Assembly (NCBI GenBank): GCA_947454235.1
Contig: CANGIY010000005.1
Coordinates: forward strand, 1-64,000
Length of the DNA stretch: 64,000 nt
Direction of reading: 5' to 3'
DNA from: Chitinophagaceae bacterium
GTDB lineage: Bacteria; Bacteroidota; Bacteroidia; Chitinophagales; Chitinophagaceae
A program made the position numbers and the translations under genes. This document shows, piece after piece, positions 1 through 64,000 of the stretch (positions are counted from its first letter, which is position 1; each line of letters starts with the position of its first letter). The notes under the pieces were generated by a model, which was not told where the DNA came from, ran no database searches, and saw only the letters and a list, made by a program, of their open reading frames with translations.

Positions 1-27
1 AAAAAAGTGGCTTAAGACCGCTTTTTT
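1..27. terminator. Bidirectional terminator-like hairpin at window start
   Basis: A near-palindrome with six A at the left and seven T at the right. Its arms pair with G-T wobbles around a central cttaag. It probably ends a host gene lying left of the window. Confidence 0.45.
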
Positions 28-115
28 TAGTCATTTTTAAAAAAATGGCTACCTCACGCTATATAGTCTACTATACAAATACCATTTAAAAGTTGGCACT
101 GGCACAAAAATAAAA

Positions 116-153
116 CCGTCCCGAAATTTTCTTTCGAGACGGCCTCTTTTTTT
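116..153 (+). terminator. Rho-independent terminator just left of the prophage
   Basis: Arms CCGTC-CGAAA and TTTCG-GACGG pair around a short T-rich loop, followed by a run of seven T. It lies immediately outside the inferred left prophage end and would stop rightward host transcription. Confidence 0.7.
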
Positions 154-158
154 ATTAA

Positions 159-181
159 TAGGGGGTAAAACGAAAAGTACA
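159..181 (+). repeat. Left terminal transposase-site candidate (L1)
   Basis: The core aAAACgAAAAGTACA points into the element. It aligns without gaps to the reverse complement of 38619-38641, sharing TA at the outer edge and AAAAGTACA at the inner edge. It is the outermost copy on the left and so marks the probable end. Confidence 0.55.
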
Positions 182-454
182 AAAGAAAGAATAGGCTGAA
201 AGCCACACCTGATAAAGAAAAAAGCCGATTTTCCCGGTTAAAATTGATGGATGTTATCTACTATTATCTACCGTTTTACTACCATTTTTACCGCTAAAAT
301 TTACCGTAATACTGATTTTATGTACTGGTGTACGCTCCGTAGTAGGTATATGGGGCTAGAATTGCCTGTATTTTGATTTCTGTCACTTTTTTGCACTTTT
401 GGTGCTGATTTTAGATGTGACATAAGATGTGACTGTTTTTTTGTCACGGATTAG

Positions 455-477
455 TGTACTTTTCGTTTTGCGGCTTT
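455..477 (-). repeat. Internal transposase-site candidate (L2), inverted
   Basis: Contains TGTACTTTTCGTTTTGCGG, the same motif as the right end, in the orientation opposite to L1. Mu-type ends carry several transposase sites of mixed orientation, so this fits a second left-end site. Confidence 0.45.
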
Positions 478-511
478 AATTTTTGATTGTTCTGTTTTTG
501 TCACGCTTTTT

Positions 512-534
512 TGTATTTTTCGTTTTGCGTGAAG
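512..534 (-). repeat. Internal transposase-site candidate (L3), inverted
   Basis: Contains TGTATTTTTCGTTTTGCG, one substitution from the L2 core, and runs into the inverted repeat at 529-565. It is the third motif copy in the left 400 bp, which otherwise holds no gene. Confidence 0.4.
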
Positions 535-565
535 CTGCTTTAAAGTGTTTTTAAAACAGCTTCAC
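529..565. repeat. Perfect 9-bp inverted repeat with 19-nt loop
   Basis: GTGAAGCTG (529-537) and CAGCTTCAC (557-565) are exact complements around an A/T-rich loop. There is no clear T-tract for either strand. It may be a weak terminator of the early operon or part of the end complex. Confidence 0.4.
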
Positions 566-574
566 GATGTTGGA

Positions 575-796
575 TTACTGGTCTGTTTTTGGCGGTTCCG
601 GAGCTTTCTTTTTAGCTGTTGGTTTTGGTGCTGTTGCTTTCTTTTTTGGCTTTGGAGGTGGAGCGCAAACGCCGCAGGTGCCGCCTGAATTACAGTGTTT
701 ACAGTATCGGCAATTCTTGCACGCTGTGCAATACCTGTCGCCGGAACAACGACCTCCTTAAACGGAAATGGTAGCCGTTGCAAGGAAGGCTACCAT
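575..796 (-). pseudogene. Cysteine-rich small protein, interrupted by an in-frame stop
   Basis: The minus-strand frame ending with the stop at 575-577 encodes, from 757 on, a segment with eight Cys in pairs (YCTACKNCRYCKHC, then CGVC). A Lys/Pro/Ala-rich tail ending PPKTDQ follows. This composition is far more protein-like than the overlapping open frames here. There is no ATG, GTG or TTG in frame after 757. The only in-frame ATG (796-794) gives 12 codons and then TAA at 760-758. A purine-rich AAGGAGG follows the stop directly. It would be the last gene of the early operon. Either it is a nonsense-mutated zinc-ribbon-like protein or it uses an unusual start. Function unknown. Confidence 0.4.
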
Positions 797-797
797 T
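767..797 (-). terminator. 10-bp stem-loop at the end of the early operon
   Basis: AATGGTAGCC and GGCTACCATT pair perfectly around an 11-nt loop. Read leftward, a TTTCCGTTT tract follows. The hairpin lies 70 bp after the stop of the 867-1286 gene and overlaps the putative start of the Cys-rich frame. Confidence 0.5.
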
Positions 798-866
798 AAT
801 AATACTTTTCTCATGTTGTTTTTTTTGCAAACCTCGTGGCTTTGTGCGCCTGAGAGTAGCGTTATT

Positions 867-1286
867 TCACGTGTTGTTGTTCCATAACTCTGCTCTGAGG
901 TATGTTTCTGCGTATTTTTTGGCTACTTCGCCCCTATTTTTATCGTATGTTTTGATGAATAGGTAGGCTTTCAGTCTGTTTGCGTCCGACATTTTATTCC
1001 AAATAGCTTCTGTTTTTTTCTTGGAGCTATTGGTTTTTTCGTTGTAACGGTTCCAAAACATATCGAAAGTGATTTCTATTTTCTTTTCGATGATGGTAGT
1101 TGCTTTCGCTTTTGACTTGAAGTCGTTTAGGTGTCCTATACTGAAGGGGAAATTTGAAAATAACCATAGGTATTGCTTGTCAATCAATACTGCTTCAATT
1201 TGAAGAGTATCTATAAATCCCTCGTCGTTGTAGGTTAATTTTATTTCGCCCGTCATTAACTCGGATGTCATTATAAATTGTCTCAT
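867..1286 (-). CDS. Hypothetical early protein with phage replication-initiator-like C-terminus
   Basis: 139 residues. The C-terminal half (about 74-136) has the pattern FWxxY, a K-rich stretch, W-N-K-M, then Y.KT ending YLRAELW. This resembles the helical C-terminal region seen in many phage O-like replication initiators. The N-terminal half is not recognised. Its start codon overlaps the stop of the upstream gene (ATGA, 1283-1286), so translation is probably coupled. It lies at the distal end of the leftward early operon. The similarity is by eye only; a role in replication is inference. Confidence 0.6.
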   Translation of the reverse strand: MRQFIMTSELMTGEIKLTYNDEGFIDTLQIEAVLIDKQYLWLFSNFPFSIGHLNDFKSKAKATTIIEKKIEITFDMFWNRYNEKTNSSKKKTEAIWNKMSDANRLKAYLFIKTYDKNRGEVAKKYAETYLRAELWNNNT

Positions 1287-1732
1287 TGTGCGGCTTGTTT
1301 TAGTTTATTGGATACTGAATTGATGTGCGATAATTTGACGCGTTGCGCGGCTGTTACTATTGAGCTTAGTTCTTTGATAGAATAGTCGTTGAAAGGCTTT
1401 TTGCCTTGTTTTTCTGCCCATTGTTTGGCGTCGTTGACTGTTCTACCTATTGACCTAAAACAGGCTATTATTTTCTTGCGCATTCGGTCTTTTACCTGTG
1501 CTTCATGGTCAAATGCTTTTGAGCTATTGCTTATTGCTTGACGATTTGCGCTACTGGTAGAGTTGCAAATGCTTTTCATTGAGTTTATTAAGGCAATGCC
1601 TTCAATGGGTGTTAAATCTCGCAGGGATGTAGTTCGTCCGTTTGTTTGTTCTGACACGAGGTCTTCCTTTGTTCTGTTGGTACCTCCGGCATTCATTTGA
1701 TTGAGGAGGGCGAAGAATTGCTTTGTGTTCAT
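1283..1732 (-). CDS. GemA/Gp16-like phage regulatory protein (tentative)
   Basis: The frame opens further upstream, but the ATG at 1732 (MNTKQFF) is preferred because it overlaps the upstream methylase stop as ATGA. The 149-residue product has a basic helical C-terminal part (about 80-145) with RMRKKIIACFRSIGR, then WAEKQGKKPFNDYSIKEL. This layout, RKKII then W then an ELxxIV helix, recalls the C-terminal part of Mu Gp16/GemA-family (DUF1018) proteins. These are early-region proteins thought to modulate host DNA or gene expression. The match is weak and a plain hypothetical protein is possible. Confidence 0.5.
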   Translation of the reverse strand: MNTKQFFALLNQMNAGGTNRTKEDLVSEQTNGRTTSLRDLTPIEGIALINSMKSICNSTSSANRQAISNSSKAFDHEAQVKDRMRKKIIACFRSIGRTVNDAKQWAEKQGKKPFNDYSIKELSSIVTAAQRVKLSHINSVSNKLKQAAQ

Positions 1733-2468
1733 GATTGTGTTTTTAGTTGGTTGTGTTGAATAATACACCTAAAGACATATTCGGCACATGCGATTTGGAC
1801 CGCGTTTCCAAGTGCTTTAATACCATCGCAAAATTTGTGAACCCCATCATTGAAGCGTATAACTTCAATGTCTGCATCCGGTTGAGCCCTGCGCCTTGAC
1901 ACAAGTAAATAGTCCTCAGTTGGTGTCCAGCTCGTAGATATTTGCACAGAGCCAATGGGTTGGAAAATGATACTTTGTAGTCGCTTGCTAAAGGGGTAGG
2001 CAACAATGTAAACTCGTTTTCTTTTGTGCGGGAAACCAAAGTCGGATGCTTGTAAACATTGCCATTCAAGGCAATACCCGATTGAGGTAAAGGCGTGTAT
2101 AACAGTCCACATTCCCCACTGTAGTAGCTCTGGGCTGTTTTCCATGATAACATAATCAGGTAAAGACTCGCGTACTATTCGAACAACTTCAAAGAAGAGG
2201 CTACTTCTATAGCCAAAAATGCCATCTCTTTTGAAATTTCCTGCGATAGATATGTCTTGACAAGGAAAGCCCGCCGATAAAATGTTTGTTCTTTCTGCAT
2301 TTCTAATGTATCCATATCGCCTAAGTTTTTAGTGTTGAATCTTTGTTTTAAGTACTGACATGGAAACTTTTCAATTTCGGAATGGAATCTATTTTCAAGT
2401 CCACATATTTCCGCCGCTTCATCAAATCCGCCTATCCCGGTAAATAGTGAGCCATGTGTAAGTGTCAT
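1729..2468 (-). pseudogene. C5-cytosine DNA methyltransferase, frameshifted
   Basis: The first frame (2468 to about 2310) encodes motif I, LFTGIGGFDEAAEI, and reaches LGDMD. In the next frame the sequence continues NAERTNILSAGFPCQDIS, carrying the catalytic PCQ loop. It then gives ENSPELL (motif IV-like ENS), HKRKRVYIVA (motif VIII) and IKALGNAVQ (motif X) to the stop at 1729. All core motifs are present, but one single-base frameshift near 2305-2315 separates motif I from the catalytic Cys. The total length, about 246 residues, is short for the family because the target-recognition region is small. It overlaps its neighbours by 4 bp on both sides, so the gene was once intact. A sequencing error or programmed shift cannot be excluded. 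Confidence 0.8.
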
Positions 2469-3136
2469 GCGAAAAGTGTTTGTTGTGGTTGAATCGTTGT
2501 TACTGGCGTGTGTTTGCCTTTTCGGTCGAATTTATGCGGCTGCTGTTGTGGACTATCTTCTGTGAGGAATCTTGACTTAGCGTACACTGTGTAGTTTTTG
2601 ATTGTAACTACGATGTCCACTCTCTTGGCGATGCGCTTTGCGTGTGCTGATAGTGGTTCGTCTTTTGTATCAGACCAGGAGATTATAATGAATGACTTGT
2701 TTGGGAATTTGTGTATCAGTTTTTTGTACTGGTCTTCGGTGAGCTTCATGTAATCGGCACTGTCTAATACAACGAAGCGCGGCGAGCCGGATGCTTCTAG
2801 GCGTTGCTCAAGGTCTTCTACTGATTCTTTGTGTAGTATCATCACTTTTCCCGCTACTTCCAACATATTGCAAGCTTGCATCGCGTTCTGTAGTGTTTTG
2901 GATATGCCCTCTTCATGGCTGTTGTAGTACACTTTACCGAATTGAGATAGGTATTTGGTGAAGAATAGCGTCCATGTTGTTTTCCCGTTCTTTTCACGCC
3001 CTTTAATAAGCATTCGGAAGTTTTTCTCCGGCTCACCGAACATTTGGAGCCAATGTTCGGTAAATTCGAATGTTGGGAATTTCTTTTCTAGGAATTCAGC
3101 GATTCCTTTTGGCTTTTTTAATTTTTTAGGTTCCAT
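2465..3136 (-). CDS. RecA-like P-loop ATPase (phage early protein)
   Basis: 223 residues with Walker A GREKNGKT at about 46-53 and a Walker B strand FVVLDSAD at 121-128. YYNSHEEG (70-77) sits where RecA/DnaB-like ATPases carry a catalytic Glu. The tail (about 195-223) is Gln/Pro-rich and probably disordered. Small single-domain ATPases of this kind in phages include Sak4-type recombination mediators and replication loaders. It sits in the early operon between ASCH and methylase genes with a 4-bp stop/start overlap. Replication or recombination is the likely role; the exact family is not certain. Confidence 0.7.
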   Translation of the reverse strand: MEPKKLKKPKGIAEFLEKKFPTFEFTEHWLQMFGEPEKNFRMLIKGREKNGKTTWTLFFTKYLSQFGKVYYNSHEEGISKTLQNAMQACNMLEVAGKVMILHKESVEDLEQRLEASGSPRFVVLDSADYMKLTEDQYKKLIHKFPNKSFIIISWSDTKDEPLSAHAKRIAKRVDIVVTIKNYTVYAKSRFLTEDSPQQQPHKFDRKGKHTPVTTIQPQQTLFA

Positions 3137-3147
3137 TTTTGAGATTT

Positions 3148-3549
3148 TTATGTGTTAATGATTTTTGTCACTGTACCTAGGTGGAAAACGAGTACTCTTT
3201 TGTCAGTAGGCGCACCCCATTCTGGTTTTCCAAACTCGTACGTCATCATAATAACTCCAGTTATTATTTTCGGTGCATTCTTGGAATAACCGTTTCTTAG
3301 CATCAACCCATTGTATTTTATTTTACAGTTATGTCGAAGTGCTGCACTTTTAACGTACATATCTAACCCTTTTTGAAGGTCTTCCCCGATTGAGTTTAAT
3401 ATATCTTCTCTTCTTTTTGCCGGAAAGTTTGAAGTATCTATGAGTCGCCTCAAGTAGTACATGTTTAGTTCGCGGTACTCTTCTGTTTTTTCTCCTGAAG
3501 CAATGAGGTCGAACCATTTCTTTTTGATTGTGAGTGTTACCGTTTCCAT
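3148..3549 (-). CDS. ASCH-domain protein
   Basis: 133 residues beginning with the ASCH signature: TLTIKKKWFDLIASGEKTEE, then YRE, and a conserved strand near the C-terminus (VLVFHLGT). ASCH proteins bind RNA or modified nucleosides, and some cleave acyl-cytidines. In phages they occur among nucleotide- and RNA-processing genes. Here it follows a MazG-like gene at 15 bp in the leftward early operon. The domain call is solid; substrate and role are unknown. Confidence 0.8.
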   Translation of the reverse strand: METVTLTIKKKWFDLIASGEKTEEYRELNMYYLRRLIDTSNFPAKRREDILNSIGEDLQKGLDMYVKSAALRHNCKIKYNGLMLRNGYSKNAPKIITGVIMMTYEFGKPEWGAPTDKRVLVFHLGTVTKIINT

Positions 3550-3563
3550 TTTCTTTGAGATTT

Positions 3564-3905
3564 TTATTTGATGTGAGAATAAGAACCGTCGCCGTTAGAC
3601 TTCCACTTTCTTGCCTTATTTTTTTGAAGTTTTAAATACATAGCTCGGGATATGTCGAAGTGGTTGAATCCAAGTCTTGTAGCTGCATCAACCATGCAAC
3701 CAAATACGTCTGCGAGTTCTTCCAGTTGATGTTCTTTGAATTCATCTGGATTATTAGATTGTGATGCGCGTTTTATTTCGAGCCTTAGTTCTTCGATTTC
3801 TTTTGATGCGTGGATTAATGCGCCGTCTGCTGTTGCGAGCGGAAATGTTTCTTTTGACCACTCGATGTGGCTTTCAATTACGTGAGTGAAGATTTTTTCG
3901 TTCAT
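3564..3905 (-). CDS. MazG-like nucleotide pyrophosphohydrolase (DUF550-like)
   Basis: 113 residues, all-alpha. The order is W-x-TFP-x-AT (about 17-26), HASKEIEELRLEI (32-44) and the acidic ELADVFGCMVDAATRLG (64-80). The spaced EExxE and ExxD pairs are the Mg-binding motif of all-alpha NTP pyrophosphatases. The TFP/AT start matches the DUF550 subgroup found in phages. It probably hydrolyses (d)NTPs to monophosphates, adjusting nucleotide pools. It lies between a small hypothetical gene and the ASCH gene in the early operon. Confidence 0.75.
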   Translation of the reverse strand: MNEKIFTHVIESHIEWSKETFPLATADGALIHASKEIEELRLEIKRASQSNNPDEFKEHQLEELADVFGCMVDAATRLGFNHFDISRAMYLKLQKNKARKWKSNGDGSYSHIK

Positions 3906-3908
3906 TTT

Positions 3909-4154
3909 TTAAGTGGTTAATTGTGATTGATTTGTGCTTCTGAGATAGATGCATAAGGTTTTTGGGAGTAGTGCTACCGGGTATTTGTCGTGTTCGTGTG
4001 TTTTATACCAGATATTGTCGATGCGGTGTTTGGTTTTGCGCGGCGGGTGTTCGATAATTTGATGCACCGTTTTTGTTTTGTCTTTGGCGATGTAAAAACG
4101 GTCGCCGACTGCCAGTTCACTTGCAGATACTGTCTGGTTCTTGTTCAGCGGCAT
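3909..4154 (-). CDS. Small hypothetical early protein
   Basis: 81 residues starting at ATG 4154, inside the last 38 bp of the upstream gene, which suggests coupling. It contains VGDRFYIAKDKTKTVHQII followed by basic and aromatic strands, resembling a small beta-barrel phage protein. No catalytic motif is visible. Function unknown; the position and start make it a real gene. Confidence 0.6.
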   Translation of the reverse strand: MPLNKNQTVSASELAVGDRFYIAKDKTKTVHQIIEHPPRKTKHRIDNIWYKTHEHDKYPVALLPKTLCIYLRSTNQSQLTT

Positions 4155-4662
4155 TGGTCAGTTGTTTTAGGATGTTAGTTATTTTTTTGAGGTCTGTTTT
4201 TTCGCCGTCTAATAGCCCGAATTTTTGTTGTTTGATAACCATGTCCTGTTGCCATGACAATAAGCCGTAGAGGGCATATTCAGGGTAAATTTGGACTACA
4301 TCGTAGATGTTCTTGATGGTTTGTGTTTTTTGGAATTCTAGCCATGATTTTAACTTGTAAAAGCGTTCGGCGAGGTTGGGCGTTGTTATTAGGTAAGATG
4401 TGCTGGCAAGGTTTGATAGCGAGTGAATTATTGTTGAGTGGTCCACTCCAATGTACTTGCCTATATCGGTTTTTGATACGCCGCAATATTCTGCAAGGGC
4501 GTAGGATATGCAGTGCCGGAGCTGTACTAGTTTAGGCTCTCTTGAGCGTTTGAATATATCTTCTTCAGTACAACTGAATAGTTGAAGGCAATAGTTTACT
4601 GCATCGGCATGATTTATTGCGCTTAATGAATGGAGGTCTTTGAGATTTTTTGTTTTTTTCAT
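4117..4662 (-). CDS. DnaA domain-IV (origin-binding) like protein
   Basis: 181 residues. Positions about 33-82 carry the DnaA C-terminal DNA-binding fold: R..KLVQLRH as the first helix, ALAEYCGVSKTDIGKYIG as the helix-turn-helix, and DHSTIIHS matching the DH(T/S)TV signature that contacts the DnaA box. There is no AAA+ domain, so it binds but does not unwind DNA. The rest is helical and unassigned. In a Mu-like phage it could direct replication factors, mimic or block host DnaA, or act as a regulator. The domain assignment is strong; the role is inference. Confidence 0.75.
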   Translation of the reverse strand: MKKTKNLKDLHSLSAINHADAVNYCLQLFSCTEEDIFKRSREPKLVQLRHCISYALAEYCGVSKTDIGKYIGVDHSTIIHSLSNLASTSYLITTPNLAERFYKLKSWLEFQKTQTIKNIYDVVQIYPEYALYGLLSWQQDMVIKQQKFGLLDGEKTDLKKITNILKQLTNAAEQEPDSICK

Positions 4663-4676
4663 TGTTGTGAGATTGA

Positions 4677-4732
4677 AGTAAGGGCAACCCCAGAGAGTGT
4701 CCTCGGGACAAGCCCAAGGGATTGCCCTTACT
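4677..4732. repeat. REP-like hairpin between early genes
   Basis: Arms AGTAAGGGCAA (4677-4687) and TTGCCCTTACT (4722-4732) are exact complements. The core has the CAAGGGATTGCCC form also found at 20118, 24106, 33402 and 34826. It fills the gap between two early genes. Confidence 0.75.
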
Positions 4733-4736
4733 GTGA

Positions 4737-5423
4737 TTAATTGGTTTCGGTTGTTTCTTCTTCAATTTTGAAGTCGAATGGTGCAGCTGAGATGTCTAGT
4801 GCAATGTCTTCGCGTTTATCGTTGATGATGTGACTGCATGAAACGAATGCTACGCTTTTTGTTGGTCGGTAAGCATCTTGAATAATTTTCACGGCATCAA
4901 TGAATTTCTCGTCACCAGTATCGTCGGCAAGTTTTTTTAGTTGAAGTACTCTTGACGCTTTCAGGTTTCCTTTTGCATCTCTGCTTAGAAGTTTTTGGAT
5001 TGTGGCAATGAGCATTTTGGTTTTATCGTCGGTGATAAGCGATTCGAGATAAGTACGTACTTTTTCAAGTCCGGCTGTAACGGTATCGTCCCATCCGTCG
5101 TTGAACCTATGTCCAAGTGTAATGGTTACGCCATCTTCAGTAGTAAAGCTGTGCGTCTGAAGGTTAGGCTCTTTATCATAGCACTGTGCTTTTAACTCAA
5201 TAAGTGTTCTGGTTTCATTGAACACAAGTGTTTTGACTTCAGATAGTTTAGCTGATGCTTCTAGGATTAAAGTGTACAAATCGGGGATGGTTTGATTTAC
5301 CAAATCTTTGTACGCTTTTCTTTCTGCTTTCTGCTTTTCTGCTTTCTGCTTTTCTTCGGCTAATACTTGGTCTCTTACTGCTTGTTGTTGCTCTGGTGAG
5401 AGCTGATTGAAGTTGAATTCCAT
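4737..5423 (-). CDS. DUF3164-like Mu-type phage protein
   Basis: 228 residues. After an N-terminal helix with a direct heptad EKQKAEK/QKAE (about 24-36), the C-terminal half reads DAKGNLKASRVLQLKKLADD, then FIDAVKIIQDAYRPTKSVAFVSC. This matches the (D..G.L...RIL.L...) ... (A...I.D...V..SK) layout of DUF3164, a family common in the early region of Mu-like phages. The biochemical role is unknown. It sits downstream of MuB and two small genes. Confidence 0.65.
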   Translation of the reverse strand: MEFNFNQLSPEQQQAVRDQVLAEEKQKAEKQKAERKAYKDLVNQTIPDLYTLILEASAKLSEVKTLVFNETRTLIELKAQCYDKEPNLQTHSFTTEDGVTITLGHRFNDGWDDTVTAGLEKVRTYLESLITDDKTKMLIATIQKLLSRDAKGNLKASRVLQLKKLADDTGDEKFIDAVKIIQDAYRPTKSVAFVSCSHIINDKREDIALDISAAPFDFKIEEETTETN

Positions 5424-5446
5424 TTTATGAAAATTTGATTGTTAGA

Positions 5447-5776
5447 TTATTCGAAAATTTTAAGGTCTTTTGGAGCTGATTTGATTAATTTAACTACGAT
5501 GTCAGTGAAGGTTATTCGAGTGAATTCGTCGTGTCCTGTTTCAGGGATAGCTGATACGATTGAAATGAGTGTAATTGCCTGCGCCCGGCTAAATGATATG
5601 GTATATCGTTCCTGAGCTATTGAGGCTTTTTTTTGAGCTTGGATGAACATTTCCAAAAGCACTTCTGAAACGAGCGATTGAGCATTATTGCTAATGTTGC
5701 AATTGATGGTTGCGAGTTGCTTAGTAATAAGCCCTTTGTAGCAAGCAAAACGGTCGGCGGATAGTTGAATTTTCAT
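5447..5776 (-). CDS. Hypothetical early protein
   Basis: 109 residues, mostly helical, with no recognised motif. It is packed 2 bp from the next gene in the MuA-MuB operon and starts at ATG 5776. A segment about 59-81 (ISFSRAQAITLISIVSAI) is amphipathic. Not identified. Confidence 0.55.
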   Translation of the reverse strand: MKIQLSADRFACYKGLITKQLATINCNISNNAQSLVSEVLLEMFIQAQKKASIAQERYTISFSRAQAITLISIVSAIPETGHDEFTRITFTDIVVKLIKSAPKDLKIFE

Positions 5777-5778
5777 TT

Positions 5779-6144
5779 TTAAAAGCTGTTTAAAAAGTCG
5801 TTAATGATGATTTTGTCGGTGAGCATTGTTTGTTTGGCTTGCTCGTAGCTAGGTGGTGGTGTGATGTCACCGGTAGCGGTAACGTGGAATGCATTTAGAG
5901 TGTTCATTCGAATGAGCGCGTTATCGTCGAAGCTCCATCGGTATCGCCACCATTGCCAGAACTGGTCTTTGGCAGACATTTGGCGAACCCATGACGTTGT
6001 TAGCAGGAATTTATTTGCTACGTGTTCTAGTAGCTGAATGCCTGTGTTGTAGCATAGGAGTGACCATGTTTCGTAATCAATTCCTGTTTGGCGGAATAGC
6101 TCATGTTGAGAGCTGAGTAATGCGGTTGAGGTGGCTGTTGTCAT
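5779..6144 (-). CDS. Hypothetical early protein downstream of MuB
   Basis: 121 residues. A Trp-rich stretch (about 46-70, with QFWQWWRYRW) is distinctive, followed by a proline-rich turn DITPPPSYEQAK. It lies 3 bp after the MuB-like stop. This looks like a conserved small protein of Bacteroidota Mu-like phages, but no function is known to me. Confidence 0.55.
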   Translation of the reverse strand: MTTATSTALLSSQHELFRQTGIDYETWSLLCYNTGIQLLEHVANKFLLTTSWVRQMSAKDQFWQWWRYRWSFDDNALIRMNTLNAFHVTATGDITPPPSYEQAKQTMLTDKIIINDFLNSF

Positions 6145-6147
6145 TGT

Positions 6148-7062
6148 TTATGCTGCTGATTGAAGTGATGTGAGTAATAGGTATTTTTGAATGAGGCGTT
6201 TGATTCTTCGACCGTCGAGTACTACGTCGATGGTTTTGTTTTCTATAGTGTGATTTATTGGTTTTAGTTCATCCCATATTTCGGCAACCACATCTTTATT
6301 TGCGATGCCGTTGGCATGTGCGATTGAGGTAACATCGGCGAACGTGTAGAAATTGAGCGATACGTATGTGCGGGCAAATCTTGAGTCTAATTCGTCGTAT
6401 CCTTTTTTGGCGTATTTAACACCGCGTTCAAAGTCTTTTTTGAGGTTTTCGGTGCCAAATAAAGCCACACTAATGTGGTCTTCGAGTTCATTAAAAAGGT
6501 GAATGAGATTGTTGAGGCATGCAGGTTTTAAGGAATTAGCCTGGTCAATTATCAATAGTGGTTTTCCGGACTTGCGTTTAAAGTGGTCGATAATGACCTG
6601 CAATAGGTCGTCTGTTGATTTGTAGCCATTTCCTGCGCTTGCGCCGATGTTTTTGACGATATGCTCTAGGAATTCTTTTGCGCCCCAAGAACGGCAAATG
6701 ACGCGGTAAACGTTGGTTTTTTGTTTGCTCATGTACCAGTTGACACCAGTGGATTTGCCTGCGCCTGCTTTTTCAGATACGCGGATGAACATAGACTGTT
6801 GCTGTGCGGATTGTAACAACCGATAAATGGAGCGATTGGTTGAGGTTTCTGCTATGTTCCAACCATCGGGACGCCAACCTAGCGTGCGACCAATGCTCAG
6901 CCACATGTCGTCTTTTTTTGTCTCGTACTTATTCTGAAGTATGAGTGTGATTGTGGCGTTAGATACACCGCATTTGTTGGCTACGGCTGTTAGATTTCCG
7001 AGCTGACCTTCGGCTATACGAATCAGGTCAATGATTTCGTTTTTTTGTTGTTCTGTAAGCAT
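6148..7062 (-). CDS. MuB-like AAA ATPase (transposition target activator)
   Basis: 304 residues, close to Mu B (312). An N-terminal helix-turn-helix (about 20-45, AVANKCGVSNATITLIL) is followed by Walker A GAGKST (100-105), Walker B LLIID (169-173) and FARTY (a sensor/Arg region). MuB binds ATP and target DNA, stimulates the transposase and directs strand transfer away from the element. The gene lies 10 bp after MuA in the same leftward operon, as in Mu, and was probably co-transcribed from the repressed promoter near 9637. Confidence 0.9.
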   Translation of the reverse strand: MLTEQQKNEIIDLIRIAEGQLGNLTAVANKCGVSNATITLILQNKYETKKDDMWLSIGRTLGWRPDGWNIAETSTNRSIYRLLQSAQQQSMFIRVSEKAGAGKSTGVNWYMSKQKTNVYRVICRSWGAKEFLEHIVKNIGASAGNGYKSTDDLLQVIIDHFKRKSGKPLLIIDQANSLKPACLNNLIHLFNELEDHISVALFGTENLKKDFERGVKYAKKGYDELDSRFARTYVSLNFYTFADVTSIAHANGIANKDVVAEIWDELKPINHTIENKTIDVVLDGRRIKRLIQKYLLLTSLQSAA

Positions 7063-7072
7063 TTTTGAGATT

Positions 7073-9094
7073 TTATAATTGAGTTAAAAGATTGAAATCG
7101 TCGAAGTGGTCTGAACCACTGATTAAAACAGATTTGTTTGATTTCACCGATTCTGTTTCTGTGAGTGCCTGAGATTCTGTGTTGTTGTGAAGTGCTTTGT
7201 TGTACTGCGCCGGGACTACGAGGTTGGTAATGTTGTAGGTTCCAGTCTTGAGGTTTTCGAGTTCCTGTTTGCGTTGGTTATCAATTGCGGTTAGGTCGTA
7301 TTTCAGTTTCTTGATTCGGTCGAGTTGCGCATCAGGACCAAATCTTTGTATGCGTTCAAAGTAGTTAGCGGTTCCTAGGTATTTGCGGAATAGTGCTTCC
7401 GGTGTGTCTATTGCGTAGAGGTCAACCTGACTAAGGTCTTCGTAGTTGTAAACGATTTCTACTTTTCTGTGGTTGCTAAATACATCTGCATTTGTGCAAC
7501 GGTATAGGTATTCAACGTTGTTGATTTCTGTTATTATTAGTCCGGCACCATCGATGCTTACGGTTTTACGTAAACCGAATAGGAAGTTGATTTCATCTGC
7601 TGATAGCTCGCGTACGTTTGGTTTTTCGCTTATTTCATGCAATTGCGAAGGAGAATGCTCCACTTTGCGATGTTTGTGGCTGTATTTGCTGTAAGCTGTT
7701 GCTCTGTAAGCTTCAATGATGTGTTGGGCTTCTTGTGAAGCGTCGTGATAGTCGAATTTTTCTTTGTCGGCAGCGGCAATTATTTTTTTCAAGAAGGCTT
7801 CTGAGCGATGGTTGTACATGCGGCGTGAGCGTATGCCTTCGCCATAATAGTATAGCGAGTTTTGCATGAACACGGTTTGCAGTGTGCTGAACCAACGTTC
7901 TAGGTTAGATTTGGTATTTGCCTGCGTGCTGATTGTTACTTTAACACCTAGTGTTTCAAATTGCTTGAACAGCAGTTTTGTTTCAGGAGCATCGTGACCG
8001 GGGAATTTGTCAAATACCATTTCGAATGGCAGGTATCCAGTCTTCTGCACTGCCATGTGTAAGGCGTTGATGTTAGACCAGCGGTTTTCGTTGATACAGA
8101 AATCGTAACCTAAAATGTCGCCGGAGTGAACGTCACGTACAACTGTGACGTCAAGGAACATTTTTACGGTTTCGCCTTTTTTATTTACGCCTTTATGAGC
8201 AATGAAGTTGACGCGAGTGCCGTCTATCATCCAACAATCACCCGCAAATAGTGCGTTCTTGAATGGCATGTAAGAACTAATCACTTTGGCGGCTCTGTGG
8301 CTGGTACCAAAACGTTCCTGAGCTGTAAGGAAGTTAACCTTTTGCACCTCAAGCATTTTGCCGATGTAGCGTTTTGATGGCATTTCTAACCCTACCAAGT
8401 TGCACATTTGTTCAATCTTGCGAATGATGAACATATTGGTGTTATTGGCACCCATAGAGCGTAGTTGGAATACCCAACTTTGCAGCTCTTCGATGTCAAA
8501 ACCTTTTGACGCGTTTGTGTTGTTTACTCGAGGTGGTTGTATTGTGTCAGCAATTGAAGTTTTGCCGTTGAGGATAGGTTGTATTTTGCGTTGAAGCACT
8601 CGCGGATTATCGGGTATGTATTTAAGGTTTAAAGGAGCTAAAGCGGCTGAAATAGCTGTCCATGTTGCTGATTTACTTGTGTTAAGGTTGTTTTCGCGGA
8701 TGTAAAGGATTGCTGATTCTAATGCCGCACATGCTTTAGCAAGGTGCTGTTGTAATGCAGGGTACTGTGTGTACTTTGGTAAATACTGGGTAGCGTTTGA
8801 AAGGTCAGGAGTAAATATGTCCAGAGCGGGAGTGAGAGCGAGTGTGTGTACAGGCTCTATTGCGCCCTGAATGTGTAACGGTAGATTTTCCATAGCGTAG
8901 TAGTAGTTTCCGTTTATTTTGCCCCAACGCCACTGTGCTTTGGTGTCTGGAAGTATGTCGCGTGTTTTTAGTGACGGGGGTACTGTTTTACCGTATCGAG
9001 AGCGGTTTTGTCGCAATGTAACATCGGTGATGCCGCAGGAATTGATTATCAATTCTTGTGGAACCCATGTTGTGTTATTGCGAGTTATTAGCAT
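7073..9094 (-). CDS. MuA-like DDE transposase
   Basis: 673 residues, close to Mu A (663). The N-terminal domain (about 8-70) has the Mu-type DNA-binding layout with a W and VTDVTLRQ-type helix (here GITDVTLRQ). The rve catalytic core begins GDCWMIDG (D291, alternative D286). It continues through VFDKFPGH (D362) to SNLERWF (E399), giving a D-36-E spacing. The C-terminal beta-barrel and a tail for MuB contact follow. It cuts the prophage ends and joins them to target DNA in replicative transposition. Inverted terminal motifs at both prophage edges are its likely sites. Confidence 0.93.
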   Translation of the reverse strand: MLITRNNTTWVPQELIINSCGITDVTLRQNRSRYGKTVPPSLKTRDILPDTKAQWRWGKINGNYYYAMENLPLHIQGAIEPVHTLALTPALDIFTPDLSNATQYLPKYTQYPALQQHLAKACAALESAILYIRENNLNTSKSATWTAISAALAPLNLKYIPDNPRVLQRKIQPILNGKTSIADTIQPPRVNNTNASKGFDIEELQSWVFQLRSMGANNTNMFIIRKIEQMCNLVGLEMPSKRYIGKMLEVQKVNFLTAQERFGTSHRAAKVISSYMPFKNALFAGDCWMIDGTRVNFIAHKGVNKKGETVKMFLDVTVVRDVHSGDILGYDFCINENRWSNINALHMAVQKTGYLPFEMVFDKFPGHDAPETKLLFKQFETLGVKVTISTQANTKSNLERWFSTLQTVFMQNSLYYYGEGIRSRRMYNHRSEAFLKKIIAAADKEKFDYHDASQEAQHIIEAYRATAYSKYSHKHRKVEHSPSQLHEISEKPNVRELSADEINFLFGLRKTVSIDGAGLIITEINNVEYLYRCTNADVFSNHRKVEIVYNYEDLSQVDLYAIDTPEALFRKYLGTANYFERIQRFGPDAQLDRIKKLKYDLTAIDNQRKQELENLKTGTYNITNLVVPAQYNKALHNNTESQALTETESVKSNKSVLISGSDHFDDFNLLTQL

Positions 9095-9096
9095 GG

Positions 9097-9294
9097 TTAG
9101 GCTGCTTTTTCGGTTTCTGATTTAGAATTTACTCTAGATAGTTTGGCTATTTTTTTAGCTGCTTTAGCCGCTTCTGCTTGGTATATACCGTAAGCATCAG
9201 TTATTGCTTTGTTGTGGCGTTTGCCTGCAAGTACTTTACCGACATAGTTTTCGGTGACGTTGAATGTTTGTGCGAGTTGCTTTTTGATGTTCAT
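9097..9294 (-). CDS. Ner-like small DNA-binding protein
   Basis: 65 residues. KKQLAQTFNVTENYVGKVLAGK (4-25) is a helix-turn-helix; the C-terminal half is Ala/Lys-rich. It lies 2 bp upstream of the transposase, where Mu places ner, which down-regulates early transcription. The role is inferred from fold and position. Confidence 0.6.
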   Translation of the reverse strand: MNIKKQLAQTFNVTENYVGKVLAGKRHNKAITDAYGIYQAEAAKAAKKIAKLSRVNSKSETEKAA

Positions 9295-9326
9295 TTTTTG
9301 GATTTTTGAGGTTTAGTTAATGTTTG

Positions 9327-9560
9327 TTATGCGTCAATTATGTTCTGTAGCTCATCCCTTGCATTGTCTATGTCTGATTCTGCACCTTCAATAAAAGAGA
9401 TATTGTTTTCCATTTCTTCCCCTTTTGGTGACCCTTTTAAAGAGTCGGGTAAGTTTTCAAAGGCTTGTTCTTCTTCTTGTCTTAACTCTTCGAGTTTGAG
9501 TAGCATGTCACTTAGTTGGTCGATAAGTTGCTCGATTCTTTTTTTGCGTTGCTTGTTCAT
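9327..9560 (-). CDS. Small acidic coiled-coil protein, first early gene
   Basis: 77 residues from ATG 9560. A longer open frame to 9656 would run through the operator and promoter, so it is rejected. The sequence is a Lys-rich start (MNKQRKKRIEQ) and an acidic helix EELRQEEEQAFENLP, then a GEEMENNISFIEGAESDIDNA helix. This fits a small coiled-coil family often seen in Bacteroidota. Function unknown. As the first gene of the early transcript it may be regulatory. Confidence 0.6.
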   Translation of the reverse strand: MNKQRKKRIEQLIDQLSDMLLKLEELRQEEEQAFENLPDSLKGSPKGEEMENNISFIEGAESDIDNARDELQNIIDA

Positions 9561-9629
9561 TTTTTTAAAAAGGTTTTTTAACGTGTTTGTGATTTGCGTA
9601 TTTCGTTTAGTTTTGTCCCGAATACGGTA

Positions 9630-9662
9630 CAAATATATAGAGTTAACTCTACACAATCCAAA
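9630..9662 (-). promoter_or_regulatory. Early leftward promoter with operator palindrome
   Basis: On the minus strand, TATATTTG (9637-9630) is a perfect TAnnTTTG -7 element. TTTG at 9662-9659 can serve as the -33 element. The 14-bp perfect palindrome TAGAGTTAACTCTA (9638-9651) lies between them. A LexA/CI-type dimer bound there would block RNA polymerase and silence transposition genes. Repressor and early genes diverge from this 130-bp gap. Confidence 0.75.
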
Positions 9663-9689
9663 TTTTTTGAGTAAAATCTAAAAATAATT

Positions 9690-10379
9690 ATGAGTATAGT
9701 CGAAAGATTGTTGCAATTCATTGAAAGTAAAGGGCTTAGCAAGAACGAATTTTGCAAGAAAACCTCTCTTTCGAATGGATATTTAGATAAAGTAACGGTC
9801 GTCGGCTCGGATAAAATTGAGAGTATAGTCAAAGCGTACCCTGAGTTAAATCTAAATTGGTTGATTCTAGGCTTAGGGGAAATGATAAAAGTGCAGCGCG
9901 ATATGGTTAATGAGTCGGTTACTGAATATAGAACTGGCAGGGTTAATGAGCCTAAAAAATTGGTGCAGGGAATTCCTTATTACAATGTGATGGCGACAGC
10001 CGGAGTGATAGAGTTATTGGGCAATAAACATCATGCAATACCTGTGGATACTATCATGATTCCCAATTTACCTAAGTGTGATGGAGCTGTGCCGATTACC
10101 GGAGATAGCATGTATCCGTTATTGAAAAGTGGCGATATAGTTTTATACAGGATTGTACAAAACAAGCATAATATTATTTGGGGTGAAATGTATTTGGTTG
10201 CTATTGTGCAAGATGGCGATGAATTTATTTTTGTCAAGTATCTTCAAAAAGCTGAGCGACCTGACTATGTAAAGTGTGTTAGCATGAATACGAATCATCA
10301 GCCTGTTGAGTTCCCTTTCAATAGCATTTTAGCTCTTGGTTTGGTTAAGGCTAGTATCAGAATCAATAATGGTTTTTAG
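9690..10379 (+). CDS. CI/LexA-type phage repressor (S24 peptidase)
   Basis: 229 residues. An N-terminal helix-turn-helix (about 14-45, SKNEFCKKTSLSNGYLDKV) is joined to an S24 domain with catalytic Ser140 in GDSMYP and Lys183 in FVKYLQK. The usual cleavage-site Ala-Gly is visible as ATAG near 102-105. It should dimerise on the palindrome at 9638-9651, keep the lytic genes off and self-cleave during the SOS response. It is transcribed divergently from the early operon. Mu c lacks S24, but many other Mu-like phages use this type. Confidence 0.9.
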   Translation: MSIVERLLQFIESKGLSKNEFCKKTSLSNGYLDKVTVVGSDKIESIVKAYPELNLNWLILGLGEMIKVQRDMVNESVTEYRTGRVNEPKKLVQGIPYYNVMATAGVIELLGNKHHAIPVDTIMIPNLPKCDGAVPITGDSMYPLLKSGDIVLYRIVQNKHNIIWGEMYLVAIVQDGDEFIFVKYLQKAERPDYVKCVSMNTNHQPVEFPFNSILALGLVKASIRINNGF

Positions 10380-10394
10380 GGTTATTTAACGGTA

Positions 10395-10423
10395 TTGCTG
10401 TTTTGGCGGCAATGCTACTTTTG
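10395..10423 (+). promoter_or_regulatory. Promoter of the cargo lipoprotein gene
   Basis: TTG (10395-10397), 18 bp, then TACTTTTG (10416-10423), a perfect Bacteroidota TAnnTTTG -7 element 20 bp before ATG 10444. A dedicated promoter fits expression from the quiescent prophage. Confidence 0.65.
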
Positions 10424-10443
10424 CATTCAATAATTGATTTGCT

Positions 10444-10971
10444 ATGAATAAAATTGCCTGTGCTTTTGTCGCACTTGTGCTTTTTAGCGGTTGTGAAAAT
10501 AGTGTTCCTTCAAAAAGGACGACGGAGCAAATATTTGATTCTGTTGATAAAGCGGTTGCCGCTTCTAAAAATGACACGGTTGGGAAGATTGAGTATGAGT
10601 TGTATAAGTCCTACCGATTGGGTAAAAACTGGTATTCTGTTGTTGCAAATAAGATACAACCTTCGATTGGTGACTTTAAAAACAATTGTAAATACATAAT
10701 TCGCTCGGTTCATCGTGAAATTAATTCAGATAGCATTGTTGTTGATGTTTATGACGACGATAAAGCTCGGGTACTTTATACTGAAACGTCGCATGAACGA
10801 CCATTAACTAAAAAGGAATTGGTGTACGTCAATAGTCATCTTATGGCAATATGGAGCGGCAAGTTATTAGCTTCTACGCCTGACGATGAATTTGAAATGG
10901 AGTATTTGCCAAGTTCTTATGATACCCCTCTATTTCAATATCATTCACGCGAAAGGTATAAACCTTGGTAG
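10444..10971 (+). CDS. Predicted lipoprotein, prophage cargo
   Basis: 175 residues. The first 17 form a lipoprotein signal with lipobox LFSGC (Cys17), so the mature protein is probably membrane-anchored in the envelope. The remainder is mixed alpha/beta with Lys- and Asp-rich segments and ends YHSRERYKPW; no family is recognised. It has its own promoter and lies just after the repressor, a position typical of morons that alter the lysogen. It overlaps the open frame of the next gene, but that gene's true start is downstream. Confidence 0.7.
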   Translation: MNKIACAFVALVLFSGCENSVPSKRTTEQIFDSVDKAVAASKNDTVGKIEYELYKSYRLGKNWYSVVANKIQPSIGDFKNNCKYIIRSVHREINSDSIVVDVYDDDKARVLYTETSHERPLTKKELVYVNSHLMAIWSGKLLASTPDDEFEMEYLPSSYDTPLFQYHSRERYKPW

Positions 10972-11009
10972 TAATTCAGATTTCTAATTTTAAAAATCAA
11001 TATACAGTT

Positions 11010-11780
11010 ATGAAAAGAGTTCTATTTGCATTGATGGCATTCATTGTTTGCCAATCGGGTTACGGTCAAATTACATTGGAGCACTCGTATGCGCCAAATA
11101 TTTCGGTGTCTGTTGTCAATATTGAAGGTGATGGATATAAATATCAGGCAATTGACCCTAACTCCAAAAAGTTATTGCTGTTTAATACAGATCATTCACT
11201 TTGGAAAACAATAACATTTGACACAACTGGAGCTAGTTTTTTATCGGCTTCTTATATTAGTAAGCACCTATTTAATTCAGACGATGCACTAGAAGTTTAT
11301 TTGGAAACTAATTATCGAAATGGAAGCTATGTTGGTAGAATAGTAAATGAAACAGGTTCTATTCTTAATACTTTTGATAGTGCCTATTACTCATCAGTGT
11401 ACAATTTGTCTGGAAGTTGGAAGTTAAATGTCGTGAAGATGGATAGAAGTACTCGTCCAGCGAAAATATATTCAGATATTTACTCGCTTCCCGGGTCAAT
11501 GCCCGGAACTGCAATACCCGGGGTAAATAGCGGTGGTGGAAGTAGCTCCTTCCCTAATCCGACAAATTCGGCTATGACTGTTCAATATGACTTAAACGGT
11601 TCAAGTACTGCAATGATGGTTATTACAGATGCCTCCGGTAAGATTGTAAAACAAATGATGTTGTCAAGCTTGTTTTCTGATGTGTTAATTAATACTGGTG
11701 AACTAGCTCGAGGAAATTATTTTTATTCAATTTCGACAGAAAAAGGTTTGATTGACAGTAAACAATTTATTGTCGAGTAG
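11010..11780 (+). CDS. Secreted protein with T9SS type A sorting domain, prophage cargo
   Basis: 256 residues from ATG 11010 (MKRVLFALMAF), which starts a classical signal peptide ending near SGYGQ. The middle is a beta-rich domain of unknown role. After a Gly/Ser linker the last 75 or so residues fit the T9SS type A C-terminal domain: FPNPTNSAMTVQYDL, VITDASGKIV, then GNYFYSISTEKG and KQFIVE. This directs export through the type IX system and attachment to the cell surface. A phage gene using the host's T9SS suggests surface modification or superinfection exclusion (inference). A strong terminator follows. Confidence 0.85.
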   Translation: MKRVLFALMAFIVCQSGYGQITLEHSYAPNISVSVVNIEGDGYKYQAIDPNSKKLLLFNTDHSLWKTITFDTTGASFLSASYISKHLFNSDDALEVYLETNYRNGSYVGRIVNETGSILNTFDSAYYSSVYNLSGSWKLNVVKMDRSTRPAKIYSDIYSLPGSMPGTAIPGVNSGGGSSSFPNPTNSAMTVQYDLNGSSTAMMVITDASGKIVKQMMLSSLFSDVLINTGELARGNYFYSISTEKGLIDSKQFIVE

Positions 11781-11799
11781 AATTAAAATTCCTTTTTGT

Positions 11800-11833
11800 A
11801 AAATGCTCCGGATATTTTCGGAGCATTTTTATT
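11800..11833. terminator. Bidirectional rho-independent terminator
   Basis: AAAATGCTCCG and CGGAGCATTTT pair perfectly around an 8-nt loop with a following T-tract and a preceding A-tract. It ends the repressor-cargo transcription unit. Confidence 0.85.
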
Positions 11834-11881
11834 TTCTGAGAACTAGTTGTTTTTAACTTTGCTAGCAAAGTTTTAAAATAT

Positions 11882-12151
11882 TTGTTAGAGACGACATTTA
11901 TTTGTTCGATTGGAGAGGTGAGTTTAAAATTAAGTCGAAGTATTTTCAATAATAACCCGGCTGTTTTTGCTGATTTATGGCAGTATCAGAAAATAAATAA
12001 TGCAGAAATTACAGTTTTTAGTGCCGGAGTATTTCTATTTTTTAATGGTAATAAATATCAAATAATTAGGAGGCTGAAGAATGATTATTCTAATGAATTG
12101 TGGTTAGAATTGGAGGTAATGATTTCTTCGATTATTTTATTGAATGAGTAG
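11882..12151 (+). CDS. Possible small hypothetical protein
   Basis: 89 codons from a TTG at 11882. The C-terminal half reads like a protein (FLFFNGNKYQIIRRLKND, then LWLELEVMISSIILL) and codon use is similar to its neighbours. There is no ATG and no recognised motif. It lies between the terminator and the next cargo genes. It may be a real small cargo gene or chance. Confidence 0.35.
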   Translation: MLETTFICSIGEVSLKLSRSIFNNNPAVFADLWQYQKINNAEITVFSAGVFLFFNGNKYQIIRRLKNDYSNELWLELEVMISSIILLNE

Positions 12152-12390
12152 ATATTTATTTCCTTCCTGAATTACCGTGAATATTTTTATTCGCTCAAAA
12201 TTTGGCTTACGAAAAATTTTGGAATTTTATTTCAATTAGCACTCTTTTTGGGGTGGAAATAGGCGAATAAATGGGAGAAATAGTAGTTTTATCTAGGTTT
12301 TATTTCATTTTGGTGTAAAATTTGTTTCAATTTTGCAAAAAAAGTACCACTATTTGATGTTGTTTGGTCAAAATTGTTCATTTTTGTGCA
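12152..12390 (+). other. A/T-rich intergenic region
   Basis: About 240 bp, strongly A/T-rich, with several TTTG and TAAAA(A)TTTG-like strings but no full promoter match and no hairpin. It probably contains the promoter for the two following genes. Confidence 0.4.
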
Positions 12391-12678
12391 ATGAAATTGT
12401 CTCAAATAGAGGACAATGATAAGCAACCTGTTTCAAACTATTCTTTTATGTCATTCTTAATTTATCGCTTTAAAACTGCATGCAGTATGATGCATGAAAT
12501 CGGATTGATGTTCAGCGGTCAATATGGATATACTGAGGAAGTTGCTAAAATGCGGGAGGAAATATTAGAAGGTCCTATACCGGGGATTGGTGCAGATAAA
12601 CAGAATTTAAGAAGTGATGCGACTGCAATTAAAGGCGATATTAGTAAAGCTTTTAGTGAATATAAAAAGAAGTTCTAG
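12391..12678 (+). CDS. Hypothetical cargo protein paired with DUF2335 gene
   Basis: 95 residues taken from ATG 12391 (MKLSQIEDND); an upstream ATG at 12364 is possible. There is no signal peptide. It is mostly helical, with a central EEILEGPIPGIGADKQNLRSD and a Lys-rich end. It sits 5 bp before the DUF2335 gene and is probably co-transcribed with it. Function unknown. Confidence 0.55.
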   Translation: MKLSQIEDNDKQPVSNYSFMSFLIYRFKTACSMMHEIGLMFSGQYGYTEEVAKMREEILEGPIPGIGADKQNLRSDATAIKGDISKAFSEYKKKF

Positions 12679-12683
12679 GCGTC

Positions 12684-13127
12684 ATGTCGAAAATCGAACG
12701 TACAGTTTCCCGACAACATATACAAGCTGGGAATACGGCTGGTCAGCATATTGAACATAGGGAGATAGTAAACGATGATTTATTGCCAAGTGCAGAAGAA
12801 ATTGCCAAATTGCATGCAGTCGACCCTGAAATAATGCATTGGCTAAAGGCGAGAGCTGAAAAAGAACAAGATTTTAGACACACAGCTTACAAAACTAGAA
12901 ATGATATAATTGGTAAAAACGAGTCTGCAAAACGTAGAATAAATGTTTTAGGACTCATTTTAGGTTTCTTGGTTTTGATAACGGGTATGGTTTTCAGTTA
13001 TTTTCTTTTGATAAATGGACATTCAATTACAAGTACAATCTTTGGAGGTGGTACTCTTGTGTTTGGAGTATCTCTTTTCGTAAATAGAGATAAGGGTAAA
13101 GAAGAGGATAAAGCTCCCAAAAAATAA
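12684..13127 (+). CDS. DUF2335-family membrane protein
   Basis: 147 residues. The segment LLPSAEEIAKLHAVDPEIMHWLKARAEKEQ (split here only for description, about 33-62) is the DUF2335 hallmark: LP...L..Y/H...P......A..EQ. It is followed by two hydrophobic helices at about 88-108 and 112-130, and a charged tail. The family is frequent in prophages and other mobile DNA. A role in the lysogen's membrane, perhaps exclusion, is inference. It converges on the 13130-13456 gene with only 2 bp between stops. Confidence 0.7.
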   Translation: MSKIERTVSRQHIQAGNTAGQHIEHREIVNDDLLPSAEEIAKLHAVDPEIMHWLKARAEKEQDFRHTAYKTRNDIIGKNESAKRRINVLGLILGFLVLITGMVFSYFLLINGHSITSTIFGGGTLVFGVSLFVNRDKGKEEDKAPKK

Positions 13128-13129
13128 AT

Positions 13130-13456
13130 TTAACTCCAAGTAAATCCGGGGTATTGGCGTTTGAAGTTGGTGAGGGTTGCGGGGTTGTTGCGGATGGCGG
13201 TGCAGTGCTGCTCTTGTGACTGGATGATGTCTGATATTGTTCTTCCGGAGATGAAGAACTCTTTTTCTAAAGCAATAAGGATGTTTTGCGTTGTTAGTTT
13301 GGTTTTGTTGCTGTTTTGCGCATACCATACAAACCTAGCACACAGGAGGCTTACTTTTTGGTCGTATAATGACGCAGCTTCTTCCGTTGTTTCCTTTTGT
13401 TGAGGTTCAGGGAACAACGACTTAGATACACCAGAAAGTTTTCGAACGCCGCGCAT
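13130..13456 (-). CDS. Hypothetical phage protein, last gene of leftward late arm
   Basis: 108 residues from ATG 13456 (MRGVRKLSG). The open frame extends to 13570, but its extra N-terminus is low-complexity and a promoter-like TAAATTTG lies at 13472-13465. The core is KVSLLCARFVWYAQ, then LEKEFFISGRTISDII. This pattern recurs in small Bacteroidota phage proteins I know only as hypothetical. It may be a regulator. Confidence 0.55.
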   Translation of the reverse strand: MRGVRKLSGVSKSLFPEPQQKETTEEAASLYDQKVSLLCARFVWYAQNSNKTKLTTQNILIALEKEFFISGRTISDIIQSQEQHCTAIRNNPATLTNFKRQYPGFTWS

Positions 13457-13464
13457 GTGTAGTA

Positions 13465-13472
13465 CAAATTTA
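13465..13472 (-). promoter_or_regulatory. Promoter -7 element before the 13130-13456 gene
   Basis: Read leftward it is TAAATTTG, a perfect TAnnTTTG, 8 bp before ATG 13456, so the leader would be only a few bases. No clear -33 element is seen. It favours the shorter start of this gene. Confidence 0.5.
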
Positions 13473-13553
13473 CTCAAATTAAAAACACGTCTCTTTGTTC
13501 GTGAATTACTCGTGTAATAGGGCAAATTCGGGTGCGAGTGTCTACGGTTGTGC

Positions 13554-14099
13554 CTATTCGAACGATTCATTGATTGCTGCGGTTGCTTGGATTAGTGTTG
13601 GGAGTTTGATTGCGCTGTAGTCGTCTATTGTCGTTTGAAAGTGTATGCCGCGAACACGGATAAAGTCTTCCGGACGGCGTTCTGTCCATGAACGGATGCG
13701 CATCAGGCTGCCGACAATATCTTGCAGTGGCTCGTAGCCTGTAACATCGCCCGGACACCAGCCTTGGAGTGCTTTAAAGAGGATTTCTTCGTAATCGTAA
13801 TATGCGACTGCTTTGGCTCTGTAATCTGCCGGAGTGAGGTTGTCGGAATTGCTGAATGGTGTAAATCCGAGGCGGAATACTATGTTTAGCACTCCTTTTT
13901 GAGCTTCTGCGCCTTGGGTTTGCCATTCGGCGGTGTCTAGGTCGAAAAGGCAGCACGGGAATGATACTGGTGGCTTGGGTGCTATTTCTAGCTGTCCAAG
14001 GTCTTGATTTACGGTACGGAAATAGGCGTTTCCGTTAGTGTCTTTGAGGTTTGATATGTATTCTATCAGTGAAAGGTAGATAAGCGTGTTTATTGACAT
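13554..14099 (-). CDS. Tail terminator / neck protein candidate
   Basis: 181 residues. It starts with helices (INTLIYLSLIEYISNL) and then gives beta strands PVSFPCCLFDLD, GVLNIVFRLGF and RIRSWTERRPEDFIRVRGIHFQTT. A short alpha-beta fold after the gpG-like gene is where Mu-like phages encode the gp37/gpK-type tail terminator. The assignment rests mainly on position and fold pattern. Confidence 0.5.
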   Translation of the reverse strand: MSINTLIYLSLIEYISNLKDTNGNAYFRTVNQDLGQLEIAPKPPVSFPCCLFDLDTAEWQTQGAEAQKGVLNIVFRLGFTPFSNSDNLTPADYRAKAVAYYDYEEILFKALQGWCPGDVTGYEPLQDIVGSLMRIRSWTERRPEDFIRVRGIHFQTTIDDYSAIKLPTLIQATAAINESFE

Positions 14100-14102
14100 G
14101 CC

Positions 14103-14666
14103 TTAAGCTTTTTTCAAAATTTGAATTAAATCTTTTTCGGTTTGTGATGCGATGTCGTTTAGTAGCGACGGTGCATCATCAGGAGTAATTGGCATAAATT
14201 GCCTTTTAGTGATATTCATCTGACGATAGTATTCTTTTACGTCCGTTGTTCGGTCGAGGACGTGTACTTTTTTCGTTCTTTCTTTTCCTGACTTAGTATA
14301 TCTCCCGGTGCCAATTTGCTCTTCGCGATAGTGACTTCTTGAGTGTGCTTTTACTTTTACCCGACCAACAAAGCCCTCGTTGTGTGCTTTTGCATAGGCA
14401 ACGTTATTGTACATGTATGCCTCGTATGGCAATGCATCGCCGTGGTTGCCGCGCCTTAAATCGCCTGATTTTACAAGTATGGTGGTATTGGTGCTGTTTT
14501 TTTTCCAAGGTTGGAATGATGCGCCGTTGTAGCCTTGAGTGCGGAAATTGTTATCTATAAATCTTAGTGATTCATCGCGGGCAGTCCTAGGCCATTGGTC
14601 TCTAACGTATAGGTTGAGCGTATTGGCTAGGCTTGTTAAAAATTGCGTTAATTGTTCCGGCGTCAT
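14103..14666 (-). CDS. Mu gpG-like virion morphogenesis / tail completion protein
   Basis: 187 residues. The order is W-P-R-TARDESLRFIDNNF, then W, LVKSGDLRR (the SG-L strand), VAYAKAHNEGF and a Lys-rich loop, then NITKRQFMP. The YA..HNEG and RQF.P signatures are typical of the phage virion morphogenesis family that includes Mu gpG and the HK97 gp10 tail-completion fold. It lies after the F-like head protein, the same order as in Mu. Confidence 0.8.
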   Translation of the reverse strand: MTPEQLTQFLTSLANTLNLYVRDQWPRTARDESLRFIDNNFRTQGYNGASFQPWKKNSTNTTILVKSGDLRRGNHGDALPYEAYMYNNVAYAKAHNEGFVGRVKVKAHSRSHYREEQIGTGRYTKSGKERTKKVHVLDRTTDVKEYYRQMNITKRQFMPITPDDAPSLLNDIASQTEKDLIQILKKA

Positions 14667-14738
14667 TTGATTTTGTATATTTGTGTCGGCGATTCTGTCA
14701 TTGAGACAAAAAATCTCAAGTAGTCAGTTTCGCCATTT

Positions 14739-15908
14739 TTATTTTCTGTGCATTAGTATTCCTCTTCTTTTAGCGTCCAGCTTTTTCAAGTCAACCGGAT
14801 AGGCAGTTGTGGCTCTGTCGTAATTGGCGATAATCATGTAAGGCTCGTCTTTGTAGTATTTGATGTATGCAGTGTTTTCGGCTTGCTCTGATACAATTCT
14901 ACCTTTAAAGAACCAGACCTCATCGGGGTTTTTAAGTATTTCTTCAAACGCAGGTATCATTTTCCAACGCCCTTCAGTTCGTTTTTTTAACAGTTTGTCG
15001 TAAAACTCCTGGTCGAAATGGATAGATGTTCCGTTGAGGTCTTTTATGTCGAATTCACCTGCGTCCTTTGCCATGTTATGCCAGTCGATGTATGCTTGTT
15101 CCGGTGATGACGGCTCAGGAGCGGGTTTAAATTCATTGGTGGAGTAAATGTGTTCAGCGGTAGGCATGTTGTACGTTCTATCGAATGATAAATCTGACTT
15201 TTGCAGGTTATTCATCATTGGGTAGTTATTGTCGAAGATTACCTCTGTTACGCCTGCGTTGTTTTGGCAATAAGGCGGTATCTTATTGTCTTTTATGGAT
15301 TTATGAGCAGGCATTAAAGCTTCATTTGTTTCTTTAGCTGGAATAATGCGACATCGACAATGAAAGTGTACCGGAGGAGATATTTTTTTCCAGAAACCGT
15401 TGTTTTTAGGATAAGCTACACCGTCAAGTGGTCCGCATATAGGGCATGTTTTTTCATCCTCGATGGTTGACCATTGAAGGATTTCACTTTCGTTGTATTG
15501 TTGCCATTCTACGGCAGTTTGGGCTGAAGCGAGGGCAAATTCGCGTTCGGTTTTTAAATGACCGATGTTAAACACAAGACCTGCTTTGGTGCAGTCGTCG
15601 CGGTATTGCTTGAATGGTTTTACCTTACCGTCATTATCAAGTAATAGTTGGTTGTATTTTTTCATTTCCTCGAGCGACTTTGCCGCAGCGAAAGAATATA
15701 TGTTTGCTCTCAGTTTTGCAGCGAGGCGGTTTTCGGGGTCTGTGTAGCCAAATTTTAGAGGCGGGATAGCCTCATTGAGTGCGCTGTTTAGGTGATTTCC
15801 AATTCGAAGTGAGAGTTCGGCAGGTATTTGGTGTGGTCCGATTTTGCCGCTGTATATTTCTTTTGCGAGGTCGTTGATAAGGGTTTCAAATGGGTTCGCA
15901 TCCGCCAA
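14739..15908 (-). CDS. Mu F-like minor head protein with C-terminal nuclease-like domain
   Basis: 389 residues, from a TTG start at 15908 (no ATG nearby). The N-terminal part is helical. Residues about 125-190 carry the Mu F Zn motif CPICG (C155, C158) and HFHCRC (H181, C184, C186). A Pro-rich linker (262-270) leads to a C-terminal domain (about 275-389): FDIKDLNGTSIHFDQEF, then FEEILKNPDEVWFF, YIKYYKDEPYMIIANYD. This resembles the PBECR group of barnase/EndoU/RelE-like nucleases fused to phage head proteins. Such a domain might be delivered with DNA. The nuclease call is by pattern only. Confidence 0.75.
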   Translation of the reverse strand: MADANPFETLINDLAKEIYSGKIGPHQIPAELSLRIGNHLNSALNEAIPPLKFGYTDPENRLAAKLRANIYSFAAAKSLEEMKKYNQLLLDNDGKVKPFKQYRDDCTKAGLVFNIGHLKTEREFALASAQTAVEWQQYNESEILQWSTIEDEKTCPICGPLDGVAYPKNNGFWKKISPPVHFHCRCRIIPAKETNEALMPAHKSIKDNKIPPYCQNNAGVTEVIFDNNYPMMNNLQKSDLSFDRTYNMPTAEHIYSTNEFKPAPEPSSPEQAYIDWHNMAKDAGEFDIKDLNGTSIHFDQEFYDKLLKKRTEGRWKMIPAFEEILKNPDEVWFFKGRIVSEQAENTAYIKYYKDEPYMIIANYDRATTAYPVDLKKLDAKRRGILMHRK

Positions 15909-15928
15909 ATTTGGAATAACAATTTGTT

Positions 15929-15949
15929 CCCCGACGCTAGTGGTCGGGG
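15929..15949. repeat. Perfect 7-bp hairpin between portal and F-like genes
   Basis: CCCCGAC and GTCGGGG pair around a 7-nt loop directly after the portal stop codon. There is no T-tract, so it is not a classical terminator. It resembles the other REP-type hairpins in this prophage. Confidence 0.6.
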
Positions 15950-17392
15950 TTACTGAAAAAAAGCAAAAAGGTCTTTTAAAATGCTTTTAAAGGTTTTGGG
16001 GGGTTTACGATAAGGGTTGTAAGGCATGTCCTCGAATTGTAAATCTGTGATGTCGGATAGGTTCCGAGACTGTCGCTCGGAATCTCCGCTTTCGCTCCGA
16101 CTTTTGGGTTTCGGTTCTGCCCCTACATTGCGTTTGTTGGGTTCTTGTTTTTCCGAAACTTCGCTCCGAAACTTCGCTTCGATTTGAGATTTTAATTCGT
16201 CGTAGTTGTCGGGTTTGGGAATGCCGGCTGTGTCGTAGAAGTATTGGTCGTCGATAGGAACGCCTGCTTCTTTTAGGCTCAAAGCTATCGCAATTAGCGT
16301 TTTAACTTTTTCTACGTCGATGTTTTTGGCGATTTGAAAACGTCCGCCTTCTTCGATTGGTAGTCCATAAGAGCGTAGGATTGCGGCAAACTCTTTACTG
16401 TTAAGATATGCCTCAAGATAGAAGATGTCTGCAAGCTGTATTTCGTTTTGTTGCTCCTGGTGTGTCTGGCTCTTGGCGTTGCTGCCGTGTTTGCCTGCAC
16501 TGGTGGTGTCGGTATTTCCTAGAATGCAGATTGACATTTCTGCATTCATGGCGTCTTTCATTTTTTCCTGAAGCTCGCCATTTGCATTTGATGTTTTACC
16601 GTCTATGGGTTTAAAGTTGGCTTGCTTTGGGATAAGGATAGCGGTTGCGCTGCCGCTTTCCTCGAGTATTTGCTTTAACTCCGCTTTGATTTGTTCGTCG
16701 TTAGCGTCGTATTCTATGACGCGCATTGGGATGCCGAATATTTCGATGAAGTTACTCCAGTCAGCATAATTGTCGCGTTTGTATATTGCGTATGGTGCTG
16801 CCTTGAGTAGTAGACCAAGTTCGCGCGGTTGACCGATTACCCAAATATTTGGATAGTCATCGTAAGGGATGCCTGTTTCCGCGTTCATGTCTGATGATAT
16901 TACTCTCCAGTGCGGTTTAACGTGTCTCCGGTCGATTAATTCAAAGTCGAAGTCTTCGCCCGGGATGAATTCAAATGCGGTGATACCCCAATTTATTGTG
17001 TTGAGTATTTCCTTACACATTTCTCGGAATGGAATGGATTTTATAAGTGATTCCATTCCTTCTATCTTCTTTCCGGACTTACCTACGTAGGAAATGACTT
17101 TGTTTAGGACTGAGTCCTGCCTTTTCTGGATTATGCCAGTTAGATGCCCATCTAGCAATATGTCATCATACAATTCATAGAGCCTAGCCCTATTAGGAAT
17201 TGTTCGCGAGTCAGCGCGCCAATGGTGCTGTCGCCACTGTTCAATAGATTTCTTTGTCCTGTTTACTGTCAGGACTCTTATTTGATGCGTAGTTAGGTTT
17301 ACGGGTTGTTTTTTATTGTTGACTATAGGGTCGTGTCCGTTGTTTTGGGCTGTAGCTGTAGATACCCCTGCGTTTGCATTTTTTTGGCTCAT
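15950..17392 (-). CDS. Mu gp29-like portal protein (DUF935)
   Basis: 480 residues. The DUF935 layout is clear: RLYELYDDILLDGHL then QKRQDSVL (about 72-100), NWGITAFEFI, a WSNFIEIFGIPMR strand near 220-233, and EQQNEIQLADIFYLEA. It forms the ring at the head vertex through which DNA is packed. The C-terminal 70 or so residues are unusual: Arg/Ser/Glu-rich (SRSESGDSERQSRN) and encoded by hairpin sequences at 16061-16175 that resemble REP elements. The packaging order TerS, TerL, connector, portal, F is compact and leftward. Confidence 0.88.
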   Translation of the reverse strand: MSQKNANAGVSTATAQNNGHDPIVNNKKQPVNLTTHQIRVLTVNRTKKSIEQWRQHHWRADSRTIPNRARLYELYDDILLDGHLTGIIQKRQDSVLNKVISYVGKSGKKIEGMESLIKSIPFREMCKEILNTINWGITAFEFIPGEDFDFELIDRRHVKPHWRVISSDMNAETGIPYDDYPNIWVIGQPRELGLLLKAAPYAIYKRDNYADWSNFIEIFGIPMRVIEYDANDEQIKAELKQILEESGSATAILIPKQANFKPIDGKTSNANGELQEKMKDAMNAEMSICILGNTDTTSAGKHGSNAKSQTHQEQQNEIQLADIFYLEAYLNSKEFAAILRSYGLPIEEGGRFQIAKNIDVEKVKTLIAIALSLKEAGVPIDDQYFYDTAGIPKPDNYDELKSQIEAKFRSEVSEKQEPNKRNVGAEPKPKSRSESGDSERQSRNLSDITDLQFEDMPYNPYRKPPKTFKSILKDLFAFFQ

Positions 17393-17458
17393 TTTTTGGC
17401 TCTGTTTTTTAGTCGGGTTATTTGACCTGAGTGTTTCTTTTGGCGTTTTTAAAAGGGT

Positions 17459-17905
17459 TTAAAAACTGTTGCGCCGCTTTTCGTTCGTTTTAAGGAATAC
17501 GGTTGTTCCTTGTGGCGGTTTTGCGAGGTTTGTTGTGTCGAGATATGGCCAGTCAGGGGGTTGGCTCTTCTGGTCTCGAATGTCTTTTAGTTTTTGTAAT
17601 GCGGACTGGTAATCGAACTTGCAGGTTTCGTAATTGATACTTGGGTTGCCAAGTTTGACGAGCTGCCATACGGCTAAGTCTATAATGATAGCATTCAGGT
17701 ATTCACTTCGGAATGTAGCTTCTATTGGCGGGTTTGATGTATCGTCACCGAAAAGTTGGAGTAGGTCGAACCTATGCAAGTACATTTTTGCTTCTTCGAT
17801 AGCCATAGCGATAGCGCGCTGCGCAATTGCTTCGTCTCCGCGGGTTATTTCGGTTTGTATTTCGCCGTAGATGCGTTGGTTTAGGTCGGAAGGTTGAAGT
17901 ATCAT
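17459..17905 (-). CDS. Head-tail connector, DUF1320 / Mu gp36-like
   Basis: 148 residues from ATG 17905 (MILQPSDLNQRIYGEI); the longer open frame to 17992 is His-rich and overlaps the upstream gene, so it is rejected. The helical pattern I..EITRGDEAIAQRAIAMAIEEAKMYL..RF (about 15-47), then AIIIDLAVWQLV, fits DUF1320, the gp36/gpJ neck family. An unstructured Lys/Arg tail follows. Confidence 0.65.
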   Translation of the reverse strand: MILQPSDLNQRIYGEIQTEITRGDEAIAQRAIAMAIEEAKMYLHRFDLLQLFGDDTSNPPIEATFRSEYLNAIIIDLAVWQLVKLGNPSINYETCKFDYQSALQKLKDIRDQKSQPPDWPYLDTTNLAKPPQGTTVFLKTNEKRRNSF

Positions 17906-17910
17906 GGATT

Positions 17911-18108
17911 TTAATTTGCTTTTTTGAATGTGTATATGTCTCCTGTTGGTGATTGGGTGATGGTGTAGTTTATGCCGAAGGTGTTGCACCATAGTTCAAG
18001 GTCGGCTACAGAAGCAAACCCATAAACAGGTTGGTCGTAATCAATGAACAGCTCCTGAGCCGTCTTTGTTACGGTGTTGCCAAGTAAAATGTGGTACGGG
18101 TCGAGCAT
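17911..18108 (-). CDS. Small hypothetical protein in packaging operon
   Basis: 65 residues, ATG 18108, fitted between TerL (3-bp gap) and the connector gene (5-bp gap). It contains AQELFIDYDQPVYGFASVADLELWC and ends TGDIYTFKKAN. The tight spacing argues that it is translated. Not recognised. Confidence 0.6.
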   Translation of the reverse strand: MLDPYHILLGNTVTKTAQELFIDYDQPVYGFASVADLELWCNTFGINYTITQSPTGDIYTFKKAN

Positions 18109-18111
18109 TGA

Positions 18112-19608
18112 TTAAAAGCGTTTTGAGTTTTGTTTTTTAAATATGGTCGTTGCTCCGGGTTTGAGGCGAAGTGAAAGTTCGTTGAGCATCCAAATGCCGC
18201 CTTCGCATGCATCGGGACCATCGTCGTGTGCTTTAGAGCCGGGTGCAAAACAGATGAATTGTTCATCGAGTCGTTTCATTCCGGGATTATCCCTTTCTTT
18301 TTCGTTGAGGAATAGCTTGTAATTTCGAACCAACGGTTCTAGTAAGGCGTCTATACGAATGAACTTGTCGTCTTTTTTTCGGGTGTCTCCGGAGATTGGG
18401 ATTATAGGAGTATTTTTTGCTTTCGCATAGTTGTAGAACTCCTGAATGATGGTTCCCTGAAGGAAAACTTCCTCCATTCGGTAATAGCAGGATTTATTCC
18501 CGACTATGGCTTTGATTTCATAGTGCCATTCAATCATGCGAGCAATAGAGCATTGTTCTACAAATGCTTTGATAACGTGGAATTCGTCACCGATTTTCCC
18601 AATAAGCACGGTTGCTTTGTAGTCGGATTTCTTTGACTCTCTGTATGAGGGGTCGGTATAGCATACTAAATGGGAGTACTTTTCGATTGGGAGCGCGGGT
18701 TTGTAATTCATTTCTTTAAATACCGTGCCTTCGACAATAGGGTTATTGAAGTATTCTTTTTGAACTGACAGGTAGGATTTTTGCGCCAAAGCGCGGTTGA
18801 TTTGCTCTATTGAGTTTTTCTCTGGCCATGTAGGATGTCCTTTGCCGTCGAGGATATTAACAATATCGGTGTGGTCTGCAAATGTAGATGCGCGAACTAC
18901 ACAGCAGTCTTTTGCGATGCGGTTGCCGCAAAATATAATGAGTGTTGGTGCAGATATAGAACGTGTTCCGATTGTGGCGTTTTCAATCCATTCCCAAGTC
19001 TTTTTGACCATGTCGGGATTTCGCACGTCCTGGTCAGTATCGCAGTCGTCAAATAGAAGCACATCGGGGCGTTCGTTCTTTGCTGTTTTGGCTCCTCGTG
19101 GTGGTTCGCCTATGCCTACAGCGCGGAAAGCTGCGCCGTTTTTAATGATGAATTCGGATGAGGTCCATTGCCCTAGCGTTTCCTGTTTTCCATAGTCGTG
19201 TATGATTCTAGCGTTGGACTCTAGGTTTACTTTGTAGGGCATGAGTAACCTTGCGGCGTTTTCATGCGTAGAGCTGACCAACAGGACGTGGCGTTTGCGT
19301 TCGGTAAGCACCAGATAAAGGGTTTCGAACATGGTGCGGGTTGACTTGGCGCATTCGCGAGACCACATTCGTACTTCGTACCATTCCGGGTTTTGGATTA
19401 TTCGCTTGGTAGCTTCTTTGTGGAATTTGGCGGGTTTGGCTTTTTCGGTAGGGAAATAGTATGCGAACCACTGTTCGGGGTTTGCCTCGAGCTTTTTTAT
19501 TCTGACTTCTTGTTGTGCGGCTGTTTCTTCAGTATCGACAGTTATTTCTGCTGTTTTTGCCTGAAGAAATTTATACCAATCTTTGAGTTGTTCTTTTATT
19601 GAAATCAT
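18112..19608 (-). CDS. Terminase large subunit (Mu gp28-like)
   Basis: 498 residues. The ATPase domain has Walker A SRECAKST (83-90) and Walker B DVLLFDD (182-188). The nuclease domain has its first acidic residue in VCYTDPSYRES, and ends with HDDGPDACEGGIWML, the usual DxxD-type C-terminal metal site. It cuts and pumps DNA into the prohead. For a Mu-type phage this means headful packaging from the prophage into flanking host DNA. Its start overlaps the small-subunit stop by 4 bp. Confidence 0.93.
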   Translation of the reverse strand: MISIKEQLKDWYKFLQAKTAEITVDTEETAAQQEVRIKKLEANPEQWFAYYFPTEKAKPAKFHKEATKRIIQNPEWYEVRMWSRECAKSTRTMFETLYLVLTERKRHVLLVSSTHENAARLLMPYKVNLESNARIIHDYGKQETLGQWTSSEFIIKNGAAFRAVGIGEPPRGAKTAKNERPDVLLFDDCDTDQDVRNPDMVKKTWEWIENATIGTRSISAPTLIIFCGNRIAKDCCVVRASTFADHTDIVNILDGKGHPTWPEKNSIEQINRALAQKSYLSVQKEYFNNPIVEGTVFKEMNYKPALPIEKYSHLVCYTDPSYRESKKSDYKATVLIGKIGDEFHVIKAFVEQCSIARMIEWHYEIKAIVGNKSCYYRMEEVFLQGTIIQEFYNYAKAKNTPIIPISGDTRKKDDKFIRIDALLEPLVRNYKLFLNEKERDNPGMKRLDEQFICFAPGSKAHDDGPDACEGGIWMLNELSLRLKPGATTIFKKQNSKRF

Positions 19609-20105
19609 TGTTTGGTAGCGTTGTCTTTAATGAAGGAATCGGAAAGCTTGAGGTATCGGTCGCGGAATTCGCGCTCGGATGCCGGGAGCCAGTTGGCAAA
19701 GTCTTTGGTGACCTGTATGATTTGACCAAGGTTGGTTTTGGTCGTTAGGTCGTTGATTGAAGCTGTTAGTTTTTTAATGGTATCAGCTTGTTTTGAATCG
19801 GGGAACCCGGTCGTTTCCTCGATGTGGTCGTTGAGCTTTTTTAGTTGTCGGGTAAATACACGGATTTGTTCATCGAGCGTAGTGCTGATGTTTTCTTTTA
19901 AGGTTGACCAGTGACCTTCTTCAATCCAGTTTGAGAGGGTTTTAGGGGTAACGCCTACTTTTTCTGCCAATGCCTCAATTGATATGTTGTTTTGGGTATA
20001 TAGCGTTTTAGCTAACTCTTTGAGTCGAGCGGACTCCTCAGATGTTAGTTTGGTACGCTTTTTTTGTCCCGAGACTTTTGCTCTGGATTTCACTTCTTTT
20101 GCCAT
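19605..20105 (-). CDS. Terminase small subunit-like protein (helix-turn-helix)
   Basis: 166 residues from ATG 20105 (MAKEVKSRAK). The frame is open to 20360, but that extension translates REP hairpins and is rejected. After a basic N-terminus, LAEKVGVTPKTLSNWIEEGHW (about 47-67) is a clear helix-turn-helix. It is followed by a coiled-coil-like middle and a C-terminal helix. Gene position, overlap with TerL and size fit the DUF1804/Mu gp27 type of small terminase. Confidence 0.75.
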   Translation of the reverse strand: MAKEVKSRAKVSGQKKRTKLTSEESARLKELAKTLYTQNNISIEALAEKVGVTPKTLSNWIEEGHWSTLKENISTTLDEQIRVFTRQLKKLNDHIEETTGFPDSKQADTIKKLTASINDLTTKTNLGQIIQVTKDFANWLPASEREFRDRYLKLSDSFIKDNATKQ

Positions 20106-20358
20106 GTTTTTGAGTTTAGGGCAACCACGAGGGATTGCCCCTACGTGTTCCGCAATACTGCGGAATCTCCGCTGTCGCTCTGACAAATTTCGGATATAGA
20201 TGTATGGTTTACCTAATTGTGCTGCGGAGAATGTCATTAAAGTTGTAATGATTGCACGAAAACGTGCAGGGATTGCCACTTTTTGCGGAACGGCTTCCAA
20301 GTAATTTGGAATAGGCTTTTTGTTGGCTGAATTTTGGGGCATAAAGTGTTCTAAACGC
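20106..20358. promoter_or_regulatory. Divergent late-promoter region with REP hairpins
   Basis: This 253-bp gap separates the two late arms. It contains a REP copy (20118-20145, GGGCAACCACGAGGGATTGC then CC), a perfect TTCCGCA-atac-TGCGGAA hairpin (20148-20165) and a GCACG-aaaa-CGTGC hairpin (20254-20267). Both late transcripts must start here, but no perfect TAnnTTTG element is seen; TAATTTGG occurs near 20304. A phage-encoded late activator is likely. Confidence 0.55.
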
Positions 20359-21324
20359 ATGGCGGCAGAAAAAAAGATAGACCAACGATTTTTGTTATCA
20401 GATGATAGCGTAAATGTTTATGGCTTCAGGTGTTTGAGCGCGGGTTGTGTGCTTTCTGAGTTTATTAAGAACCCGATTGGCTACTTTATGCATGAACGCG
20501 ATAAGGGCGTTGTGTTGAGGTGGGATGATGTGAAACTGGAAGGCGATAAGATTACCGGAGTTCCGGTTATCAATTTGGCTAATACAAGGGGTGACCAAAC
20601 GGCTCAGGAGATTGAAGCGGGTTTTTTGAATGCTGCAAGCATTGGGCATATCGTTGTGTTAGAGCATAGTGATGCGCCTGAGTTGAAGTTGCCGGGACAG
20701 ATAGGACCAACTTTAACTAAGTGGTACATGCGAGAAACTTCATTGGTGGATATTCCCGGCAATACGAATTCGTTCAAGTTGAGTGATGCGAGCGGTAACG
20801 AACTTAATTTATCTGATTTTTCAACGAACTTAAAACTTCCCAACGATATGAACGGGCTTACTATTTCGATAGCCAATTTGATGGCTGTTGACCCAGCAAC
20901 TGCTAACCTCAAAGATGAGGCTAGTGTGATAGCATACATTACGAATTTGAAGGCTGATGCGGCTAAGGTGCCGGGGCTTGAAAAGCAACTGAGCGATTTG
21001 AAGGCTGATAGTGCTAAAAAGGACGTGGAAGCGATTTTAGCGAAAGGGTTGGCGGATAAGAAGCTGACAAAGGAGCTTTCAGACAAGCTTTCGGTGGACT
21101 ATGCTACTAACCCAACCGGATTGAAAACATTGGTTGATACAATGCTTGTGTACCAAAGCATTGCTCAAAACTTGAAATCGGAAACTGGCAATATTGGTGA
21201 ACCAAATTGGAAGTGGGACGACTTTGAGAAAAATGACCCATCCGGCAAGAAGCTGATGACTCTACGCGCTGAGAACCCGGCAAAATACCAAGAGCTGTAC
21301 GACGCGAGGTTTAAAAACAAATAA
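20359..21324 (+). CDS. Prohead protease / scaffold (Mu gpI-like)
   Basis: 321 residues from ATG 20359 (MAAEKKID). The N-terminal protease part has FMHERDKGVVLRWDD, ITGVPVINLAN, then EIEAGFLNAASIGH and a W-Y-RETSLVDIPGN stretch resembling phage S78-like proteases. The Ser within AASIGH is a candidate nucleophile. The C-terminal third (about 195-260) is an Ala/Lys/Asp-rich helix typical of the internal scaffold that is removed during head maturation. It lies directly before the major capsid gene, as I/Z precede T in Mu. Confidence 0.8.
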   Translation: MAAEKKIDQRFLLSDDSVNVYGFRCLSAGCVLSEFIKNPIGYFMHERDKGVVLRWDDVKLEGDKITGVPVINLANTRGDQTAQEIEAGFLNAASIGHIVVLEHSDAPELKLPGQIGPTLTKWYMRETSLVDIPGNTNSFKLSDASGNELNLSDFSTNLKLPNDMNGLTISIANLMAVDPATANLKDEASVIAYITNLKADAAKVPGLEKQLSDLKADSAKKDVEAILAKGLADKKLTKELSDKLSVDYATNPTGLKTLVDTMLVYQSIAQNLKSETGNIGEPNWKWDDFEKNDPSGKKLMTLRAENPAKYQELYDARFKNK

Positions 21325-21376
21325 TGCGTTGCAAACGCGATACCGTTTGGCACTCGTTGCAAACGAGTACCAGTAT
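21325..21376. repeat. Twin short palindromic hairpins after the protease gene
   Basis: GCGTTGCAAACGC and, 14 bp later, CTCGTTGCAAACGAG share a GTTGCAAAC core, each self-complementary. This paired arrangement is REP-like. It may stabilise or separate the protease and capsid messages. Confidence 0.6.
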
Positions 21377-21411
21377 AGTAAATAAAACATTCATTTTAAA
21401 ATTTTAGCCAA

Positions 21412-22338
21412 ATGGCAATACAAAGGGAACTGTGGGAAGAGACGATCGTCGGAAACGTCTTCCGAAAAAATGACTTCTGGATGGATGCGTTTAACGCGGA
21501 CCAGTATGTACTTCAAGGTAGGGTGGTGCATATACCTCAAGCGGGTGGGTTGATAGGCGTAAGTAAAAACCGAAATTCGCTTCCGGCAGCGGTGGTTCGC
21601 AGGACGGATACTGACGCTACTTACTCGCTTGACGAATATACTACTGACCCTGTGCATATACCTTATGCCGACCAAGTGGAGCTTTCGTATGACAAGCGTC
21701 TATCGGTGACATCGGAAATGGTATCGGCATTGCGACAGTTGGTTGCTGATAATGCGTTGTATTCATGGTCGCCTGACGTTGCGAACTATTCGTTTACAAA
21801 GGTGAACGCTACGGGTAATGACTTAGCTGCATACACAACATCGGCTGCGGGTACAAGGCGCGGAACCAAGGTTGCGGACTTCCTGACTATGGCGTCATTG
21901 TTTGACAACGAAGACATTCCAGAAGAGGACCGTTACAGCATTCTTGATGCTAATCAGTACTATTCGCTGCTTGCCGATTTGTCTGCTACTCAATTCAGGG
22001 ATTTTTCTCAAGTTATTGACCCAAGAACGGGTAAAGTAGATGAATTGTATGGTTTCAAAATCAGGAAGCGTTCAAAGGTATTGGTTGCGGATTCAAATGG
22101 TATTGTGAAGGCTCCGGACGCTGTGGCTGCGGCTGACGATTGCCCGGTGTCGCTGTTCTGGCAAAAGAACTCTGTAGAACGTGCGCTTGGTGAGGTTAAG
22201 TTTTTTGAAAGGCTTGATGACCCTACCTATTATGGCGACATCTATTCAACTTTGTTAAGGTTCGGCGGCAGGGTTCGCCGTGCAGACCAAAAAGGTGTTG
22301 GCGTTTTGTTCAATGGTATTGGTGGTCAAGGCGCTTAA
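21412..22338 (+). CDS. Major capsid protein
   Basis: 308 residues. It begins MAIQRELWEETIVGNVFRKN, a form typical of major head proteins in Bacteroidota Mu-like phages. Beta-strand stretches such as VHIPYADQVELSYDKR and a late LLRFGGRVRRADQKG follow. A well-composed protein of about 33 kDa right after the protease/scaffold gene is the expected coat protein. The first two residue groups probably form the N-arm. Identity rests on position, size and start motif. Confidence 0.8.
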   Translation: MAIQRELWEETIVGNVFRKNDFWMDAFNADQYVLQGRVVHIPQAGGLIGVSKNRNSLPAAVVRRTDTDATYSLDEYTTDPVHIPYADQVELSYDKRLSVTSEMVSALRQLVADNALYSWSPDVANYSFTKVNATGNDLAAYTTSAAGTRRGTKVADFLTMASLFDNEDIPEEDRYSILDANQYYSLLADLSATQFRDFSQVIDPRTGKVDELYGFKIRKRSKVLVADSNGIVKAPDAVAAADDCPVSLFWQKNSVERALGEVKFFERLDDPTYYGDIYSTLLRFGGRVRRADQKGVGVLFNGIGGQGA

Positions 22339-22548
22339 TTGATATACTGAAGATACTCTTATATGTGGCGTTTGGAAGCTGGTACTCCATATAAACCAGC
22401 AGATAATCTTAGAGGGCATGGTTCTGTAGACCTGTAAGACCTACCCACTGACGGCACTAGCCGTATTCCTAGACACAGGAACCAACAGTCCCGCTTCCCG
22501 TAATACTACGGGAGCGGGATTAGGAGGTGAAGAAAATTCGTATTTTTT
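22339..22548 (+). other. Structured leader of ~210 nt after the capsid gene
   Basis: Four hairpins in order: GCTGG..CCAGC (around 22377-22401), ACGGC-acta-GCCGT (22451-22464), TTCCT-agacac-AGGAA (22466-22481), and a long CCCGCTTCCCGTA / TACGGGAGCGGG stem (around 22489-22518). TAGGAGGTG then occurs before ATG 22549. A 24-codon open frame (22363-22437) also fits here. The last hairpin recurs near 23263. It could be a leader RNA, an sRNA, or simply REP insertions. Confidence 0.45.
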
Positions 22549-23121
22549 ATGAGAAAATTTGTTCAGGTTTTGATTTTTGCGCTGACGTGCGCATGTGGCT
22601 GCGGGACTGTGAGTTTCGGACAGCAAAACGTTTTTAAGGCAACTGCGCCAAAAGTATTTATGCGCGGTAGCTTTCAGGGCGGTACTTATGACACTACCGG
22701 AAGGTGGTGGGGTTTAAAGCAAGAAACTGGTGTGTTGCCTAATGCCAATTACCCATTGTTTAGTGCCAGGAGGGATACTGTTACGCATACTGCGGCATTT
22801 AATGACAGTGTGTGGTGTTCATTCCCTCAGTATGCCAACTGTTTGAGCATTGAGATTCAGGCGAAGCAAGTGGGAGCTGTGAGGGCTGACTCTACGGTGT
22901 TTTATGTGTGGGGTAGTAAAAGTGGAGCTGACCCTTACTCTGGGACGTATAAGCTGCTTACCTCATTCACGATGGCGAATACTACCAATCAACAGGTGTT
23001 TCAGTATGACTTTAACTCGGGGGGTGTATGGGATTTTACCGGGTTTAGGATAACGGCAGTCAACGGTAATTTAAGTACTTATAGCTCTGTTGACTGGACG
23101 CCGAAGTTAATTTTTAGATAG
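22549..23121 (+). CDS. Secreted hypothetical protein among head genes
   Basis: 190 residues. The first 24 or so are a Sec signal peptide (LIFALTCACGCGTVSFGQ). The mature part is beta-rich, with Thr/Ser and aromatic residues, and ends VDWTPKLIFR. A signal peptide on a gene between capsid and lysis genes is unusual for a virion protein. It may be a surface or periplasmic protein produced late, or the first of several such products in this phage. Not recognised. Confidence 0.55.
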   Translation: MRKFVQVLIFALTCACGCGTVSFGQQNVFKATAPKVFMRGSFQGGTYDTTGRWWGLKQETGVLPNANYPLFSARRDTVTHTAAFNDSVWCSFPQYANCLSIEIQAKQVGAVRADSTVFYVWGSKSGADPYSGTYKLLTSFTMANTTNQQVFQYDFNSGGVWDFTGFRITAVNGNLSTYSSVDWTPKLIFR

Positions 23122-23315
23122 TTCATTTCTGAGGTTTCTCGGTCTGAGCGACTTCGATAAGCTTCAATATTCTTCGTGTTTGTGATTTGAGCCTTCGGTT
23201 TTTTGAGATTTTCCGGAGGTGGTTGGGCTCCCGAGACGATGCTCGGGACTGCCCCTACTGACCCGCTTCCCGTACTACTACGGGAGCGGGTTTAGGAGGT
23301 GCAAGATGTTTTGTA
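23122..23315 (+). repeat. REP-like cluster between secreted and holin genes
   Basis: Contains TCCCGAGACGATGCTCGGGA (about 23229-23249), a perfect-stem hairpin with GATG at the tip, then CCCGCTTCCCGTA / TACGGGAGCGGG (about 23263-23291) and TTTAGGAGGTG before ATG 23316. Both forms recur elsewhere in the prophage (33367 and 22489). Confidence 0.6.
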
Positions 23316-23543
23316 ATGGCAATGGATGCTGATACTTTAAAGTGGGCTTTTGGCGGGGCGGTGGCTGTATTAGGCGCGATTACCGGATTTTTCGGTAAAG
23401 CTGTGATTGCGAAGTTGTCAGCGATTCTTGAGGAACTTAAGAATTTGAATGTCAGCTCAGCGCGCCATGATGAACGTATCAATTTTCATGGTGAAAAGCT
23501 GAAGGAACATGAAGAGAGGATTAAGGACTTGGAGGGGAAATGA
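23316..23543 (+). CDS. Small holin-like membrane protein with coiled coil
   Basis: 75 residues: one hydrophobic helix (about 8-30, LKWAFGGAVAVLGAITGFFG) and a C-terminal charged coiled coil ending RIKDLEGK. This recalls XhlA-type or other accessory holins. It lies at the start of the presumed lysis cassette. A start two codons later (ATG 23322) is possible. Confidence 0.6.
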   Translation: MAMDADTLKWAFGGAVAVLGAITGFFGKAVIAKLSAILEELKNLNVSSARHDERINFHGEKLKEHEERIKDLEGK

Positions 23544-23549
23544 TTTTCA

Positions 23550-23573
23550 GAGCGGGAAAGGGAAAATGCGCGA
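23550..23573 (+). repeat. Purine-rich late-gene repeat, copy 1
   Basis: AGAGCGGGAAAGGGAAAATG-type sequence 26 bp before ATG 23599. It shares AGAGCGGGAAAGGGAA with five other copies, all on the same strand and all just before late genes. Confidence 0.6.
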
Positions 23574-23598
23574 CAAAAAGAACGATTAAATATTTTTT

Positions 23599-24525
23599 AT
23601 GAGAGATACATTAGTAAAGTATGGTATTGGCATAGTGATGTTTTGCATCACGATAATTGCGTGTTTAGCAGGGATTGCTCTTTTTTCGGGGAAATCGCTT
23701 GAGCCTTTTAATGGTATTATTCAAGGGCTGTTTGGCGTTGTGATGCTTATTGTCGGATACTACTTCGGTAGTTCTTCTTCCAGTGCGGATAAGACTGAGT
23801 TGCTGGCTAAGGCGAAGGATGCTTTGCCAAGTGCGAGTGAGGTTGTGCCGTTGTTGGGTATTGTTTTGTTGTTGGGGCTTGGCTCGTGTAGGTTGTTTAA
23901 AACGACTTCGAGAGATGCCCGGACGGCTGATACTGTTTTGGTGCATGATAGTACAAAATCAATCACTCGAAATTTTGACAGCACTTATGTAAGGATGAAT
24001 GATACCGCTATTAAAGTGGCGGGTGCTTCTTCTTCTATTTCTATTGATAGTTTGGTTTCTCTTATTGATTTCTGGCGTTCGGCTTATAATGAGATTGATA
24101 AATCAGGGCAACCACAAGGGATTGCCCCAACGGAGGGTTCAAAGTTGAATCTAACGGCGGCGGCAGTGGTTGATAATGGGCGGTTTGAAATTGCCCGGAA
24201 TGGTTCTTCTTCTATTGTCATAAGTAAAGGACGGGTTGAGTGTAAGTGTGATTCGCTGCAAATTGTTGTTAATGATTTGCGTAGCGTAATTCATATCACT
24301 GAGCGTGAGCGGGATAGTTTACAGGTTGCGATTGCTTCTTCTTCGCATGTTTCGGAAGTGACGAAGGTTGTGGAGCCGGTATTGCCTTGGTATCAACGTA
24401 TCTGGCGGAAATGCGAGGGTGTTTTTGCTTGGATTGGGGTTGTGGCGGTGCTGTGGTTTCTATGGCGACTTTATAAGAGGTTTTCGGTTGTGGGGTTGAG
24501 TGCTTTTGACCACCCGAATGTTTAG
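23599..24525 (+). CDS. Composite holin / unimolecular-spanin-like membrane protein
   Basis: 308 residues. Two hydrophobic helices (about 8-29 and 39-57) form a holin-like part. Residues 81-97 look like a lipoprotein signal with lipobox LGSC (Cys97), preceded by an in-frame GTG at 23845 and TTG codons. A helical, Ser-rich periplasmic segment follows, then a C-terminal membrane helix at about 273-290. Lipobox plus C-terminal membrane helix is the design of T1-type u-spanins, which link both membranes. Internal initiation might release a spanin from the same gene. Residues 169-178 (SGQPQGIAPT) are the translation of a REP hairpin. Inference, but it sits right before the endolysin. Confidence 0.5.
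   Translation: MRDTLVKYGIGIVMFCITIIACLAGIALFSGKSLEPFNGIIQGLFGVVMLIVGYYFGSSSSSADKTELLAKAKDALPSASEVVPLLGIVLLLGLGSCRLFKTTSRDARTADTVLVHDSTKSITRNFDSTYVRMNDTAIKVAGASSSISIDSLVSLIDFWRSAYNEIDKSGQPQGIAPTEGSKLNLTAAAVVDNGRFEIARNGSSSIVISKGRVECKCDSLQIVVNDLRSVIHITERERDSLQVAIASSSHVSEVTKVVEPVLPWYQRIWRKCEGVFAWIGVVAVLWFLWRLYKRFSVVGLSAFDHPNV
24106..24132 (+). repeat. REP copy inside coding sequence
   Basis: AGGGCAACCACAAGGGATTG followed by CCCC lies in frame within the holin/spanin-like gene and adds about nine residues without a stop. The same sequence is intergenic elsewhere in the prophage. Confidence 0.7.
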
Positions 24526-24566
24526 AATCAGAATTTTCAGAATTTCAGAATTGACGGAATTGGATT

Positions 24567-25031
24567 ATGACAAAGCAAGAATTTGTTGGGAAATACTGGA
24601 ATGCGGCGAAGGCTGCGTGTGCCGGGACTGGAATATTTCCGGAGACTTGTTTCTCGGAAATGGCTCTCGAGAGTGCTTGGGGTGCAAGTTACCTTACTGT
24701 TCATGCGAACAATTTTTTGGGCATAAAAAGTACAGACGACTGGGTTAAGCATGGCGGTAAAATTATTACGATGCATACCAAGGAGCAAAAGGAAGACGGT
24801 ACGCCTTACATTATTGAAGCTGACTTCAGGTTGTACGATAGTCCGGAGGATTGCTTCAAAAACTATGTGCATTTTGTCACTCAACCGCATTATATCGCTG
24901 CGGGCATTTTGAAGGCTAAAACGCCTGAAGACCAAGCGAAGGTGCTACAGAAAGCGGGTTATGCAACGGCTGTCAATTATGCTGATGTGATTATTAGCAT
25001 TATGCATGGGTTGAAACCGTATTTGAAATAG
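24567..25031 (+). CDS. Endolysin, N-acetylglucosaminidase (GH73-like)
   Basis: 154 residues, a single domain. FSEMALESAWGASYL places the catalytic Glu at 35, and NNFLGIKS and DFRLYDSPEDCFKNYVHF are further glucosaminidase signatures; it ends before a wall-binding domain. It cuts GlcNAc-MurNAc links in peptidoglycan at lysis. There is no signal peptide, so it depends on the holin-like genes just upstream. Confidence 0.88.
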   Translation: MTKQEFVGKYWNAAKAACAGTGIFPETCFSEMALESAWGASYLTVHANNFLGIKSTDDWVKHGGKIITMHTKEQKEDGTPYIIEADFRLYDSPEDCFKNYVHFVTQPHYIAAGILKAKTPEDQAKVLQKAGYATAVNYADVIISIMHGLKPYLK

Positions 25032-25048
25032 AGCGGTTCCGATTCGAA

Positions 25049-25072
25049 GAGCGGGAAAGGGAACGAGAGCGA
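25049..25072 (+). repeat. Purine-rich late-gene repeat, copy 2
   Basis: AGAGCGGGAAAGGGAACGAG form, continuing GCGATAAAAACGATTAAAA. It shares the downstream aacgattaaa with copy 1, so the duplicated block is longer than the core. It precedes ATG 25110. Confidence 0.6.
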
Positions 25073-25109
25073 TAAAAACGATTAAAATTTAAAAAATAAA
25101 CAGGCTGCT

Positions 25110-25694
25110 ATGGCTATTGATTCAAAAAAATATTTCGATGCTCATCCGGATGTGGATGTGTTCTATGTTAGTTCTGACGGTCAGCATTTTAAAACTGAAA
25201 ATGCGGCAGAAAACCAACAAAAAGTGGTTAACCGCCGGGCTGAAGAAGGTAAAGGCTCACGCGGTGTTGTGGCGACTGTCAGGAGGAATGAGGTTGCGGA
25301 AGCTGTCGCAAGCGAGACGCCAGATGCAAATGGCGGACAACCTGAATTGTCTCCGGTGGAAAAGCTTCAAGCAATAGTGGCTAAAGCTCAAAAGGCTTTT
25401 GATGATGCTACGGCATCGGGAAACAAGGACCTCATTGCAGATACGAAAAAAGTACTGTCTGTGGTTAAAATGGCATTGGGGAAAGCAGCTAAGAAAGGTG
25501 ATGCGGTAAGCACAGGCGGGACGCCTGCGCTAGTAGAGAAAGCTGATCCGGGTGCTGAAGTAAACACAGGCGGGACGCCTGCACTAGTTGAAGGCAATCA
25601 GAATCCGGAAGGCAATCCGAATGCTTCCGGAACGCCAGATGCAAATGGTGGTAATGGTGAAGAGGAACCTAATACCAGTGCGCCGGGAGCGTAG
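25110..25694 (+). CDS. Hypothetical structural protein with low-complexity tail
   Basis: 194 residues. The N-terminus (KYFDAHPDVDVFYVSSDGQHFKTENAAENQQ split at about 7-37) fits small Bacteroidota phage proteins with a HPxVDxFYxTSDG start. The C-terminal 65 residues are Gly/Asn/Pro-rich with two copies of TGGTPALVE, encoded by palindromic ACAGGCGGGACGCCTG hairpins at about 25508 and 25564. It lies between lysis and sheath genes and could be a decoration or spacer protein. No function is assigned. Confidence 0.55.
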   Translation: MAIDSKKYFDAHPDVDVFYVSSDGQHFKTENAAENQQKVVNRRAEEGKGSRGVVATVRRNEVAEAVASETPDANGGQPELSPVEKLQAIVAKAQKAFDDATASGNKDLIADTKKVLSVVKMALGKAAKKGDAVSTGGTPALVEKADPGAEVNTGGTPALVEGNQNPEGNPNASGTPDANGGNGEEEPNTSAPGA

Positions 25695-25699
25695 ATAGA

Positions 25700-25730
25700 G
25701 AGCGGGAAAGGGAAAGTGAGCGGGAGCGAC
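25700..25730 (+). repeat. Purine-rich late-gene repeat, copy 3
   Basis: AGAGCGGGAAAGGGAAAGTG then AGCGGGAGCGAC, 34 bp before the tail sheath ATG. This is the longest version, with an extra GCGGGAGCGAC unit. Confidence 0.6.
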
Positions 25731-25763
25731 AGCGAAATTTTAAAAACGTTTTAAACGACCTTT

Positions 25764-26927
25764 ATGGGTAGTGTAAATATTACAGAAGCCAATGGCCAGT
25801 TGGGGATTTTGGCGAATAGTGCAGACAATGTATTCGGTGTGGTTATTACCGGAGTGGTTGGTGATGGCTACGACTTGGGGAGTGTTCTCCTGGTCACGAG
25901 TTTGCCGAATGCGATATCGCAGGGTGTAACTGAGGCTAATTCACCTTTCTTGTATAAATTCCTGAAGGAATTTTATGATGAAGCGGGTAAGCCAACACAG
26001 TTGTACGTACTTCCAGTGGCGAACACAATGACGTATTCGTTGATTTGTGATAAGGATAATGCCGGGGGTATTTCTAAGTTGATTAACTATGCTCAAGGTG
26101 CTATTCGTGTGGCTTCGGTTATAGTTGATGACGCTGATGTGTACAGTCCGGTTGTAATTACAGGTGGTATTAATGCCGATGTATTGCCCGCAGCTGCGTT
26201 GCTACAGGCGGCAGCGACTTACTACGCTAACAAGGAAATGCCTTTCAGGGCTATCATTGCCGGGAGTAGTTTTAATGGTGTGGCTGGTGACTTGATTAAC
26301 CTCAATGGTTATTCTTACAACCGGGTTGGGATTATGCTTGGTGATGTAGTTAGTGGCGGAAATTGCGCGCTTGGTACGCTGATGGGCAAACTATCGACTA
26401 TGCGTGTGGTTGAGAAACTTTCGAAGGTAAAGACCGGAGCATTGGTAACGACATCTGCATTCCTGAATACTTCTTCGATGAATGATGATAGTACTGCGGG
26501 TGTGCCTGATGCGATTGCTGCTAAGGGCTACATCACGTGGTTTAAGTATCCGCTGCTTTCCGGTATTTTCTTTAGTGGTGACCCAATGGCTTGTGTAAGC
26601 ACAGACGACTATGGGATGCTTTGTCGCGGTCGAATTATGGATAAGGTTCGTTTGCTTGCCTATGGTGTAATGGTGAATGAGGTTGATGCCGATGTCGCGA
26701 CTGAAGAGGGCGGCACTATTGACGAAGCTTTTGCGACTTGGCTTGAGGGTCAGGTTGACCAGAAATTGAGCGGCATGGTCAGTGCCGGAGAAATTGATAA
26801 TTCTTCTGTTTCGGTTGACCGGGCGCATGTGCTTTCATCGGATAATAAGTTTTACCTCGCTGTGAAGGCGCGACCGAAGGGTTACCTGACGGATATTGAG
26901 GTGACGATTGGATACTCTACTGTGTAG
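25764..26927 (+). CDS. Contractile tail sheath protein (Mu gpL-like)
   Basis: 387 residues. The N-terminal GSVNIT..NGQLGILANSADNVFGVVITG strand region, a central Ala-rich domain with PFRAIIAGSSFNG, and the C-terminal strands FYLAVKARPKGYLTDIEVTIG follow the sheath layout. The conserved ending with IGYSTV joins neighbouring subunits. It precedes the tail tube gene, as in all myophages. The first 19 nucleotides are identical to the start of the 30497 gene. Confidence 0.85.
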   Translation: MGSVNITEANGQLGILANSADNVFGVVITGVVGDGYDLGSVLLVTSLPNAISQGVTEANSPFLYKFLKEFYDEAGKPTQLYVLPVANTMTYSLICDKDNAGGISKLINYAQGAIRVASVIVDDADVYSPVVITGGINADVLPAAALLQAAATYYANKEMPFRAIIAGSSFNGVAGDLINLNGYSYNRVGIMLGDVVSGGNCALGTLMGKLSTMRVVEKLSKVKTGALVTTSAFLNTSSMNDDSTAGVPDAIAAKGYITWFKYPLLSGIFFSGDPMACVSTDDYGMLCRGRIMDKVRLLAYGVMVNEVDADVATEEGGTIDEAFATWLEGQVDQKLSGMVSAGEIDNSSVSVDRAHVLSSDNKFYLAVKARPKGYLTDIEVTIGYSTV

Positions 26928-26942
26928 TTATGCGGGTCAGAA

Positions 26943-27007
26943 GACCTTTCATTTTGATAGACACAAGAGCCTGCCATTGGCAAACTCTTGCGCCAGTGAT
27001 GAAAGTC
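26943..27007. terminator. Long three-part hairpin after the sheath gene
   Basis: Stems nest symmetrically: GAC-TTTCAT (26943-26952) with ATGAAAGTC (26999-27007), CAAGAG (26964-26969) with CTCTTG (26985-26990), and TGCCA with TGGCA at the tip. It lies between convergent genes. No T-tract follows, so it may be a processing or protective structure rather than a terminator. Confidence 0.5.
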
Positions 27008-27018
27008 AAACTTCAGAA

Positions 27019-27261
27019 CTATCCTGCCAAGTAATCGTCTAGGAAACTATCCAAATATTCGTTTCCCATTGAAATGAACTCAACGATAAGCGTGGTTGAA
27101 TTCGTATTAGTGACAATTCTATGGAGTACTTTATAGCAAAAGTCATAACCAAGTGGGTCAGAAATGCAAATTATTTCTTCTATTGACGGTAACACAGGAA
27201 ATTCCCAATTGCCCATTTCAACATAGTGCTGATTTTCAATTTTAATTAACCTACAGGTCAT
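27019..27261 (-). CDS. Small hypothetical protein, inserted opposite to tail genes
   Basis: 80 residues on the minus strand between sheath and tube, where Mu-like phages have nothing. It contains IENQHYVEMGNWEFPVLPSI and an acidic end FLDDYLAG; no signal or membrane segment. Codon use looks natural. It is probably a moron expressed apart from the late operon. Not recognised. Confidence 0.55.
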   Translation of the reverse strand: MTCRLIKIENQHYVEMGNWEFPVLPSIEEIICISDPLGYDFCYKVLHRIVTNTNSTTLIVEFISMGNEYLDSFLDDYLAG

Positions 27262-27298
27262 AAAACGTTTTTTACAAAACTATCGAAATTTAAATAAA

Positions 27299-27733
27299 AT
27301 GCCAGCATTAAAATTCATTTTTGGGAAGGAAGTACAGTGGGACGACCTTTCGTTATATATCAGCGGGGTTTTCTGCTCTAAGTTTCAGGGTATTAAGTTT
27401 CGCGTGAACAATGACAAGGGGGAAGGCATGGGACAGGGCAACAACCCTTACTCTATTCAAAGCGGCAATAAAACTCGTGAGGGTTCTATGACGCTTTCAA
27501 AAAGTGCCTATGATTCTTTGTTTGACGCTGCTATCGCGGCAGGCGGTGAGGATATTACGGACTTGCAATTTGATATTACTATCAAATACAGGGCGAAAGG
27601 GAAAGACCGCGGTCTTAGAATTGTTAACCTTGTGGGCTGCGAGATTACTCAGTTTGAAGAGGGTATGATGCAGGGAGACAAGGAAATGAAAATTGACTTG
27701 CCGTTTAAGTTTTTGCGATTGGTTAGAGCGTAA
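27299..27733 (+). CDS. Tail tube protein (Mu gpM-like)
   Basis: 144 residues. The tube-like pattern starts MPALKFIFGKEVQWDDL. It continues through a loop KGEGMGQGNNPYSIQSGNKTREGSM (the long tube loop, about 41-65) to strands DLQFDITIKYR, and ends EMKIDLPFKFLRL. It forms the inner tube under the sheath. Position after the sheath supports the call. Confidence 0.85.
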   Translation: MPALKFIFGKEVQWDDLSLYISGVFCSKFQGIKFRVNNDKGEGMGQGNNPYSIQSGNKTREGSMTLSKSAYDSLFDAAIAAGGEDITDLQFDITIKYRAKGKDRGLRIVNLVGCEITQFEEGMMQGDKEMKIDLPFKFLRLVRA

Positions 27734-27757
27734 GTCGGCTTTCGAGAAACACGGCGT

Positions 27758-27997
27758 TTAGTTTGTCGGCTTAAACCATTCATTCAAACGGTCTGAAATG
27801 AATGATTCGGCTTCAACCAGAAACAGAGGATTCCCATGACCCTTCAATTTCCAATACGAAGGATGGAAACAGGAATTTTTATTGCTCCTTGGGATGAATT
27901 CAAAATAGAACGGGAATAAAAATTCATTCACAAACATTTTGACTGTTCGAGTGTTTTGAGTTTGAAAATGGAGCTTTTTAATTATTACTTTTTTCAT
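27758..27997 (-). CDS. Second small opposite-strand hypothetical protein
   Basis: 79 residues on the minus strand between tail tube and chaperone genes. It is rich in Phe and Lys with FVNEFLFPFYFEFIP and a C-terminal FISDRLNEWFKPTN. Like the 27019 gene it interrupts the late order and is probably an acquired moron. Not recognised. Confidence 0.5.
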   Translation of the reverse strand: MKKVIIKKLHFQTQNTRTVKMFVNEFLFPFYFEFIPRSNKNSCFHPSYWKLKGHGNPLFLVEAESFISDRLNEWFKPTN

Positions 27998-28109
27998 GCG
28001 ATTGTTTTCTTCAAAGATACATCGCTATTGGAGCTGAATCGTTTTATGATACTTGTCATAAAGAAGAAAAACAGCTCTCTCTATGCACTTAGTTTAAAAA
28101 AATAATCTT

Positions 28110-28472
28110 ATGTCGGTAAAAAAGGACGAAAAAGAGGTAAAAAAAGACTTGAAACCTGATTTGTCAAAGTTTCAGGGTTATCAGCTTGAGGCTGTTATTG
28201 ATAGTTGGAAAAAGAAGAACCCGGAAGGGGTTTTCTGGATTGTTTGGGATGGGCATATTGCTTATTTCAAAGAGCCGGACATTGACGAGCTGAATTGCTC
28301 AATGGCGGCTGAAAGTACAGAAAAGCCAATGGATTCGTTTTTGCAACTCGCGGACGATACTTTCTTGGGCGGCTCGGAACATATTTTCAAGAGCGCGAAA
28401 GGTAAGAAGGCGTTGTTCATGGCTATGCGCCGCAGGTACTTCAATGTGCAGGTGCAGATGGGGGAATTATAG
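28110..28472 (+). CDS. Tail assembly chaperone (G-like)
   Basis: 120 residues. It is helical and Lys-rich, with DGHIAYFKEPDIDELNCSMAA and KALFMAMRRRYFNVQVQMGEL at the end. It lies between tube and tape-measure genes, the fixed place of the G/GT chaperone pair. The stop follows the run GGGGG (28460-28464); a -1 shift there continues into the 3' frame listed next. It should wrap the tape measure during tail assembly and be absent from the virion. Confidence 0.75.
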   Translation: MSVKKDEKEVKKDLKPDLSKFQGYQLEAVIDSWKKKNPEGVFWIVWDGHIAYFKEPDIDELNCSMAAESTEKPMDSFLQLADDTFLGGSEHIFKSAKGKKALFMAMRRRYFNVQVQMGEL

Positions 28473-28633
28473 CCTCCGCTAAAGGAGGTCCGGAAGGTGA
28501 CCCTATTGGCTATTGCGTGGCGTTGTTGCAGTACTTCAATATGTATGAGGTTGGAATGACAAAACGGCAATTGGCTCAGAAGTTGGCTCACCTGAATTAT
28601 ATAAGGACTGAGGAGGCAAAAAGGAACTTGTGA
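28466..28633 (+). CDS. T-part of tail chaperone, reached by -1 frameshift
   Basis: The frame one base behind the G-like gene is open through the G-gene stop to TGA at 28633. It encodes GGPEGDPIGYCVALLQYFNM, then YEVGMTKRQLAQKLAHLNYIR and TEEAKRNL. It has protein-like composition and no start of its own in place. Slippage on GGGGG would give a product of about 171 residues. This is the classical G/GT arrangement of long-tailed phages, but the slip site and efficiency are inferred. Confidence 0.7.
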   Translation: MIASAKGGPEGDPIGYCVALLQYFNMYEVGMTKRQLAQKLAHLNYIRTEEAKRNL

Positions 28634-28853
28634 TTTTGGTTGGTTGTGTGTTGTTCTGAACATCCTTCTTTCCACTTTTTTTCTTGACAAAAAAAGTGGA
28701 GCAAAAAAGTCAAGGCAAAAAAAACGCGCTTGCACACAGCACCCACGCACGCTGCCGTTTTTTGCCATAGCCGCCCGATCGAGGTCGAGATGTTGGTGGA
28801 GTTGATTAAAAAAGAGCGGGAAACGGAAAGGGAGCGACATAAAATAATTTATC
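28634..28853 (+). repeat. Bacteroidota-type hairpin repeat before the tape measure
   Basis: TCCACTTTTTTT (28671-28682) pairs with AAAAAAAGTGGA (28689-28700), while CTTGAC (28683-28688) pairs with GTCAAG (28709-28714). The arms interleave, so a pseudoknot or two exclusive folds are possible. I recall similar sequences as dispersed repeats in Bacteroidota. The rest of the gap holds a purine-rich repeat copy and no gene. Confidence 0.6.
28814..28837 (+). repeat. Purine-rich late-gene repeat, copy 4
   Basis: AGAGCGGGAAACGGAAAGGG then AGCGACAT, ending 17 bp before the tape-measure ATG. One substitution in the AAAGGG core. Confidence 0.6.
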
Positions 28854-30497
28854 ATGCAGATTGATTTTCGGTTAAAAGGTTGGGATTTGGTTACTCCGGT
28901 CATGCAAAGGATGGGCGGGGTAGCCAATGCCGTTTATGGCAAGATGTCGGCTGGCATGAATAGTTTGGGTGAAGCTGCTAAGGGTGCATCGGTTAAGGTT
29001 GGGGATATGTTTGACAATATTAGCAAGGGTGCTTCTGGTGCCGGAGATAGTGTTGACAGGCTTAACAAACAACTGAACGATTTAGGTGGTGGAATGAGGG
29101 GCGGCGGCTTTGGTGCTGTGTTTGGCGGCACTATGGCGGCGGGCATGGTTCAATCGGGCGTTAGGCGCGCTGCTGATTTTGTTGCCGAACAGGCGAAGGA
29201 TGTGCATGATTTGGCAATGAACGCAAGTAAAATACAGGCTGATTTCAAATTGTTTGCAGGTGCAGGCGATGGCGAAAAGCTGTATAAGGACTTGAGTAAA
29301 TTCATCGAATGGAGCGTTTACGGTCCGGAGCTATACAAAGAGGCTGCGAATATGCTTCAGGTTAAAATGCCTGCTAACCTGATTGTTCCTAAACTGAATC
29401 AGATAGGCGACATTACAGGTGGCGATGCTGAAAAGACGCACGGTTTTGCTTATGTGTACGGTCAGACTAAAATACTTGGTCACTTGCAAATGAAGGATTA
29501 CCAGCAGTATTTAAATGCGGGTTGGAATCCACTGGACGCTATCAATCTAATGAATGGTACGCCAATGAACAAATTGTTGGACATGGTTTCTGCGGGTAAG
29601 GTTACTTCAGCCATGATTGATAGGGCAATGGAGTATGAGACTGCGCCGGGCGGGCGGTTTTATAATCGTTTGCGGATAATAGGTGATACTCCTTACGGTC
29701 GTGAAGAGGCTATGCGTGGTAGCACTGAGCAAAATAAGCAAAGGTTTGGTGAGTCGTTGCTGCCTGCCTACAATGAGTTTTTGACTAAACTGAAGCCTAT
29801 CGTAGATGATATGCCTAATTTCTTTAACGAAATTCAACCCAAAGCAAATGAGTTGATTTTAAATTTTGGGGAAATGGTGAAATACACTTACGACCACAAA
29901 AAGCAAATTGGTGAGATACTTGGTTACGTTGGCGATGCGGCAAAAATATATGCAGCTTATAAATTTGGTACTGGTGTAGTAAATGCAGGCGTCTCAATGG
30001 CTGCGGGCATTGGTGAAATAATGACTGCGGGCATAGCAGGAACAACTATCGCAGGTATAGGCATTGGAGCATTAGCATTAGCCGCTTGGGAGCTATATCA
30101 AGGATACAAAAAAGGTCAAGCGGAAAAAAATGAAATTAGCAAGGGTGCTTCCAAGGCGGAACCAGTAGGTAAAGCAATGGGAGTTTCTTTGAGCGATTTG
30201 AATAATGCCTCGAGTAAAAATGCGATTGAGGTCGGAGGTCACGATTGGAACTCTAAGTTCAAGCCCGGTATGATGGTCGGTGATTCGTTGCCTAAGCCTA
30301 AGAAAGACACATCTGCCATTGCTGATGTTACGGACAGTATTGTTGGCGGTGGTGGTAAGAATGTGACGTTTAACTTTTATAAGGAGCTTGTGAACCAAAC
30401 GGTTCATGTTGGCAAGGTGGAAGGTGTTAAGGATGTTACTGTTTCGGCGGTTGAACAGGTGATTTTTAGATTGATGGCACAAGGAAAGAATGTGTAA
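28854..30497 (+). CDS. Tail tape measure protein
   Basis: 547 residues, the longest tail gene here. It starts QIDFRLKGWDLVTPVMQRM, then a Gly/Ala-rich helical region, then conserved MNASKIQADFKLFAGAGDG. Around 380-420 lie hydrophobic Ala/Gly helices (IAGIGIGALALAAWELYQG), a likely membrane-insertion segment. It sets tail length and may help DNA entry. It follows the chaperone pair and its stop overlaps the next start (ATG shares the last A of TAA). Confidence 0.85.
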   Translation: MQIDFRLKGWDLVTPVMQRMGGVANAVYGKMSAGMNSLGEAAKGASVKVGDMFDNISKGASGAGDSVDRLNKQLNDLGGGMRGGGFGAVFGGTMAAGMVQSGVRRAADFVAEQAKDVHDLAMNASKIQADFKLFAGAGDGEKLYKDLSKFIEWSVYGPELYKEAANMLQVKMPANLIVPKLNQIGDITGGDAEKTHGFAYVYGQTKILGHLQMKDYQQYLNAGWNPLDAINLMNGTPMNKLLDMVSAGKVTSAMIDRAMEYETAPGGRFYNRLRIIGDTPYGREEAMRGSTEQNKQRFGESLLPAYNEFLTKLKPIVDDMPNFFNEIQPKANELILNFGEMVKYTYDHKKQIGEILGYVGDAAKIYAAYKFGTGVVNAGVSMAAGIGEIMTAGIAGTTIAGIGIGALALAAWELYQGYKKGQAEKNEISKGASKAEPVGKAMGVSLSDLNNASSKNAIEVGGHDWNSKFKPGMMVGDSLPKPKKDTSAIADVTDSIVGGGGKNVTFNFYKELVNQTVHVGKVEGVKDVTVSAVEQVIFRLMAQGKNV

Positions 30498-31120
30498 TGG
30501 GTAGTGTAAATATTTCGTTGGCGGCTGTATGGGAACAATTGAGCGCGGGTTCTGCTTTCAAGCCAGAGTTTGCGGCTGTTTTGGGTGGTATTAATGATAG
30601 TACCCGGAGGGTGTATAGTGACACGGGTGCTGAATATTATACTACAGGGGATAACGGGAATGAGGTTCACATGCCTGTAAAGCTTCGCTATAAGGATGCA
30701 GCGGGGGTGTTTCAGGAATATTACTTACCACTGCCATTGGTTTCATTTACTGCGAATAAGCATTTTGTTGATACTCCACTTACTGACAGAGCCGGTATGG
30801 TTGCCGAATACATCAATACTAATAATATAGTGGTTCGTGTTCGTGGCATCGCGATTAACCCGCCATCGTCGGATGGGCGTAAGTCGCACAAGGATAGGCA
30901 GTATCCTGAAGGGTTAATGAATGATTTGGCGATGTTGTTTAGTACTCAGACTCCAATGGAATTTATTTGCGCTGCGACTGACCCATTGCTTAAGCCGCTA
31001 GGTGGTATGGTGACTCTTCGAGATTATGAGGTGCCAGACAAGCAAGGGGTTGTTGAGGCGAGAGCATACTCTATGACGTTTCATAGTGATAGTGTTTTTG
31101 AATTGAATGATATTGATTAG
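30497..31120 (+). CDS. Baseplate-associated protein (DUF6046-like)
   Basis: 207 residues. Strands such as HMPVKLRYKDAAG, FQEYYLPLPLVSFTANK and IVVRVRGIAINPPS are followed by FHSDSVFELNDID. The series agrees with a protein found after the tape measure in Bacteroidota phages (DUF6046), taking the place of gpN-like proteins in Mu. Its first six residues MGSVNI equal those of the sheath. The family name is tentative; the baseplate position is firm. Confidence 0.6.
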   Translation: MGSVNISLAAVWEQLSAGSAFKPEFAAVLGGINDSTRRVYSDTGAEYYTTGDNGNEVHMPVKLRYKDAAGVFQEYYLPLPLVSFTANKHFVDTPLTDRAGMVAEYINTNNIVVRVRGIAINPPSSDGRKSHKDRQYPEGLMNDLAMLFSTQTPMEFICAATDPLLKPLGGMVTLRDYEVPDKQGVVEARAYSMTFHSDSVFELNDID

Positions 31121-31133
31121 GGAGCATATAAAA

Positions 31134-31158
31134 GAGCGAGAAACAAAGCGGGAGCGAA
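31134..31158 (+). repeat. Purine-rich late-gene repeat, copy 5
   Basis: A diverged copy, AGAGCGAGAAACAAAGCGGG then AGCGAAAAAAAG, ending about 8 bp before ATG 31168. Confidence 0.5.
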
Positions 31159-31167
31159 AAAAAGAAA

Positions 31168-32196
31168 ATGTTTAGGTTAACGAGTGATATAACAATTGGC
31201 GGGTTTCAGTTTACGACTGTGGCTCGGGTTCGGGTGAAACGTTCTATTAGTTCGCCTGCTGACATGTGTTATATTACATTGCCCGCCTATGGTAGGATTA
31301 CTACCGGGAAACGGGCTGATGCTGCAAAAATGCAAGCAATACGCTCGCTTTTTAAAGAGGGTGATAAGGTTGTGGTGAAGCTTGGCTATAATGGTAAGCT
31401 AGAAACTGAATTTGAGGGATTTGTGCTTAGGAAGGGGTTTGGCAATCCGTTTGAAATAGAATGTGAAGGTTGGAGTTATAGGCTTCGCCTCAGTGTTTCG
31501 TTGAAGGGTTATTACTCTAAAATAACCGCCGGGGAATTGCTCCAGTTGGTTGCAAAGCAAGTACCAGGATTAAAAGTTACGGTAAATGATGACTTACCGC
31601 TTCTGGGCATTCGGTTGATGAATGCGAATGGTATTGATGTCATCAAAGAAATTAAGAGAATAAGTGCGGGAACGCTCAATATATTTTTCATTGCTCCTAA
31701 CCATTTGTGGTGTGGATTTGTGTACTTGGATGCCTCCAGAGACAATGCTCGGGATAAAGCGGTATGGTCGCAATTTGCGGAAACTAAGTACCGGATTGGT
31801 TACAACTGTATAAGGAATAGTGGGCTGACGGTAAGGATGCCTGCTGAAAAAGTGCAGGTAATTATGAATGGTATGTTGGTGACCGGAGATAAGGTTAGGA
31901 CTCAAAGTGAGGAGAAATACGCACAAACGAAGGTGCAACACACCGTCAATCAGGTTGGCGATATTGCTATTATCAAAAAGATGGCTCAAGAGCTTCAGCT
32001 TAAGAAAAACTACACTGGTGTTGAAGGTAGGCTTACTGCTTTCTTGCAGCCTTTTTGCAATGTTGGTTATGGCGTAACGGTTACCGATGCGCGAAATAGT
32101 GACATTAGTGGGCGGTACGTTGTAGAGGGCTGCGAGGTGGATTTCGGTACTAGTGGAGCGCGAAGGATTTTGGAACTTGGAAGTAAGATATTATGA
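31168..32196 (+). CDS. Baseplate hub protein (gp27 / Mu gpP-like)
   Basis: 342 residues. The opening ITIGGFQFTTVARVRVKRS, then GDKVVVKLGYNGKLETEFEG, and the late YAQTKVQHTVNQVGDIAIIKKMAQ are hub-like beta domains. It ends with strands about YVVEGCEVDFGTSGARR. Hub trimers join tube and spike. The next gene, a spike, overlaps by 4 bp, as in other myophages. Confidence 0.78.
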   Translation: MFRLTSDITIGGFQFTTVARVRVKRSISSPADMCYITLPAYGRITTGKRADAAKMQAIRSLFKEGDKVVVKLGYNGKLETEFEGFVLRKGFGNPFEIECEGWSYRLRLSVSLKGYYSKITAGELLQLVAKQVPGLKVTVNDDLPLLGIRLMNANGIDVIKEIKRISAGTLNIFFIAPNHLWCGFVYLDASRDNARDKAVWSQFAETKYRIGYNCIRNSGLTVRMPAEKVQVIMNGMLVTGDKVRTQSEEKYAQTKVQHTVNQVGDIAIIKKMAQELQLKKNYTGVEGRLTAFLQPFCNVGYGVTVTDARNSDISGRYVVEGCEVDFGTSGARRILELGSKIL

Positions 32197-32774
32197 CGCA
32201 ACTGGAGCAAATGGTTGAGAATATTCGGGAGATTGTCGGCGGTCGCAGGGGCGTTAAAACGTTTCCTGTGATGCTTGGCAAGGTTGTAGCGGGTAGCTAC
32301 AATAGTGCCGATATGACTGTTTCTGTTTTGCTTAGTTGTGACGACGATGTTGCGACTGAGGATATAGTTAATAATGTAGTTGTGTCGAACGATTTGGGGT
32401 TGACTATGATTCCGGCTGACAACAGTTTTGTTTTGGTTGCTGAGGTTGACGGCAGCGGCAAGTTTGGCGTAATTAAATGCAGCGAGCTTGCGAGCCTGAC
32501 TGTAAAGGTTGGCGATAAATCGTTGCTGATAAATGGCGATGGGGTTGTGATGAATGGCGGCTCACTTGGTGGGCTGGTGAAAATTGAAGCGTTGGTGTCG
32601 CGGCTGAACGGACTTGAGAGTTTGCTCAATGATTTGATTTCGAAGTTTAATGCTCATGTTCATTCTGGCGTGCAAACTGGCGGTGGTGTTAGTGGTATTA
32701 CCACTAGCCTCGAGGGCGGTTCTGCATCTGTTACTAACCGGAGTGATTTGGAGAATACAAATGTGACACAATAA
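32193..32774 (+). CDS. Baseplate spike protein (Mu gp45 / gpV-like)
   Basis: 193 residues. An OB-like N-terminal barrel (about 24-95, PVMLGKVVAGSYNSADMTV) is followed by a repeated beta region LTVKVGDKSLLINGDGVVMN, a coiled-coil LNGLESLLNDLISKFNAHVH and a Gly/Thr-rich end. NAHVHSG is seen in several spike tips. It should form the membrane-piercing needle. It overlaps both neighbours. Confidence 0.8.
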   Translation: MTQLEQMVENIREIVGGRRGVKTFPVMLGKVVAGSYNSADMTVSVLLSCDDDVATEDIVNNVVVSNDLGLTMIPADNSFVLVAEVDGSGKFGVIKCSELASLTVKVGDKSLLINGDGVVMNGGSLGGLVKIEALVSRLNGLESLLNDLISKFNAHVHSGVQTGGGVSGITTSLEGGSASVTNRSDLENTNVTQ

Positions 32775-33073
32775 TGAAGCAAGTTTTTGATATAGCGACT
32801 GGGAATGATGCTGATGTTGTGATTTCGGCGGCAAGTGGGGACTTTTCTTTTGAAGAGAGTACCAATAAGCATGTGCATAGCATTGTTGCAGATGCGCCGG
32901 GTGACTATATCGGGAACCCGGCTATCGGGGTGAATGTGTTGAGTTGGGTTGATAGTGAAAGTCCGGCAAAGTTGCTTCAGGAAATATCGCGCCAGTTGCG
33001 TGATGATAGATTTGTCAGTCAAAAAGTATCGTTCGCGGCGGACGGCTCAATAAATGTAGATGGCAGTTATTAA
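32774..33073 (+). CDS. Baseplate wedge gp25 / gpW-like
   Basis: 99 residues. KQVFDIATGNDADVVISAASGDF, then VHSIVADAPGDYIGNPAIGV and LLQEISRQLRDD, is the usual gp25-like pattern with a helix near 64-76. Its start overlaps the spike stop by one base. It links hub and wedge. Confidence 0.75.
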   Translation: MKQVFDIATGNDADVVISAASGDFSFEESTNKHVHSIVADAPGDYIGNPAIGVNVLSWVDSESPAKLLQEISRQLRDDRFVSQKVSFAADGSINVDGSY

Positions 33074-33365
33074 ACCAAATCAATCGTTAAAGGATGTAGT
33101 ATTAGCTACATGCGGCAGTGTAGATGCGTTGATGCGTTTTTGCGCTGACAATGATTTTGCCCCAAGTGATATATTGGCGGCAGGGACTGACTGCATATTG
33201 AGTTCTGAAGCTGTAGCCTTGGGCGATGGTGGTGTGGTAGCTGCCTTGTATGCAGCGGGTGTTGTGCCGGGTACGTTGGGCATCGATATTCCAAAACAAT
33301 ACTTACTCAATAATGACGGGCGCGTGCTGAGCAATGACGATGGTCGGGGTTTGGAGTTTGATTAG
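33060..33365 (+). CDS. LysM-like tail protein X candidate
   Basis: 101 residues. QSLKDVVLATCGSVDALMRFCADN (about 8-31), then LAAGTDCILSS, resembles a LysM-type domain as in tail protein X, though NGD is replaced by CGS. The C-terminus (QYLLNNDGRVLSNDDGRG) is a short strand repeat. It overlaps gp25 by 14 bp. Tail or baseplate peptidoglycan contact is likely. Confidence 0.6.
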   Translation: MAVIKPNQSLKDVVLATCGSVDALMRFCADNDFAPSDILAAGTDCILSSEAVALGDGGVVAALYAAGVVPGTLGIDIPKQYLLNNDGRVLSNDDGRGLEFD

Positions 33366-33430
33366 AATCCCGAGACTACGCTCGGGACAGGCAGAATTTT
33401 TAGGGCAACCACTAGGGATTGCCCTTACAA
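33366..33430. repeat. Paired REP-type hairpins
   Basis: TCCCGAGACTACGCTCGGGA (33367-33386) is followed by AGGGCAACCACTAGGGATTG then CCCT (about 33402-33426). The two REP forms stand side by side between the LysM-like and fibre genes. Confidence 0.7.
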
Positions 33431-33442
33431 ATAAAAGTTGTT

Positions 33443-34825
33443 ATGAAAAAGGTTGTTTTTGTTTTTATTTTAATGATGTTGTTGAGCGGGATTGTTTCTC
33501 ATGCTCAGAAAACGAAGGATTTGGCGGTTGTGGCTCATGACTCTACAGCGCGCTTTTTGGTGGATATTGATTCTTCGGGTACCAGGAGAACTAAAACGGT
33601 GAAGCTGCCGACGGGTGGTTACTTGTATGTGCGCTCGGGGGGGACTTTAACGGATACGACTGTAGCGAGCTTTGATACTACGTCGATGAACTCGCGCATT
33701 AATTCGAAGCTGAATGTTACGGACACTACGCCCCTGCATAATCAGATTGTGCAGAAGCTGAGTAAAGGAGACTCAAACTCTTTTTATGTGACCAAGTTTG
33801 TAGTTGATTCGGGTAAGGCTGCGATTAGAGACGTTCAGGTGCTAAAAATTAGTTATAACGACTCGGGCGTTATTTATTACACGCTGTACGACGTGGATAC
33901 CGCCAAGAATAATTTACGGCAATATGCCAATTTGCGATTCAAGTACTCGGATTCGACGGGAGGATCAATTAATACGAAATCAGGAGCTAATACGTGGACG
34001 GGGTTGCAAACTTTTGCGGCTGTTTTGAGTAGCTCAAGTAGTGGCTCTCCGGCGTATGGTGTTACTGCTACAACCTCAGCGGCTAATATGACAAGCTCGG
34101 GCTTCGCCAGCTTGTTTCATGCGGTTTTCACCGGAGCCAGACCTAGCGGGGCGACAGGTCAGAACTATTTTTTTGATGGGGTTTACAACGGCTCAAGGGT
34201 ATTTAGTGTTGACACTAATGGCAGGGTTATTTGCTGGAGCGTGAACATGCTTTACGGCGGATTGGGTATAACGAATGGGAATAGTGTAACCACGGGTACG
34301 CTACTTGCCACATTCAATAACGTACTTGGGCTTGTTGTTAGTAATACGAATTCGAGCGTTTCGAACAGGGCAATGTCGGTTGAAAAAAACAACACGGATA
34401 ATGTTTTTTGCATTATGCGTATTGTTAAAAACTCAACCGTTGTTGACAGTATTCCAAATGATGGTAGTATTTGGAGTGCGGCAAATGGGACGTTTGCCGG
34501 GCGCGTGATTGCGGGTAGCAATACTGATGACGGAAATGCAATGCAATGCACGGGCAATTTCAAACTAGAAACAGCGGGTAATAAGATTTTGATTGCGACT
34601 GGCTCCAACGGGATTCAAGGCTCCGGAACGCTGGCGTCGGGGACCGTGACGATTAGTAATACTTCAGTAACTGCCAATTCCCATATTACTTTGATTTATA
34701 CGGGCGGCACTCCGGGCAATGTTCCGGCATTGGGCGTTTCGTCTCGGGTTGCGGGGACCTCGTTTACGGTGGTGAGTAGTAATGCGAGTGATAGCGGGAC
34801 TTTTACTTATTTGATTGTGAATTAG
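33443..34825 (+). CDS. Tail fibre-like protein with a Sec signal peptide
   Basis: 460 residues from ATG 33443 (MKKVVFVFILMML). Residues 1-22 are a classical signal peptide ending SHAQ. The rest is Ser/Thr/Gly/Asn-rich beta structure with TKSGANTWTGLQTF (a fibre-type start of a repeat) and a C-terminal strand region ISNTSVTANSHITLIYTGG, as in the end of many fibres. It should bind receptors. A signal peptide on a fibre is odd and suggests membrane passage before assembly or a different role. Confidence 0.6.
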   Translation: MKKVVFVFILMMLLSGIVSHAQKTKDLAVVAHDSTARFLVDIDSSGTRRTKTVKLPTGGYLYVRSGGTLTDTTVASFDTTSMNSRINSKLNVTDTTPLHNQIVQKLSKGDSNSFYVTKFVVDSGKAAIRDVQVLKISYNDSGVIYYTLYDVDTAKNNLRQYANLRFKYSDSTGGSINTKSGANTWTGLQTFAAVLSSSSSGSPAYGVTATTSAANMTSSGFASLFHAVFTGARPSGATGQNYFFDGVYNGSRVFSVDTNGRVICWSVNMLYGGLGITNGNSVTTGTLLATFNNVLGLVVSNTNSSVSNRAMSVEKNNTDNVFCIMRIVKNSTVVDSIPNDGSIWSAANGTFAGRVIAGSNTDDGNAMQCTGNFKLETAGNKILIATGSNGIQGSGTLASGTVTISNTSVTANSHITLIYTGGTPGNVPALGVSSRVAGTSFTVVSSNASDSGTFTYLIVN

Positions 34826-34851
34826 GGCACCCACAAGGGATGCCCCTACCA
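34826..34851 (+). repeat. REP copy after the fibre gene
   Basis: GGGCACCCACAAGGGATGCCCC is a compact version of the REP hairpin and starts directly at the fibre stop codon. Confidence 0.65.
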
Positions 34852-34877
34852 ATAATTTTTCAAAAACATAATTTGAT

Positions 34878-35210
34878 ATGAAAAAATTGATTTTGGCGAC
34901 TGCAATGTTGATGGTTTGCAGTCTTTCATTTGGGCAGAAGGTGAACCTTCACGTCGATAGTTCTGCAAATTTAGTGTTTGCAAACTTGGTGCCTGTTGTG
35001 GTGCCGGGCGACACTTTAGTAAAGTTGAGCGTCGTTACGTTCGAGGACAATCAACTTAACCACTGCATGATTGTTTATAGCGTGATTGGTAAACAATCAA
35101 CTTACAAGGGTAATTTCTCTCTCGACGGTGAGGAGTATGAGTTGTGGAATGACAAGAGCTACTTGTATAACTACGTGGCGAATAAGAAAGGGTTGACGAT
35201 TGGGCAATAA
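34878..35210 (+). CDS. Small secreted hypothetical protein
   Basis: 110 residues with a signal peptide (about 1-20, LATAMLMVCSLSFGQ). The mature part is beta-rich, with CMIVYSVIGKQSTYKG and EYELWNDKSYLYNYV. It lies between a signal-peptide fibre and the baseplate J gene. Third late gene with a Sec signal. Function unknown. Confidence 0.55.
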   Translation: MKKLILATAMLMVCSLSFGQKVNLHVDSSANLVFANLVPVVVPGDTLVKLSVVTFEDNQLNHCMIVYSVIGKQSTYKGNFSLDGEEYELWNDKSYLYNYVANKKGLTIGQ

Positions 35211-35244
35211 AGGCATTCGCAGCGCGAGTGCATAAAAATAGGTT

Positions 35245-36066
35245 ATGGCAAGAACGGTTAATGAAATACAGGCGGCGATAGTTGCTGAGAAAAATGCAAG
35301 GGCTGAATTGGCGGGGCTGACTAGTGTTAGCTCAACGGCTATTTGGGTTTTGTGGACGTGGGTTATAGCGACAGTATTTTGGATAACGGAAAGCTATTTT
35401 GACCAACACAGGGCTGATGTGTTGGCGGCATTGAACTCGCTTAAGGTGATGAATTTGCAATGGTATGTAACAAAAGCGAAGGCTTTTCAGTATGGCTATT
35501 CGTTGCCTTCAGGTGGTGTTGACTATGCGGCTGTTGATGCGGCTGCGATGATTGTTACTGAAGCTGCGGCGACTGAGTTGCCAAATCAGATAAGGTTGAA
35601 GGTTGCGAAAGGTGCAGCGGGCGCGTTGGTGCCGCTAGCGAGCGGCGAATTGATTGCTTTTACGGCATACATTAATCGGGTGAAGGCTGCGGGTGTACGT
35701 GTTAATTGTACATCGGGCGTTGGGGATGATTTGCAAGCGGGGCTGACTATTTATTACGATGCGCTTGCCATCGCTGCTGATGGTTCGCGCATTGATGGTA
35801 CTTCGGCTACTCCGGTATTGGATGCGGTGAATGCGTTTCTGGCGGCAATCCCTTTCAATGGTGTGATTGTTGTTAATAAACTTGTTGCCGCCTTGAGTGC
35901 TGTTGAGGGTGTGCAGCTAGTGAAAATTAATAGTCTTCAGGCGAAGTACGGCGGTTTGCCATATACTGATGTCGTTGACCAATACTTGCCAGATGCAGGG
36001 TACTGCAATTTTGATGTGGCGTTCTTTAATGCGAATATTAGTTATGTTGATTACGCGACGCTATAG
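35245..36066 (+). CDS. Baseplate J-like protein
   Basis: 273 residues. ARTVNEIQAAIVAEKNARAEL, then TAIWVLWTWVIATVFWITES, is the form typical of Bacteroidota Mu-like baseplate J proteins. The C-terminal half has IPFNGVIVVNKLVAALSAVEG and VKINSLQAKYGGLPY strands. In Mu this is gp47. It forms the outer baseplate wedge together with the next gene. Confidence 0.75.
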   Translation: MARTVNEIQAAIVAEKNARAELAGLTSVSSTAIWVLWTWVIATVFWITESYFDQHRADVLAALNSLKVMNLQWYVTKAKAFQYGYSLPSGGVDYAAVDAAAMIVTEAAATELPNQIRLKVAKGAAGALVPLASGELIAFTAYINRVKAAGVRVNCTSGVGDDLQAGLTIYYDALAIAADGSRIDGTSATPVLDAVNAFLAAIPFNGVIVVNKLVAALSAVEGVQLVKINSLQAKYGGLPYTDVVDQYLPDAGYCNFDVAFFNANISYVDYATL

Positions 36067-36067
36067 T

Positions 36068-36093
36068 GAGAGCGGGAAAGGGAAAGGGAGCGG
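36068..36093 (+). repeat. Purine-rich late-gene repeat, copy 6
   Basis: AGAGCGGGAAAGGGAAAGGG then AGCGG, 15 bp before ATG 36109. Nearly identical to copy 3. Confidence 0.6.
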
Positions 36094-36108
36094 TGAAAAA
36101 ATTTTAAA

Positions 36109-36621
36109 ATGGGATTCTATAATATAGATTTTGACAGGTTTGTATGGCAGTTGCTTCCAGTGCGAAGGCGCAAGGCTGCGATGTTTGCATGGCTTCGGTC
36201 TTTGATTGCGCCTTGCAGGGATTTGTACACTAGGTTTCTAGGCAAGCGGGCTGCTGATTTGTATTATGTATCTCATAACGGTCAGGTTGCGAGTTTGGAG
36301 GCTGTGTTGAATGATTGGTTTGATAACGACTTGAGGCGAATAACTATTACTAATCCGGTTTATGCGGACCCATTGTATTTATATCGCAAAGAGGAACGAA
36401 AACCTGTGTCGTTGGGTAAAGCAAGTGAAAGCGCGCAGCCATACGGCAATAAACACTTGTGGCTCAGGAGTGAGTTGTTTACGCTTGACAGCGTGTTGTT
36501 CAATGTCAATGTGCCTAATGCTGTTACATTGATGGCAGGGTATGATGAACGGAAATTGATTGCATTGATTTATAAATACCGGGTTGCGGGCAAAAGGAAT
36601 TACCAAATAAATATTTCATAG
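36109..36621 (+). CDS. Baseplate gpI / Mu gp48-like protein
   Basis: 170 residues. FYNIDFDRFVWQLLPVRRRK, then ADLYYVSHNGQVASLEAVLNDWFD, ends in a helix-strand YDERKLIALIYKYRVAGK. Mu places gp48 after gp47, and this follows J at 42 bp. Its role would be to join baseplate and fibre. Confidence 0.65.
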   Translation: MGFYNIDFDRFVWQLLPVRRRKAAMFAWLRSLIAPCRDLYTRFLGKRAADLYYVSHNGQVASLEAVLNDWFDNDLRRITITNPVYADPLYLYRKEERKPVSLGKASESAQPYGNKHLWLRSELFTLDSVLFNVNVPNAVTLMAGYDERKLIALIYKYRVAGKRNYQINIS

Positions 36622-36622
36622 A

Positions 36623-37477
36623 ATGGATAAAATGATATTTTCCAACACGGGCGGCTACCCTTTGGACTTGGATAATTTGGGTTTTGGGTTGAGCGGCATT
36701 ATTGATGCGCTCAACGGATTTGTGAAAGCGACTGTTCCGGCGGCTACTCCGGTAATTGTATCGGGGTTGAGTTATGCAGTTGTGGGAAGCGACACGGTGT
36801 ATCAGCCGGGTTGGCTTTATCTTCCTGGTCTATTTACGGACTTGATTTATTGCGCGGGCGGAACTGTCGCGAATGTTTTGGGACCGGGACAGGTACATTC
36901 GGTTGTATGTAATGTAACGGAATTGCCAGCTACATACAATGATGGAGTTGATAGAGCTATCACTTCAACAGTGACTTGTACTGTGTCGTATGCGCCGGAC
37001 CAAGCGTATGACGGTGCTGCAACTACATTCAGGTTTGCTGACTTGAAACCGTATTTGCCACAGATGGGTGTCTTGACACGAGAAACAGCATGGACTACTA
37101 TTATGGTGACGACCGGAGCCGGTAGCGGTACGTTGAGCGGGTCGGTAAAATACAGGAAGAATAGCTTTACGAATCAATTGGAGATTATGGTCAATGTTAG
37201 TGTTGGTTCCCCGGGCGACTTTGCCGACATTGCTTCGGGCGGCTCAATGACTACAGTGGCAACGCTGCCTAGTGGATACCATCCGAATAATAGTGCGACT
37301 GTGCCGCTTACTGCGCTTACTGGAACGGCTCCGGTACACTCAAACAACATTTACTCTTATTATGGCTCTGTTGGCTATTTGAATACGACAGGAGCGTTTC
37401 AGATACTATTCATGAGTTTGAACGGCGGCGTTTCGAGTTATAATGTAAGCGGGCGGTTCTTTGTGGGCATGGATTAG
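36623..37477 (+). CDS. Tail fibre / receptor-binding protein candidate
   Basis: 284 residues directly after gpI-like (1-bp gap). It is Gly/Ser/Thr-rich and beta-structured. The C-terminal half (SVKYRKNSFTNQLEIMVNVS then SNNIYSYYGSVGYLNT) resembles a trimeric tip. It begins DKMIFSNTGGYPLDLDNLGF, typical of proteins that attach to the baseplate. No signal peptide. Receptor binding is inferred from its position. Confidence 0.6.
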   Translation: MDKMIFSNTGGYPLDLDNLGFGLSGIIDALNGFVKATVPAATPVIVSGLSYAVVGSDTVYQPGWLYLPGLFTDLIYCAGGTVANVLGPGQVHSVVCNVTELPATYNDGVDRAITSTVTCTVSYAPDQAYDGAATTFRFADLKPYLPQMGVLTRETAWTTIMVTTGAGSGTLSGSVKYRKNSFTNQLEIMVNVSVGSPGDFADIASGGSMTTVATLPSGYHPNNSATVPLTALTGTAPVHSNNIYSYYGSVGYLNTTGAFQILFMSLNGGVSSYNVSGRFFVGMD

Positions 37478-37541
37478 AGGGGCAATACTTTAAAATTGGG
37501 GAAACAAGCAAGCACATCCACTAAACCAATTTTTAAGGTAT

Positions 37542-38228
37542 ATGAATACACCAATTAGTTATTATGGCGGCAAGCAGCGACTTGCCGGAAAGATTGTTCC
37601 GAAGATTGCGGAACACAAATTGTATGCTGAGCCGTTCGTAGGCGGCGCAGCGGTTTTCTTTGCAAAGGAGCAATCGGGAGTTGAGGTGATAAATGACCTC
37701 AATAGTGAGTTGATTAACTTCTACAAGGTTTGCCAGAACAACTTTGTTGCGCTCAAAGCGGAAGTGAACATCACTCTTCACTCGAGACGATTGCATAAGG
37801 ATGCATCGGTTGTGTATAACAATCCGCATCTATTTACTGAACTCAAAAGGGCGTGGGCTGTTTGGGTTTTGGCGACGCAAAGCTTTAGTAGTATGCTCGA
37901 TGGAACTTTCGGGTACGATAAAGCGAAAAACACCACTACGAAAAAGATTCACAACAAGGTTGAGGCTTTTGATGAATCGATTGCAATCAGGTTGCAGAAT
38001 GTGCAAATTGAATGTGCTGATGCGCTTTACATCATTAGGAGCCGGGACTACGAAGAGGCTTTCTTTTATTGTGACCCGTCTTACCCCAGTGATATATTAA
38101 GTAAGTACACTAAGTCTTATGGATGGAAGACTGTAAAGTTTGAACAAAAGGTAAGTGTGAATAAAGGTGCCGGAGGCGGCAAGATGAAGACTGAAGTGCT
38201 TACGGCTAACTATCCGATTGAGATATAA
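37542..38228 (+). CDS. DNA adenine methylase with an internal deletion
   Basis: 228 residues. PISYYGGKQRLAGKI (motif X-like, 4-18), YAEPFVGGAAVFF (motif I, 28-40) and FYCDPSY (motif IV, 175-181) define a D12-class N6-adenine methylase. Family members carry about 35 residues between DPPY and the SSYPSDIL-type strand. Here DPSYPSDIL joins them directly at 38073-38090, so a segment has been lost in frame. The last part, KMKTEVLTANYPI, is normal. It is probably inactive. It is the last phage gene. Confidence 0.8.
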   Translation: MNTPISYYGGKQRLAGKIVPKIAEHKLYAEPFVGGAAVFFAKEQSGVEVINDLNSELINFYKVCQNNFVALKAEVNITLHSRRLHKDASVVYNNPHLFTELKRAWAVWVLATQSFSSMLDGTFGYDKAKNTTTKKIHNKVEAFDESIAIRLQNVQIECADALYIIRSRDYEEAFFYCDPSYPSDILSKYTKSYGWKTVKFEQKVSVNKGAGGGKMKTEVLTANYPIEI

Positions 38229-38253
38229 GAAACACAGCCCTGGCGAAGTATTG

Positions 38254-38338
38254 CGTCCAAACAATAGCATGCAACCGAGGCTGATTTCTTTATTGGGAAA
38301 ACAAGCCTAAGTTGGAAATACATACTATTGTTTGGACG
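38254..38338 (+). ncRNA. Long-stem structured element at the prophage right end
   Basis: CGTCCAAACAATAG (38254-38267) and CTATTGTTTGGACG (38325-38338) are exact 14-bp complements. Inside, CAAC (38272-38275) pairs with GTTG (38311-38314) and AGGCT (38278-38282) with AGCCT (38304-38308), leaving a 21-nt loop. A rho-independent terminator follows at 38419. The layout suggests a small RNA or a DNA cruciform site. It is not a tRNA and has no reverse transcriptase next to it. Strand is assumed from the terminator. Confidence 0.55.
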
Positions 38339-38418
38339 TTACAAAAGTAGGGAAACGGAATGACTTTTATGCAAAAAGTTATCCCTTTCGATACATCGAA
38401 CGCGCTATTAAAATTACG

Positions 38419-38459
38419 AAAAAGCACTGGTTTTTCATAAAAAAAACGGTGCTTTTTTT
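38419..38459 (+). terminator. Terminator of the rightward late arm
   Basis: AAAAAGCAC (38419-38427) and GTGCTTTTT (38449-38457) pair, with T-tract TTTTTTTG. It ends late transcription before porX. Confidence 0.8.
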
Positions 38460-38538
38460 GTTACTTGGTAGTTAAAGACAATGTTTTTTAAAGCCGTTTT
38501 AAAAGTGGTTTAAAAATGCAAAGTTGTAAGGCGGCGGG

Positions 38539-38565
38539 GGTACTTTTAGGGCTTAAATTTGCGGT
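38539..38565 (-). repeat. Right-end transposase-site candidate (R2)
   Basis: A diverged copy, GGTACTTTTAGGGCTTAAAT then TTGCGG. It is preceded by AAAGTTGTaA as at the R1 site, so a longer block is repeated. It is 80 bp inside R1. Confidence 0.4.
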
Positions 38566-38618
38566 GTGTTTTGGAAAGCGGTTTGTAAGCTTGGATTTAC
38601 AAAGTTGTTACAAAAACG

Positions 38619-38641
38619 TGTACTTTTGGTTTTGCGGTTTA
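38619..38641 (-). repeat. Right terminal transposase-site candidate (R1)
   Basis: TGTACTTTTGGTTTTGCGGT ends 21 bp from the porX stop. Its reverse complement matches L1 at the left end in 15 or more of 23 positions. It marks the probable right end of the element. Confidence 0.55.
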
Positions 38642-38661
38642 TTTATTGGTTTGTTTGATGT

Positions 38662-40221
38662 CTACTTACTCTCCAGTTTTATGATTGGTATAATCATTTC
38701 TTCCAGCGAGATGCCCCCGTGCTGGAAGGTATTTTTATAGTAGTTGACGTAGTAATTATAGTTATTTGGGTAGCAGAGGAATACATCTTCCTTCGCGAAA
38801 ATGAACGTAGAACTTACGTTAGGGGTTGGCAACCCTGCTTGTTTAGGGTCTTTTACCACAAACACGTCGCGCGCTTCGTATTGCAGGTTGCGCCCATGCT
38901 TGTACCTGAGGTTGGTTGTTGTTTGCCTGTCGCCCACGCATTTCGAAGCTGTTTTTACTTTTTGGCTGCCATGGTCGGTGGTAATGAACAACTTGATGTT
39001 TTTATCAGCGATTTTCTTCAAACCCCGGAAGAGTGGTGAGTGTTCGAACCAGCTTTGTACCAATGAACGATAGGAAATTTCATCACCTGCAAGCTCTTTT
39101 AATACTTCCATTTCTGTGCGTGCGTGTGAGAGCATATCAACGAAGTTGTACACAATAACTGTCAGGTCGTTTTGCAGGTAGTTATGTATGTTGTCTTCCA
39201 GCGAGCGCGCATCGTCGTTGTTGGTGATTTTTACATACTGCCAACGCAACTTATCGAGTTTCAAATGCCTGAGCTGGTTTGCCATGAATTTTTCTTCGTA
39301 GAGGTTTTTACCGCCGTCTTCATCGTCATTTTTCCACTCCATCGGGAAATACTTTTCGATTTCAATCGGCATCAGCCCGGCGAATATGGCATTTCTGCAA
39401 TACTGTGTGGCAGTAGGCAAAATGCTGTAGTACATATCTTCCTCCAGAATTCTGAAAGATTCAGAAATAATGTTTTGGAACGCTTTCCAGTGGTCGAAGC
39501 GCAGGTTGTCAATCACCACCAGGAAGGTTGATTCGCCCTGTTTAAGATGTGGTGCAACCTTAGTTTCAAACAACCTGTGCGACAGCAATGGACCGTTTTT
39601 GCCATTGTCTTTGATCCAGTTGAGGTAGTTTTTTGAAACGTATTTGTAGAATTCTGTATTGGCCTCAGCTTTCTGAGATTGGAGCACCTCCAGCATTTCT
39701 GCGCTGTCGCTTTTGCCTATTTCCAGTTCCCAGTACACCAGTTTTTTATAAAGTTCTTTCCATTCTTCGTGGTTGGGGTTACCACTCAAAGCCATGAACA
39801 GGTTTCTGAATTCCTGTTGGTATGCAACTGTTGTTTTTTCTGATACCAGTCGCTTGCTGTCCATAATTTTTTTAAGCGACAGCAATACCTGATTGGGGTT
39901 TACCGGCTTAATGAGGTAGTCGGTAATTTGAGAGCCGAGCGCTTCTTCCATAATGTTTTCAGCTTCGTTCTTAGTAACCATAACTACCGGCAGAGTAGGA
40001 CGTATTTCTTTAATTTTTGCCAGTGTTTCGAGACCAGTAATGCCGGGCATGCTTTCGTCGAGCAGCACAACATCAACTATCTTTTCTTTCAGTAATTCCA
40101 GTGCATCGTAGCCATTGGTAACTGATGTCACGGAATATCCTTTATTCTTCAGGAACAGGATTTGGGATTTCAGAGATTCAACCTCGTCATCTACCCAAAG
40201 AATTTCGCCTTGTGTATTCAT
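38662..40221 (-). CDS. PorX, T9SS response regulator with PglZ domain
   Basis: 519 residues, as known PorX proteins (about 518). The receiver domain has acidic DD at 11-12 and phospho-acceptor Asp55 in VVLLDESMPG. After a helical linker the PglZ phosphatase-like domain shows VVIDNLRFDHW, LFITTDHGSQKV and KHGRN. It ends HGGISLEEMIIPII. With PorY/SigP, PorX controls T9SS genes. The prophage sits right behind its stop, so the protein itself is intact but its terminator may have been separated. Confidence 0.93.
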   Translation of the reverse strand: MNTQGEILWVDDEVESLKSQILFLKNKGYSVTSVTNGYDALELLKEKIVDVVLLDESMPGITGLETLAKIKEIRPTLPVVMVTKNEAENIMEEALGSQITDYLIKPVNPNQVLLSLKKIMDSKRLVSEKTTVAYQQEFRNLFMALSGNPNHEEWKELYKKLVYWELEIGKSDSAEMLEVLQSQKAEANTEFYKYVSKNYLNWIKDNGKNGPLLSHRLFETKVAPHLKQGESTFLVVIDNLRFDHWKAFQNIISESFRILEEDMYYSILPTATQYCRNAIFAGLMPIEIEKYFPMEWKNDDEDGGKNLYEEKFMANQLRHLKLDKLRWQYVKITNNDDARSLEDNIHNYLQNDLTVIVYNFVDMLSHARTEMEVLKELAGDEISYRSLVQSWFEHSPLFRGLKKIADKNIKLFITTDHGSQKVKTASKCVGDRQTTTNLRYKHGRNLQYEARDVFVVKDPKQAGLPTPNVSSTFIFAKEDVFLCYPNNYNYYVNYYKNTFQHGGISLEEMIIPIIKLESK

Positions 40222-40309
40222 GTTGTTGTACAGAGATGTTTTGTTTTAATGAATGGTTTCGAGTCAAATTACCATCATGCGCTAAAAGTATTACAATTTT
40301 TAGAGGCGA

Positions 40310-40317
40310 TACATTTG
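40310..40317 (+). promoter_or_regulatory. Promoter -7 element of the acetyltransferase gene
   Basis: TACATTTG is a perfect TAnnTTTG 51 bp before ATG 40369. It supports the short start and lies in the gap to the divergent porX. Confidence 0.5.
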
Positions 40318-40368
40318 CATAAACGTAGTGATAGGCTTACTATTGCAACTTACAAATACATTAACATA

Positions 40369-40821
40369 ATGCCAACTGTTACAGTGCGCCGTGCTGAGCG
40401 CAAAGACTGCCCGAGGATGCTTGAACTGATTAAAGAACTTGCGCTTTATGAAAGGGCTCCTGAGGAGGTAACAGTTACAGAAAGTCATTTTGAAGAAAGC
40501 GGTTTCGGCGATAACCCTGTTTGGTGGGCATTCGTGGCAGAAGAAAATGGTTTCATTCATGGTTTTGCACTGTATTATATACGCTACTCAACGTGGAAGG
40601 GACAAAGAATGTATCTCGAAGACATTATTGTAACCGAAGCATCGAGGGGCATGGGTATTGGCAAGCAACTGATGGACAAGTTGATTGGTGAAGCCAAAGA
40701 ACGCAAGTTTTGCGGCATTGTTTGGCAGGTGCTTGAATGGAACGATCCTGCAATACGCTTTTACGAGCGATACAGCGCGAAATTTGACCCCGAATGGCTC
40801 AACGCAGCAATTGATCTCTAG
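40369..40821 (+). CDS. GNAT-family N-acetyltransferase
   Basis: 150 residues from ATG 40369 (MPTVTVRRAERKD); the longer frame into the porX gap is rejected because of the promoter at 40310. RxAERKDCPRMLELIKELA, then MYLEDIIVTEASRGMGIGKQ (the acetyl-CoA P-loop RGMGIG) and WNDPAIRFYERYSA, matches the diamine/thialysine acetyltransferase-like subgroup. Its substrate may be a polyamine or lysine analogue. Its stop overlaps the opposite patatin gene by 4 bp. Confidence 0.85.
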   Translation: MPTVTVRRAERKDCPRMLELIKELALYERAPEEVTVTESHFEESGFGDNPVWWAFVAEENGFIHGFALYYIRYSTWKGQRMYLEDIIVTEASRGMGIGKQLMDKLIGEAKERKFCGIVWQVLEWNDPAIRFYERYSAKFDPEWLNAAIDL

Positions 40822-43046
40822 TGTTGCTTCATGAACCAGAAATTGCCTGCATTCTCTTTAATCGCATTTCCAAGCCTATGGTGCATACGTGCCAGATGGT
40901 AGTCTGATATTGTCCAGCTCATAGGATAGTCTTCCTCCTTTTGCTTCAGGGTTGTATCATAAAGCCCAAATTCGATGTTCGCATCTTTAGGGTCGGAGTT
41001 GAAGCCTTCGAAGTAAACACGTAATGAGCCTGTAGCTATTTTTGTTGAAGACCCCTGCATACCTGCGAGGGTTAGCACTGGCGTAAATAAGTCGTTTGTA
41101 AGTGGTGAGATGGGGCTGTGATCACGATCGGTGAACGGTGAATTGTAGATATGAATGAGGTGGAATTTTAGAACAGTGTCGTATTGCTTCAATAATTGGT
41201 ATGCAACAGTATTTTTTCTGGTTGTGTCGTACTTGAGTGTTTCCAGTTCTTCGATCAGGTCTTTCATAATGCCAGAGCCAGCGTTATCTACATAACCGCC
41301 ATCAACGAAATAATTGTTATTGATGCTTCCTGCGGGAGAAACGTATGGGAACCTCGAGCTCATGATAGCCGCTGTTACTAGACGAATGTCTTTTCTGATG
41401 GTGTCTTTTCCATCTTCGGCTTTATAGAAATACTTAGTGGCATCAACGCGTTGGCTGTATTCAGGCAATTGAACATTGCTGATGATTGATGGCATACCAT
41501 CGCGTACACGTGTGGTGGTGATGAAAAGCACCGGCAGCCTTCCGGTAATGTCAACTGCCTGACTGAAGTTTTTGCCCATTTGTTCGTTGATAATTGGGTC
41601 TTTTGAGCCATTGGAAACAACATCTTCCAGCGCACCTCCACGATCCATGATGATGTGGGTAGGTAAGAAGTGTCTGAAGAAATCGGGCCCAAGCAAGCGA
41701 CCCAGAGTATATGTAAGGAAGTCGGAGCTAAAGAAAACATCGTTGTGCGGCAGGAATTTTGCTGATTCGTTGAGTTTGCCTTCAGAACGCGCTTTGAGCA
41801 TGGAGTAAAATGCTGAATTTCCTACTGAACCACCCGAGGCGCCAGATATAGCAAAAATGTGGTCGCCAAATGGATTTTTAGGGTCAACAGCCGTGCTTTG
41901 GTCCTGTAGTTCACTCAATACACTGCTCACCCAGTTGCCTGCTCTGGATGCGCCACCGTCAGAGATGACGAAGTAAACATCGTAGCGGTTTTTAGAGTTG
42001 CACTTCTTGAGGATTTCAGCACGTTGAGGGTCACTGAGCCATTTTCCAAAGTATGTGTTAACAGTTGGGCGTTTGCGGTAAAAATCAGCACTTCCAGGGT
42101 CGGTAAGGCGCACCTGGTAAGGGTCGCCTAATTTGCCCATGACAATAGCCAGAATATATCCGAAGATAAACAAGTTGAACCCTGCCTTAATGCTGAAATA
42201 ACTGATGAGATTAGAGCAGGCTACAATAACCCCAAGTGCCAAGAGCAAGAAGCCCAGCGGCCCGATAAAGTCTGCAACAGACATATTGAATATTGCAGTA
42301 CAGTATAGGCAAGCAAGCCCAAGCGTTGTCCATTTGAAGATTGATTTACTCTTAAGTTCATATGGCGGGAATTTATCGTGCCCGGTAATATAACCCAAGG
42401 CTGCAACTTCTCGGTCTATCCTGTTACGTCTGTAGACGAAAAACCAAACAGACGCTGTTTGCAACATCAGTAGGCACATGCCTATTAGTGGAAGGTAAAA
42501 TTTATGTCTGCCGGGGTCGGTGACGCCTGAAGGTTGGTGCGCCAACATATTGTAGTACATGAACAAGAAGCCTGCAATAATAGCTACAGAAACAGACCCT
42601 GATATTTTGTTTTTGAAAGTGAATGCGCTCTCTAACGTGAAATAGAGTACGTTGTGTGCTATGAATAAGAGCAAAAGCGGATAGAACTGGAGGCTCCAAG
42701 TAGATGGAAGGCCTGTGATGGAGATTTGAATGGCTACAAAGCAATTGAATGCAAGTAAGCGTGGTATAACCTGCAATATTTTAGATGGTATGTTAGTTCC
42801 TTTGTGTTGTTTGGCATAGCTCAATAAACGGCAACTGTACCAGATAAGCAAAGCCCAAAAAAGTACACCAACAGTCATTAATACACCTGCTCCAAAGTAT
42901 TCGCCGCTTAGTACTACAACATCTTGACCCTGACTGATAGAAGTGAGCAAAAATGTGATGCCAAAAACAACCAATATAGCTCCAATAAAAAGCCATATTG
43001 TGCGCATCGTAGCAGATATAGTTTGCAATAACACCTGTCTGGTCAT
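40818..43046 (-). CDS. Membrane-anchored patatin-like phospholipase
   Basis: 742 residues. The N-terminal 300 hold about eight hydrophobic helices (first about 17-37, 52-72, 96-112). The patatin core starts YDVYFVISDGGASRAG (355-370, oxyanion-type DGG). The nucleophile elbow is GASGGS (Ser404), and DGGYVDNAG near 590-600 gives the catalytic Asp. It should hydrolyse acyl chains of lipids at the inner membrane. The membrane-domain fusion is rare but known in Bacteroidota. Confidence 0.82.
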   Translation of the reverse strand: MTRQVLLQTISATMRTIWLFIGAILVVFGITFLLTSISQGQDVVVLSGEYFGAGVLMTVGVLFWALLIWYSCRLLSYAKQHKGTNIPSKILQVIPRLLAFNCFVAIQISITGLPSTWSLQFYPLLLLFIAHNVLYFTLESAFTFKNKISGSVSVAIIAGFLFMYYNMLAHQPSGVTDPGRHKFYLPLIGMCLLMLQTASVWFFVYRRNRIDREVAALGYITGHDKFPPYELKSKSIFKWTTLGLACLYCTAIFNMSVADFIGPLGFLLLALGVIVACSNLISYFSIKAGFNLFIFGYILAIVMGKLGDPYQVRLTDPGSADFYRKRPTVNTYFGKWLSDPQRAEILKKCNSKNRYDVYFVISDGGASRAGNWVSSVLSELQDQSTAVDPKNPFGDHIFAISGASGGSVGNSAFYSMLKARSEGKLNESAKFLPHNDVFFSSDFLTYTLGRLLGPDFFRHFLPTHIIMDRGGALEDVVSNGSKDPIINEQMGKNFSQAVDITGRLPVLFITTTRVRDGMPSIISNVQLPEYSQRVDATKYFYKAEDGKDTIRKDIRLVTAAIMSSRFPYVSPAGSINNNYFVDGGYVDNAGSGIMKDLIEELETLKYDTTRKNTVAYQLLKQYDTVLKFHLIHIYNSPFTDRDHSPISPLTNDLFTPVLTLAGMQGSSTKIATGSLRVYFEGFNSDPKDANIEFGLYDTTLKQKEEDYPMSWTISDYHLARMHHRLGNAIKENAGNFWFMKQH

Positions 43047-43209
43047 TTGTTACATGTTTTTATGTGAAAAAACAAATGTAATAAAATGAGTTAAAGACCA
43101 AACAAAATTTAGAAAATAAAAATAAATATGTGAAATAATGAAAAATGTATTGTGCCTAGAATTTACCCGTTAGAAGAGGAGATGTAGATTGAAAGGAGTG
43201 GAAAAGGAG
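43047..43209. other. Short intergenic gap
   Basis: 163 bp, A/T-rich, between the patatin gene and the upstream secreted repeat protein on the same strand. No hairpin or promoter is evident. Confidence 0.3.
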
Positions 43210-44286
43210 CTAGAATTCCTGCCCTTTGTAGAAAACTTTAAACATTCCCTGCCCAATTTGGTAGGTGATTACATCGTAATTCAAATTCCAGCTAGTGAGT
43301 TCTGAATTGGTGACCTCGTACGTTTCACCTTCGGTAAAAAGGCGCAAAATACCCGCCTGATTGACGTATGCCAGCGAATTGTACTGAATAGAAAGTTCGG
43401 CAGGGTAATAGTTCTCCATATCGGTGATGTCGCCTTTATAAAACACCCGGAGGTAACCGGTTGCATCTTTAAATGCTACAATATTGTCGCCTACCTGATA
43501 GGGGGGATTGCCGAAGCCAACGCTGTAGATACTGTCTTTATAGAATATTTTGAAAAACCCGTCAGTAGTAACGTATGCCACCAGGTCATCACCAACCTGA
43601 TATGACTGTGGAGGGAAATTGTCTACTTCTCGTACTTTCCCGCTATGGAAGATTTTAAACTTTTTGTCACCATCAATGTATGCCACGGTATTACGTCCGG
43701 CTTTAAAAGCGTTTACCGGAAACTCTTCAACAGCGAGCTTGCGCCCCTGGAAAAAGATACGAAACTGATTGGCGAAGTTGTTGTAGGCAATGATGTTATC
43801 GCTAACACTGATGGTGCTTAGTTGGCTATCGGCAAAGTAGGCTTCTATTTGTTGAATTTGCCCATTGTAGTACACTTTGTAATCATTTTTCAGTCCATCG
43901 AGGTAAAATATGAGACTATCCTGTACAAAATACTGGTCGGCAATACCAGTTAGGTGTTTGATGGTGCCTTTATCAAAAACGCTCAAAGACTTTTGATTGA
44001 CGAAAGCTACTAAGTTATCGGTAACGAAGAAATTGTTGGTGAAGCCGGCATTTACTTGTTGTACTGAACCGTTGTAATAGATTTTGAAAGTGCGTGAATT
44101 GTCGAGATAAGGAATTGTTGTTCTGCCCACCTGAATGTAGGTAGGGGGCATATAATCCATTTTATGAATCATGCCGCGGTTCCAAACCATGAGTTCATTC
44201 TGGAGATTAGTATATGAAGCGAGTGGCTGGGCAGATGCCGGAGCAACCAAAAACAAAAGAAGAACGAGAAGAAGCGATTTTTTCAT
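43210..44286 (-). CDS. Secreted beta-repeat protein (KI-FYxG repeats)
   Basis: 358 residues, signal peptide 1-19 (LLLVLLLFLVAPASAQ). The rest is a tandem repeat of about 23-40 residues with the core (F/L)(K/R)(I/V)(Y/F)(Y/H)xG, such as TFKIYYNGS, DYKVYYNGQ, QFRIFFQGR, KFKIFHSGK, FFKIFYKDS and LRVFYKG. It is followed each time by xxVGDxxVAYxD. It is probably a beta-propeller on the surface or periplasm. It has no catalytic motif and no sorting domain. Function unknown. Confidence 0.65.
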   Translation of the reverse strand: MKKSLLLVLLLFLVAPASAQPLASYTNLQNELMVWNRGMIHKMDYMPPTYIQVGRTTIPYLDNSRTFKIYYNGSVQQVNAGFTNNFFVTDNLVAFVNQKSLSVFDKGTIKHLTGIADQYFVQDSLIFYLDGLKNDYKVYYNGQIQQIEAYFADSQLSTISVSDNIIAYNNFANQFRIFFQGRKLAVEEFPVNAFKAGRNTVAYIDGDKKFKIFHSGKVREVDNFPPQSYQVGDDLVAYVTTDGFFKIFYKDSIYSVGFGNPPYQVGDNIVAFKDATGYLRVFYKGDITDMENYYPAELSIQYNSLAYVNQAGILRLFTEGETYEVTNSELTSWNLNYDVITYQIGQGMFKVFYKGQEF

Positions 44287-44347
44287 GGGATTGAATACCG
44301 CGTAAAGTTAACAATATTAGTTTTTATGCATACCAAAGGGCTTAAAT

Positions 44348-44400
44348 AAAAAAGCCAGCCTGAGAACAGGCTAGCCCCTATAAACCCTATCACTATGAAA
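44348..44400 (-). terminator. infC terminator-like repeat, copy 2 (distal)
   Basis: On the minus strand the stem AGCCTG-ttct-CAGGCT runs into GGCTTTTTT. The whole 53-bp block equals the block at 44451 except for three positions, two of which are a paired A-T to G-C change in the stem. Confidence 0.7.
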
Positions 44401-44450
44401 AACTATTGCAAAAATAAGAAGTTTTACAATCACAAAAAAAAAATTGCATA

Positions 44451-44503
44451 AAAAAAGCCGGCCTGAGAACAGGCCAGCCCCTATAAACCCTATCACCATG
44501 AAA
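44451..44503 (-). terminator. infC terminator-like repeat, copy 1 (proximal)
   Basis: On the minus strand the stem GGCCTG-ttct-CAGGCC runs into GGCTTTTTT, 140 bp after the infC stop. A conserved TTTCATGGTGATAGGG stretch sits before the stem, so the repeat is more than a hairpin. Confidence 0.75.
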
Positions 44504-44641
44504 ACTTCTTAATATGCGAATCGCAAAAATTGCTTTTAGTTAATATTGTCTTACAAAGATAGCGAAAAAAAATGCTTCTAGCTACCTCGATTTTATCGTT
44601 CTAACAAAAATAAAAAAATCTTTGATTCAGAAGTTGGTTGA

Positions 44642-45202
44642 TTACTTGTTTTTCTTTTTTGGTGTAAAGATCACAAGCATTCTTTTACCTTCCATTTTAG
44701 GCATTGATTCCAAAGAACCAAATTCACCCAAACGTTCAGCGAATTTGAGCAACAACAATTCGCCCCTTTCCTGGAACATAATTGCGCGCCCTTTGAACTG
44801 AACATAGCATTTTACTTTATGTCCTTCCTGAAGGAATTTTTCAGCATGTTTTGCTTTGAAATCAAAGTCGTGGTCATCAGTATTTGGTGTAAACCTGATT
44901 TCTTTAACCTCTGATTGTTTCGCTTTCGCTTTTTGTTCCTTGTCTTTCTTTTTCTTTTCGTAAAGAAACTTTTTGTAATCGATAAGCTTACAAACTGGGG
45001 GAACAGCATTTGGAGAAATCTCCACTAAATCCACTTCCTGTTCTTGCGCCATTTTCAGGGCCTCAGCAATTGGAATTACTACTGGCTCCATGTTTTCAGC
45101 TATCACACGAACTTCCAGGGCTGTAATTTCGCTGTTTAACCTGTGTTCGTTTTCCTTTTGTCTCGGTTTAAAAAGTGGTTTTCCTTTTGGTGGTCTTTGC
45201 AT
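44642..45202 (-). CDS. Translation initiation factor IF-3
   Basis: 186 residues. The N-terminal domain starts RLNSEITALEVRVIAENMEP, then the linker KKKKDKEQKAKAKQSEVKEI, and a C-terminal domain HDFDFKAKHAEKFLQEGHKVKCYVQFKGR. It binds the 30S subunit and checks start codons. It is an ATG start here, not ATT. In most Bacteroidota thrS precedes and rpmI-rplT follow; none of them is next to it here. A tandem terminator follows the gene. Confidence 0.97.
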   Translation of the reverse strand: MQRPPKGKPLFKPRQKENEHRLNSEITALEVRVIAENMEPVVIPIAEALKMAQEQEVDLVEISPNAVPPVCKLIDYKKFLYEKKKKDKEQKAKAKQSEVKEIRFTPNTDDHDFDFKAKHAEKFLQEGHKVKCYVQFKGRAIMFQERGELLLLKFAERLGEFGSLESMPKMEGKRMLVIFTPKKKNK

Positions 45203-45396
45203 TAAATATTGTTAGAATTTATTGCGAATGTAAAAATTTGTTGACTATTTAGCAAATCTAGCGAAAAAAAATTCAATCCTGACATTCGAATGGGAAAATT
45301 CATCAAATATTAAATAACCTTAACCCTGTATTAAGAAAAGTGCAGGCGCATTCGCTAGTTGATTGAATTTTAGTCGTATAGCCGTAATTTGCACGA

Positions 45397-46140
45397 ATGA
45401 AACTATCAGGAAACACGATTTTAATTACAGGCGGTACATCAGGTATTGGATTGGCTTTGGCAAAAGAATTTACCGCTTTGGGTAATAAAGTTATTGTTTG
45501 TGGCAGAAGAGTAGACCGCCTTGAACAAATGAAACTTGAAATACCGGGACTTGTAGCGTACCGCTGTGATGTGAGTGTTGCTGCTGAAAGAAGGGCATTA
45601 CTCGAATGGCTGCAATCAGAACATCCTGATGCAAATGTGCTCGTTAACAATGCAGGTGTGCAACTGACTGCCGATTTACATCATGAGATTGACTTGGACC
45701 GACTTGAGACTGAAATGAATACAAATTTCACTGCTCCGGTGCATTTGAGCTCATTGTTCGCCGCATTTTTGAAAGGTAAAGAAGGTGCTGCAATTGTCAA
45801 TATTTCATCAGGACTTGCGTTTGTGCCTATTGCTTTCATGCCAATTTATTGCGCGTCAAAAGCTGCCATACATTCGTTCACGCTTTCGTTGCGATACCAG
45901 TTAAGAAATTCCGGAATTCAGGTGTTTGAAATCGCACCGCCGGCAGTTGATACTGAGCTGGGGCACGACAGACGCACGGATAAAAACCAAAGCCACGGAG
46001 GCATACCGGTTGGTGAGTTTGTGCAGGGCGCTATGGAAGCTCTTGAAAACGATGTTTTAGAAGCAACAGTGGGTATGGCGACCAGCTTGCGCCAAAACAG
46101 AGAAGGTGCTTTTGAAATGCTCAACAGCAGATTCCAATAA
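45397..46140 (+). CDS. SDR-family oxidoreductase (DltE-like)
   Basis: 247 residues. TGGTSGIG (12-19) is the NAD(P) turn, NNAG (about 88-91) stabilises the core, and YCASK gives the catalytic Tyr/Lys, preceded by ISS. The series fits short-chain dehydrogenases of the DltE group. Substrate unknown. The promoter-like GTAATTTGC lies 7 bp before the ATG, so the leader is very short. Confidence 0.88.
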   Translation: MKLSGNTILITGGTSGIGLALAKEFTALGNKVIVCGRRVDRLEQMKLEIPGLVAYRCDVSVAAERRALLEWLQSEHPDANVLVNNAGVQLTADLHHEIDLDRLETEMNTNFTAPVHLSSLFAAFLKGKEGAAIVNISSGLAFVPIAFMPIYCASKAAIHSFTLSLRYQLRNSGIQVFEIAPPAVDTELGHDRRTDKNQSHGGIPVGEFVQGAMEALENDVLEATVGMATSLRQNREGAFEMLNSRFQ

Positions 46141-46183
46141 TCATTACTTTTACTACCTCAAACAACCCCAAGATAACATTAAG

Positions 46184-46855
46184 ATGAACAAAGTACTTAC
46201 GCTTACATGTGCACTTGCATTGACATCATTCGCCGCGATGGCGCAAAAATATAAGGCAACTATTGAGACCGATTATGGCAAAATTGTTGTGATGCTGTAT
46301 GATAATACGCCTAAAAACACCGACAATATGGTGAAACTTGCGGGTGAACATGCTTACGACAGTACGTTGTTTCATAGAATTATTCCAAAGTTTATGATAC
46401 AGGGTGGTGATCCTGATTCTAAGAACGCAAAGCCGGGCGATATGCTGGGCAATGGCGGACTTAAATACACGATTCCTGCCGAAATCAATGACCAGTATTT
46501 CCATAAAAAGGGTGCGCTGGGTGTGGCACGCGATAACAACCCAGATAAGGCGGGAAGTGCCATGCAATTTTACATTGTGGTGGGTAAGGTGTTTACCGAC
46601 GATGAATTGAACAACATTGAAAAGCGCACAGGTCACAAATTCAGTGAGGCGCAGCGTACAGCCTATAAAACACAAGGTGGTTCACCGCATTTAGATGGTG
46701 GTTATACCGTGTTTGGAGAAGTGCTGGAGGGGCAAGATATAGTTGATAAAATTTCGCTGGAACCACGCAATGCCGCTGACCGCCCGAATAAGGATATCCG
46801 CATCATTAGCTTGCGCGTTAAGAAGGCAAGGAAGAAATTTTTGGGATTGTTTTAA
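46184..46855 (+). CDS. Periplasmic peptidyl-prolyl isomerase (cyclophilin)
   Basis: 223 residues from ATG 46184 (MNKVLTLTCALAL, signal peptide to AMAQ). Cyclophilin motifs: LFHRIIPKFMIQGGDP (catalytic Arg), GSAMQFYIVVG and YTVFGEVLEGQDIVDKI. A family-typical insert EKRTGHKFSEAQRTAYKTQG (about 146-165) appears. It assists folding of exported proteins. The gene converges with the 46852 gene, with stops overlapping by 4 bp. Confidence 0.9.
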   Translation: MNKVLTLTCALALTSFAAMAQKYKATIETDYGKIVVMLYDNTPKNTDNMVKLAGEHAYDSTLFHRIIPKFMIQGGDPDSKNAKPGDMLGNGGLKYTIPAEINDQYFHKKGALGVARDNNPDKAGSAMQFYIVVGKVFTDDELNNIEKRTGHKFSEAQRTAYKTQGGSPHLDGGYTVFGEVLEGQDIVDKISLEPRNAADRPNKDIRIISLRVKKARKKFLGLF

Positions 46856-48342
46856 TGCTTCACAGCATTACTCATTTTACTTTCATTCCAGATTCTATCC
46901 ATAGCAGTAACAACGTAGGTGTAGCCCTTGGCTGGTGCTACCTTATCGGTGTATGAAAGAGATGAGGTGATGTCAATGATACGGTCTGTACGGTCCAGGT
47001 TTACGCTTTCGTTGGGCAGGAAGCGGTAGAGCACGTAGGTAATAGTTTCTTTCTTAGGGTTTTGGTGTTTCCACGTTAGGTGGCATGAGTTAGTGCCTTC
47101 CTTGATTTCCAATTGAGGAGCGATGGGTGGAACACTATCGAGCCACTTCATAGGCGGCGGGAAAGCAGGATATTTTGTGATGCCCTGCCTGATGCTGTCG
47201 CGGATAGGCACGTGTGTTTTATCGAACGAAGAAGCGCTGTAGAACGCAAACCCAGAGTTTTCGGGGCAGCCTGTTCTGATGTCACGCATTTGCCACATCA
47301 ATTCATTGACGTTATTCCACACGGGGTTTTTGTGTTCTGCCATGCGGTAAACGCCCAAGCCATAGTACACCTGACGTTTGTAGCAATGACCGTACCACCA
47401 TGGCATTAACTGTGTGAAGGATGCTACTTTGTGGCTATGTTCCCAATAAAGTTGTGGTAAAACGTAGTCTAGCCATTCGTTTTGCATCCAAAGGCGAATA
47501 TCGGAATACAGTTCATCATAGCACGAAGTCCCGGTTTTAGTATCGCTACCGGCAGTATCTTTTGACTTATTACGCCAAACACCGAAAGGGCTGATACCGA
47601 ACTTAACGTACGATTTGTTATGTTTTATTGATTTATTGAGCGACTCCACGAATTTATTCACATTGTCTCTGCGCCAATCGTCTTTGCTCATACCAGCCCC
47701 GAACTTTTTGAAGCTATTGGCGTCGCCAAATTCTTTGCCGGGAATACGGTAAGGGTAGAAGTAGTCGTCGAGGTGCACAGCATCGATATCATAGCGTTTA
47801 ACCACATCACAAATCACTTTAATCACGTATTCGCGCGCATCTGGTATACCGGGGTCTATGTACGATTTGCCACCATAATGAATAATCCATTCGGGGTGGG
47901 TGTGGGTGACATGATTTTTTGCGTAGTTGGGAATTTTTGCTGTTTCTACTGCCGCCCTGAACGGGTTGAACCATGCGTGAAACTCCATGTGGCGTTTGTG
48001 CGTTTCTTCCAGCATAAAGGTCAGCGGGTCGTAGTAAGGATCGGGGGCTACGCCTTGTGTACCGGTTAGGTAACGGCTCCACGGCTCTATTTTTGAATCG
48101 TAAAATGCGTCGGAAGTAGGGCGTATTTGTACAATAACGGCATTGCAACCAAGCGACTTCATGCTGTCAAGGCGGGCAATAAATTGCGCTTTTTGTTCCT
48201 CAACAGGCAGCCCGGGTTTTGAGGGCCAGTCGATATTGGCAACCGATGCTATCCATGCAGCACGAAATTCCCGCTTCGGACTTTGTCCGAATGCAAATGC
48301 TGTAACAAAAAGCAGCACAATTAGGAATTTCAATTTTGCCAT
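46852..48342 (-). CDS. GHL10-type glycoside hydrolase-like secreted protein
   Basis: 496 residues with signal peptide (1-19). REFRAAWIASVANIDWPS, then ARLDSMKSLGCNAVIVQIRP and HAWFNPFRA are the hallmarks of the DUF187/GHL10 family, a (beta/alpha)8 barrel of hypothetical glycosidases. HLDDYFYPY holds acidic candidates. A C-terminal Fn3-like domain (about 405-496) ends the protein. The substrate is probably a cell-wall or exopolymer glycan. Confidence 0.85.
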   Translation of the reverse strand: MAKLKFLIVLLFVTAFAFGQSPKREFRAAWIASVANIDWPSKPGLPVEEQKAQFIARLDSMKSLGCNAVIVQIRPTSDAFYDSKIEPWSRYLTGTQGVAPDPYYDPLTFMLEETHKRHMEFHAWFNPFRAAVETAKIPNYAKNHVTHTHPEWIIHYGGKSYIDPGIPDAREYVIKVICDVVKRYDIDAVHLDDYFYPYRIPGKEFGDANSFKKFGAGMSKDDWRRDNVNKFVESLNKSIKHNKSYVKFGISPFGVWRNKSKDTAGSDTKTGTSCYDELYSDIRLWMQNEWLDYVLPQLYWEHSHKVASFTQLMPWWYGHCYKRQVYYGLGVYRMAEHKNPVWNNVNELMWQMRDIRTGCPENSGFAFYSASSFDKTHVPIRDSIRQGITKYPAFPPPMKWLDSVPPIAPQLEIKEGTNSCHLTWKHQNPKKETITYVLYRFLPNESVNLDRTDRIIDITSSLSYTDKVAPAKGYTYVVTAMDRIWNESKMSNAVKH

Positions 48343-48423
48343 TGCAAGTGCAAAATTACTACTGTAGTACGGTAAATTCTGAAATATTTTAAGGGATATG
48401 TGTATTACCTAACGAATTGGTAT

Positions 48424-49467
48424 TTATCGGCTTTTTACGTCGAAAATGTCACGCAAAGTATTGGCTAAAATGTTAAACGAATACACCAGCAACATGATTG
48501 CTACACCCGGAATTATAACTGAAAATGGGCGGTCGGTTACCAGGAAATTGTAATGTTCCTTAATCATAAGTCCCCACGAAGGGTTGGGTGGCTGTACACC
48601 TATACCCAGGAAACTGAGACCGGCTTCGGTGAGGATTGCAGCAGCGAAATTAGAAGAAGCAATCACCATAATAGGACCCGATATATTGGGTAAAATATGC
48701 CTGGTGATGATGCGTGTATTGCTTAAGCCAAGTGCCCTTGCAGCGGTGATGTAGTCGAGTTCTTTAACTGCCATCACCTGCCCCCTGATGAGGCGTGCTG
48801 CACCTACCCACTGCGTAAGCCCTATTGCAACAAATATCTCCCAAAAGCCCTTCCCAAGCGTGAGCGTAATGGCAAACACCAGCAGGATGGTTGGTATGCT
48901 CCAGAGGATATTAATGAGCCACATAATCATTTTATCGATGGTGCCGCCATAGTAGCCAGCTAAGGCACCGAAGGTTGTGCCAAGCAAAAGTGACAGTAAT
49001 ACAGAAATAATACCTACTGATAAACTCACCCTTGCTCCGACAATTAAGCGCGAAAAAACATCTCGCCCATATCTGTCGGTGCCGAGGAGGTAGGTGTTTT
49101 TTTGTACATAGTTTTTTTTCAGTGCTGTTGAGTCTGCGATCTCTTTCCCGAAATCGAGTAACGAATAACGAACTGTATCAAATAACGACTCATCGATGTA
49201 ATGAGCTACAATTACTGAATCTTTACTCAACCGAATGCTGTTAACAGGTATCAGTGCAAAACCATTATTGCGAGGCACCTTTAGCACTTCGTGCGTGAAC
49301 CCGGGTGAGCGGGCACTAAACTCCAGTACCATTGTATTGGTTTCAGGGCTTTTATCGCTTGCTATTGTATGGGCAAAGATGGCAACAAGCAGGTTCAGTA
49401 CAATGTATGTGAGCGCAACCACAGCAAGTGGTTTGTCCAGTAATTGTCTGAAAATGCTGCGTTTCAA
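48424..49467 (-). CDS. ABC transporter permease, OppC/DppC type
   Basis: 347 residues. A first membrane helix (about 15-37) is followed by a periplasmic part (about 40-130) with LLGTDRYGRDVFSRLIVGAR, typical of OppC. Five more helices follow, and the EAA loop reads HILPNISGPIMVIASSNFAAAILTEAGLSFLG. It should form a peptide or oligo-substrate importer with another permease and ATPases not in this window. The enlarged periplasmic loop is common in Bacteroidota. Confidence 0.9.
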   Translation of the reverse strand: MKRSIFRQLLDKPLAVVALTYIVLNLLVAIFAHTIASDKSPETNTMVLEFSARSPGFTHEVLKVPRNNGFALIPVNSIRLSKDSVIVAHYIDESLFDTVRYSLLDFGKEIADSTALKKNYVQKNTYLLGTDRYGRDVFSRLIVGARVSLSVGIISVLLSLLLGTTFGALAGYYGGTIDKMIMWLINILWSIPTILLVFAITLTLGKGFWEIFVAIGLTQWVGAARLIRGQVMAVKELDYITAARALGLSNTRIITRHILPNISGPIMVIASSNFAAAILTEAGLSFLGIGVQPPNPSWGLMIKEHYNFLVTDRPFSVIIPGVAIMLLVYSFNILANTLRDIFDVKSR

Positions 49468-49479
49468 ATTGTGTTTGTT

Positions 49480-50313
49480 TTAGTCCCAATATTCGTTGCC
49501 CTGCGCATCGATGTAACCCAGTTCTTCATCGTCAATGAAAACAAGTGCAAGTCCTTCGCGAAAGTCCATTGCTACATCGGCATACTTAGGTTCTATCACC
49601 ATTTCTCCCTTGGTATTAATGAAGCCCCAAAGACCATTGTCACAAACACCAGCCAAACCTTCAGAAAAGTCGTTTACCATTTCGTATGTGTGCGGCACCA
49701 CTAATTCGCGTGCTTCATTGATGAAGCCATAGGCGTCAAACTCTTCAGAATATTCGGGGCAAAGTCCGTCTCTGAAATCAGGGTCTGGTGGAGTTTCAGT
49801 TTCTTTTCCTGTGAGGTCAATGAACACTTCTTTCCCGCCTATTTCGGCAATAGCTACACCGTTTTTGAAAGTCGAGATAGCATCGTATTTACAAGGCACC
49901 ACAATTTTTCCTGCCTTGTTTACATAGCCCATTTTTCCTTTCTTCTCTATCAATGCTACGCCACCTTCAAAGTCGGAAGCAAAGTTAAAGTCGGCTGGAA
50001 TGATTACTGAGCCTGCTTTATCGATATATCCGAATTTACCTTTTATGGATACTGCCGCAAGTCCTTCAAAGAATGAAGAAGCGAAATCGAACTTACGTGG
50101 AATGACCATTTTTCCCGTGGCATTTATAAAACCAAATCGTTCGTCGAAACAGACAGAACCCAGTCCTTCAGAGAAAGCAGAAACGAGGTGGTATTTGCAA
50201 GGGATAATCACTTTACGTTCGGTGTTGCAGTAACCCCAAAGACCGTTTTTTGAATATGGAATCAGTGTATCATTTGTAAGCCCCTGGTTGGGTGCAGCGT
50301 TTGTTTCAGACAT
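49480..50313 (-). CDS. WG-repeat protein
   Basis: 277 residues with about nine repeats of around 23-24 residues: L(W/F)GY(C/I)N, (V/I)IPCKYHLVSAFSEGLG, FGFINATGKMVIPRKFDFASSF, and so on. WG repeats fold into a beta-rich solenoid of unknown role. No signal peptide. It lies 12 bp upstream of the permease gene, possibly in one transcript. Confidence 0.8.
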   Translation of the reverse strand: MSETNAAPNQGLTNDTLIPYSKNGLWGYCNTERKVIIPCKYHLVSAFSEGLGSVCFDERFGFINATGKMVIPRKFDFASSFFEGLAAVSIKGKFGYIDKAGSVIIPADFNFASDFEGGVALIEKKGKMGYVNKAGKIVVPCKYDAISTFKNGVAIAEIGGKEVFIDLTGKETETPPDPDFRDGLCPEYSEEFDAYGFINEARELVVPHTYEMVNDFSEGLAGVCDNGLWGFINTKGEMVIEPKYADVAMDFREGLALVFIDDEELGYIDAQGNEYWD

Positions 50314-50399
50314 TGTTAGCTTTTTTGCGCACTCAAAGGTAATTGAAAGAAGCAGAAGGAGGCTTATTGAAGTTATAACTACATGCCAGCGGAATTTGG

Positions 50400-50407
50400 T
50401 AAATTTG
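50400..50407 (+). promoter_or_regulatory. Promoter -7 element of the DUF983 gene
   Basis: TAAATTTG ends only 4 bp before ATG 50412. If used as such, transcription would begin on or next to the start codon, giving a leaderless message, unless the real start is ATG 50451 (MFGMRCPSC). Confidence 0.6.
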
Positions 50408-50411
50408 CACT

Positions 50412-50834
50412 ATGTCAAGCCAAACTCCGCCAAAAGGAATACTTTCTGCCATGTTCGGGATGCGATGCCCAAGTTGCAGAAAATCGTTTGTTTTTAAGAA
50501 CCGCAGCATTTTTCCGTTTTCTCAAACAACGGCATTGAAGGAAACGTGCGAGGAGTGCGGACAAAAGTTGATTTCAGAAAAAAACAATGGTGCAGGTATG
50601 AATTACGCCCTAACTATGGTGATTTTTCTGCTGAATATTATCTGGTTTGTGCCATTATATAAATATTTTGACCCACACAAGGAGCTCCATTGGTACGATT
50701 CGGCTGACCAAAGTGTATGGTGGTACCTGGGCACAAGCACTTTTGTGGTGGTGGTGATGCAACCTTGGCTCATGCGCATGAGCCGAATGGTTTACCTATA
50801 CCTTTATGTGGGTTTTGGCGCGTCAGAAAATTAG
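50412..50834 (+). CDS. DUF983-family small membrane protein
   Basis: 140 residues. MRCPSCRKSFVFKNRSIFP, then CEECGQKL, gives two CxxC pairs as in DUF983, followed by two membrane helices (about 65-82 and 103-118). The role is unknown. The start at 50412 or 50451 is undecided. Confidence 0.75.
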   Translation: MSSQTPPKGILSAMFGMRCPSCRKSFVFKNRSIFPFSQTTALKETCEECGQKLISEKNNGAGMNYALTMVIFLLNIIWFVPLYKYFDPHKELHWYDSADQSVWWYLGTSTFVVVVMQPWLMRMSRMVYLYLYVGFGASEN

Positions 50835-50952
50835 TTTTTTGCAACGCCTTCTCGTTAGCAATCAAAAACATATCTTCTGATAAATATTAGTACCTTGGCT
50901 GTGCGAGGGTAACTTTGTTACTGTGCATTCAACGTTATTGTTCTAAGGCAGT

Positions 50953-52473
50953 ATGGCGAGATTATTTTTTATTTTGGTTTTCTCTTTTTTGCTAGGTTGC
51001 ATTACAGCAGGATACGGACAGTATTATCCGGTTGGACCTATCAATTCAAATTCAGCAGTGCATAACTTTAGATGTGCAGCCGTTGAGGGCGCGACAGAAT
51101 ATCGGTTTTATGTGTGCGAGGGGAATGATGAAGACTATGCGATTATAAATACTAAAGCATTCGCGCGGGTGGCTTCAAAAACACCTGAAGCCACGGTCTT
51201 TCTCACAGGATTTTTTAAGTTTTTTTCATGGTTTTCTGTTGCCAAAGTGGGTACTCAATGGCAATATTCCGGTATTAAGCATTGTACGCTCAATGGTGTT
51301 CGAAAAGTTGATTTGGGCACTTTCAGGCTGAATGTGAAGACAAATAAGTTGGACGATCAGAAACGTTTTGTGGTATCTGATGTTAATAAAGTGATATACG
51401 ACATGACCGGGCGTCCGATTTGGTACCTACCTGTTGAGGGGGGTATCAGGGATTTGAAAATATCTCCCCTGGGGCTGTTGACCGGTTTGGAAGGCGATGT
51501 TGCGCAGGCATACAACAGTAGCGGCGAAGTTGTTTGGCGGGCTCCTGAATCATCGGGCAGGCAGGGCAAGATTATTGAAAGATACCACCACGAGATCATT
51601 CAACGCAAGAATGGCAATTTCGTGGTAATGAGTATTGAACCCGTGATTTTAGAGTGGTTGAAAGACAAAAGCGGGAAGACAACACTGGTTCGTTCAAAAG
51701 AAAAGGAATTAGCACCTGGGTATGACAGCCTTCGATATACCAAAACAGGGTTTGGTACATTGATAGAATACACTAAAGCGGGAAAAGTGGTGTGGTATTG
51801 GAGTTCAGCTAACTATTACCTCAGTTTACCGGGTTTTAAAAGTTTACCGCCGGGGGCAATTGTTGATGTACATGAGAATGCTTTTTTCTTCGATGAAGGC
51901 ACCAGAAAGGTGTATGTTAACGCCAAGGGTGCAAGCGATATTTTGAAGATAGACTACCCTTCGGGGAGAATTATAGCACATTATGGCGACGGGTATGGCA
52001 AGAATAAGCAATTTGACAAGTATAAGATGTTTTGCGATCAACACGGCATTAAGAGATTTTCGGACGGAAATATATATGTGTTCAATAACAATCTTTGTAG
52101 TGAACCGGGCATAGCGAAAGTGTCTGGTTTTGAAGAAGCCAATGCTGCGACCGGGCAATTGAAGAAAGTGTGGGAGTATGAATATACGGGTTTGCCAGAT
52201 TCGAGTAAGTATGTAAAAAGCACCAATGGTGGTTGTGTACAAGATGCAGGAAAAGGTGCATTGTTTGCCTGTTACGGAGTGCCTTTATCGTCGATGTTTA
52301 TAGTGGGTAAAAACAAGGAATTGTTGTGGGATGCAATGCTGGAAAAGAAAGACAAGCCCGATGCAGAGTGGACCCAAAATGGCGAATACAGGGCATACCT
52401 GATTCAAACTGAGGCAGAGCTTTTAAAATTTCTAGGTTTAAAAAAAGCCGGGAGGGATATTACTAATGAATAA
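50953..52473 (+). CDS. Secreted arylsulfotransferase-like protein, copy A
   Basis: 506 residues with signal peptide (to AGYGQ). After an N-terminal domain the propeller has IERYHHEIIQRKNGNFVVMS, DVHENAFFFDEG, VYVNAKGASDIL, then CDQHGIKRFSDGNIYVFNNN. The spaced His in HHE, DVHEN and DQHG, followed by DGN, agree with the ASST (arylsulfate sulfotransferase) beta-propeller. Sulfotransfer is not proven, and it might be a structural relative. It overlaps copy B by 8 bp. Confidence 0.75.
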   Translation: MARLFFILVFSFLLGCITAGYGQYYPVGPINSNSAVHNFRCAAVEGATEYRFYVCEGNDEDYAIINTKAFARVASKTPEATVFLTGFFKFFSWFSVAKVGTQWQYSGIKHCTLNGVRKVDLGTFRLNVKTNKLDDQKRFVVSDVNKVIYDMTGRPIWYLPVEGGIRDLKISPLGLLTGLEGDVAQAYNSSGEVVWRAPESSGRQGKIIERYHHEIIQRKNGNFVVMSIEPVILEWLKDKSGKTTLVRSKEKELAPGYDSLRYTKTGFGTLIEYTKAGKVVWYWSSANYYLSLPGFKSLPPGAIVDVHENAFFFDEGTRKVYVNAKGASDILKIDYPSGRIIAHYGDGYGKNKQFDKYKMFCDQHGIKRFSDGNIYVFNNNLCSEPGIAKVSGFEEANAATGQLKKVWEYEYTGLPDSSKYVKSTNGGCVQDAGKGALFACYGVPLSSMFIVGKNKELLWDAMLEKKDKPDAEWTQNGEYRAYLIQTEAELLKFLGLKKAGRDITNE

Positions 52474-54049
52474 GTACCCCTCAACGCCTTTAAATCCTGG
52501 AATTGTTATTTATAATTTCGTAGCGGCACTTTTAAGATGCCATTTTTCAGTTCTTGCTGCCTGCGTGTTGATTTTGCTTCCTGGCAAAATATTGGCAAAT
52601 GACTTTCCGGCAGAAGGGCAGCAATTGAATACAATTATAGTTCCGTTTAAAGGTGAAGCGGTAAAAAATGCGCGTAATTATACATTTTACATTGCTGAGG
52701 GCAACTACAATGATTATCAAATTGTAAATACCATGGCATTGGCACGCGAACATGCTACTGGCAATTTGTTGACGTTCAGGTTACCGGCATTCGGGAGGCA
52801 GTACACCTGGTTTTATATTTATTACCTTGGTGGTGTTCCAAAATACTCTCCCTTGATGCATTTTTCAACAGCGATGACTCGTTCAGTTGATACGACCCAA
52901 ACCCGATGCAGAATAAAAAGTAGAAATGTGCAAAGGTTGAAGGAGGGTTATGTATTAGTAGACAATGAAAAAACAATTTATGATTTAGATGGCAAAGCCG
53001 TATGGTTTCTGGGGTTTGTTGATGGAGTGCCCGTCAATCAAGTACCTGCAAGAGATATGAAACTTACCTACGATCATCACCTTTCCTGCATTTTATCTGA
53101 TGGCCCCAAAGAGCTTGATGCACTTGGAAACGTTATATGGAAGGCCCCCGATACTAATAAAATAAACCATGGAGTAAAGGAAAGATACCACCATGAGTTT
53201 ACAAAGTTGAAGAATGGGCGATATATGGTAATGGGGGTAGAACCGCTTGTGCTTGAGTGGGTGAATGGTAAGAACGGTCAATTTAAATTGGTGCAATCAG
53301 GTGTCAAAATTGGTGATGACTTTGATAAGAAAAAATATGTAAAGGTGGCATTTGGTACATTGATGGAATATGACTCAATGGGGCGGGTTGTGTGGAGCTG
53401 GAGATCGTCGGAGTTTTATTTAAACCAAACAGCTTTTAAAAACTTGCCTCCGGGGGCTGAGCCTGATGTACATGAAAATGCCTTTTGGTACGACGAAAGA
53501 AATAAAGTTATTTATGTGAATGCAAAAGGCACCAGTGATATACTCAAGGTAGCATACCCTTCAGGAAAAGTGCTGGCGCAATTTGGCGATGGCTACGGTG
53601 CAAACAAGGGATTTAGCAAGGTTGATATGTTTTGTGCACAGCACGCTGTGAAATTGAACAGCATGGGCGAGATTTTGGTTTTTAATAACGACTTGTGTGA
53701 AGGAAACAGGCCTCCAAAAGTGGCTTCATTCACCGTGAAAAATGAGGCAATAGGGGCATTAAAAAAAGTGTGGGAGTTCAAATATCCATATTTTAACGAC
53801 GAACAGAAACACCAGTCGAGCGGAACGGGAGGCAATGTAGAACCAATAGGCAATGACTGGGTATTTATGTCGTTTGGTTTACCGCACGGCAATATGGTGC
53901 TTGTTGACCGGGATAAAAATATTTTGTTGGATGCAGTAGTTGAAAATTGGGATTCTTCAACGAGTTCGTGGAGGGTAGCAGCGGGTTACCGCGTACACTT
54001 CATTCATAGCCAGCGAGAATTATATCAGTTCCTTTCGAAGATTGAATAG
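52466..54049 (+). CDS. Secreted arylsulfotransferase-like protein, copy B
   Basis: 527 residues, clearly a tandem paralogue of copy A (KERYHHEFTKLKNGRYMVMG, DVHENAFWYDER, VYVNAKGTSDILKV, CAQHAVKLNSMGEILVFNND). The His residues are kept, though DGN becomes MGE. The N-terminus has a longer signal (helix about 22-45). It was presumably made by duplication and the pair is one operon. It ends 50 bp before a long non-coding gap. Confidence 0.75.
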   Translation: MNKYPSTPLNPGIVIYNFVAALLRCHFSVLAACVLILLPGKILANDFPAEGQQLNTIIVPFKGEAVKNARNYTFYIAEGNYNDYQIVNTMALAREHATGNLLTFRLPAFGRQYTWFYIYYLGGVPKYSPLMHFSTAMTRSVDTTQTRCRIKSRNVQRLKEGYVLVDNEKTIYDLDGKAVWFLGFVDGVPVNQVPARDMKLTYDHHLSCILSDGPKELDALGNVIWKAPDTNKINHGVKERYHHEFTKLKNGRYMVMGVEPLVLEWVNGKNGQFKLVQSGVKIGDDFDKKKYVKVAFGTLMEYDSMGRVVWSWRSSEFYLNQTAFKNLPPGAEPDVHENAFWYDERNKVIYVNAKGTSDILKVAYPSGKVLAQFGDGYGANKGFSKVDMFCAQHAVKLNSMGEILVFNNDLCEGNRPPKVASFTVKNEAIGALKKVWEFKYPYFNDEQKHQSSGTGGNVEPIGNDWVFMSFGLPHGNMVLVDRDKNILLDAVVENWDSSTSSWRVAAGYRVHFIHSQRELYQFLSKIE

Positions 54050-54659
54050 CGCCGGCAGATTTTTTCCTTTGAATAGCATCACTATAACTAGGGTTAATAT
54101 TTTGTTAATGAGACTTAAAAATTTGCATTTGCACAAATATTAAATTACTTTTATGAGGATTGTATGCGATCTTAATTAGGTTGAATATTGTACGAGTGAA
54201 TTGAGATGAATTGCAAATTGGCATTAGAGGTAAAACAAATGAGAGGAAATAAGAATATAAATTCAAATATCTTTTTGTTAACCCACTGTTAATTGGGCAA
54301 TTTTCTTTGAAAGTTAAAAAAATGTACCTACATTTGAAACTCTGTATTTTTAACATGATTCTAACTTAGCTATAACACTGAGTTAATGAATGGGAGAAAT
54401 ATTGATGAATTTCGCTGAAAGCTTTACTGGATGCGGAGTTTAAAAAACCGACCCCCTATCACCGAGAATATCTAGCCTTATAGTACCCACCGGTATGTAA
54501 ACCAACAGCTTGCGCAAGCTGTTATGTATCGGACTAAACTTATTGTTGAACAAGCTGAAATACATGATCCATCAAAAACGATGGATTTTGTCGTTTTAGG
54601 GCAAGTTTTTAAAAAAATATTATTTGAAAAAAAGTTTAACATATAAAAATTGCAATCCC
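54050..54659. other. Non-coding gap with palindrome and hairpin
   Basis: About 600 bp, A/T-rich. At 54504-54523 is a perfect 20-bp palindrome AACAGCTTGCGCAAGCTGTT. At 54567-54586 ATCCATC and GATGGAT pair around aaaaac with a T-rich tail (tttgtcgtttt), a weak terminator or sRNA end. The rest holds no gene I can support. Confidence 0.5.
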
Positions 54660-54959
54660 ATGAAGAAGTGGTACTTCGTGATGCTGGTAGCATGCCTTAC
54701 TGTAGCGGCGCTGGGAAGTCTCTCAGTTGCACGCGCTTGGGCGTCTGACGGCACCGGAACTGAAAAGTCCGGCGCGTCGGTAGCGCAAATGTCGCAGGGT
54801 GTACACCATTATAATAATGGTAGGCTCAGTGACGAATTGTTTGAACGTATATACCGACCGCCTGATCCCGGAATTGTATGTGCGGCGCCTGTGAATACGA
54901 ATATTCATCCTCAAACAGGGACGCCGCTTTATATCATGGTTAGATCCATTCTAATTTAA
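54660..54959 (+). CDS. Small secreted protein before the giant adhesin
   Basis: 99 residues from ATG 54660 (MKKWYFVMLVACLTVAALG); a TTG upstream would add 12 residues. Residues 1-28 are a signal peptide ending ARAWA. The mature part is Ser/Asp/Gly-rich, then DPGIVCAAPVNTNIHPQ and ends YIMVRSILI. It lies 50 bp before the giant gene. Function unknown. Confidence 0.5.
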   Translation: MKKWYFVMLVACLTVAALGSLSVARAWASDGTGTEKSGASVAQMSQGVHHYNNGRLSDELFERIYRPPDPGIVCAAPVNTNIHPQTGTPLYIMVRSILI

Positions 54960-55009
54960 ACAAGTAAACCAAAATTTTTCATTATACTAAGCTAAACAAA
55001 CCTTAACCA

Positions 55010-58000
55010 ATGTTTAAAGTGCGTATGAAAAAATTATATTTATTCCTAGTCCTATTGTGTCTGCAGGCAGCCACATGGGGGCAAACGACGGCAACGATAT
55101 ACTGTACCGGTGCCTCGACAGCCTTTAATTCGGGCTTTGTGAACGGAACTTACAATGTTTACTCAAGGAACGCCAACGCGATGACCTTGATAGACAACAG
55201 AAGTACTACCACAGCCCGCGATTATGGTTGGGTCGTATTCGACCTCAGTTCAATCCCTCAGGGTGCGACTGTTACAGCCGTAACATACGGTTACTACGTT
55301 TCGACGTATACAGCAGGTGTCGCTCCGGCATTTTCCTATGATTTAGGATATCCGGGCGATCTTTCGCTATGTACCGACGTAGGTATTTTGTTCAACCAAA
55401 TCCGTTACAACCGCCTCGGTTGGGGTCCGGTTGTTTTGAACCAAACTGCGGGTTCTACTGCTTTTGGTACAGCAACGGGTAACCAAACTCAGAACCTTCT
55501 TTCGGGAAGTAGCGCGGCAACAACCTTCTTCCAGCAAAATGCAGGAGGCAAGGTTTCAGTTTGTATGTATATGACCTCAACTGCATCAGGTGCAACAAGG
55601 CAATATACTGTAGCAGGTGAGGCAGGTGCAGGTGGTTCTTCTACCTCAGCGGCCAACCACGTTCCTTATTTACAAATTACTTACACTGCTCCTTCTTCTT
55701 GTTCAGGTACACCTGCAACCGCAAACGTTGCATGTAGCCCACGCGCTGCCAACAATACTAACTCAATGATAACTATGGGCCTTTCAGGTTCTACGGTTGC
55801 AACAGGTCTTACGTATCAGTGGCAAAAATCTACTACTTCTTCTACTTCAGGTTTTACCAACATTTCAGGTGCAACACAAGCTAACTATTCGCAATATGCG
55901 TTGGGTGCAACTACTACTACGTATTTCAGGTGCATAGTTACTTGTACCGGTAGTAGCACAAGTACAACATCTAACGTTGACTCAGTAATGTACATGCCTC
56001 CGGCGTCTTGTGTTCCTACTGTTTCAACCAGTTATTATCCCGACTATATCGTATCTTCTACTTCGCCACTTGGTGGTATGAGTAACTACCCTGTTACTAT
56101 GGCAGGTGAGTCTGGTACTACATTGTTAGACTCTTGTCGTCCTTCGACGAAAGGTTTTGCTGACCATACTGCGGATGTCAATTACTCTCCGGTAACAATT
56201 TTCAAAACCTACACCCACAAATTGAAATGGATGAACTCCTATTATTCAATGGGGCTTTCAGTTTGGATTGACTTTAATGGTAACGGTACTTTTGAAAGCA
56301 CTGAAAATGTGGGTACGCACGCTGCGGTTGGTACTACTGGTACACCACGTGCTGACTCTATGACACTTTCTGCTGCTCCGACAGGTGCAGTAACAGGTTA
56401 TGTGAGAATGAGGATTGTGAGTTCGTACTATGGCATTACATTGAGTACTTTTAGCAGTGCTCCTTGTGCGTCGTTAACTTATGGTGATTGTCGCGATTAT
56501 CTGATTAACATTCAGAATCCTCCACCGACGTTGGCAACGTCTCCAACAAGTATTGCGTTTTCTGCAATTCCGGTTTCGTCAACTTCTGCTACAAGTTCTA
56601 CAGCAATGGCAGGTTCGTTCTTGTTGCCAACTTCTGGTTCATTGACTATTACGCCTCCGGCAAATTTTGACGTGTCGCCTGATGGCAGTACATGGACAAG
56701 TTATGGTTCGGCTTATACTCAAACATATACCGCCGGTTCAACTTCTGCGCCTATTTATGTTCGATTCAATGGTCCGGCATCAGTTGGTACTTATACAGGT
56801 AGCATAGCAATTACAGGTGGTGGTTTATCTTCAACTGTTTATGTTCCTGTTTCAGGTATTACAGCTAACCCTTGTTCGGGCACACCAACTGCTGGTACTG
56901 TTTCTGTCTCTTCTACCTATGGTGGTAGCTCTACTGTGTTCAACTTTACTTTAACTGGCTACACTGCTGCTGCCGGAATTTCATTCCAGTGGCAAACATC
57001 TACGGACAGTTCTAGCTGGTCGAACATAAGTGGTGCGACAAGTACTACTTATTCTTATACAGGTCTTACAGCAACGAAATATGTTCAATGTATTGTTACT
57101 TGTTCGTACTCTTCAACAAGTGCAACGTCTAACGGTATTAAATTGCTGTATTACCCTTCATCAGGTTGTACACCTTCGTTCAGCTCAGCAACTCTTGCGT
57201 GCTCGACGTATGGCATGGTTGCTGCTACTTCAGCTAATCCATTTAGAATAAATGGTGCATCAAGTACATCAATCACTGATAACACAACGTGTAGTGGATC
57301 GGGTTACACTGATCAGTCAACTACATCAGGTATGACAGGTTTGATTTTGAATGCTGCGACATCGTATGGTGTTACTTTTGGTACTTCAGGCTCTTACGGT
57401 ATGACATACCAAGTGTATGTCGATTTCAACCGTAACGGTTTGTTTGAAACAACTGAAAGTGTAGGTGGTATTGCTGCTTCAAGTACAGCTTCTGCTACTT
57501 GGAGTACTACTATTACAATTCCAAGTGCCGCTGCAGCTGGTTTAACTCCAGGTCGTAACAGGATGAGGATTATTGCTGAATATTATTCATCAACATATAC
57601 TTATCCTAACATTATTGGTTGTCCTACATCTGCATCATACACTTATGGTGAGGCTAGGGATTATTCAATAACGTTGAATGTACCTCCTGTTGCAACAGTA
57701 ACCCCTACGGCGATAACGTTCCCACCACAAACAACAGGTACTCCGTCTTCAGCAATTACTGCTTCGTTGACGGGTTCTTATTTGTTGCCTTCGTCGGGTA
57801 ACTTTACGTTAACGGCTCCTTCAGGTTTTGAAATATCATCAGACGGATCAACTTGGGCATCAAGTTATGCTGTGTCGTACACTGCTTCTACTTTAGGTGC
57901 AACTACGATTTATACTCGTATCAACCCTCCAAGTTCAGGTACTTACACAGGTACTCTCACTATCAGTGGTGGTGGTGTATCTGTAGCACCATACGTTGTA

Positions 58001-61000
58001 TTGAACGGCGTTGCTGCTACAGCTTGTTCCGGTACTCCTTCTGGTGGTACTTCATCTTCTTCGTCTCCGATTAGCCGTTCAGGATTAGGATTCACACTTT
58101 CTGTTACAGGTTACTCTGTTTCAGGTGGTATCCAATTCCAATGGCAGTCATCAGCCGATGGTAGTTCATGGAGCGACATCACAGGTGCAACTTTGAGTAG
58201 TTATACAATTTCGGCAGGTATTACATCTAGTACATATTATAGGTGTAATGTTACTTGTTCGTACTCATCAACTACTACTGCATCAAGTACAACAATGGTG
58301 ACTTACTTACCGGCTTCAAGTTGTTCTCCTGCACCAACTTTCTCGAATGCAGCATTGTCTTGCAGCAGTTACGGCATGGTGTGCGCAACAACTACTTATC
58401 CGTTTAGGATAAATGGTGAGTCAAGTACTTCTATTACGGATGCTACCGGTTGTAATGGAACAGGTTATACCGACCAGACAACCACAAGTGGTATGACATC
58501 ATTGATATTGAATGCTGCAACAACTTACGGTGTTACTTTCGGTACATCTGGTTCTTACGGTATGAGCTATCAGGTATGGATTGACTTCAATAACAACGGT
58601 ACTTTCGAAACAACTGAAAGTGTTGGTGGTATTTCTTCTTCTACAACCGGTTCTGTTACCTGGTCAGGTACTATTACTTTACCGTCAGGTGCTACTATCG
58701 CCCCTGGTGTTCGCAGAATGAGGATTGAAGGTGTTTATTATGGTAACACATTGTTGTATCCTAATATCGCTCCGTGTCCTACAACTGCTAACTCAAGCTA
58801 CGGTGAGGTGCGCGATTATGTTGTAACAGTAGCTGTTCCTCCAACATACACATTGTCTCCAACGTCAATGGCATTTGGTACGAACGATACTACTGCAGCT
58901 TCATCAGCTATGACAGCAACGTTGACAGGTTCTTACTTGGTGCCTTCATCAGGTAACTACACTGTAACAGCTCCAACAGGCTTCCAGGTTTCACCTGACG
59001 GTTCTACTTGGACTACTAGTTACTCTGTAGCTTATTCTGGTTCTTCAATTGCTTCATCATCGGTTTACGTACGCTTTAAGCCAACTAACTATGTTTCTTA
59101 TACTGGTAGTGTAACAATCTCTGGTGCAGGTTGGATTACTAACCCTACTATTGCTGTTAGCGGTACAGGTGGTCCTATGTGTTCGGGTACTCCGGGTGCA
59201 GGTGTTTCTGTAGCTTACCCTAGTGGTGGTACAGCATCAACTGTTATTGCTCTTGGCTTGACGGGTGTTTCTTCTGTTGGTGGTTTAACTTACCAATGGC
59301 AGTCTTCATCTACAGGTACAGGTGGCTGGTCTGACATCACCGGTGCTACAAACTCTACTTATGTTTTCAGTGGTTTGTCAGCAACTACATATTATCAATG
59401 TATTGTTACTTGCTCTATTTCTAGTTCTTCTGCTACATCTACTTCAGTAAGAGTTACAAGGATCGCTTCTTCAAGCTGTACACCTGTATTCTATTATGGT
59501 AACAGCAGCAGCTATTATACAACAGCAAGTGCTACTTACCCGTTGAAAATCAATGGTGTTTATGGTACAAACCTGACAGATAATACTTCTTTGTCTTGTT
59601 CTTCAGTATGCGGTTATGTTGATAACACAAGCGTATCTGCAATGACCAATCTGATTTTAAGTAAGGGTGCAACTTACACTGTAACAACAGGTTGTCAGGG
59701 TGGTAGTTCTAACATGAACCACCAAATCTGGATTGACTTCAACAACAACGGTGTTTTTGAAACGACAGAAACAATGGGTGGTGCGAATAGTCTTAGTGGT
59801 AACGTGCAAACTTTTGCCATCACTATTCCATCTTCAGCATCTTACCCTGCTGGCGGTTACAGAATGCGTGTTGAAGCAGAGTACTATTATCACTCATATT
59901 CAGGCATGAACCCTTGTCCATCAGGTACATCGTACACTGGTTACTACTATTATGGTGAGGTGCGTGATTACTTGGTTACAGTGGTTCAACCACCTTTACC
60001 GGTGTTCTCTCCAACTTCTGTTACATTCCCAATTACTACAACAGGTACATGTGCTACTACAACTGATAACTTCTCTTGTACATACTTGTCTCCTGCTTCT
60101 GGTACAGTAACAGTAAGTGCTCCATCAGGTTATCAAGTATCACCTGACGGTTCAACTTGGACAAGTTCTTACTACTTGATTTCTTACACAGGTTCTGCGA
60201 TTTCTTCTACGCCAATTTACATTCAGTTCTGCCCTTCAACTGCAGGTACTTACACAGGTACTGTAACAGTTACAGGTGCTAACCTTGCTTCATTGGCTAA
60301 CCTTCCGGTTTCAGGTACTGCTGCTGCAGCTTGTTCTGGTACTCCAACAGCGGGTTCTGCTGCGGTTTCTCCTGGTTATGGTGTTGGTTCAACTGCCTTC
60401 ACTTTAACAGCTACAGGTTATACTGTAGGTGGTGGAATTACTTTCCAATGGCAAAAATCAACTGACGGAACTTCATGGTCTAACATCTCGGGTGCTACAA
60501 CAACTCCTTACACTTATACAGGTGGTATTACAGCTAATACTTACTTCAGGTGTAATGTAACTTGTTCATTCTCAAGTTCTACTGCTAGTTCTTCATCGGC
60601 ACTTGCATACTACTTGAGTGGTTCAAGCTGTACACCTGTATTCTATTATGGACCTTCAAGTACTTATTCTTGGCTTGGTACTTCGACTTATCCGTTTAAA
60701 GTGGCAGGTTATGGTAGTACTACTATGACTGATCCTACGAACACTTCTAGTTCTTATACTGATCAAACAGGTACTTCTTACAACGTAACACTTGCTGCAG
60801 GTTCTACCTATGGCGTTACAGTTGGTGCAGGAAGTACAAGTTATTCTCATAGCTATCAGATCTGGATTGACTTCAATAGAAACGGTTCATTCGAGACTTC
60901 TGAATCAGTTGGTGGCTTGGGAGGTTCTTCTACCATTACATCAACTTTCAATATTTCGATTCCTGCTGTTTCAACTGGTATTACTCCTGGTTATTACAGG

Positions 61001-64000
61001 ATGAGGGCTACATCAGAGTACTATTACCATAGTTACCCTTCAATGAGTCCATGTCCTACAAGTAGTTCTGGTTCTTATTATTATGGTGAGGTGCGCGATT
61101 ATGCTGTTAATATCTATTGTCCTCCGACAGCGGTATTTACATCATCTAGTTTGCCTTTCCCTCCAACTACAACTGGTACTTCTTCTACAGCGTTGAGTAA
61201 TCCTGTTACTTATTATTACTTAACTCCTACAAGTGGTAACGTAACAGTAACTGCTCCATCGGGATTCCAGGTGTCACCTGACGGTTCAACTTGGACAAGT
61301 TCTTATACTACTTCTTATTCAACTACTGTAGTTACAGGTAACGTAATTTATGTACAGTTCAACCCGGTTACTGCAACTACCTATACTGGTTCAGTTACTG
61401 TAACAGGTGGTGGTTTGTCAGGTGCTGGTTTTGGTGTTAGCGGTACAGGTGCTGCTCCTTGTAGTGGTACGCCTACTGCCGGTTCTATCAGCATTACTCC
61501 TGCATCAGGTAACTCAACTACTGCATTTACTGCAACAGTTACAGGTTATACTTCAGCAGGTGGTATCCAGTTCCAATGGCAAAGTTCAACAGACAATGCT
61601 ACTTGGTCTAACATCTCAGGTGCTTCACTTTCTACTTACAGCTTCACAGGTATTACTGCTAACAAGTACTACAGGTGTGTTGTAACATGTTCTTATTCAT
61701 CTAGCTCGGCTAACACAGCTAGCCAATTGTTGTATTATTTCGCTCCTTCAAGTTGTACGCCGGTATGGTATTACAATGGTTGTAGCAACTATATGATTGT
61801 TGGTAATGCTTCTTATCCGTTCAGGTTGGTAGGTGCTTCAGGTACAATCAACGATAACCAAAACTGTAATGCAGCCGGTTATATTGATTCTACTTCAGCA
61901 GTGTCTTCAGCATATACATGTCAATTGAATGCGGGTGGTACTTACAACCTCACAATTGGTGCAAACAGTTATGCCTACACTATGTACGATCAGGAGTGGA
62001 TTGACTTCAACAACGATGGTACTTTCCAAACTACTGAATCAGTAGGTGGATCATCTGGTTGGACAGGTATTACTACTTCACACACCATCTCAATTCCTGC
62101 TGCTACAGCCGGTATTGCTCCTGGTTATTATCGTATGAGGGTTGAGGCTGAGTATAACTATCACGCATATCCTAACTTGTTACCTTGCCCTAACAGTAGT
62201 TCAACTTCTAACTACTATGGTGATGTAAGGGATTACAAAGTGTATATTTATGTTCCTCCAACAGCTACAGTATCTCCAAGTTCATTGTCTTTTGCTCCTG
62301 TTGAAACAGGTACATGTTCAACTCCGTTGACATCAACCATTTCAGCGGTTTACTTGTCACCTTCATCAGGTTCGGTTACATTAACTGCACCTACAGGTTA
62401 CCAAGTATCTCTTGACGGTTCAACTTATGCTACTTCATACGCTTTAACTTACACTGGTTCTACACTCGCTTCTACAACTGTTTATGTTAAGTTGTGCCCT
62501 TCTTTGGCAACTACTTATTCAGGTACAGTTACAATGACAGGCGGTGGCTTATCAGGTGCTGGTATTGCAGTAACAGGTACAGGTGCAACACCATGTTCTG
62601 GTACTCCGTCAGCAGGTTCTGCATCAGCTTCTCCTTCATGGGCGAGTGCTTCTTCTTCGTTTACGTTGTCAGTAACAGGTTATTCAGTTGCTGGTGGGTT
62701 AACGTTCCAGTGGCAGTCTTCTACAAGTGCATACTCTGGTTTCAGTAACATTAGTGGTGCTACTAACACAACATATGTTGTTACTGGTGGCATCTCTACA
62801 ACAATGTACTATCAATGTATTGTAACTTGTACGCACGGTGGTGCTTCAGCTACTTCAGGTTATACGACTGTTTCGTATGTGCCTGCTTCTAGCTGTACAC
62901 CGGCGTCATATTACACTCCTACGAATACCACATCTGCAATAGCTACTTCATCGACATATCCATTTAAAATCAATGGTTATTCTGGTGCTATTAATGATGC
63001 GAACGGTCCTAACTTGACTAGCCTTGGTTATTCTGATATGACAGCTTCTGGTGGTAGCTATACTTGTACTTTGGCCGCAGGTAGTTCTTATACAACTACT
63101 ATTGGTTCAAATACAAGTGCTTATACTCAAAGTTGCCAATTCTGGATTGACTTCAACTCAAATGGTACTTTCGAATCTACAGAGTCTGTGGGTGGTCAGT
63201 CTGGTTGGACATCAGTTTCATTGAATCCGGTTATCACTATCCCTAGTGCTTCAACAGGTTCAATTATAGCTGGTGCTTACAGGATGCGTGTTCAGGAAGA
63301 ATATTATTATCACACTTACCCAAGCCAATTGCCTTGCCCTAACAGCAGCTCAACTTCTAGCTACTATGTAGATACACGTGATTACTTGGTTACGATTTAT
63401 GTGCCACCAACAGTAACAGCTTCGCCTACATCTATAGCGTTCCCTGCTACCGTTACAGGTACAGCGTCTTCTGCTATCACTAGCACTATCAACGGTTACT
63501 ACTTGTCTCCATCAGCCGGCAACTTAACAGTTACTGCGCCTACTGGCTTCAGAGTTTCTGCTGACGGTACTACTTATGGTACAACATGTGCAATTTCTTA
63601 CACAGGTGCTTCTGTTTCTTACTACACATTGTATGTAACATTCAACCCATCGGCAACAACAACCTACACAGGTTCAGTAGCTATTACTGGTGGTGGTTTG
63701 AGTTCTGCTACTAACATTGCTGTAAGCGGTACAGGTGCAGTGGCTTGTTCTGGTACACCAACTGCGGGTACTGCAACAGCTTCTCCTGCTGCGGGTAATG
63801 GCACAACTCCATTTACATTGTCATTGTCTGGTTATACTACTACAGGTGGTATCCAATTCCAGTGGCAGTCATCGGCGTCTAGTACTTCAGGTTGGTCAGA
63901 CATTTACGGTGCAACACTTTCTTCGTACAGCTTCACGGGTATCTCTGCAAGTATGTACTATCGTTGCGTTGTTACATGTTCTTACTCAAGTACAAGTGCT
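55010..64000 (+). CDS. Giant secreted repeat protein (partial), GEVED adhesin-like
   Basis: Open from ATG 55010 (or 55025) to the window edge without a stop, at least 2,997 codons; not closed here. The signal peptide ends near TWGQT. An N-terminal domain (about 30-225, DNRLRE-like, WVVFDLSSIP) is followed by units beginning CSGTP at 55700, 56873, 58025, 59180, 60332, 61460, 62594 and 63746. Spacings of 1128 to 1173 bp are all multiples of 3. Each unit has an Ig-like part (FQWQSS..W then TCSYSS), a GEVED domain (IDFNNNGTFETTE then YGEVRDY) and a third domain (APxGFxVSxDGS...TYTG). It is probably a surface adhesin with a T9SS sorting end outside the window. Confidence 0.92.
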   Translation, partial: MFKVRMKKLYLFLVLLCLQAATWGQTTATIYCTGASTAFNSGFVNGTYNVYSRNANAMTLIDNRSTTTARDYGWVVFDLSSIPQGATVTAVTYGYYVSTYTAGVAPAFSYDLGYPGDLSLCTDVGILFNQIRYNRLGWGPVVLNQTAGSTAFGTATGNQTQNLLSGSSAATTFFQQNAGGKVSVCMYMTSTASGATRQYTVAGEAGAGGSSTSAANHVPYLQITYTAPSSCSGTPATANVACSPRAANNTNSMITMGLSGSTVATGLTYQWQKSTTSSTSGFTNISGATQANYSQYALGATTTTYFRCIVTCTGSSTSTTSNVDSVMYMPPASCVPTVSTSYYPDYIVSSTSPLGGMSNYPVTMAGESGTTLLDSCRPSTKGFADHTADVNYSPVTIFKTYTHKLKWMNSYYSMGLSVWIDFNGNGTFESTENVGTHAAVGTTGTPRADSMTLSAAPTGAVTGYVRMRIVSSYYGITLSTFSSAPCASLTYGDCRDYLINIQNPPPTLATSPTSIAFSAIPVSSTSATSSTAMAGSFLLPTSGSLTITPPANFDVSPDGSTWTSYGSAYTQTYTAGSTSAPIYVRFNGPASVGTYTGSIAITGGGLSSTVYVPVSGITANPCSGTPTAGTVSVSSTYGGSSTVFNFTLTGYTAAAGISFQWQTSTDSSSWSNISGATSTTYSYTGLTATKYVQCIVTCSYSSTSATSNGIKLLYYPSSGCTPSFSSATLACSTYGMVAATSANPFRINGASSTSITDNTTCSGSGYTDQSTTSGMTGLILNAATSYGVTFGTSGSYGMTYQVYVDFNRNGLFETTESVGGIAASSTASATWSTTITIPSAAAAGLTPGRNRMRIIAEYYSSTYTYPNIIGCPTSASYTYGEARDYSITLNVPPVATVTPTAITFPPQTTGTPSSAITASLTGSYLLPSSGNFTLTAPSGFEISSDGSTWASSYAVSYTASTLGATTIYTRINPPSSGTYTGTLTISGGGVSVAPYVVLNGVAATACSGTPSGGTSSSSSPISRSGLGFTLSVTGYSVSGGIQFQWQSSADGSSWSDITGATLSSYTISAGITSSTYYRCNVTCSYSSTTTASSTTMVTYLPASSCSPAPTFSNAALSCSSYGMVCATTTYPFRINGESSTSITDATGCNGTGYTDQTTTSGMTSLILNAATTYGVTFGTSGSYGMSYQVWIDFNNNGTFETTESVGGISSSTTGSVTWSGTITLPSGATIAPGVRRMRIEGVYYGNTLLYPNIAPCPTTANSSYGEVRDYVVTVAVPPTYTLSPTSMAFGTNDTTAASSAMTATLTGSYLVPSSGNYTVTAPTGFQVSPDGSTWTTSYSVAYSGSSIASSSVYVRFKPTNYVSYTGSVTISGAGWITNPTIAVSGTGGPMCSGTPGAGVSVAYPSGGTASTVIALGLTGVSSVGGLTYQWQSSSTGTGGWSDITGATNSTYVFSGLSATTYYQCIVTCSISSSSATSTSVRVTRIASSSCTPVFYYGNSSSYYTTASATYPLKINGVYGTNLTDNTSLSCSSVCGYVDNTSVSAMTNLILSKGATYTVTTGCQGGSSNMNHQIWIDFNNNGVFETTETMGGANSLSGNVQTFAITIPSSASYPAGGYRMRVEAEYYYHSYSGMNPCPSGTSYTGYYYYGEVRDYLVTVVQPPLPVFSPTSVTFPITTTGTCATTTDNFSCTYLSPASGTVTVSAPSGYQVSPDGSTWTSSYYLISYTGSAISSTPIYIQFCPSTAGTYTGTVTVTGANLASLANLPVSGTAAAACSGTPTAGSAAVSPGYGVGSTAFTLTATGYTVGGGITFQWQKSTDGTSWSNISGATTTPYTYTGGITANTYFRCNVTCSFSSSTASSSSALAYYLSGSSCTPVFYYGPSSTYSWLGTSTYPFKVAGYGSTTMTDPTNTSSSYTDQTGTSYNVTLAAGSTYGVTVGAGSTSYSHSYQIWIDFNRNGSFETSESVGGLGGSSTITSTFNISIPAVSTGITPGYYRMRATSEYYYHSYPSMSPCPTSSSGSYYYGEVRDYAVNIYCPPTAVFTSSSLPFPPTTTGTSSTALSNPVTYYYLTPTSGNVTVTAPSGFQVSPDGSTWTSSYTTSYSTTVVTGNVIYVQFNPVTATTYTGSVTVTGGGLSGAGFGVSGTGAAPCSGTPTAGSISITPASGNSTTAFTATVTGYTSAGGIQFQWQSSTDNATWSNISGASLSTYSFTGITANKYYRCVVTCSYSSSSANTASQLLYYFAPSSCTPVWYYNGCSNYMIVGNASYPFRLVGASGTINDNQNCNAAGYIDSTSAVSSAYTCQLNAGGTYNLTIGANSYAYTMYDQEWIDFNNDGTFQTTESVGGSSGWTGITTSHTISIPAATAGIAPGYYRMRVEAEYNYHAYPNLLPCPNSSSTSNYYGDVRDYKVYIYVPPTATVSPSSLSFAPVETGTCSTPLTSTISAVYLSPSSGSVTLTAPTGYQVSLDGSTYATSYALTYTGSTLASTTVYVKLCPSLATTYSGTVTMTGGGLSGAGIAVTGTGATPCSGTPSAGSASASPSWASASSSFTLSVTGYSVAGGLTFQWQSSTSAYSGFSNISGATNTTYVVTGGISTTMYYQCIVTCTHGGASATSGYTTVSYVPASSCTPASYYTPTNTTSAIATSSTYPFKINGYSGAINDANGPNLTSLGYSDMTASGGSYTCTLAAGSSYTTTIGSNTSAYTQSCQFWIDFNSNGTFESTESVGGQSGWTSVSLNPVITIPSASTGSIIAGAYRMRVQEEYYYHTYPSQLPCPNSSSTSSYYVDTRDYLVTIYVPPTVTASPTSIAFPATVTGTASSAITSTINGYYLSPSAGNLTVTAPTGFRVSADGTTYGTTCAISYTGASVSYYTLYVTFNPSATTTYTGSVAITGGGLSSATNIAVSGTGAVACSGTPTAGTATASPAAGNGTTPFTLSLSGYTTTGGIQFQWQSSASSTSGWSDIYGATLSSYSFTGISASMYYRCVVTCSYSSTSA
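56873..58024 (+). repeat. Representative internal repeat unit of the giant gene
   Basis: 1152 bp, 384 codons: CSGTPTAGT start, Ig-like, a CTPSF-type segment, GEVED, then the VSPTxITF/TGSYLLPSSG domain. Later units are 376-385 codons and keep the same order, with cysteines in TCSYSS, SSCTP and PCP conserved. Confidence 0.85.

Follow-up and report, generated by a model that had tools for sequence, protein, structure and literature searches.

Can a temperate phage of the Bacteroidota use the type IX secretion system (T9SS) of its host to place a protein of its own at the cell surface? Proteins that take the T9SS route are exported by Sec, captured through their C-terminal domain by the translocon, freed of this domain and then attached to the cell or released. 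The question is raised by a stretch of 64,000 nucleotides from a Chitinophagaceae bacterium (contig CANGIY010000005.1, positions 1 to 64,000; hereafter the window), in which a preliminary description had singled out one gene as prophage cargo with both a Sec signal and a T9SS type A domain.

The cargo gene encodes a T9SS sorting domain

The reading frame lies on the plus strand at 11010-11780, from the ATG at 11010 to a stop codon ending at 11780, exactly as the preliminary description had placed it, and encodes 256 amino acids. The proposed check of its C-terminus against TIGR04183 gave a significant match (E 5.5e-10; 39.1 bits versus a cut-off of 23) that spans profile positions 2-71 of 72, and PF18962 was matched above its cut-off as well (E 8.2e-10; 39.3 bits versus 27). 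The best solved match to a profile of the cargo family is the sorting domain 8glj_D (8.1e-8). As defined by these three comparisons, the Por_Secre_tail sorting domain comprises residues 181-255 (11550-11774, plus strand). The T9SS half of the earlier claim is thereby established, and its other half stands as a judgement by eye, the N-terminus MKRVLFALMAFIVCQSGYG|Q being Sec-like. The frame that carries both elements is open and undamaged.

Structure prediction resulted in a model of modest quality (pLDDT 63, pTM 0.48) with an all-beta N-terminal domain (N-domain). A fold search of the PDB with this domain returned no match at E<=0.001, the best Foldseek E-value being 4.2e-3; among other beta folds, a weak and non-significant likeness to propeller proteins was observed. 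The model suggests binding rather than catalysis, and the cargo is probably non-enzymatic.

Both the all-beta model and the presence of phage tail proteins among the weak fold matches might point to a structural or tail protein of the virion whose sorting-domain match is incidental. We regard this as most improbable, given the curated domain match, the Sec-like N-terminus, the location of the gene away from the tail genes and on the repressor strand, and the fact that most relatives have no phage neighbours. In agreement, the best structural match in BFVD is a phage protein (E 2.5e-4) that itself goes by the name 'Secretion system C-terminal sorting domain'; three of the best 50 matches listed share it, and with a modest model it is mainly the names that matter.

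The gene lies within a Mu-like prophage

The DNA around the cargo gene encodes a MuA-like transposase (7073-9094, minus strand; phrog_310, 1.3e-23), a MuB-like protein (6148-7062, minus strand; phrog_296, 1.4e-36), an S24-type repressor, the terminase large subunit (TerL; 18112-19608, minus strand; phrog_38, 1.4e-67) and portal and neck proteins. The 18-mer GTACTTTTSGTTTTGCGG occurs five times in the window with up to three mismatches, compared with 0.17 expected, and four of the copies are located at the prophage ends as MuA-site-like repeats. Three of them mark the left end (163-180, minus strand, three mismatches; 456-473, plus strand, exact; 513-530, plus strand, two mismatches) and one the right end (38620-38637, plus strand, exact); the fifth match, at 7612, is weak (three mismatches). 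Comparison of the flanks identified AATAA at 152-156 and 38643-38647 as the likely 5-bp target duplication, although a second AATAA at 38639-38643 means that the end can be placed only to within about 4 bp. Joining the two flanks restores a 3' end in which a short spacer separates the porX stop codon from a strong hairpin with T after it. This hairpin (116-142, minus strand), which the prophage severs from the gene, is the likely porX terminator; as judged by eye, nine of nine relatives from the genus likewise have a hairpin after this stop codon.

On the basis of the end repeats, the AATAA copies and the joined flanks, the Mu-like prophage extends from about 157 to 38642, and its insertion has parted the stop codon of porX from the terminator. 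With both ends located, the cargo gene lies about 11 kb inside the prophage. The earlier assignment as prophage cargo is hence correct: 11010-11780 is a genuine cargo gene with a T9SS tag, carried by a Mu-like prophage. The neighbourhood of porX was described properly too. The gene (38662-40221, minus strand) is intact, is 83-87% identical to its counterparts in nine genus relatives, and encodes a genuine PorX with Response_reg (2.8e-25) and PglZ (1.2e-19) domains. As the genome also contains SprA (2444 bits, over the cut-off), the host qualifies as a T9SS bacterium on these two markers. The caution that the pairing with porX might be fortuitous was well placed: for a transposable phage that leaves porX intact, the siting is probably chance.

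Three further features of the prophage are recorded here. Since it parts porX from its terminator, porX transcripts may run into the right end of the prophage. A MuF-like protein (14739-15908) has a C-terminal PBECR2 nuclease-like domain (1.7e-12), and the protein encoded at 33419-34825 has a K1-lyase C-terminal domain (1.7e-15) and is perhaps a tail depolymerase.

A low-GC cassette adjoins the repressor

Matches to phage families bear out the position previously given for the cargo gene, between the repressor and the late genes: it is flanked by the CI/S24-type repressor (9690-10379, plus strand; 44% identical to the repressor of a Porphyromonas phage, L042) on one side and by minus-strand neck genes on the other. 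Downstream of the repressor follow, in this order, a putative lipoprotein of 175 amino acids (10444-10971, plus strand), the cargo, a weak 89-aa open reading frame (ORF), a 95-aa ORF and a small membrane protein (12684-13127, plus strand). The last belongs to the PHROG moron category (phrog_3996, 1.7e-13) and is also present in two Porphyromonas phage records. The lipoprotein, whose start MNKIACAFVALVLFSGC is lipoprotein-like by eye, has no detectable relatives: a search of 195 genomes of the host's taxonomic family at E<=1e-4 recovered only the protein itself, a scan of IMG/VR that is sensitive to close relatives only recovered none, and tblastn against 50,697 phage records gave no match. PADLOC assigned no family at E<=0.01 to the five cassette ORFs.

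The preliminary description had also credited this lipoprotein with a host-type promoter. A motif TTG-N18-TACTTTTG, of the Bacteroidota promoter type, is indeed present at 10395-10423 on the plus strand, 20 nt upstream of the lipoprotein ATG, where it overlaps a hairpin (10391-10416). Within 3.6 kb around the cassette, the plus strand has two matches to this consensus compared with 0.46 expected, the other copy being located within the repressor gene; further matches, one per strand, lie in the divergent control region (9587 and 9630), and the window as a whole has nine. Downstream of the cargo gene, a terminator-like hairpin is seen at 11800-11829 on the plus strand, in a region where such hairpins are no more frequent than in shuffled sequence (three found, mean 2.5); the count of sigma-70-like motifs in the cassette region does not exceed that of shuffles either.

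The cassette stands out by its base composition. The GC content, taken per 1 kb, is 0.33-0.37 over 10-13 kb and 0.37 already from 9 kb, versus 0.38-0.48 in the rest of the prophage, and the GC3 values of the lipoprotein and cargo genes (0.32 and 0.29) lie below the 0.45-0.47 of MuA, MuB, TerL and portal; the repressor gene is itself low (0.38). The divergent composition that typifies morons is thus seen in both GC and GC3. A second moron trait, insertion between phage genes together with absence from relatives, is seen as well. From at least 490 confirmed IMG/VR contigs with a related TerL the best 80 were taken, and 50 of these, mostly the longer ones and many of them fragments, were searched with TIGR04183 (L132, L133 and L135, each above 20 kb, were left out). 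No contig reached the cut-off and one gave a weak match of 12.9 bits, as expected of a moron. Likewise, tblastn of the 50,697 phage records with the cargo, its best relative and the sorting domain of another member gave no match, and IMG/VR scans with three members of the cargo family and MuA, able to detect close relatives only, retrieved none. Most likely, the cargo and the putative lipoprotein form a low-GC moron cassette that follows the repressor gene.

The early module runs opposite to that of related phages

A search with TerL matched 169 phage records, the best 20 at 41-47% identity and including Porphyromonas, Bacteroides and Elizabethkingia phages, while the window MuA matched 12 records weakly. 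Porphyromonas phage008a_KCOM2797 (BK068090), hankyphage jmh43_hp (PV107405) and Elizabethkingia phage TCUEAP3 (OK632026) resemble the window phage in their annotated MuA and MuB, a repressor-type gene, a TerL of 42-44% identity and the same order of late genes. They differ from it in the opposite orientation of the early module and, according to tblastn of the phage collection, in having no relative of the cargo.

This inversion concerns MuA, MuB, the repressor and the distal early genes (867-10379). The module is opposite in all four of the relatives that bear early genes, out of five compared (L045 gave no early-gene match). Moreover, 24 of 85 phage loci yielded a homologue of the gene at 2465, which is opposite to TerL in all 24, whereas in the window both genes are on the minus strand. 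In the usual phage layout the cassette would lie on the left-end side of the repressor, before the phage terminus; due to the inversion it faces the neck genes instead. An assembly error or a rearrangement is possible as the cause.

The inversion raises the prospect that the cassette is no cargo but host DNA enclosed between two prophage parts. This is very unlikely, because end repeats occur at 163-530, at 38620 and weakly at 7612 but nowhere near the cassette, and because the target duplication and the joined porX 3' end fit a single insertion. In addition, the low-GC island that holds the cassette includes the membrane protein gene at 12684-13127, a member of a phage moron family.

Clusters of TerS, TerL and portal genes akin to those of the window phage were also encountered elsewhere, namely in the same genome (L211 13063-18182, contig C31) and in the genomes G005 (L208 13098-18523, contig C87) and G176 (L210 1-4514, contig C85). 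None of the three has a MuA match; contig C87 of G005 has a MuB-like match at a distance of about 11 kb. The cluster in the host's own genome has host-like flanking genes by eye, and in G005 the protease, capsid and tail genes are on a separate contig. These clusters may be remnants or a split set resembling a gene-transfer agent.

The cargo belongs to a patchy, mainly chromosomal family

Full-length relatives of the cargo (E<=1e-12) are present in eight other genomes among the 195 of the taxonomic family and in nine others among 298 of the order; four genome contigs contain relatives too. With a profile of the N-domain only, built from 17 rows, members were detected in 11 of 195 genomes of the taxonomic family and 18 of 396 of the order, the samples overlapping and each including the host's own. 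The preliminary description would have yielded to a core host gene found outside prophages; the family is accessory, though mainly a host family. TIGR04183 is matched by 18 of 18 members in alignment A2, and PHROGs gave no family at E<=0.01 for 18 members. G432, G485 and G500 have frames of 532-539 amino acids that contain three tandem copies of the N-domain. The family thus comprises T9SS proteins of about 270 amino acids with an N-domain marked by LYNLDHSxWK...LFNSD, which share N-domain and sorting domain with the cargo at 25-37% identity but occur mostly in chromosomal contexts, whereas the cargo is in a prophage. No close relative of the cargo exists among them: identity is 34-37% at best, and in a tree of 29 rows, where it is 34%, the cargo has no well supported placement. 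The closest full-length relative adjoins a 1287-aa protein (L009 10863-14726) that matches the PADLOC candidate defence families PDC-S37 (2.9e-137) and Hhe (1.3e-72).

We compared 35 genomic contexts, some of them shortened by contig ends, using as queries phage proteins of the window and of 11 phage loci, a set that phages unlike the window phage would escape. Matches were obtained in two of the first 24 contexts (L160 and L161) and in one of the 11 others (L202), there through one protein only, a relative of phage repressors. Only the window's own context is a demonstrable prophage, and two adjoin phage-type capsid genes. From the G-genome loci of the first 20 contexts, 126 flanking proteins were scanned, 69 with PHROGs and Pfam and 57 with PHROGs. 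The best 25 each of 44, 130 and 52 families included no terminase, portal or capsid name; an integrase name did occur among them for the 69 proteins, and tail-fibre, tail-spike and virion-structural names for the 57. Ten large flanking proteins examined with Pfam included PKD/CHU_C, DUF5122 and other T9SS-type proteins, GldM, a tRNA synthetase, a tyrosine integrase in L024 and, adjoining the member in L139, a Peptidase_S74 protein, with a domain also known from phage tail spikes.

The members in G005 (P0003) and G176 (P0004), at L160 7403-8065 and L161 2871-3701, were considered as possible prophage cargo. Each has a phage-type protease gene at a distance of about 290 bp, from which it points away, and capsid genes follow the protease gene, with tail genes too in G005. 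P0003 is broken in its sorting domain and P0004 is intact. DNA similarity between the two genomes extends no further than the stop codon of this gene, and the flanks differ. Their contigs gave no match to MuA or MuB, the window MuA being a weak probe; terminase and portal are on other contigs.

A link between the cargo family and porX was also looked into. In 302.6 kb of sequence from 20 contexts, porX was found near a relative twice, at about 1.8 kb (L028 9397-13506) and about 5.5 kb (L143 2460-10417), compared with about 0.08 expected if one porX per 4 Mb is estimated. One of the 20 has a gld-type cluster (L141 912-8760; GldM by Pfam, its neighbours by position), and L142 a partial GldK-like match. 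Within the taxonomic family, however, member and porX are close in G097 only; they are far apart on one contig in G094 and G136 and on different contigs in the other genomes, G176 having no porX at that threshold. None of 11 further contexts gave a T9SS core match. We regard this link, drawn after the fact, as weak.

In summary, the cargo family is a patchy, accessory, mainly chromosomal host family with some members near mobile DNA. Because of this, the phage might gain nothing from the cargo, which would then be a passenger: an accessory T9SS gene of a host, gained by illegitimate recombination and exported with no advantage to phage or lysogen. The scarcity of phage proteins around its relatives speaks for this; the low identity to any of them and the apparent uniqueness of the phage, with MuA at E<=1e-20 in one of 396 genomes of the order, the host's own, are in line with it as well. 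Nevertheless, the frame has stayed undamaged with its Sec-like start and sorting domain, and the cassette layout, in which a promoter motif adjoins the repressor and another moron-type gene is nearby, also argues against it. We thus judge the passenger explanation unlikely, if the most serious of the alternatives.

T9SS cargo in known phages

Phage-encoded T9SS cargo as a principle is already in print and not new. Bellas et al. (2020; PMC7468147) report, in the excerpts available, that a Bacteroidetes phage of 76 kb encodes three proteins of the T9SS type A kind, presumed to use the host secretion system; they call the finding a unique occurrence and suggest superinfection exclusion. According to the same excerpts, this Cryophage has a circular genome and is not the Mu-like phage of that paper, unlike the window phage, which is Mu-like. 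Its cargo, an endoglucanase, a GH39 protein and a PA14 protein, differs in kind from that of the window, and its genes are presented there as variable and not as a repressor-linked cassette. Sorting-domain proteins in a phage cluster are mentioned in the part of PMC6949934 available, and the hankyphage repressor in that of PMC12135933; in PMC10367356 the terms T9SS and type IX are absent. Taken together with the BFVD phage proteins named for the sorting domain, these partial sources show that 'rarely noted', as the preliminary description put it, is apt in the sense of rarity and would be wrong in the sense of never. Titles and abstract openings of the open-licence literature on T9SS and phages name no T9SS cargo gene in a Mu-like prophage. 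What is probably new is that a transposable prophage carries such a gene in a repressor-proximal cassette, and that this cargo is probably non-enzymatic.

Repressor-linked exclusion morons such as lambda rexAB offer a parallel: they are located just downstream of the repressor, and expression in the lysogen is expected, as for the cassette. Lambda Rex works inside the cell, whereas the window cargo is predicted to be exported.

Model for a surface function of the cassette

We propose that the locus is a lysogenic-conversion cassette, a moron of a Mu-like prophage, whose T9SS-exported cargo acts at the host surface, and assign this reading a probability of about 0.72. As its position suggests, the lysogen would express the lipoprotein and the 256-aa protein from the cassette's own host-type promoter, perhaps with added read-through from the repressor gene. 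By analogy with known T9SS substrates, the protein would pass through Sec, the type IX translocon of the host would capture its C-terminal domain, and upon removal of this domain the all-beta N-domain would be attached at the surface or released. There it could alter the interactions of the cell, most plausibly access of competing phages or contact with other cells. Thus, the prophage probably alters the set of proteins that the host displays on, or sheds from, its surface, and the role of the cargo may perhaps be exclusion of other phages. It would be a distinctly doubtful step further to see in the lipoprotein and the exported protein a surface exclusion pair, with which the prophage coats or edits the host surface against competing phages, and hence the first such system to depend on the T9SS.

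Small and testable, the cassette lends itself to asking which of the two, phage or host, gains from T9SS export. If it is expressed in the lysogen, it would show that temperate Mu-like phages of the Bacteroidota recruit the signature secretion system of this phylum for lysogenic conversion.
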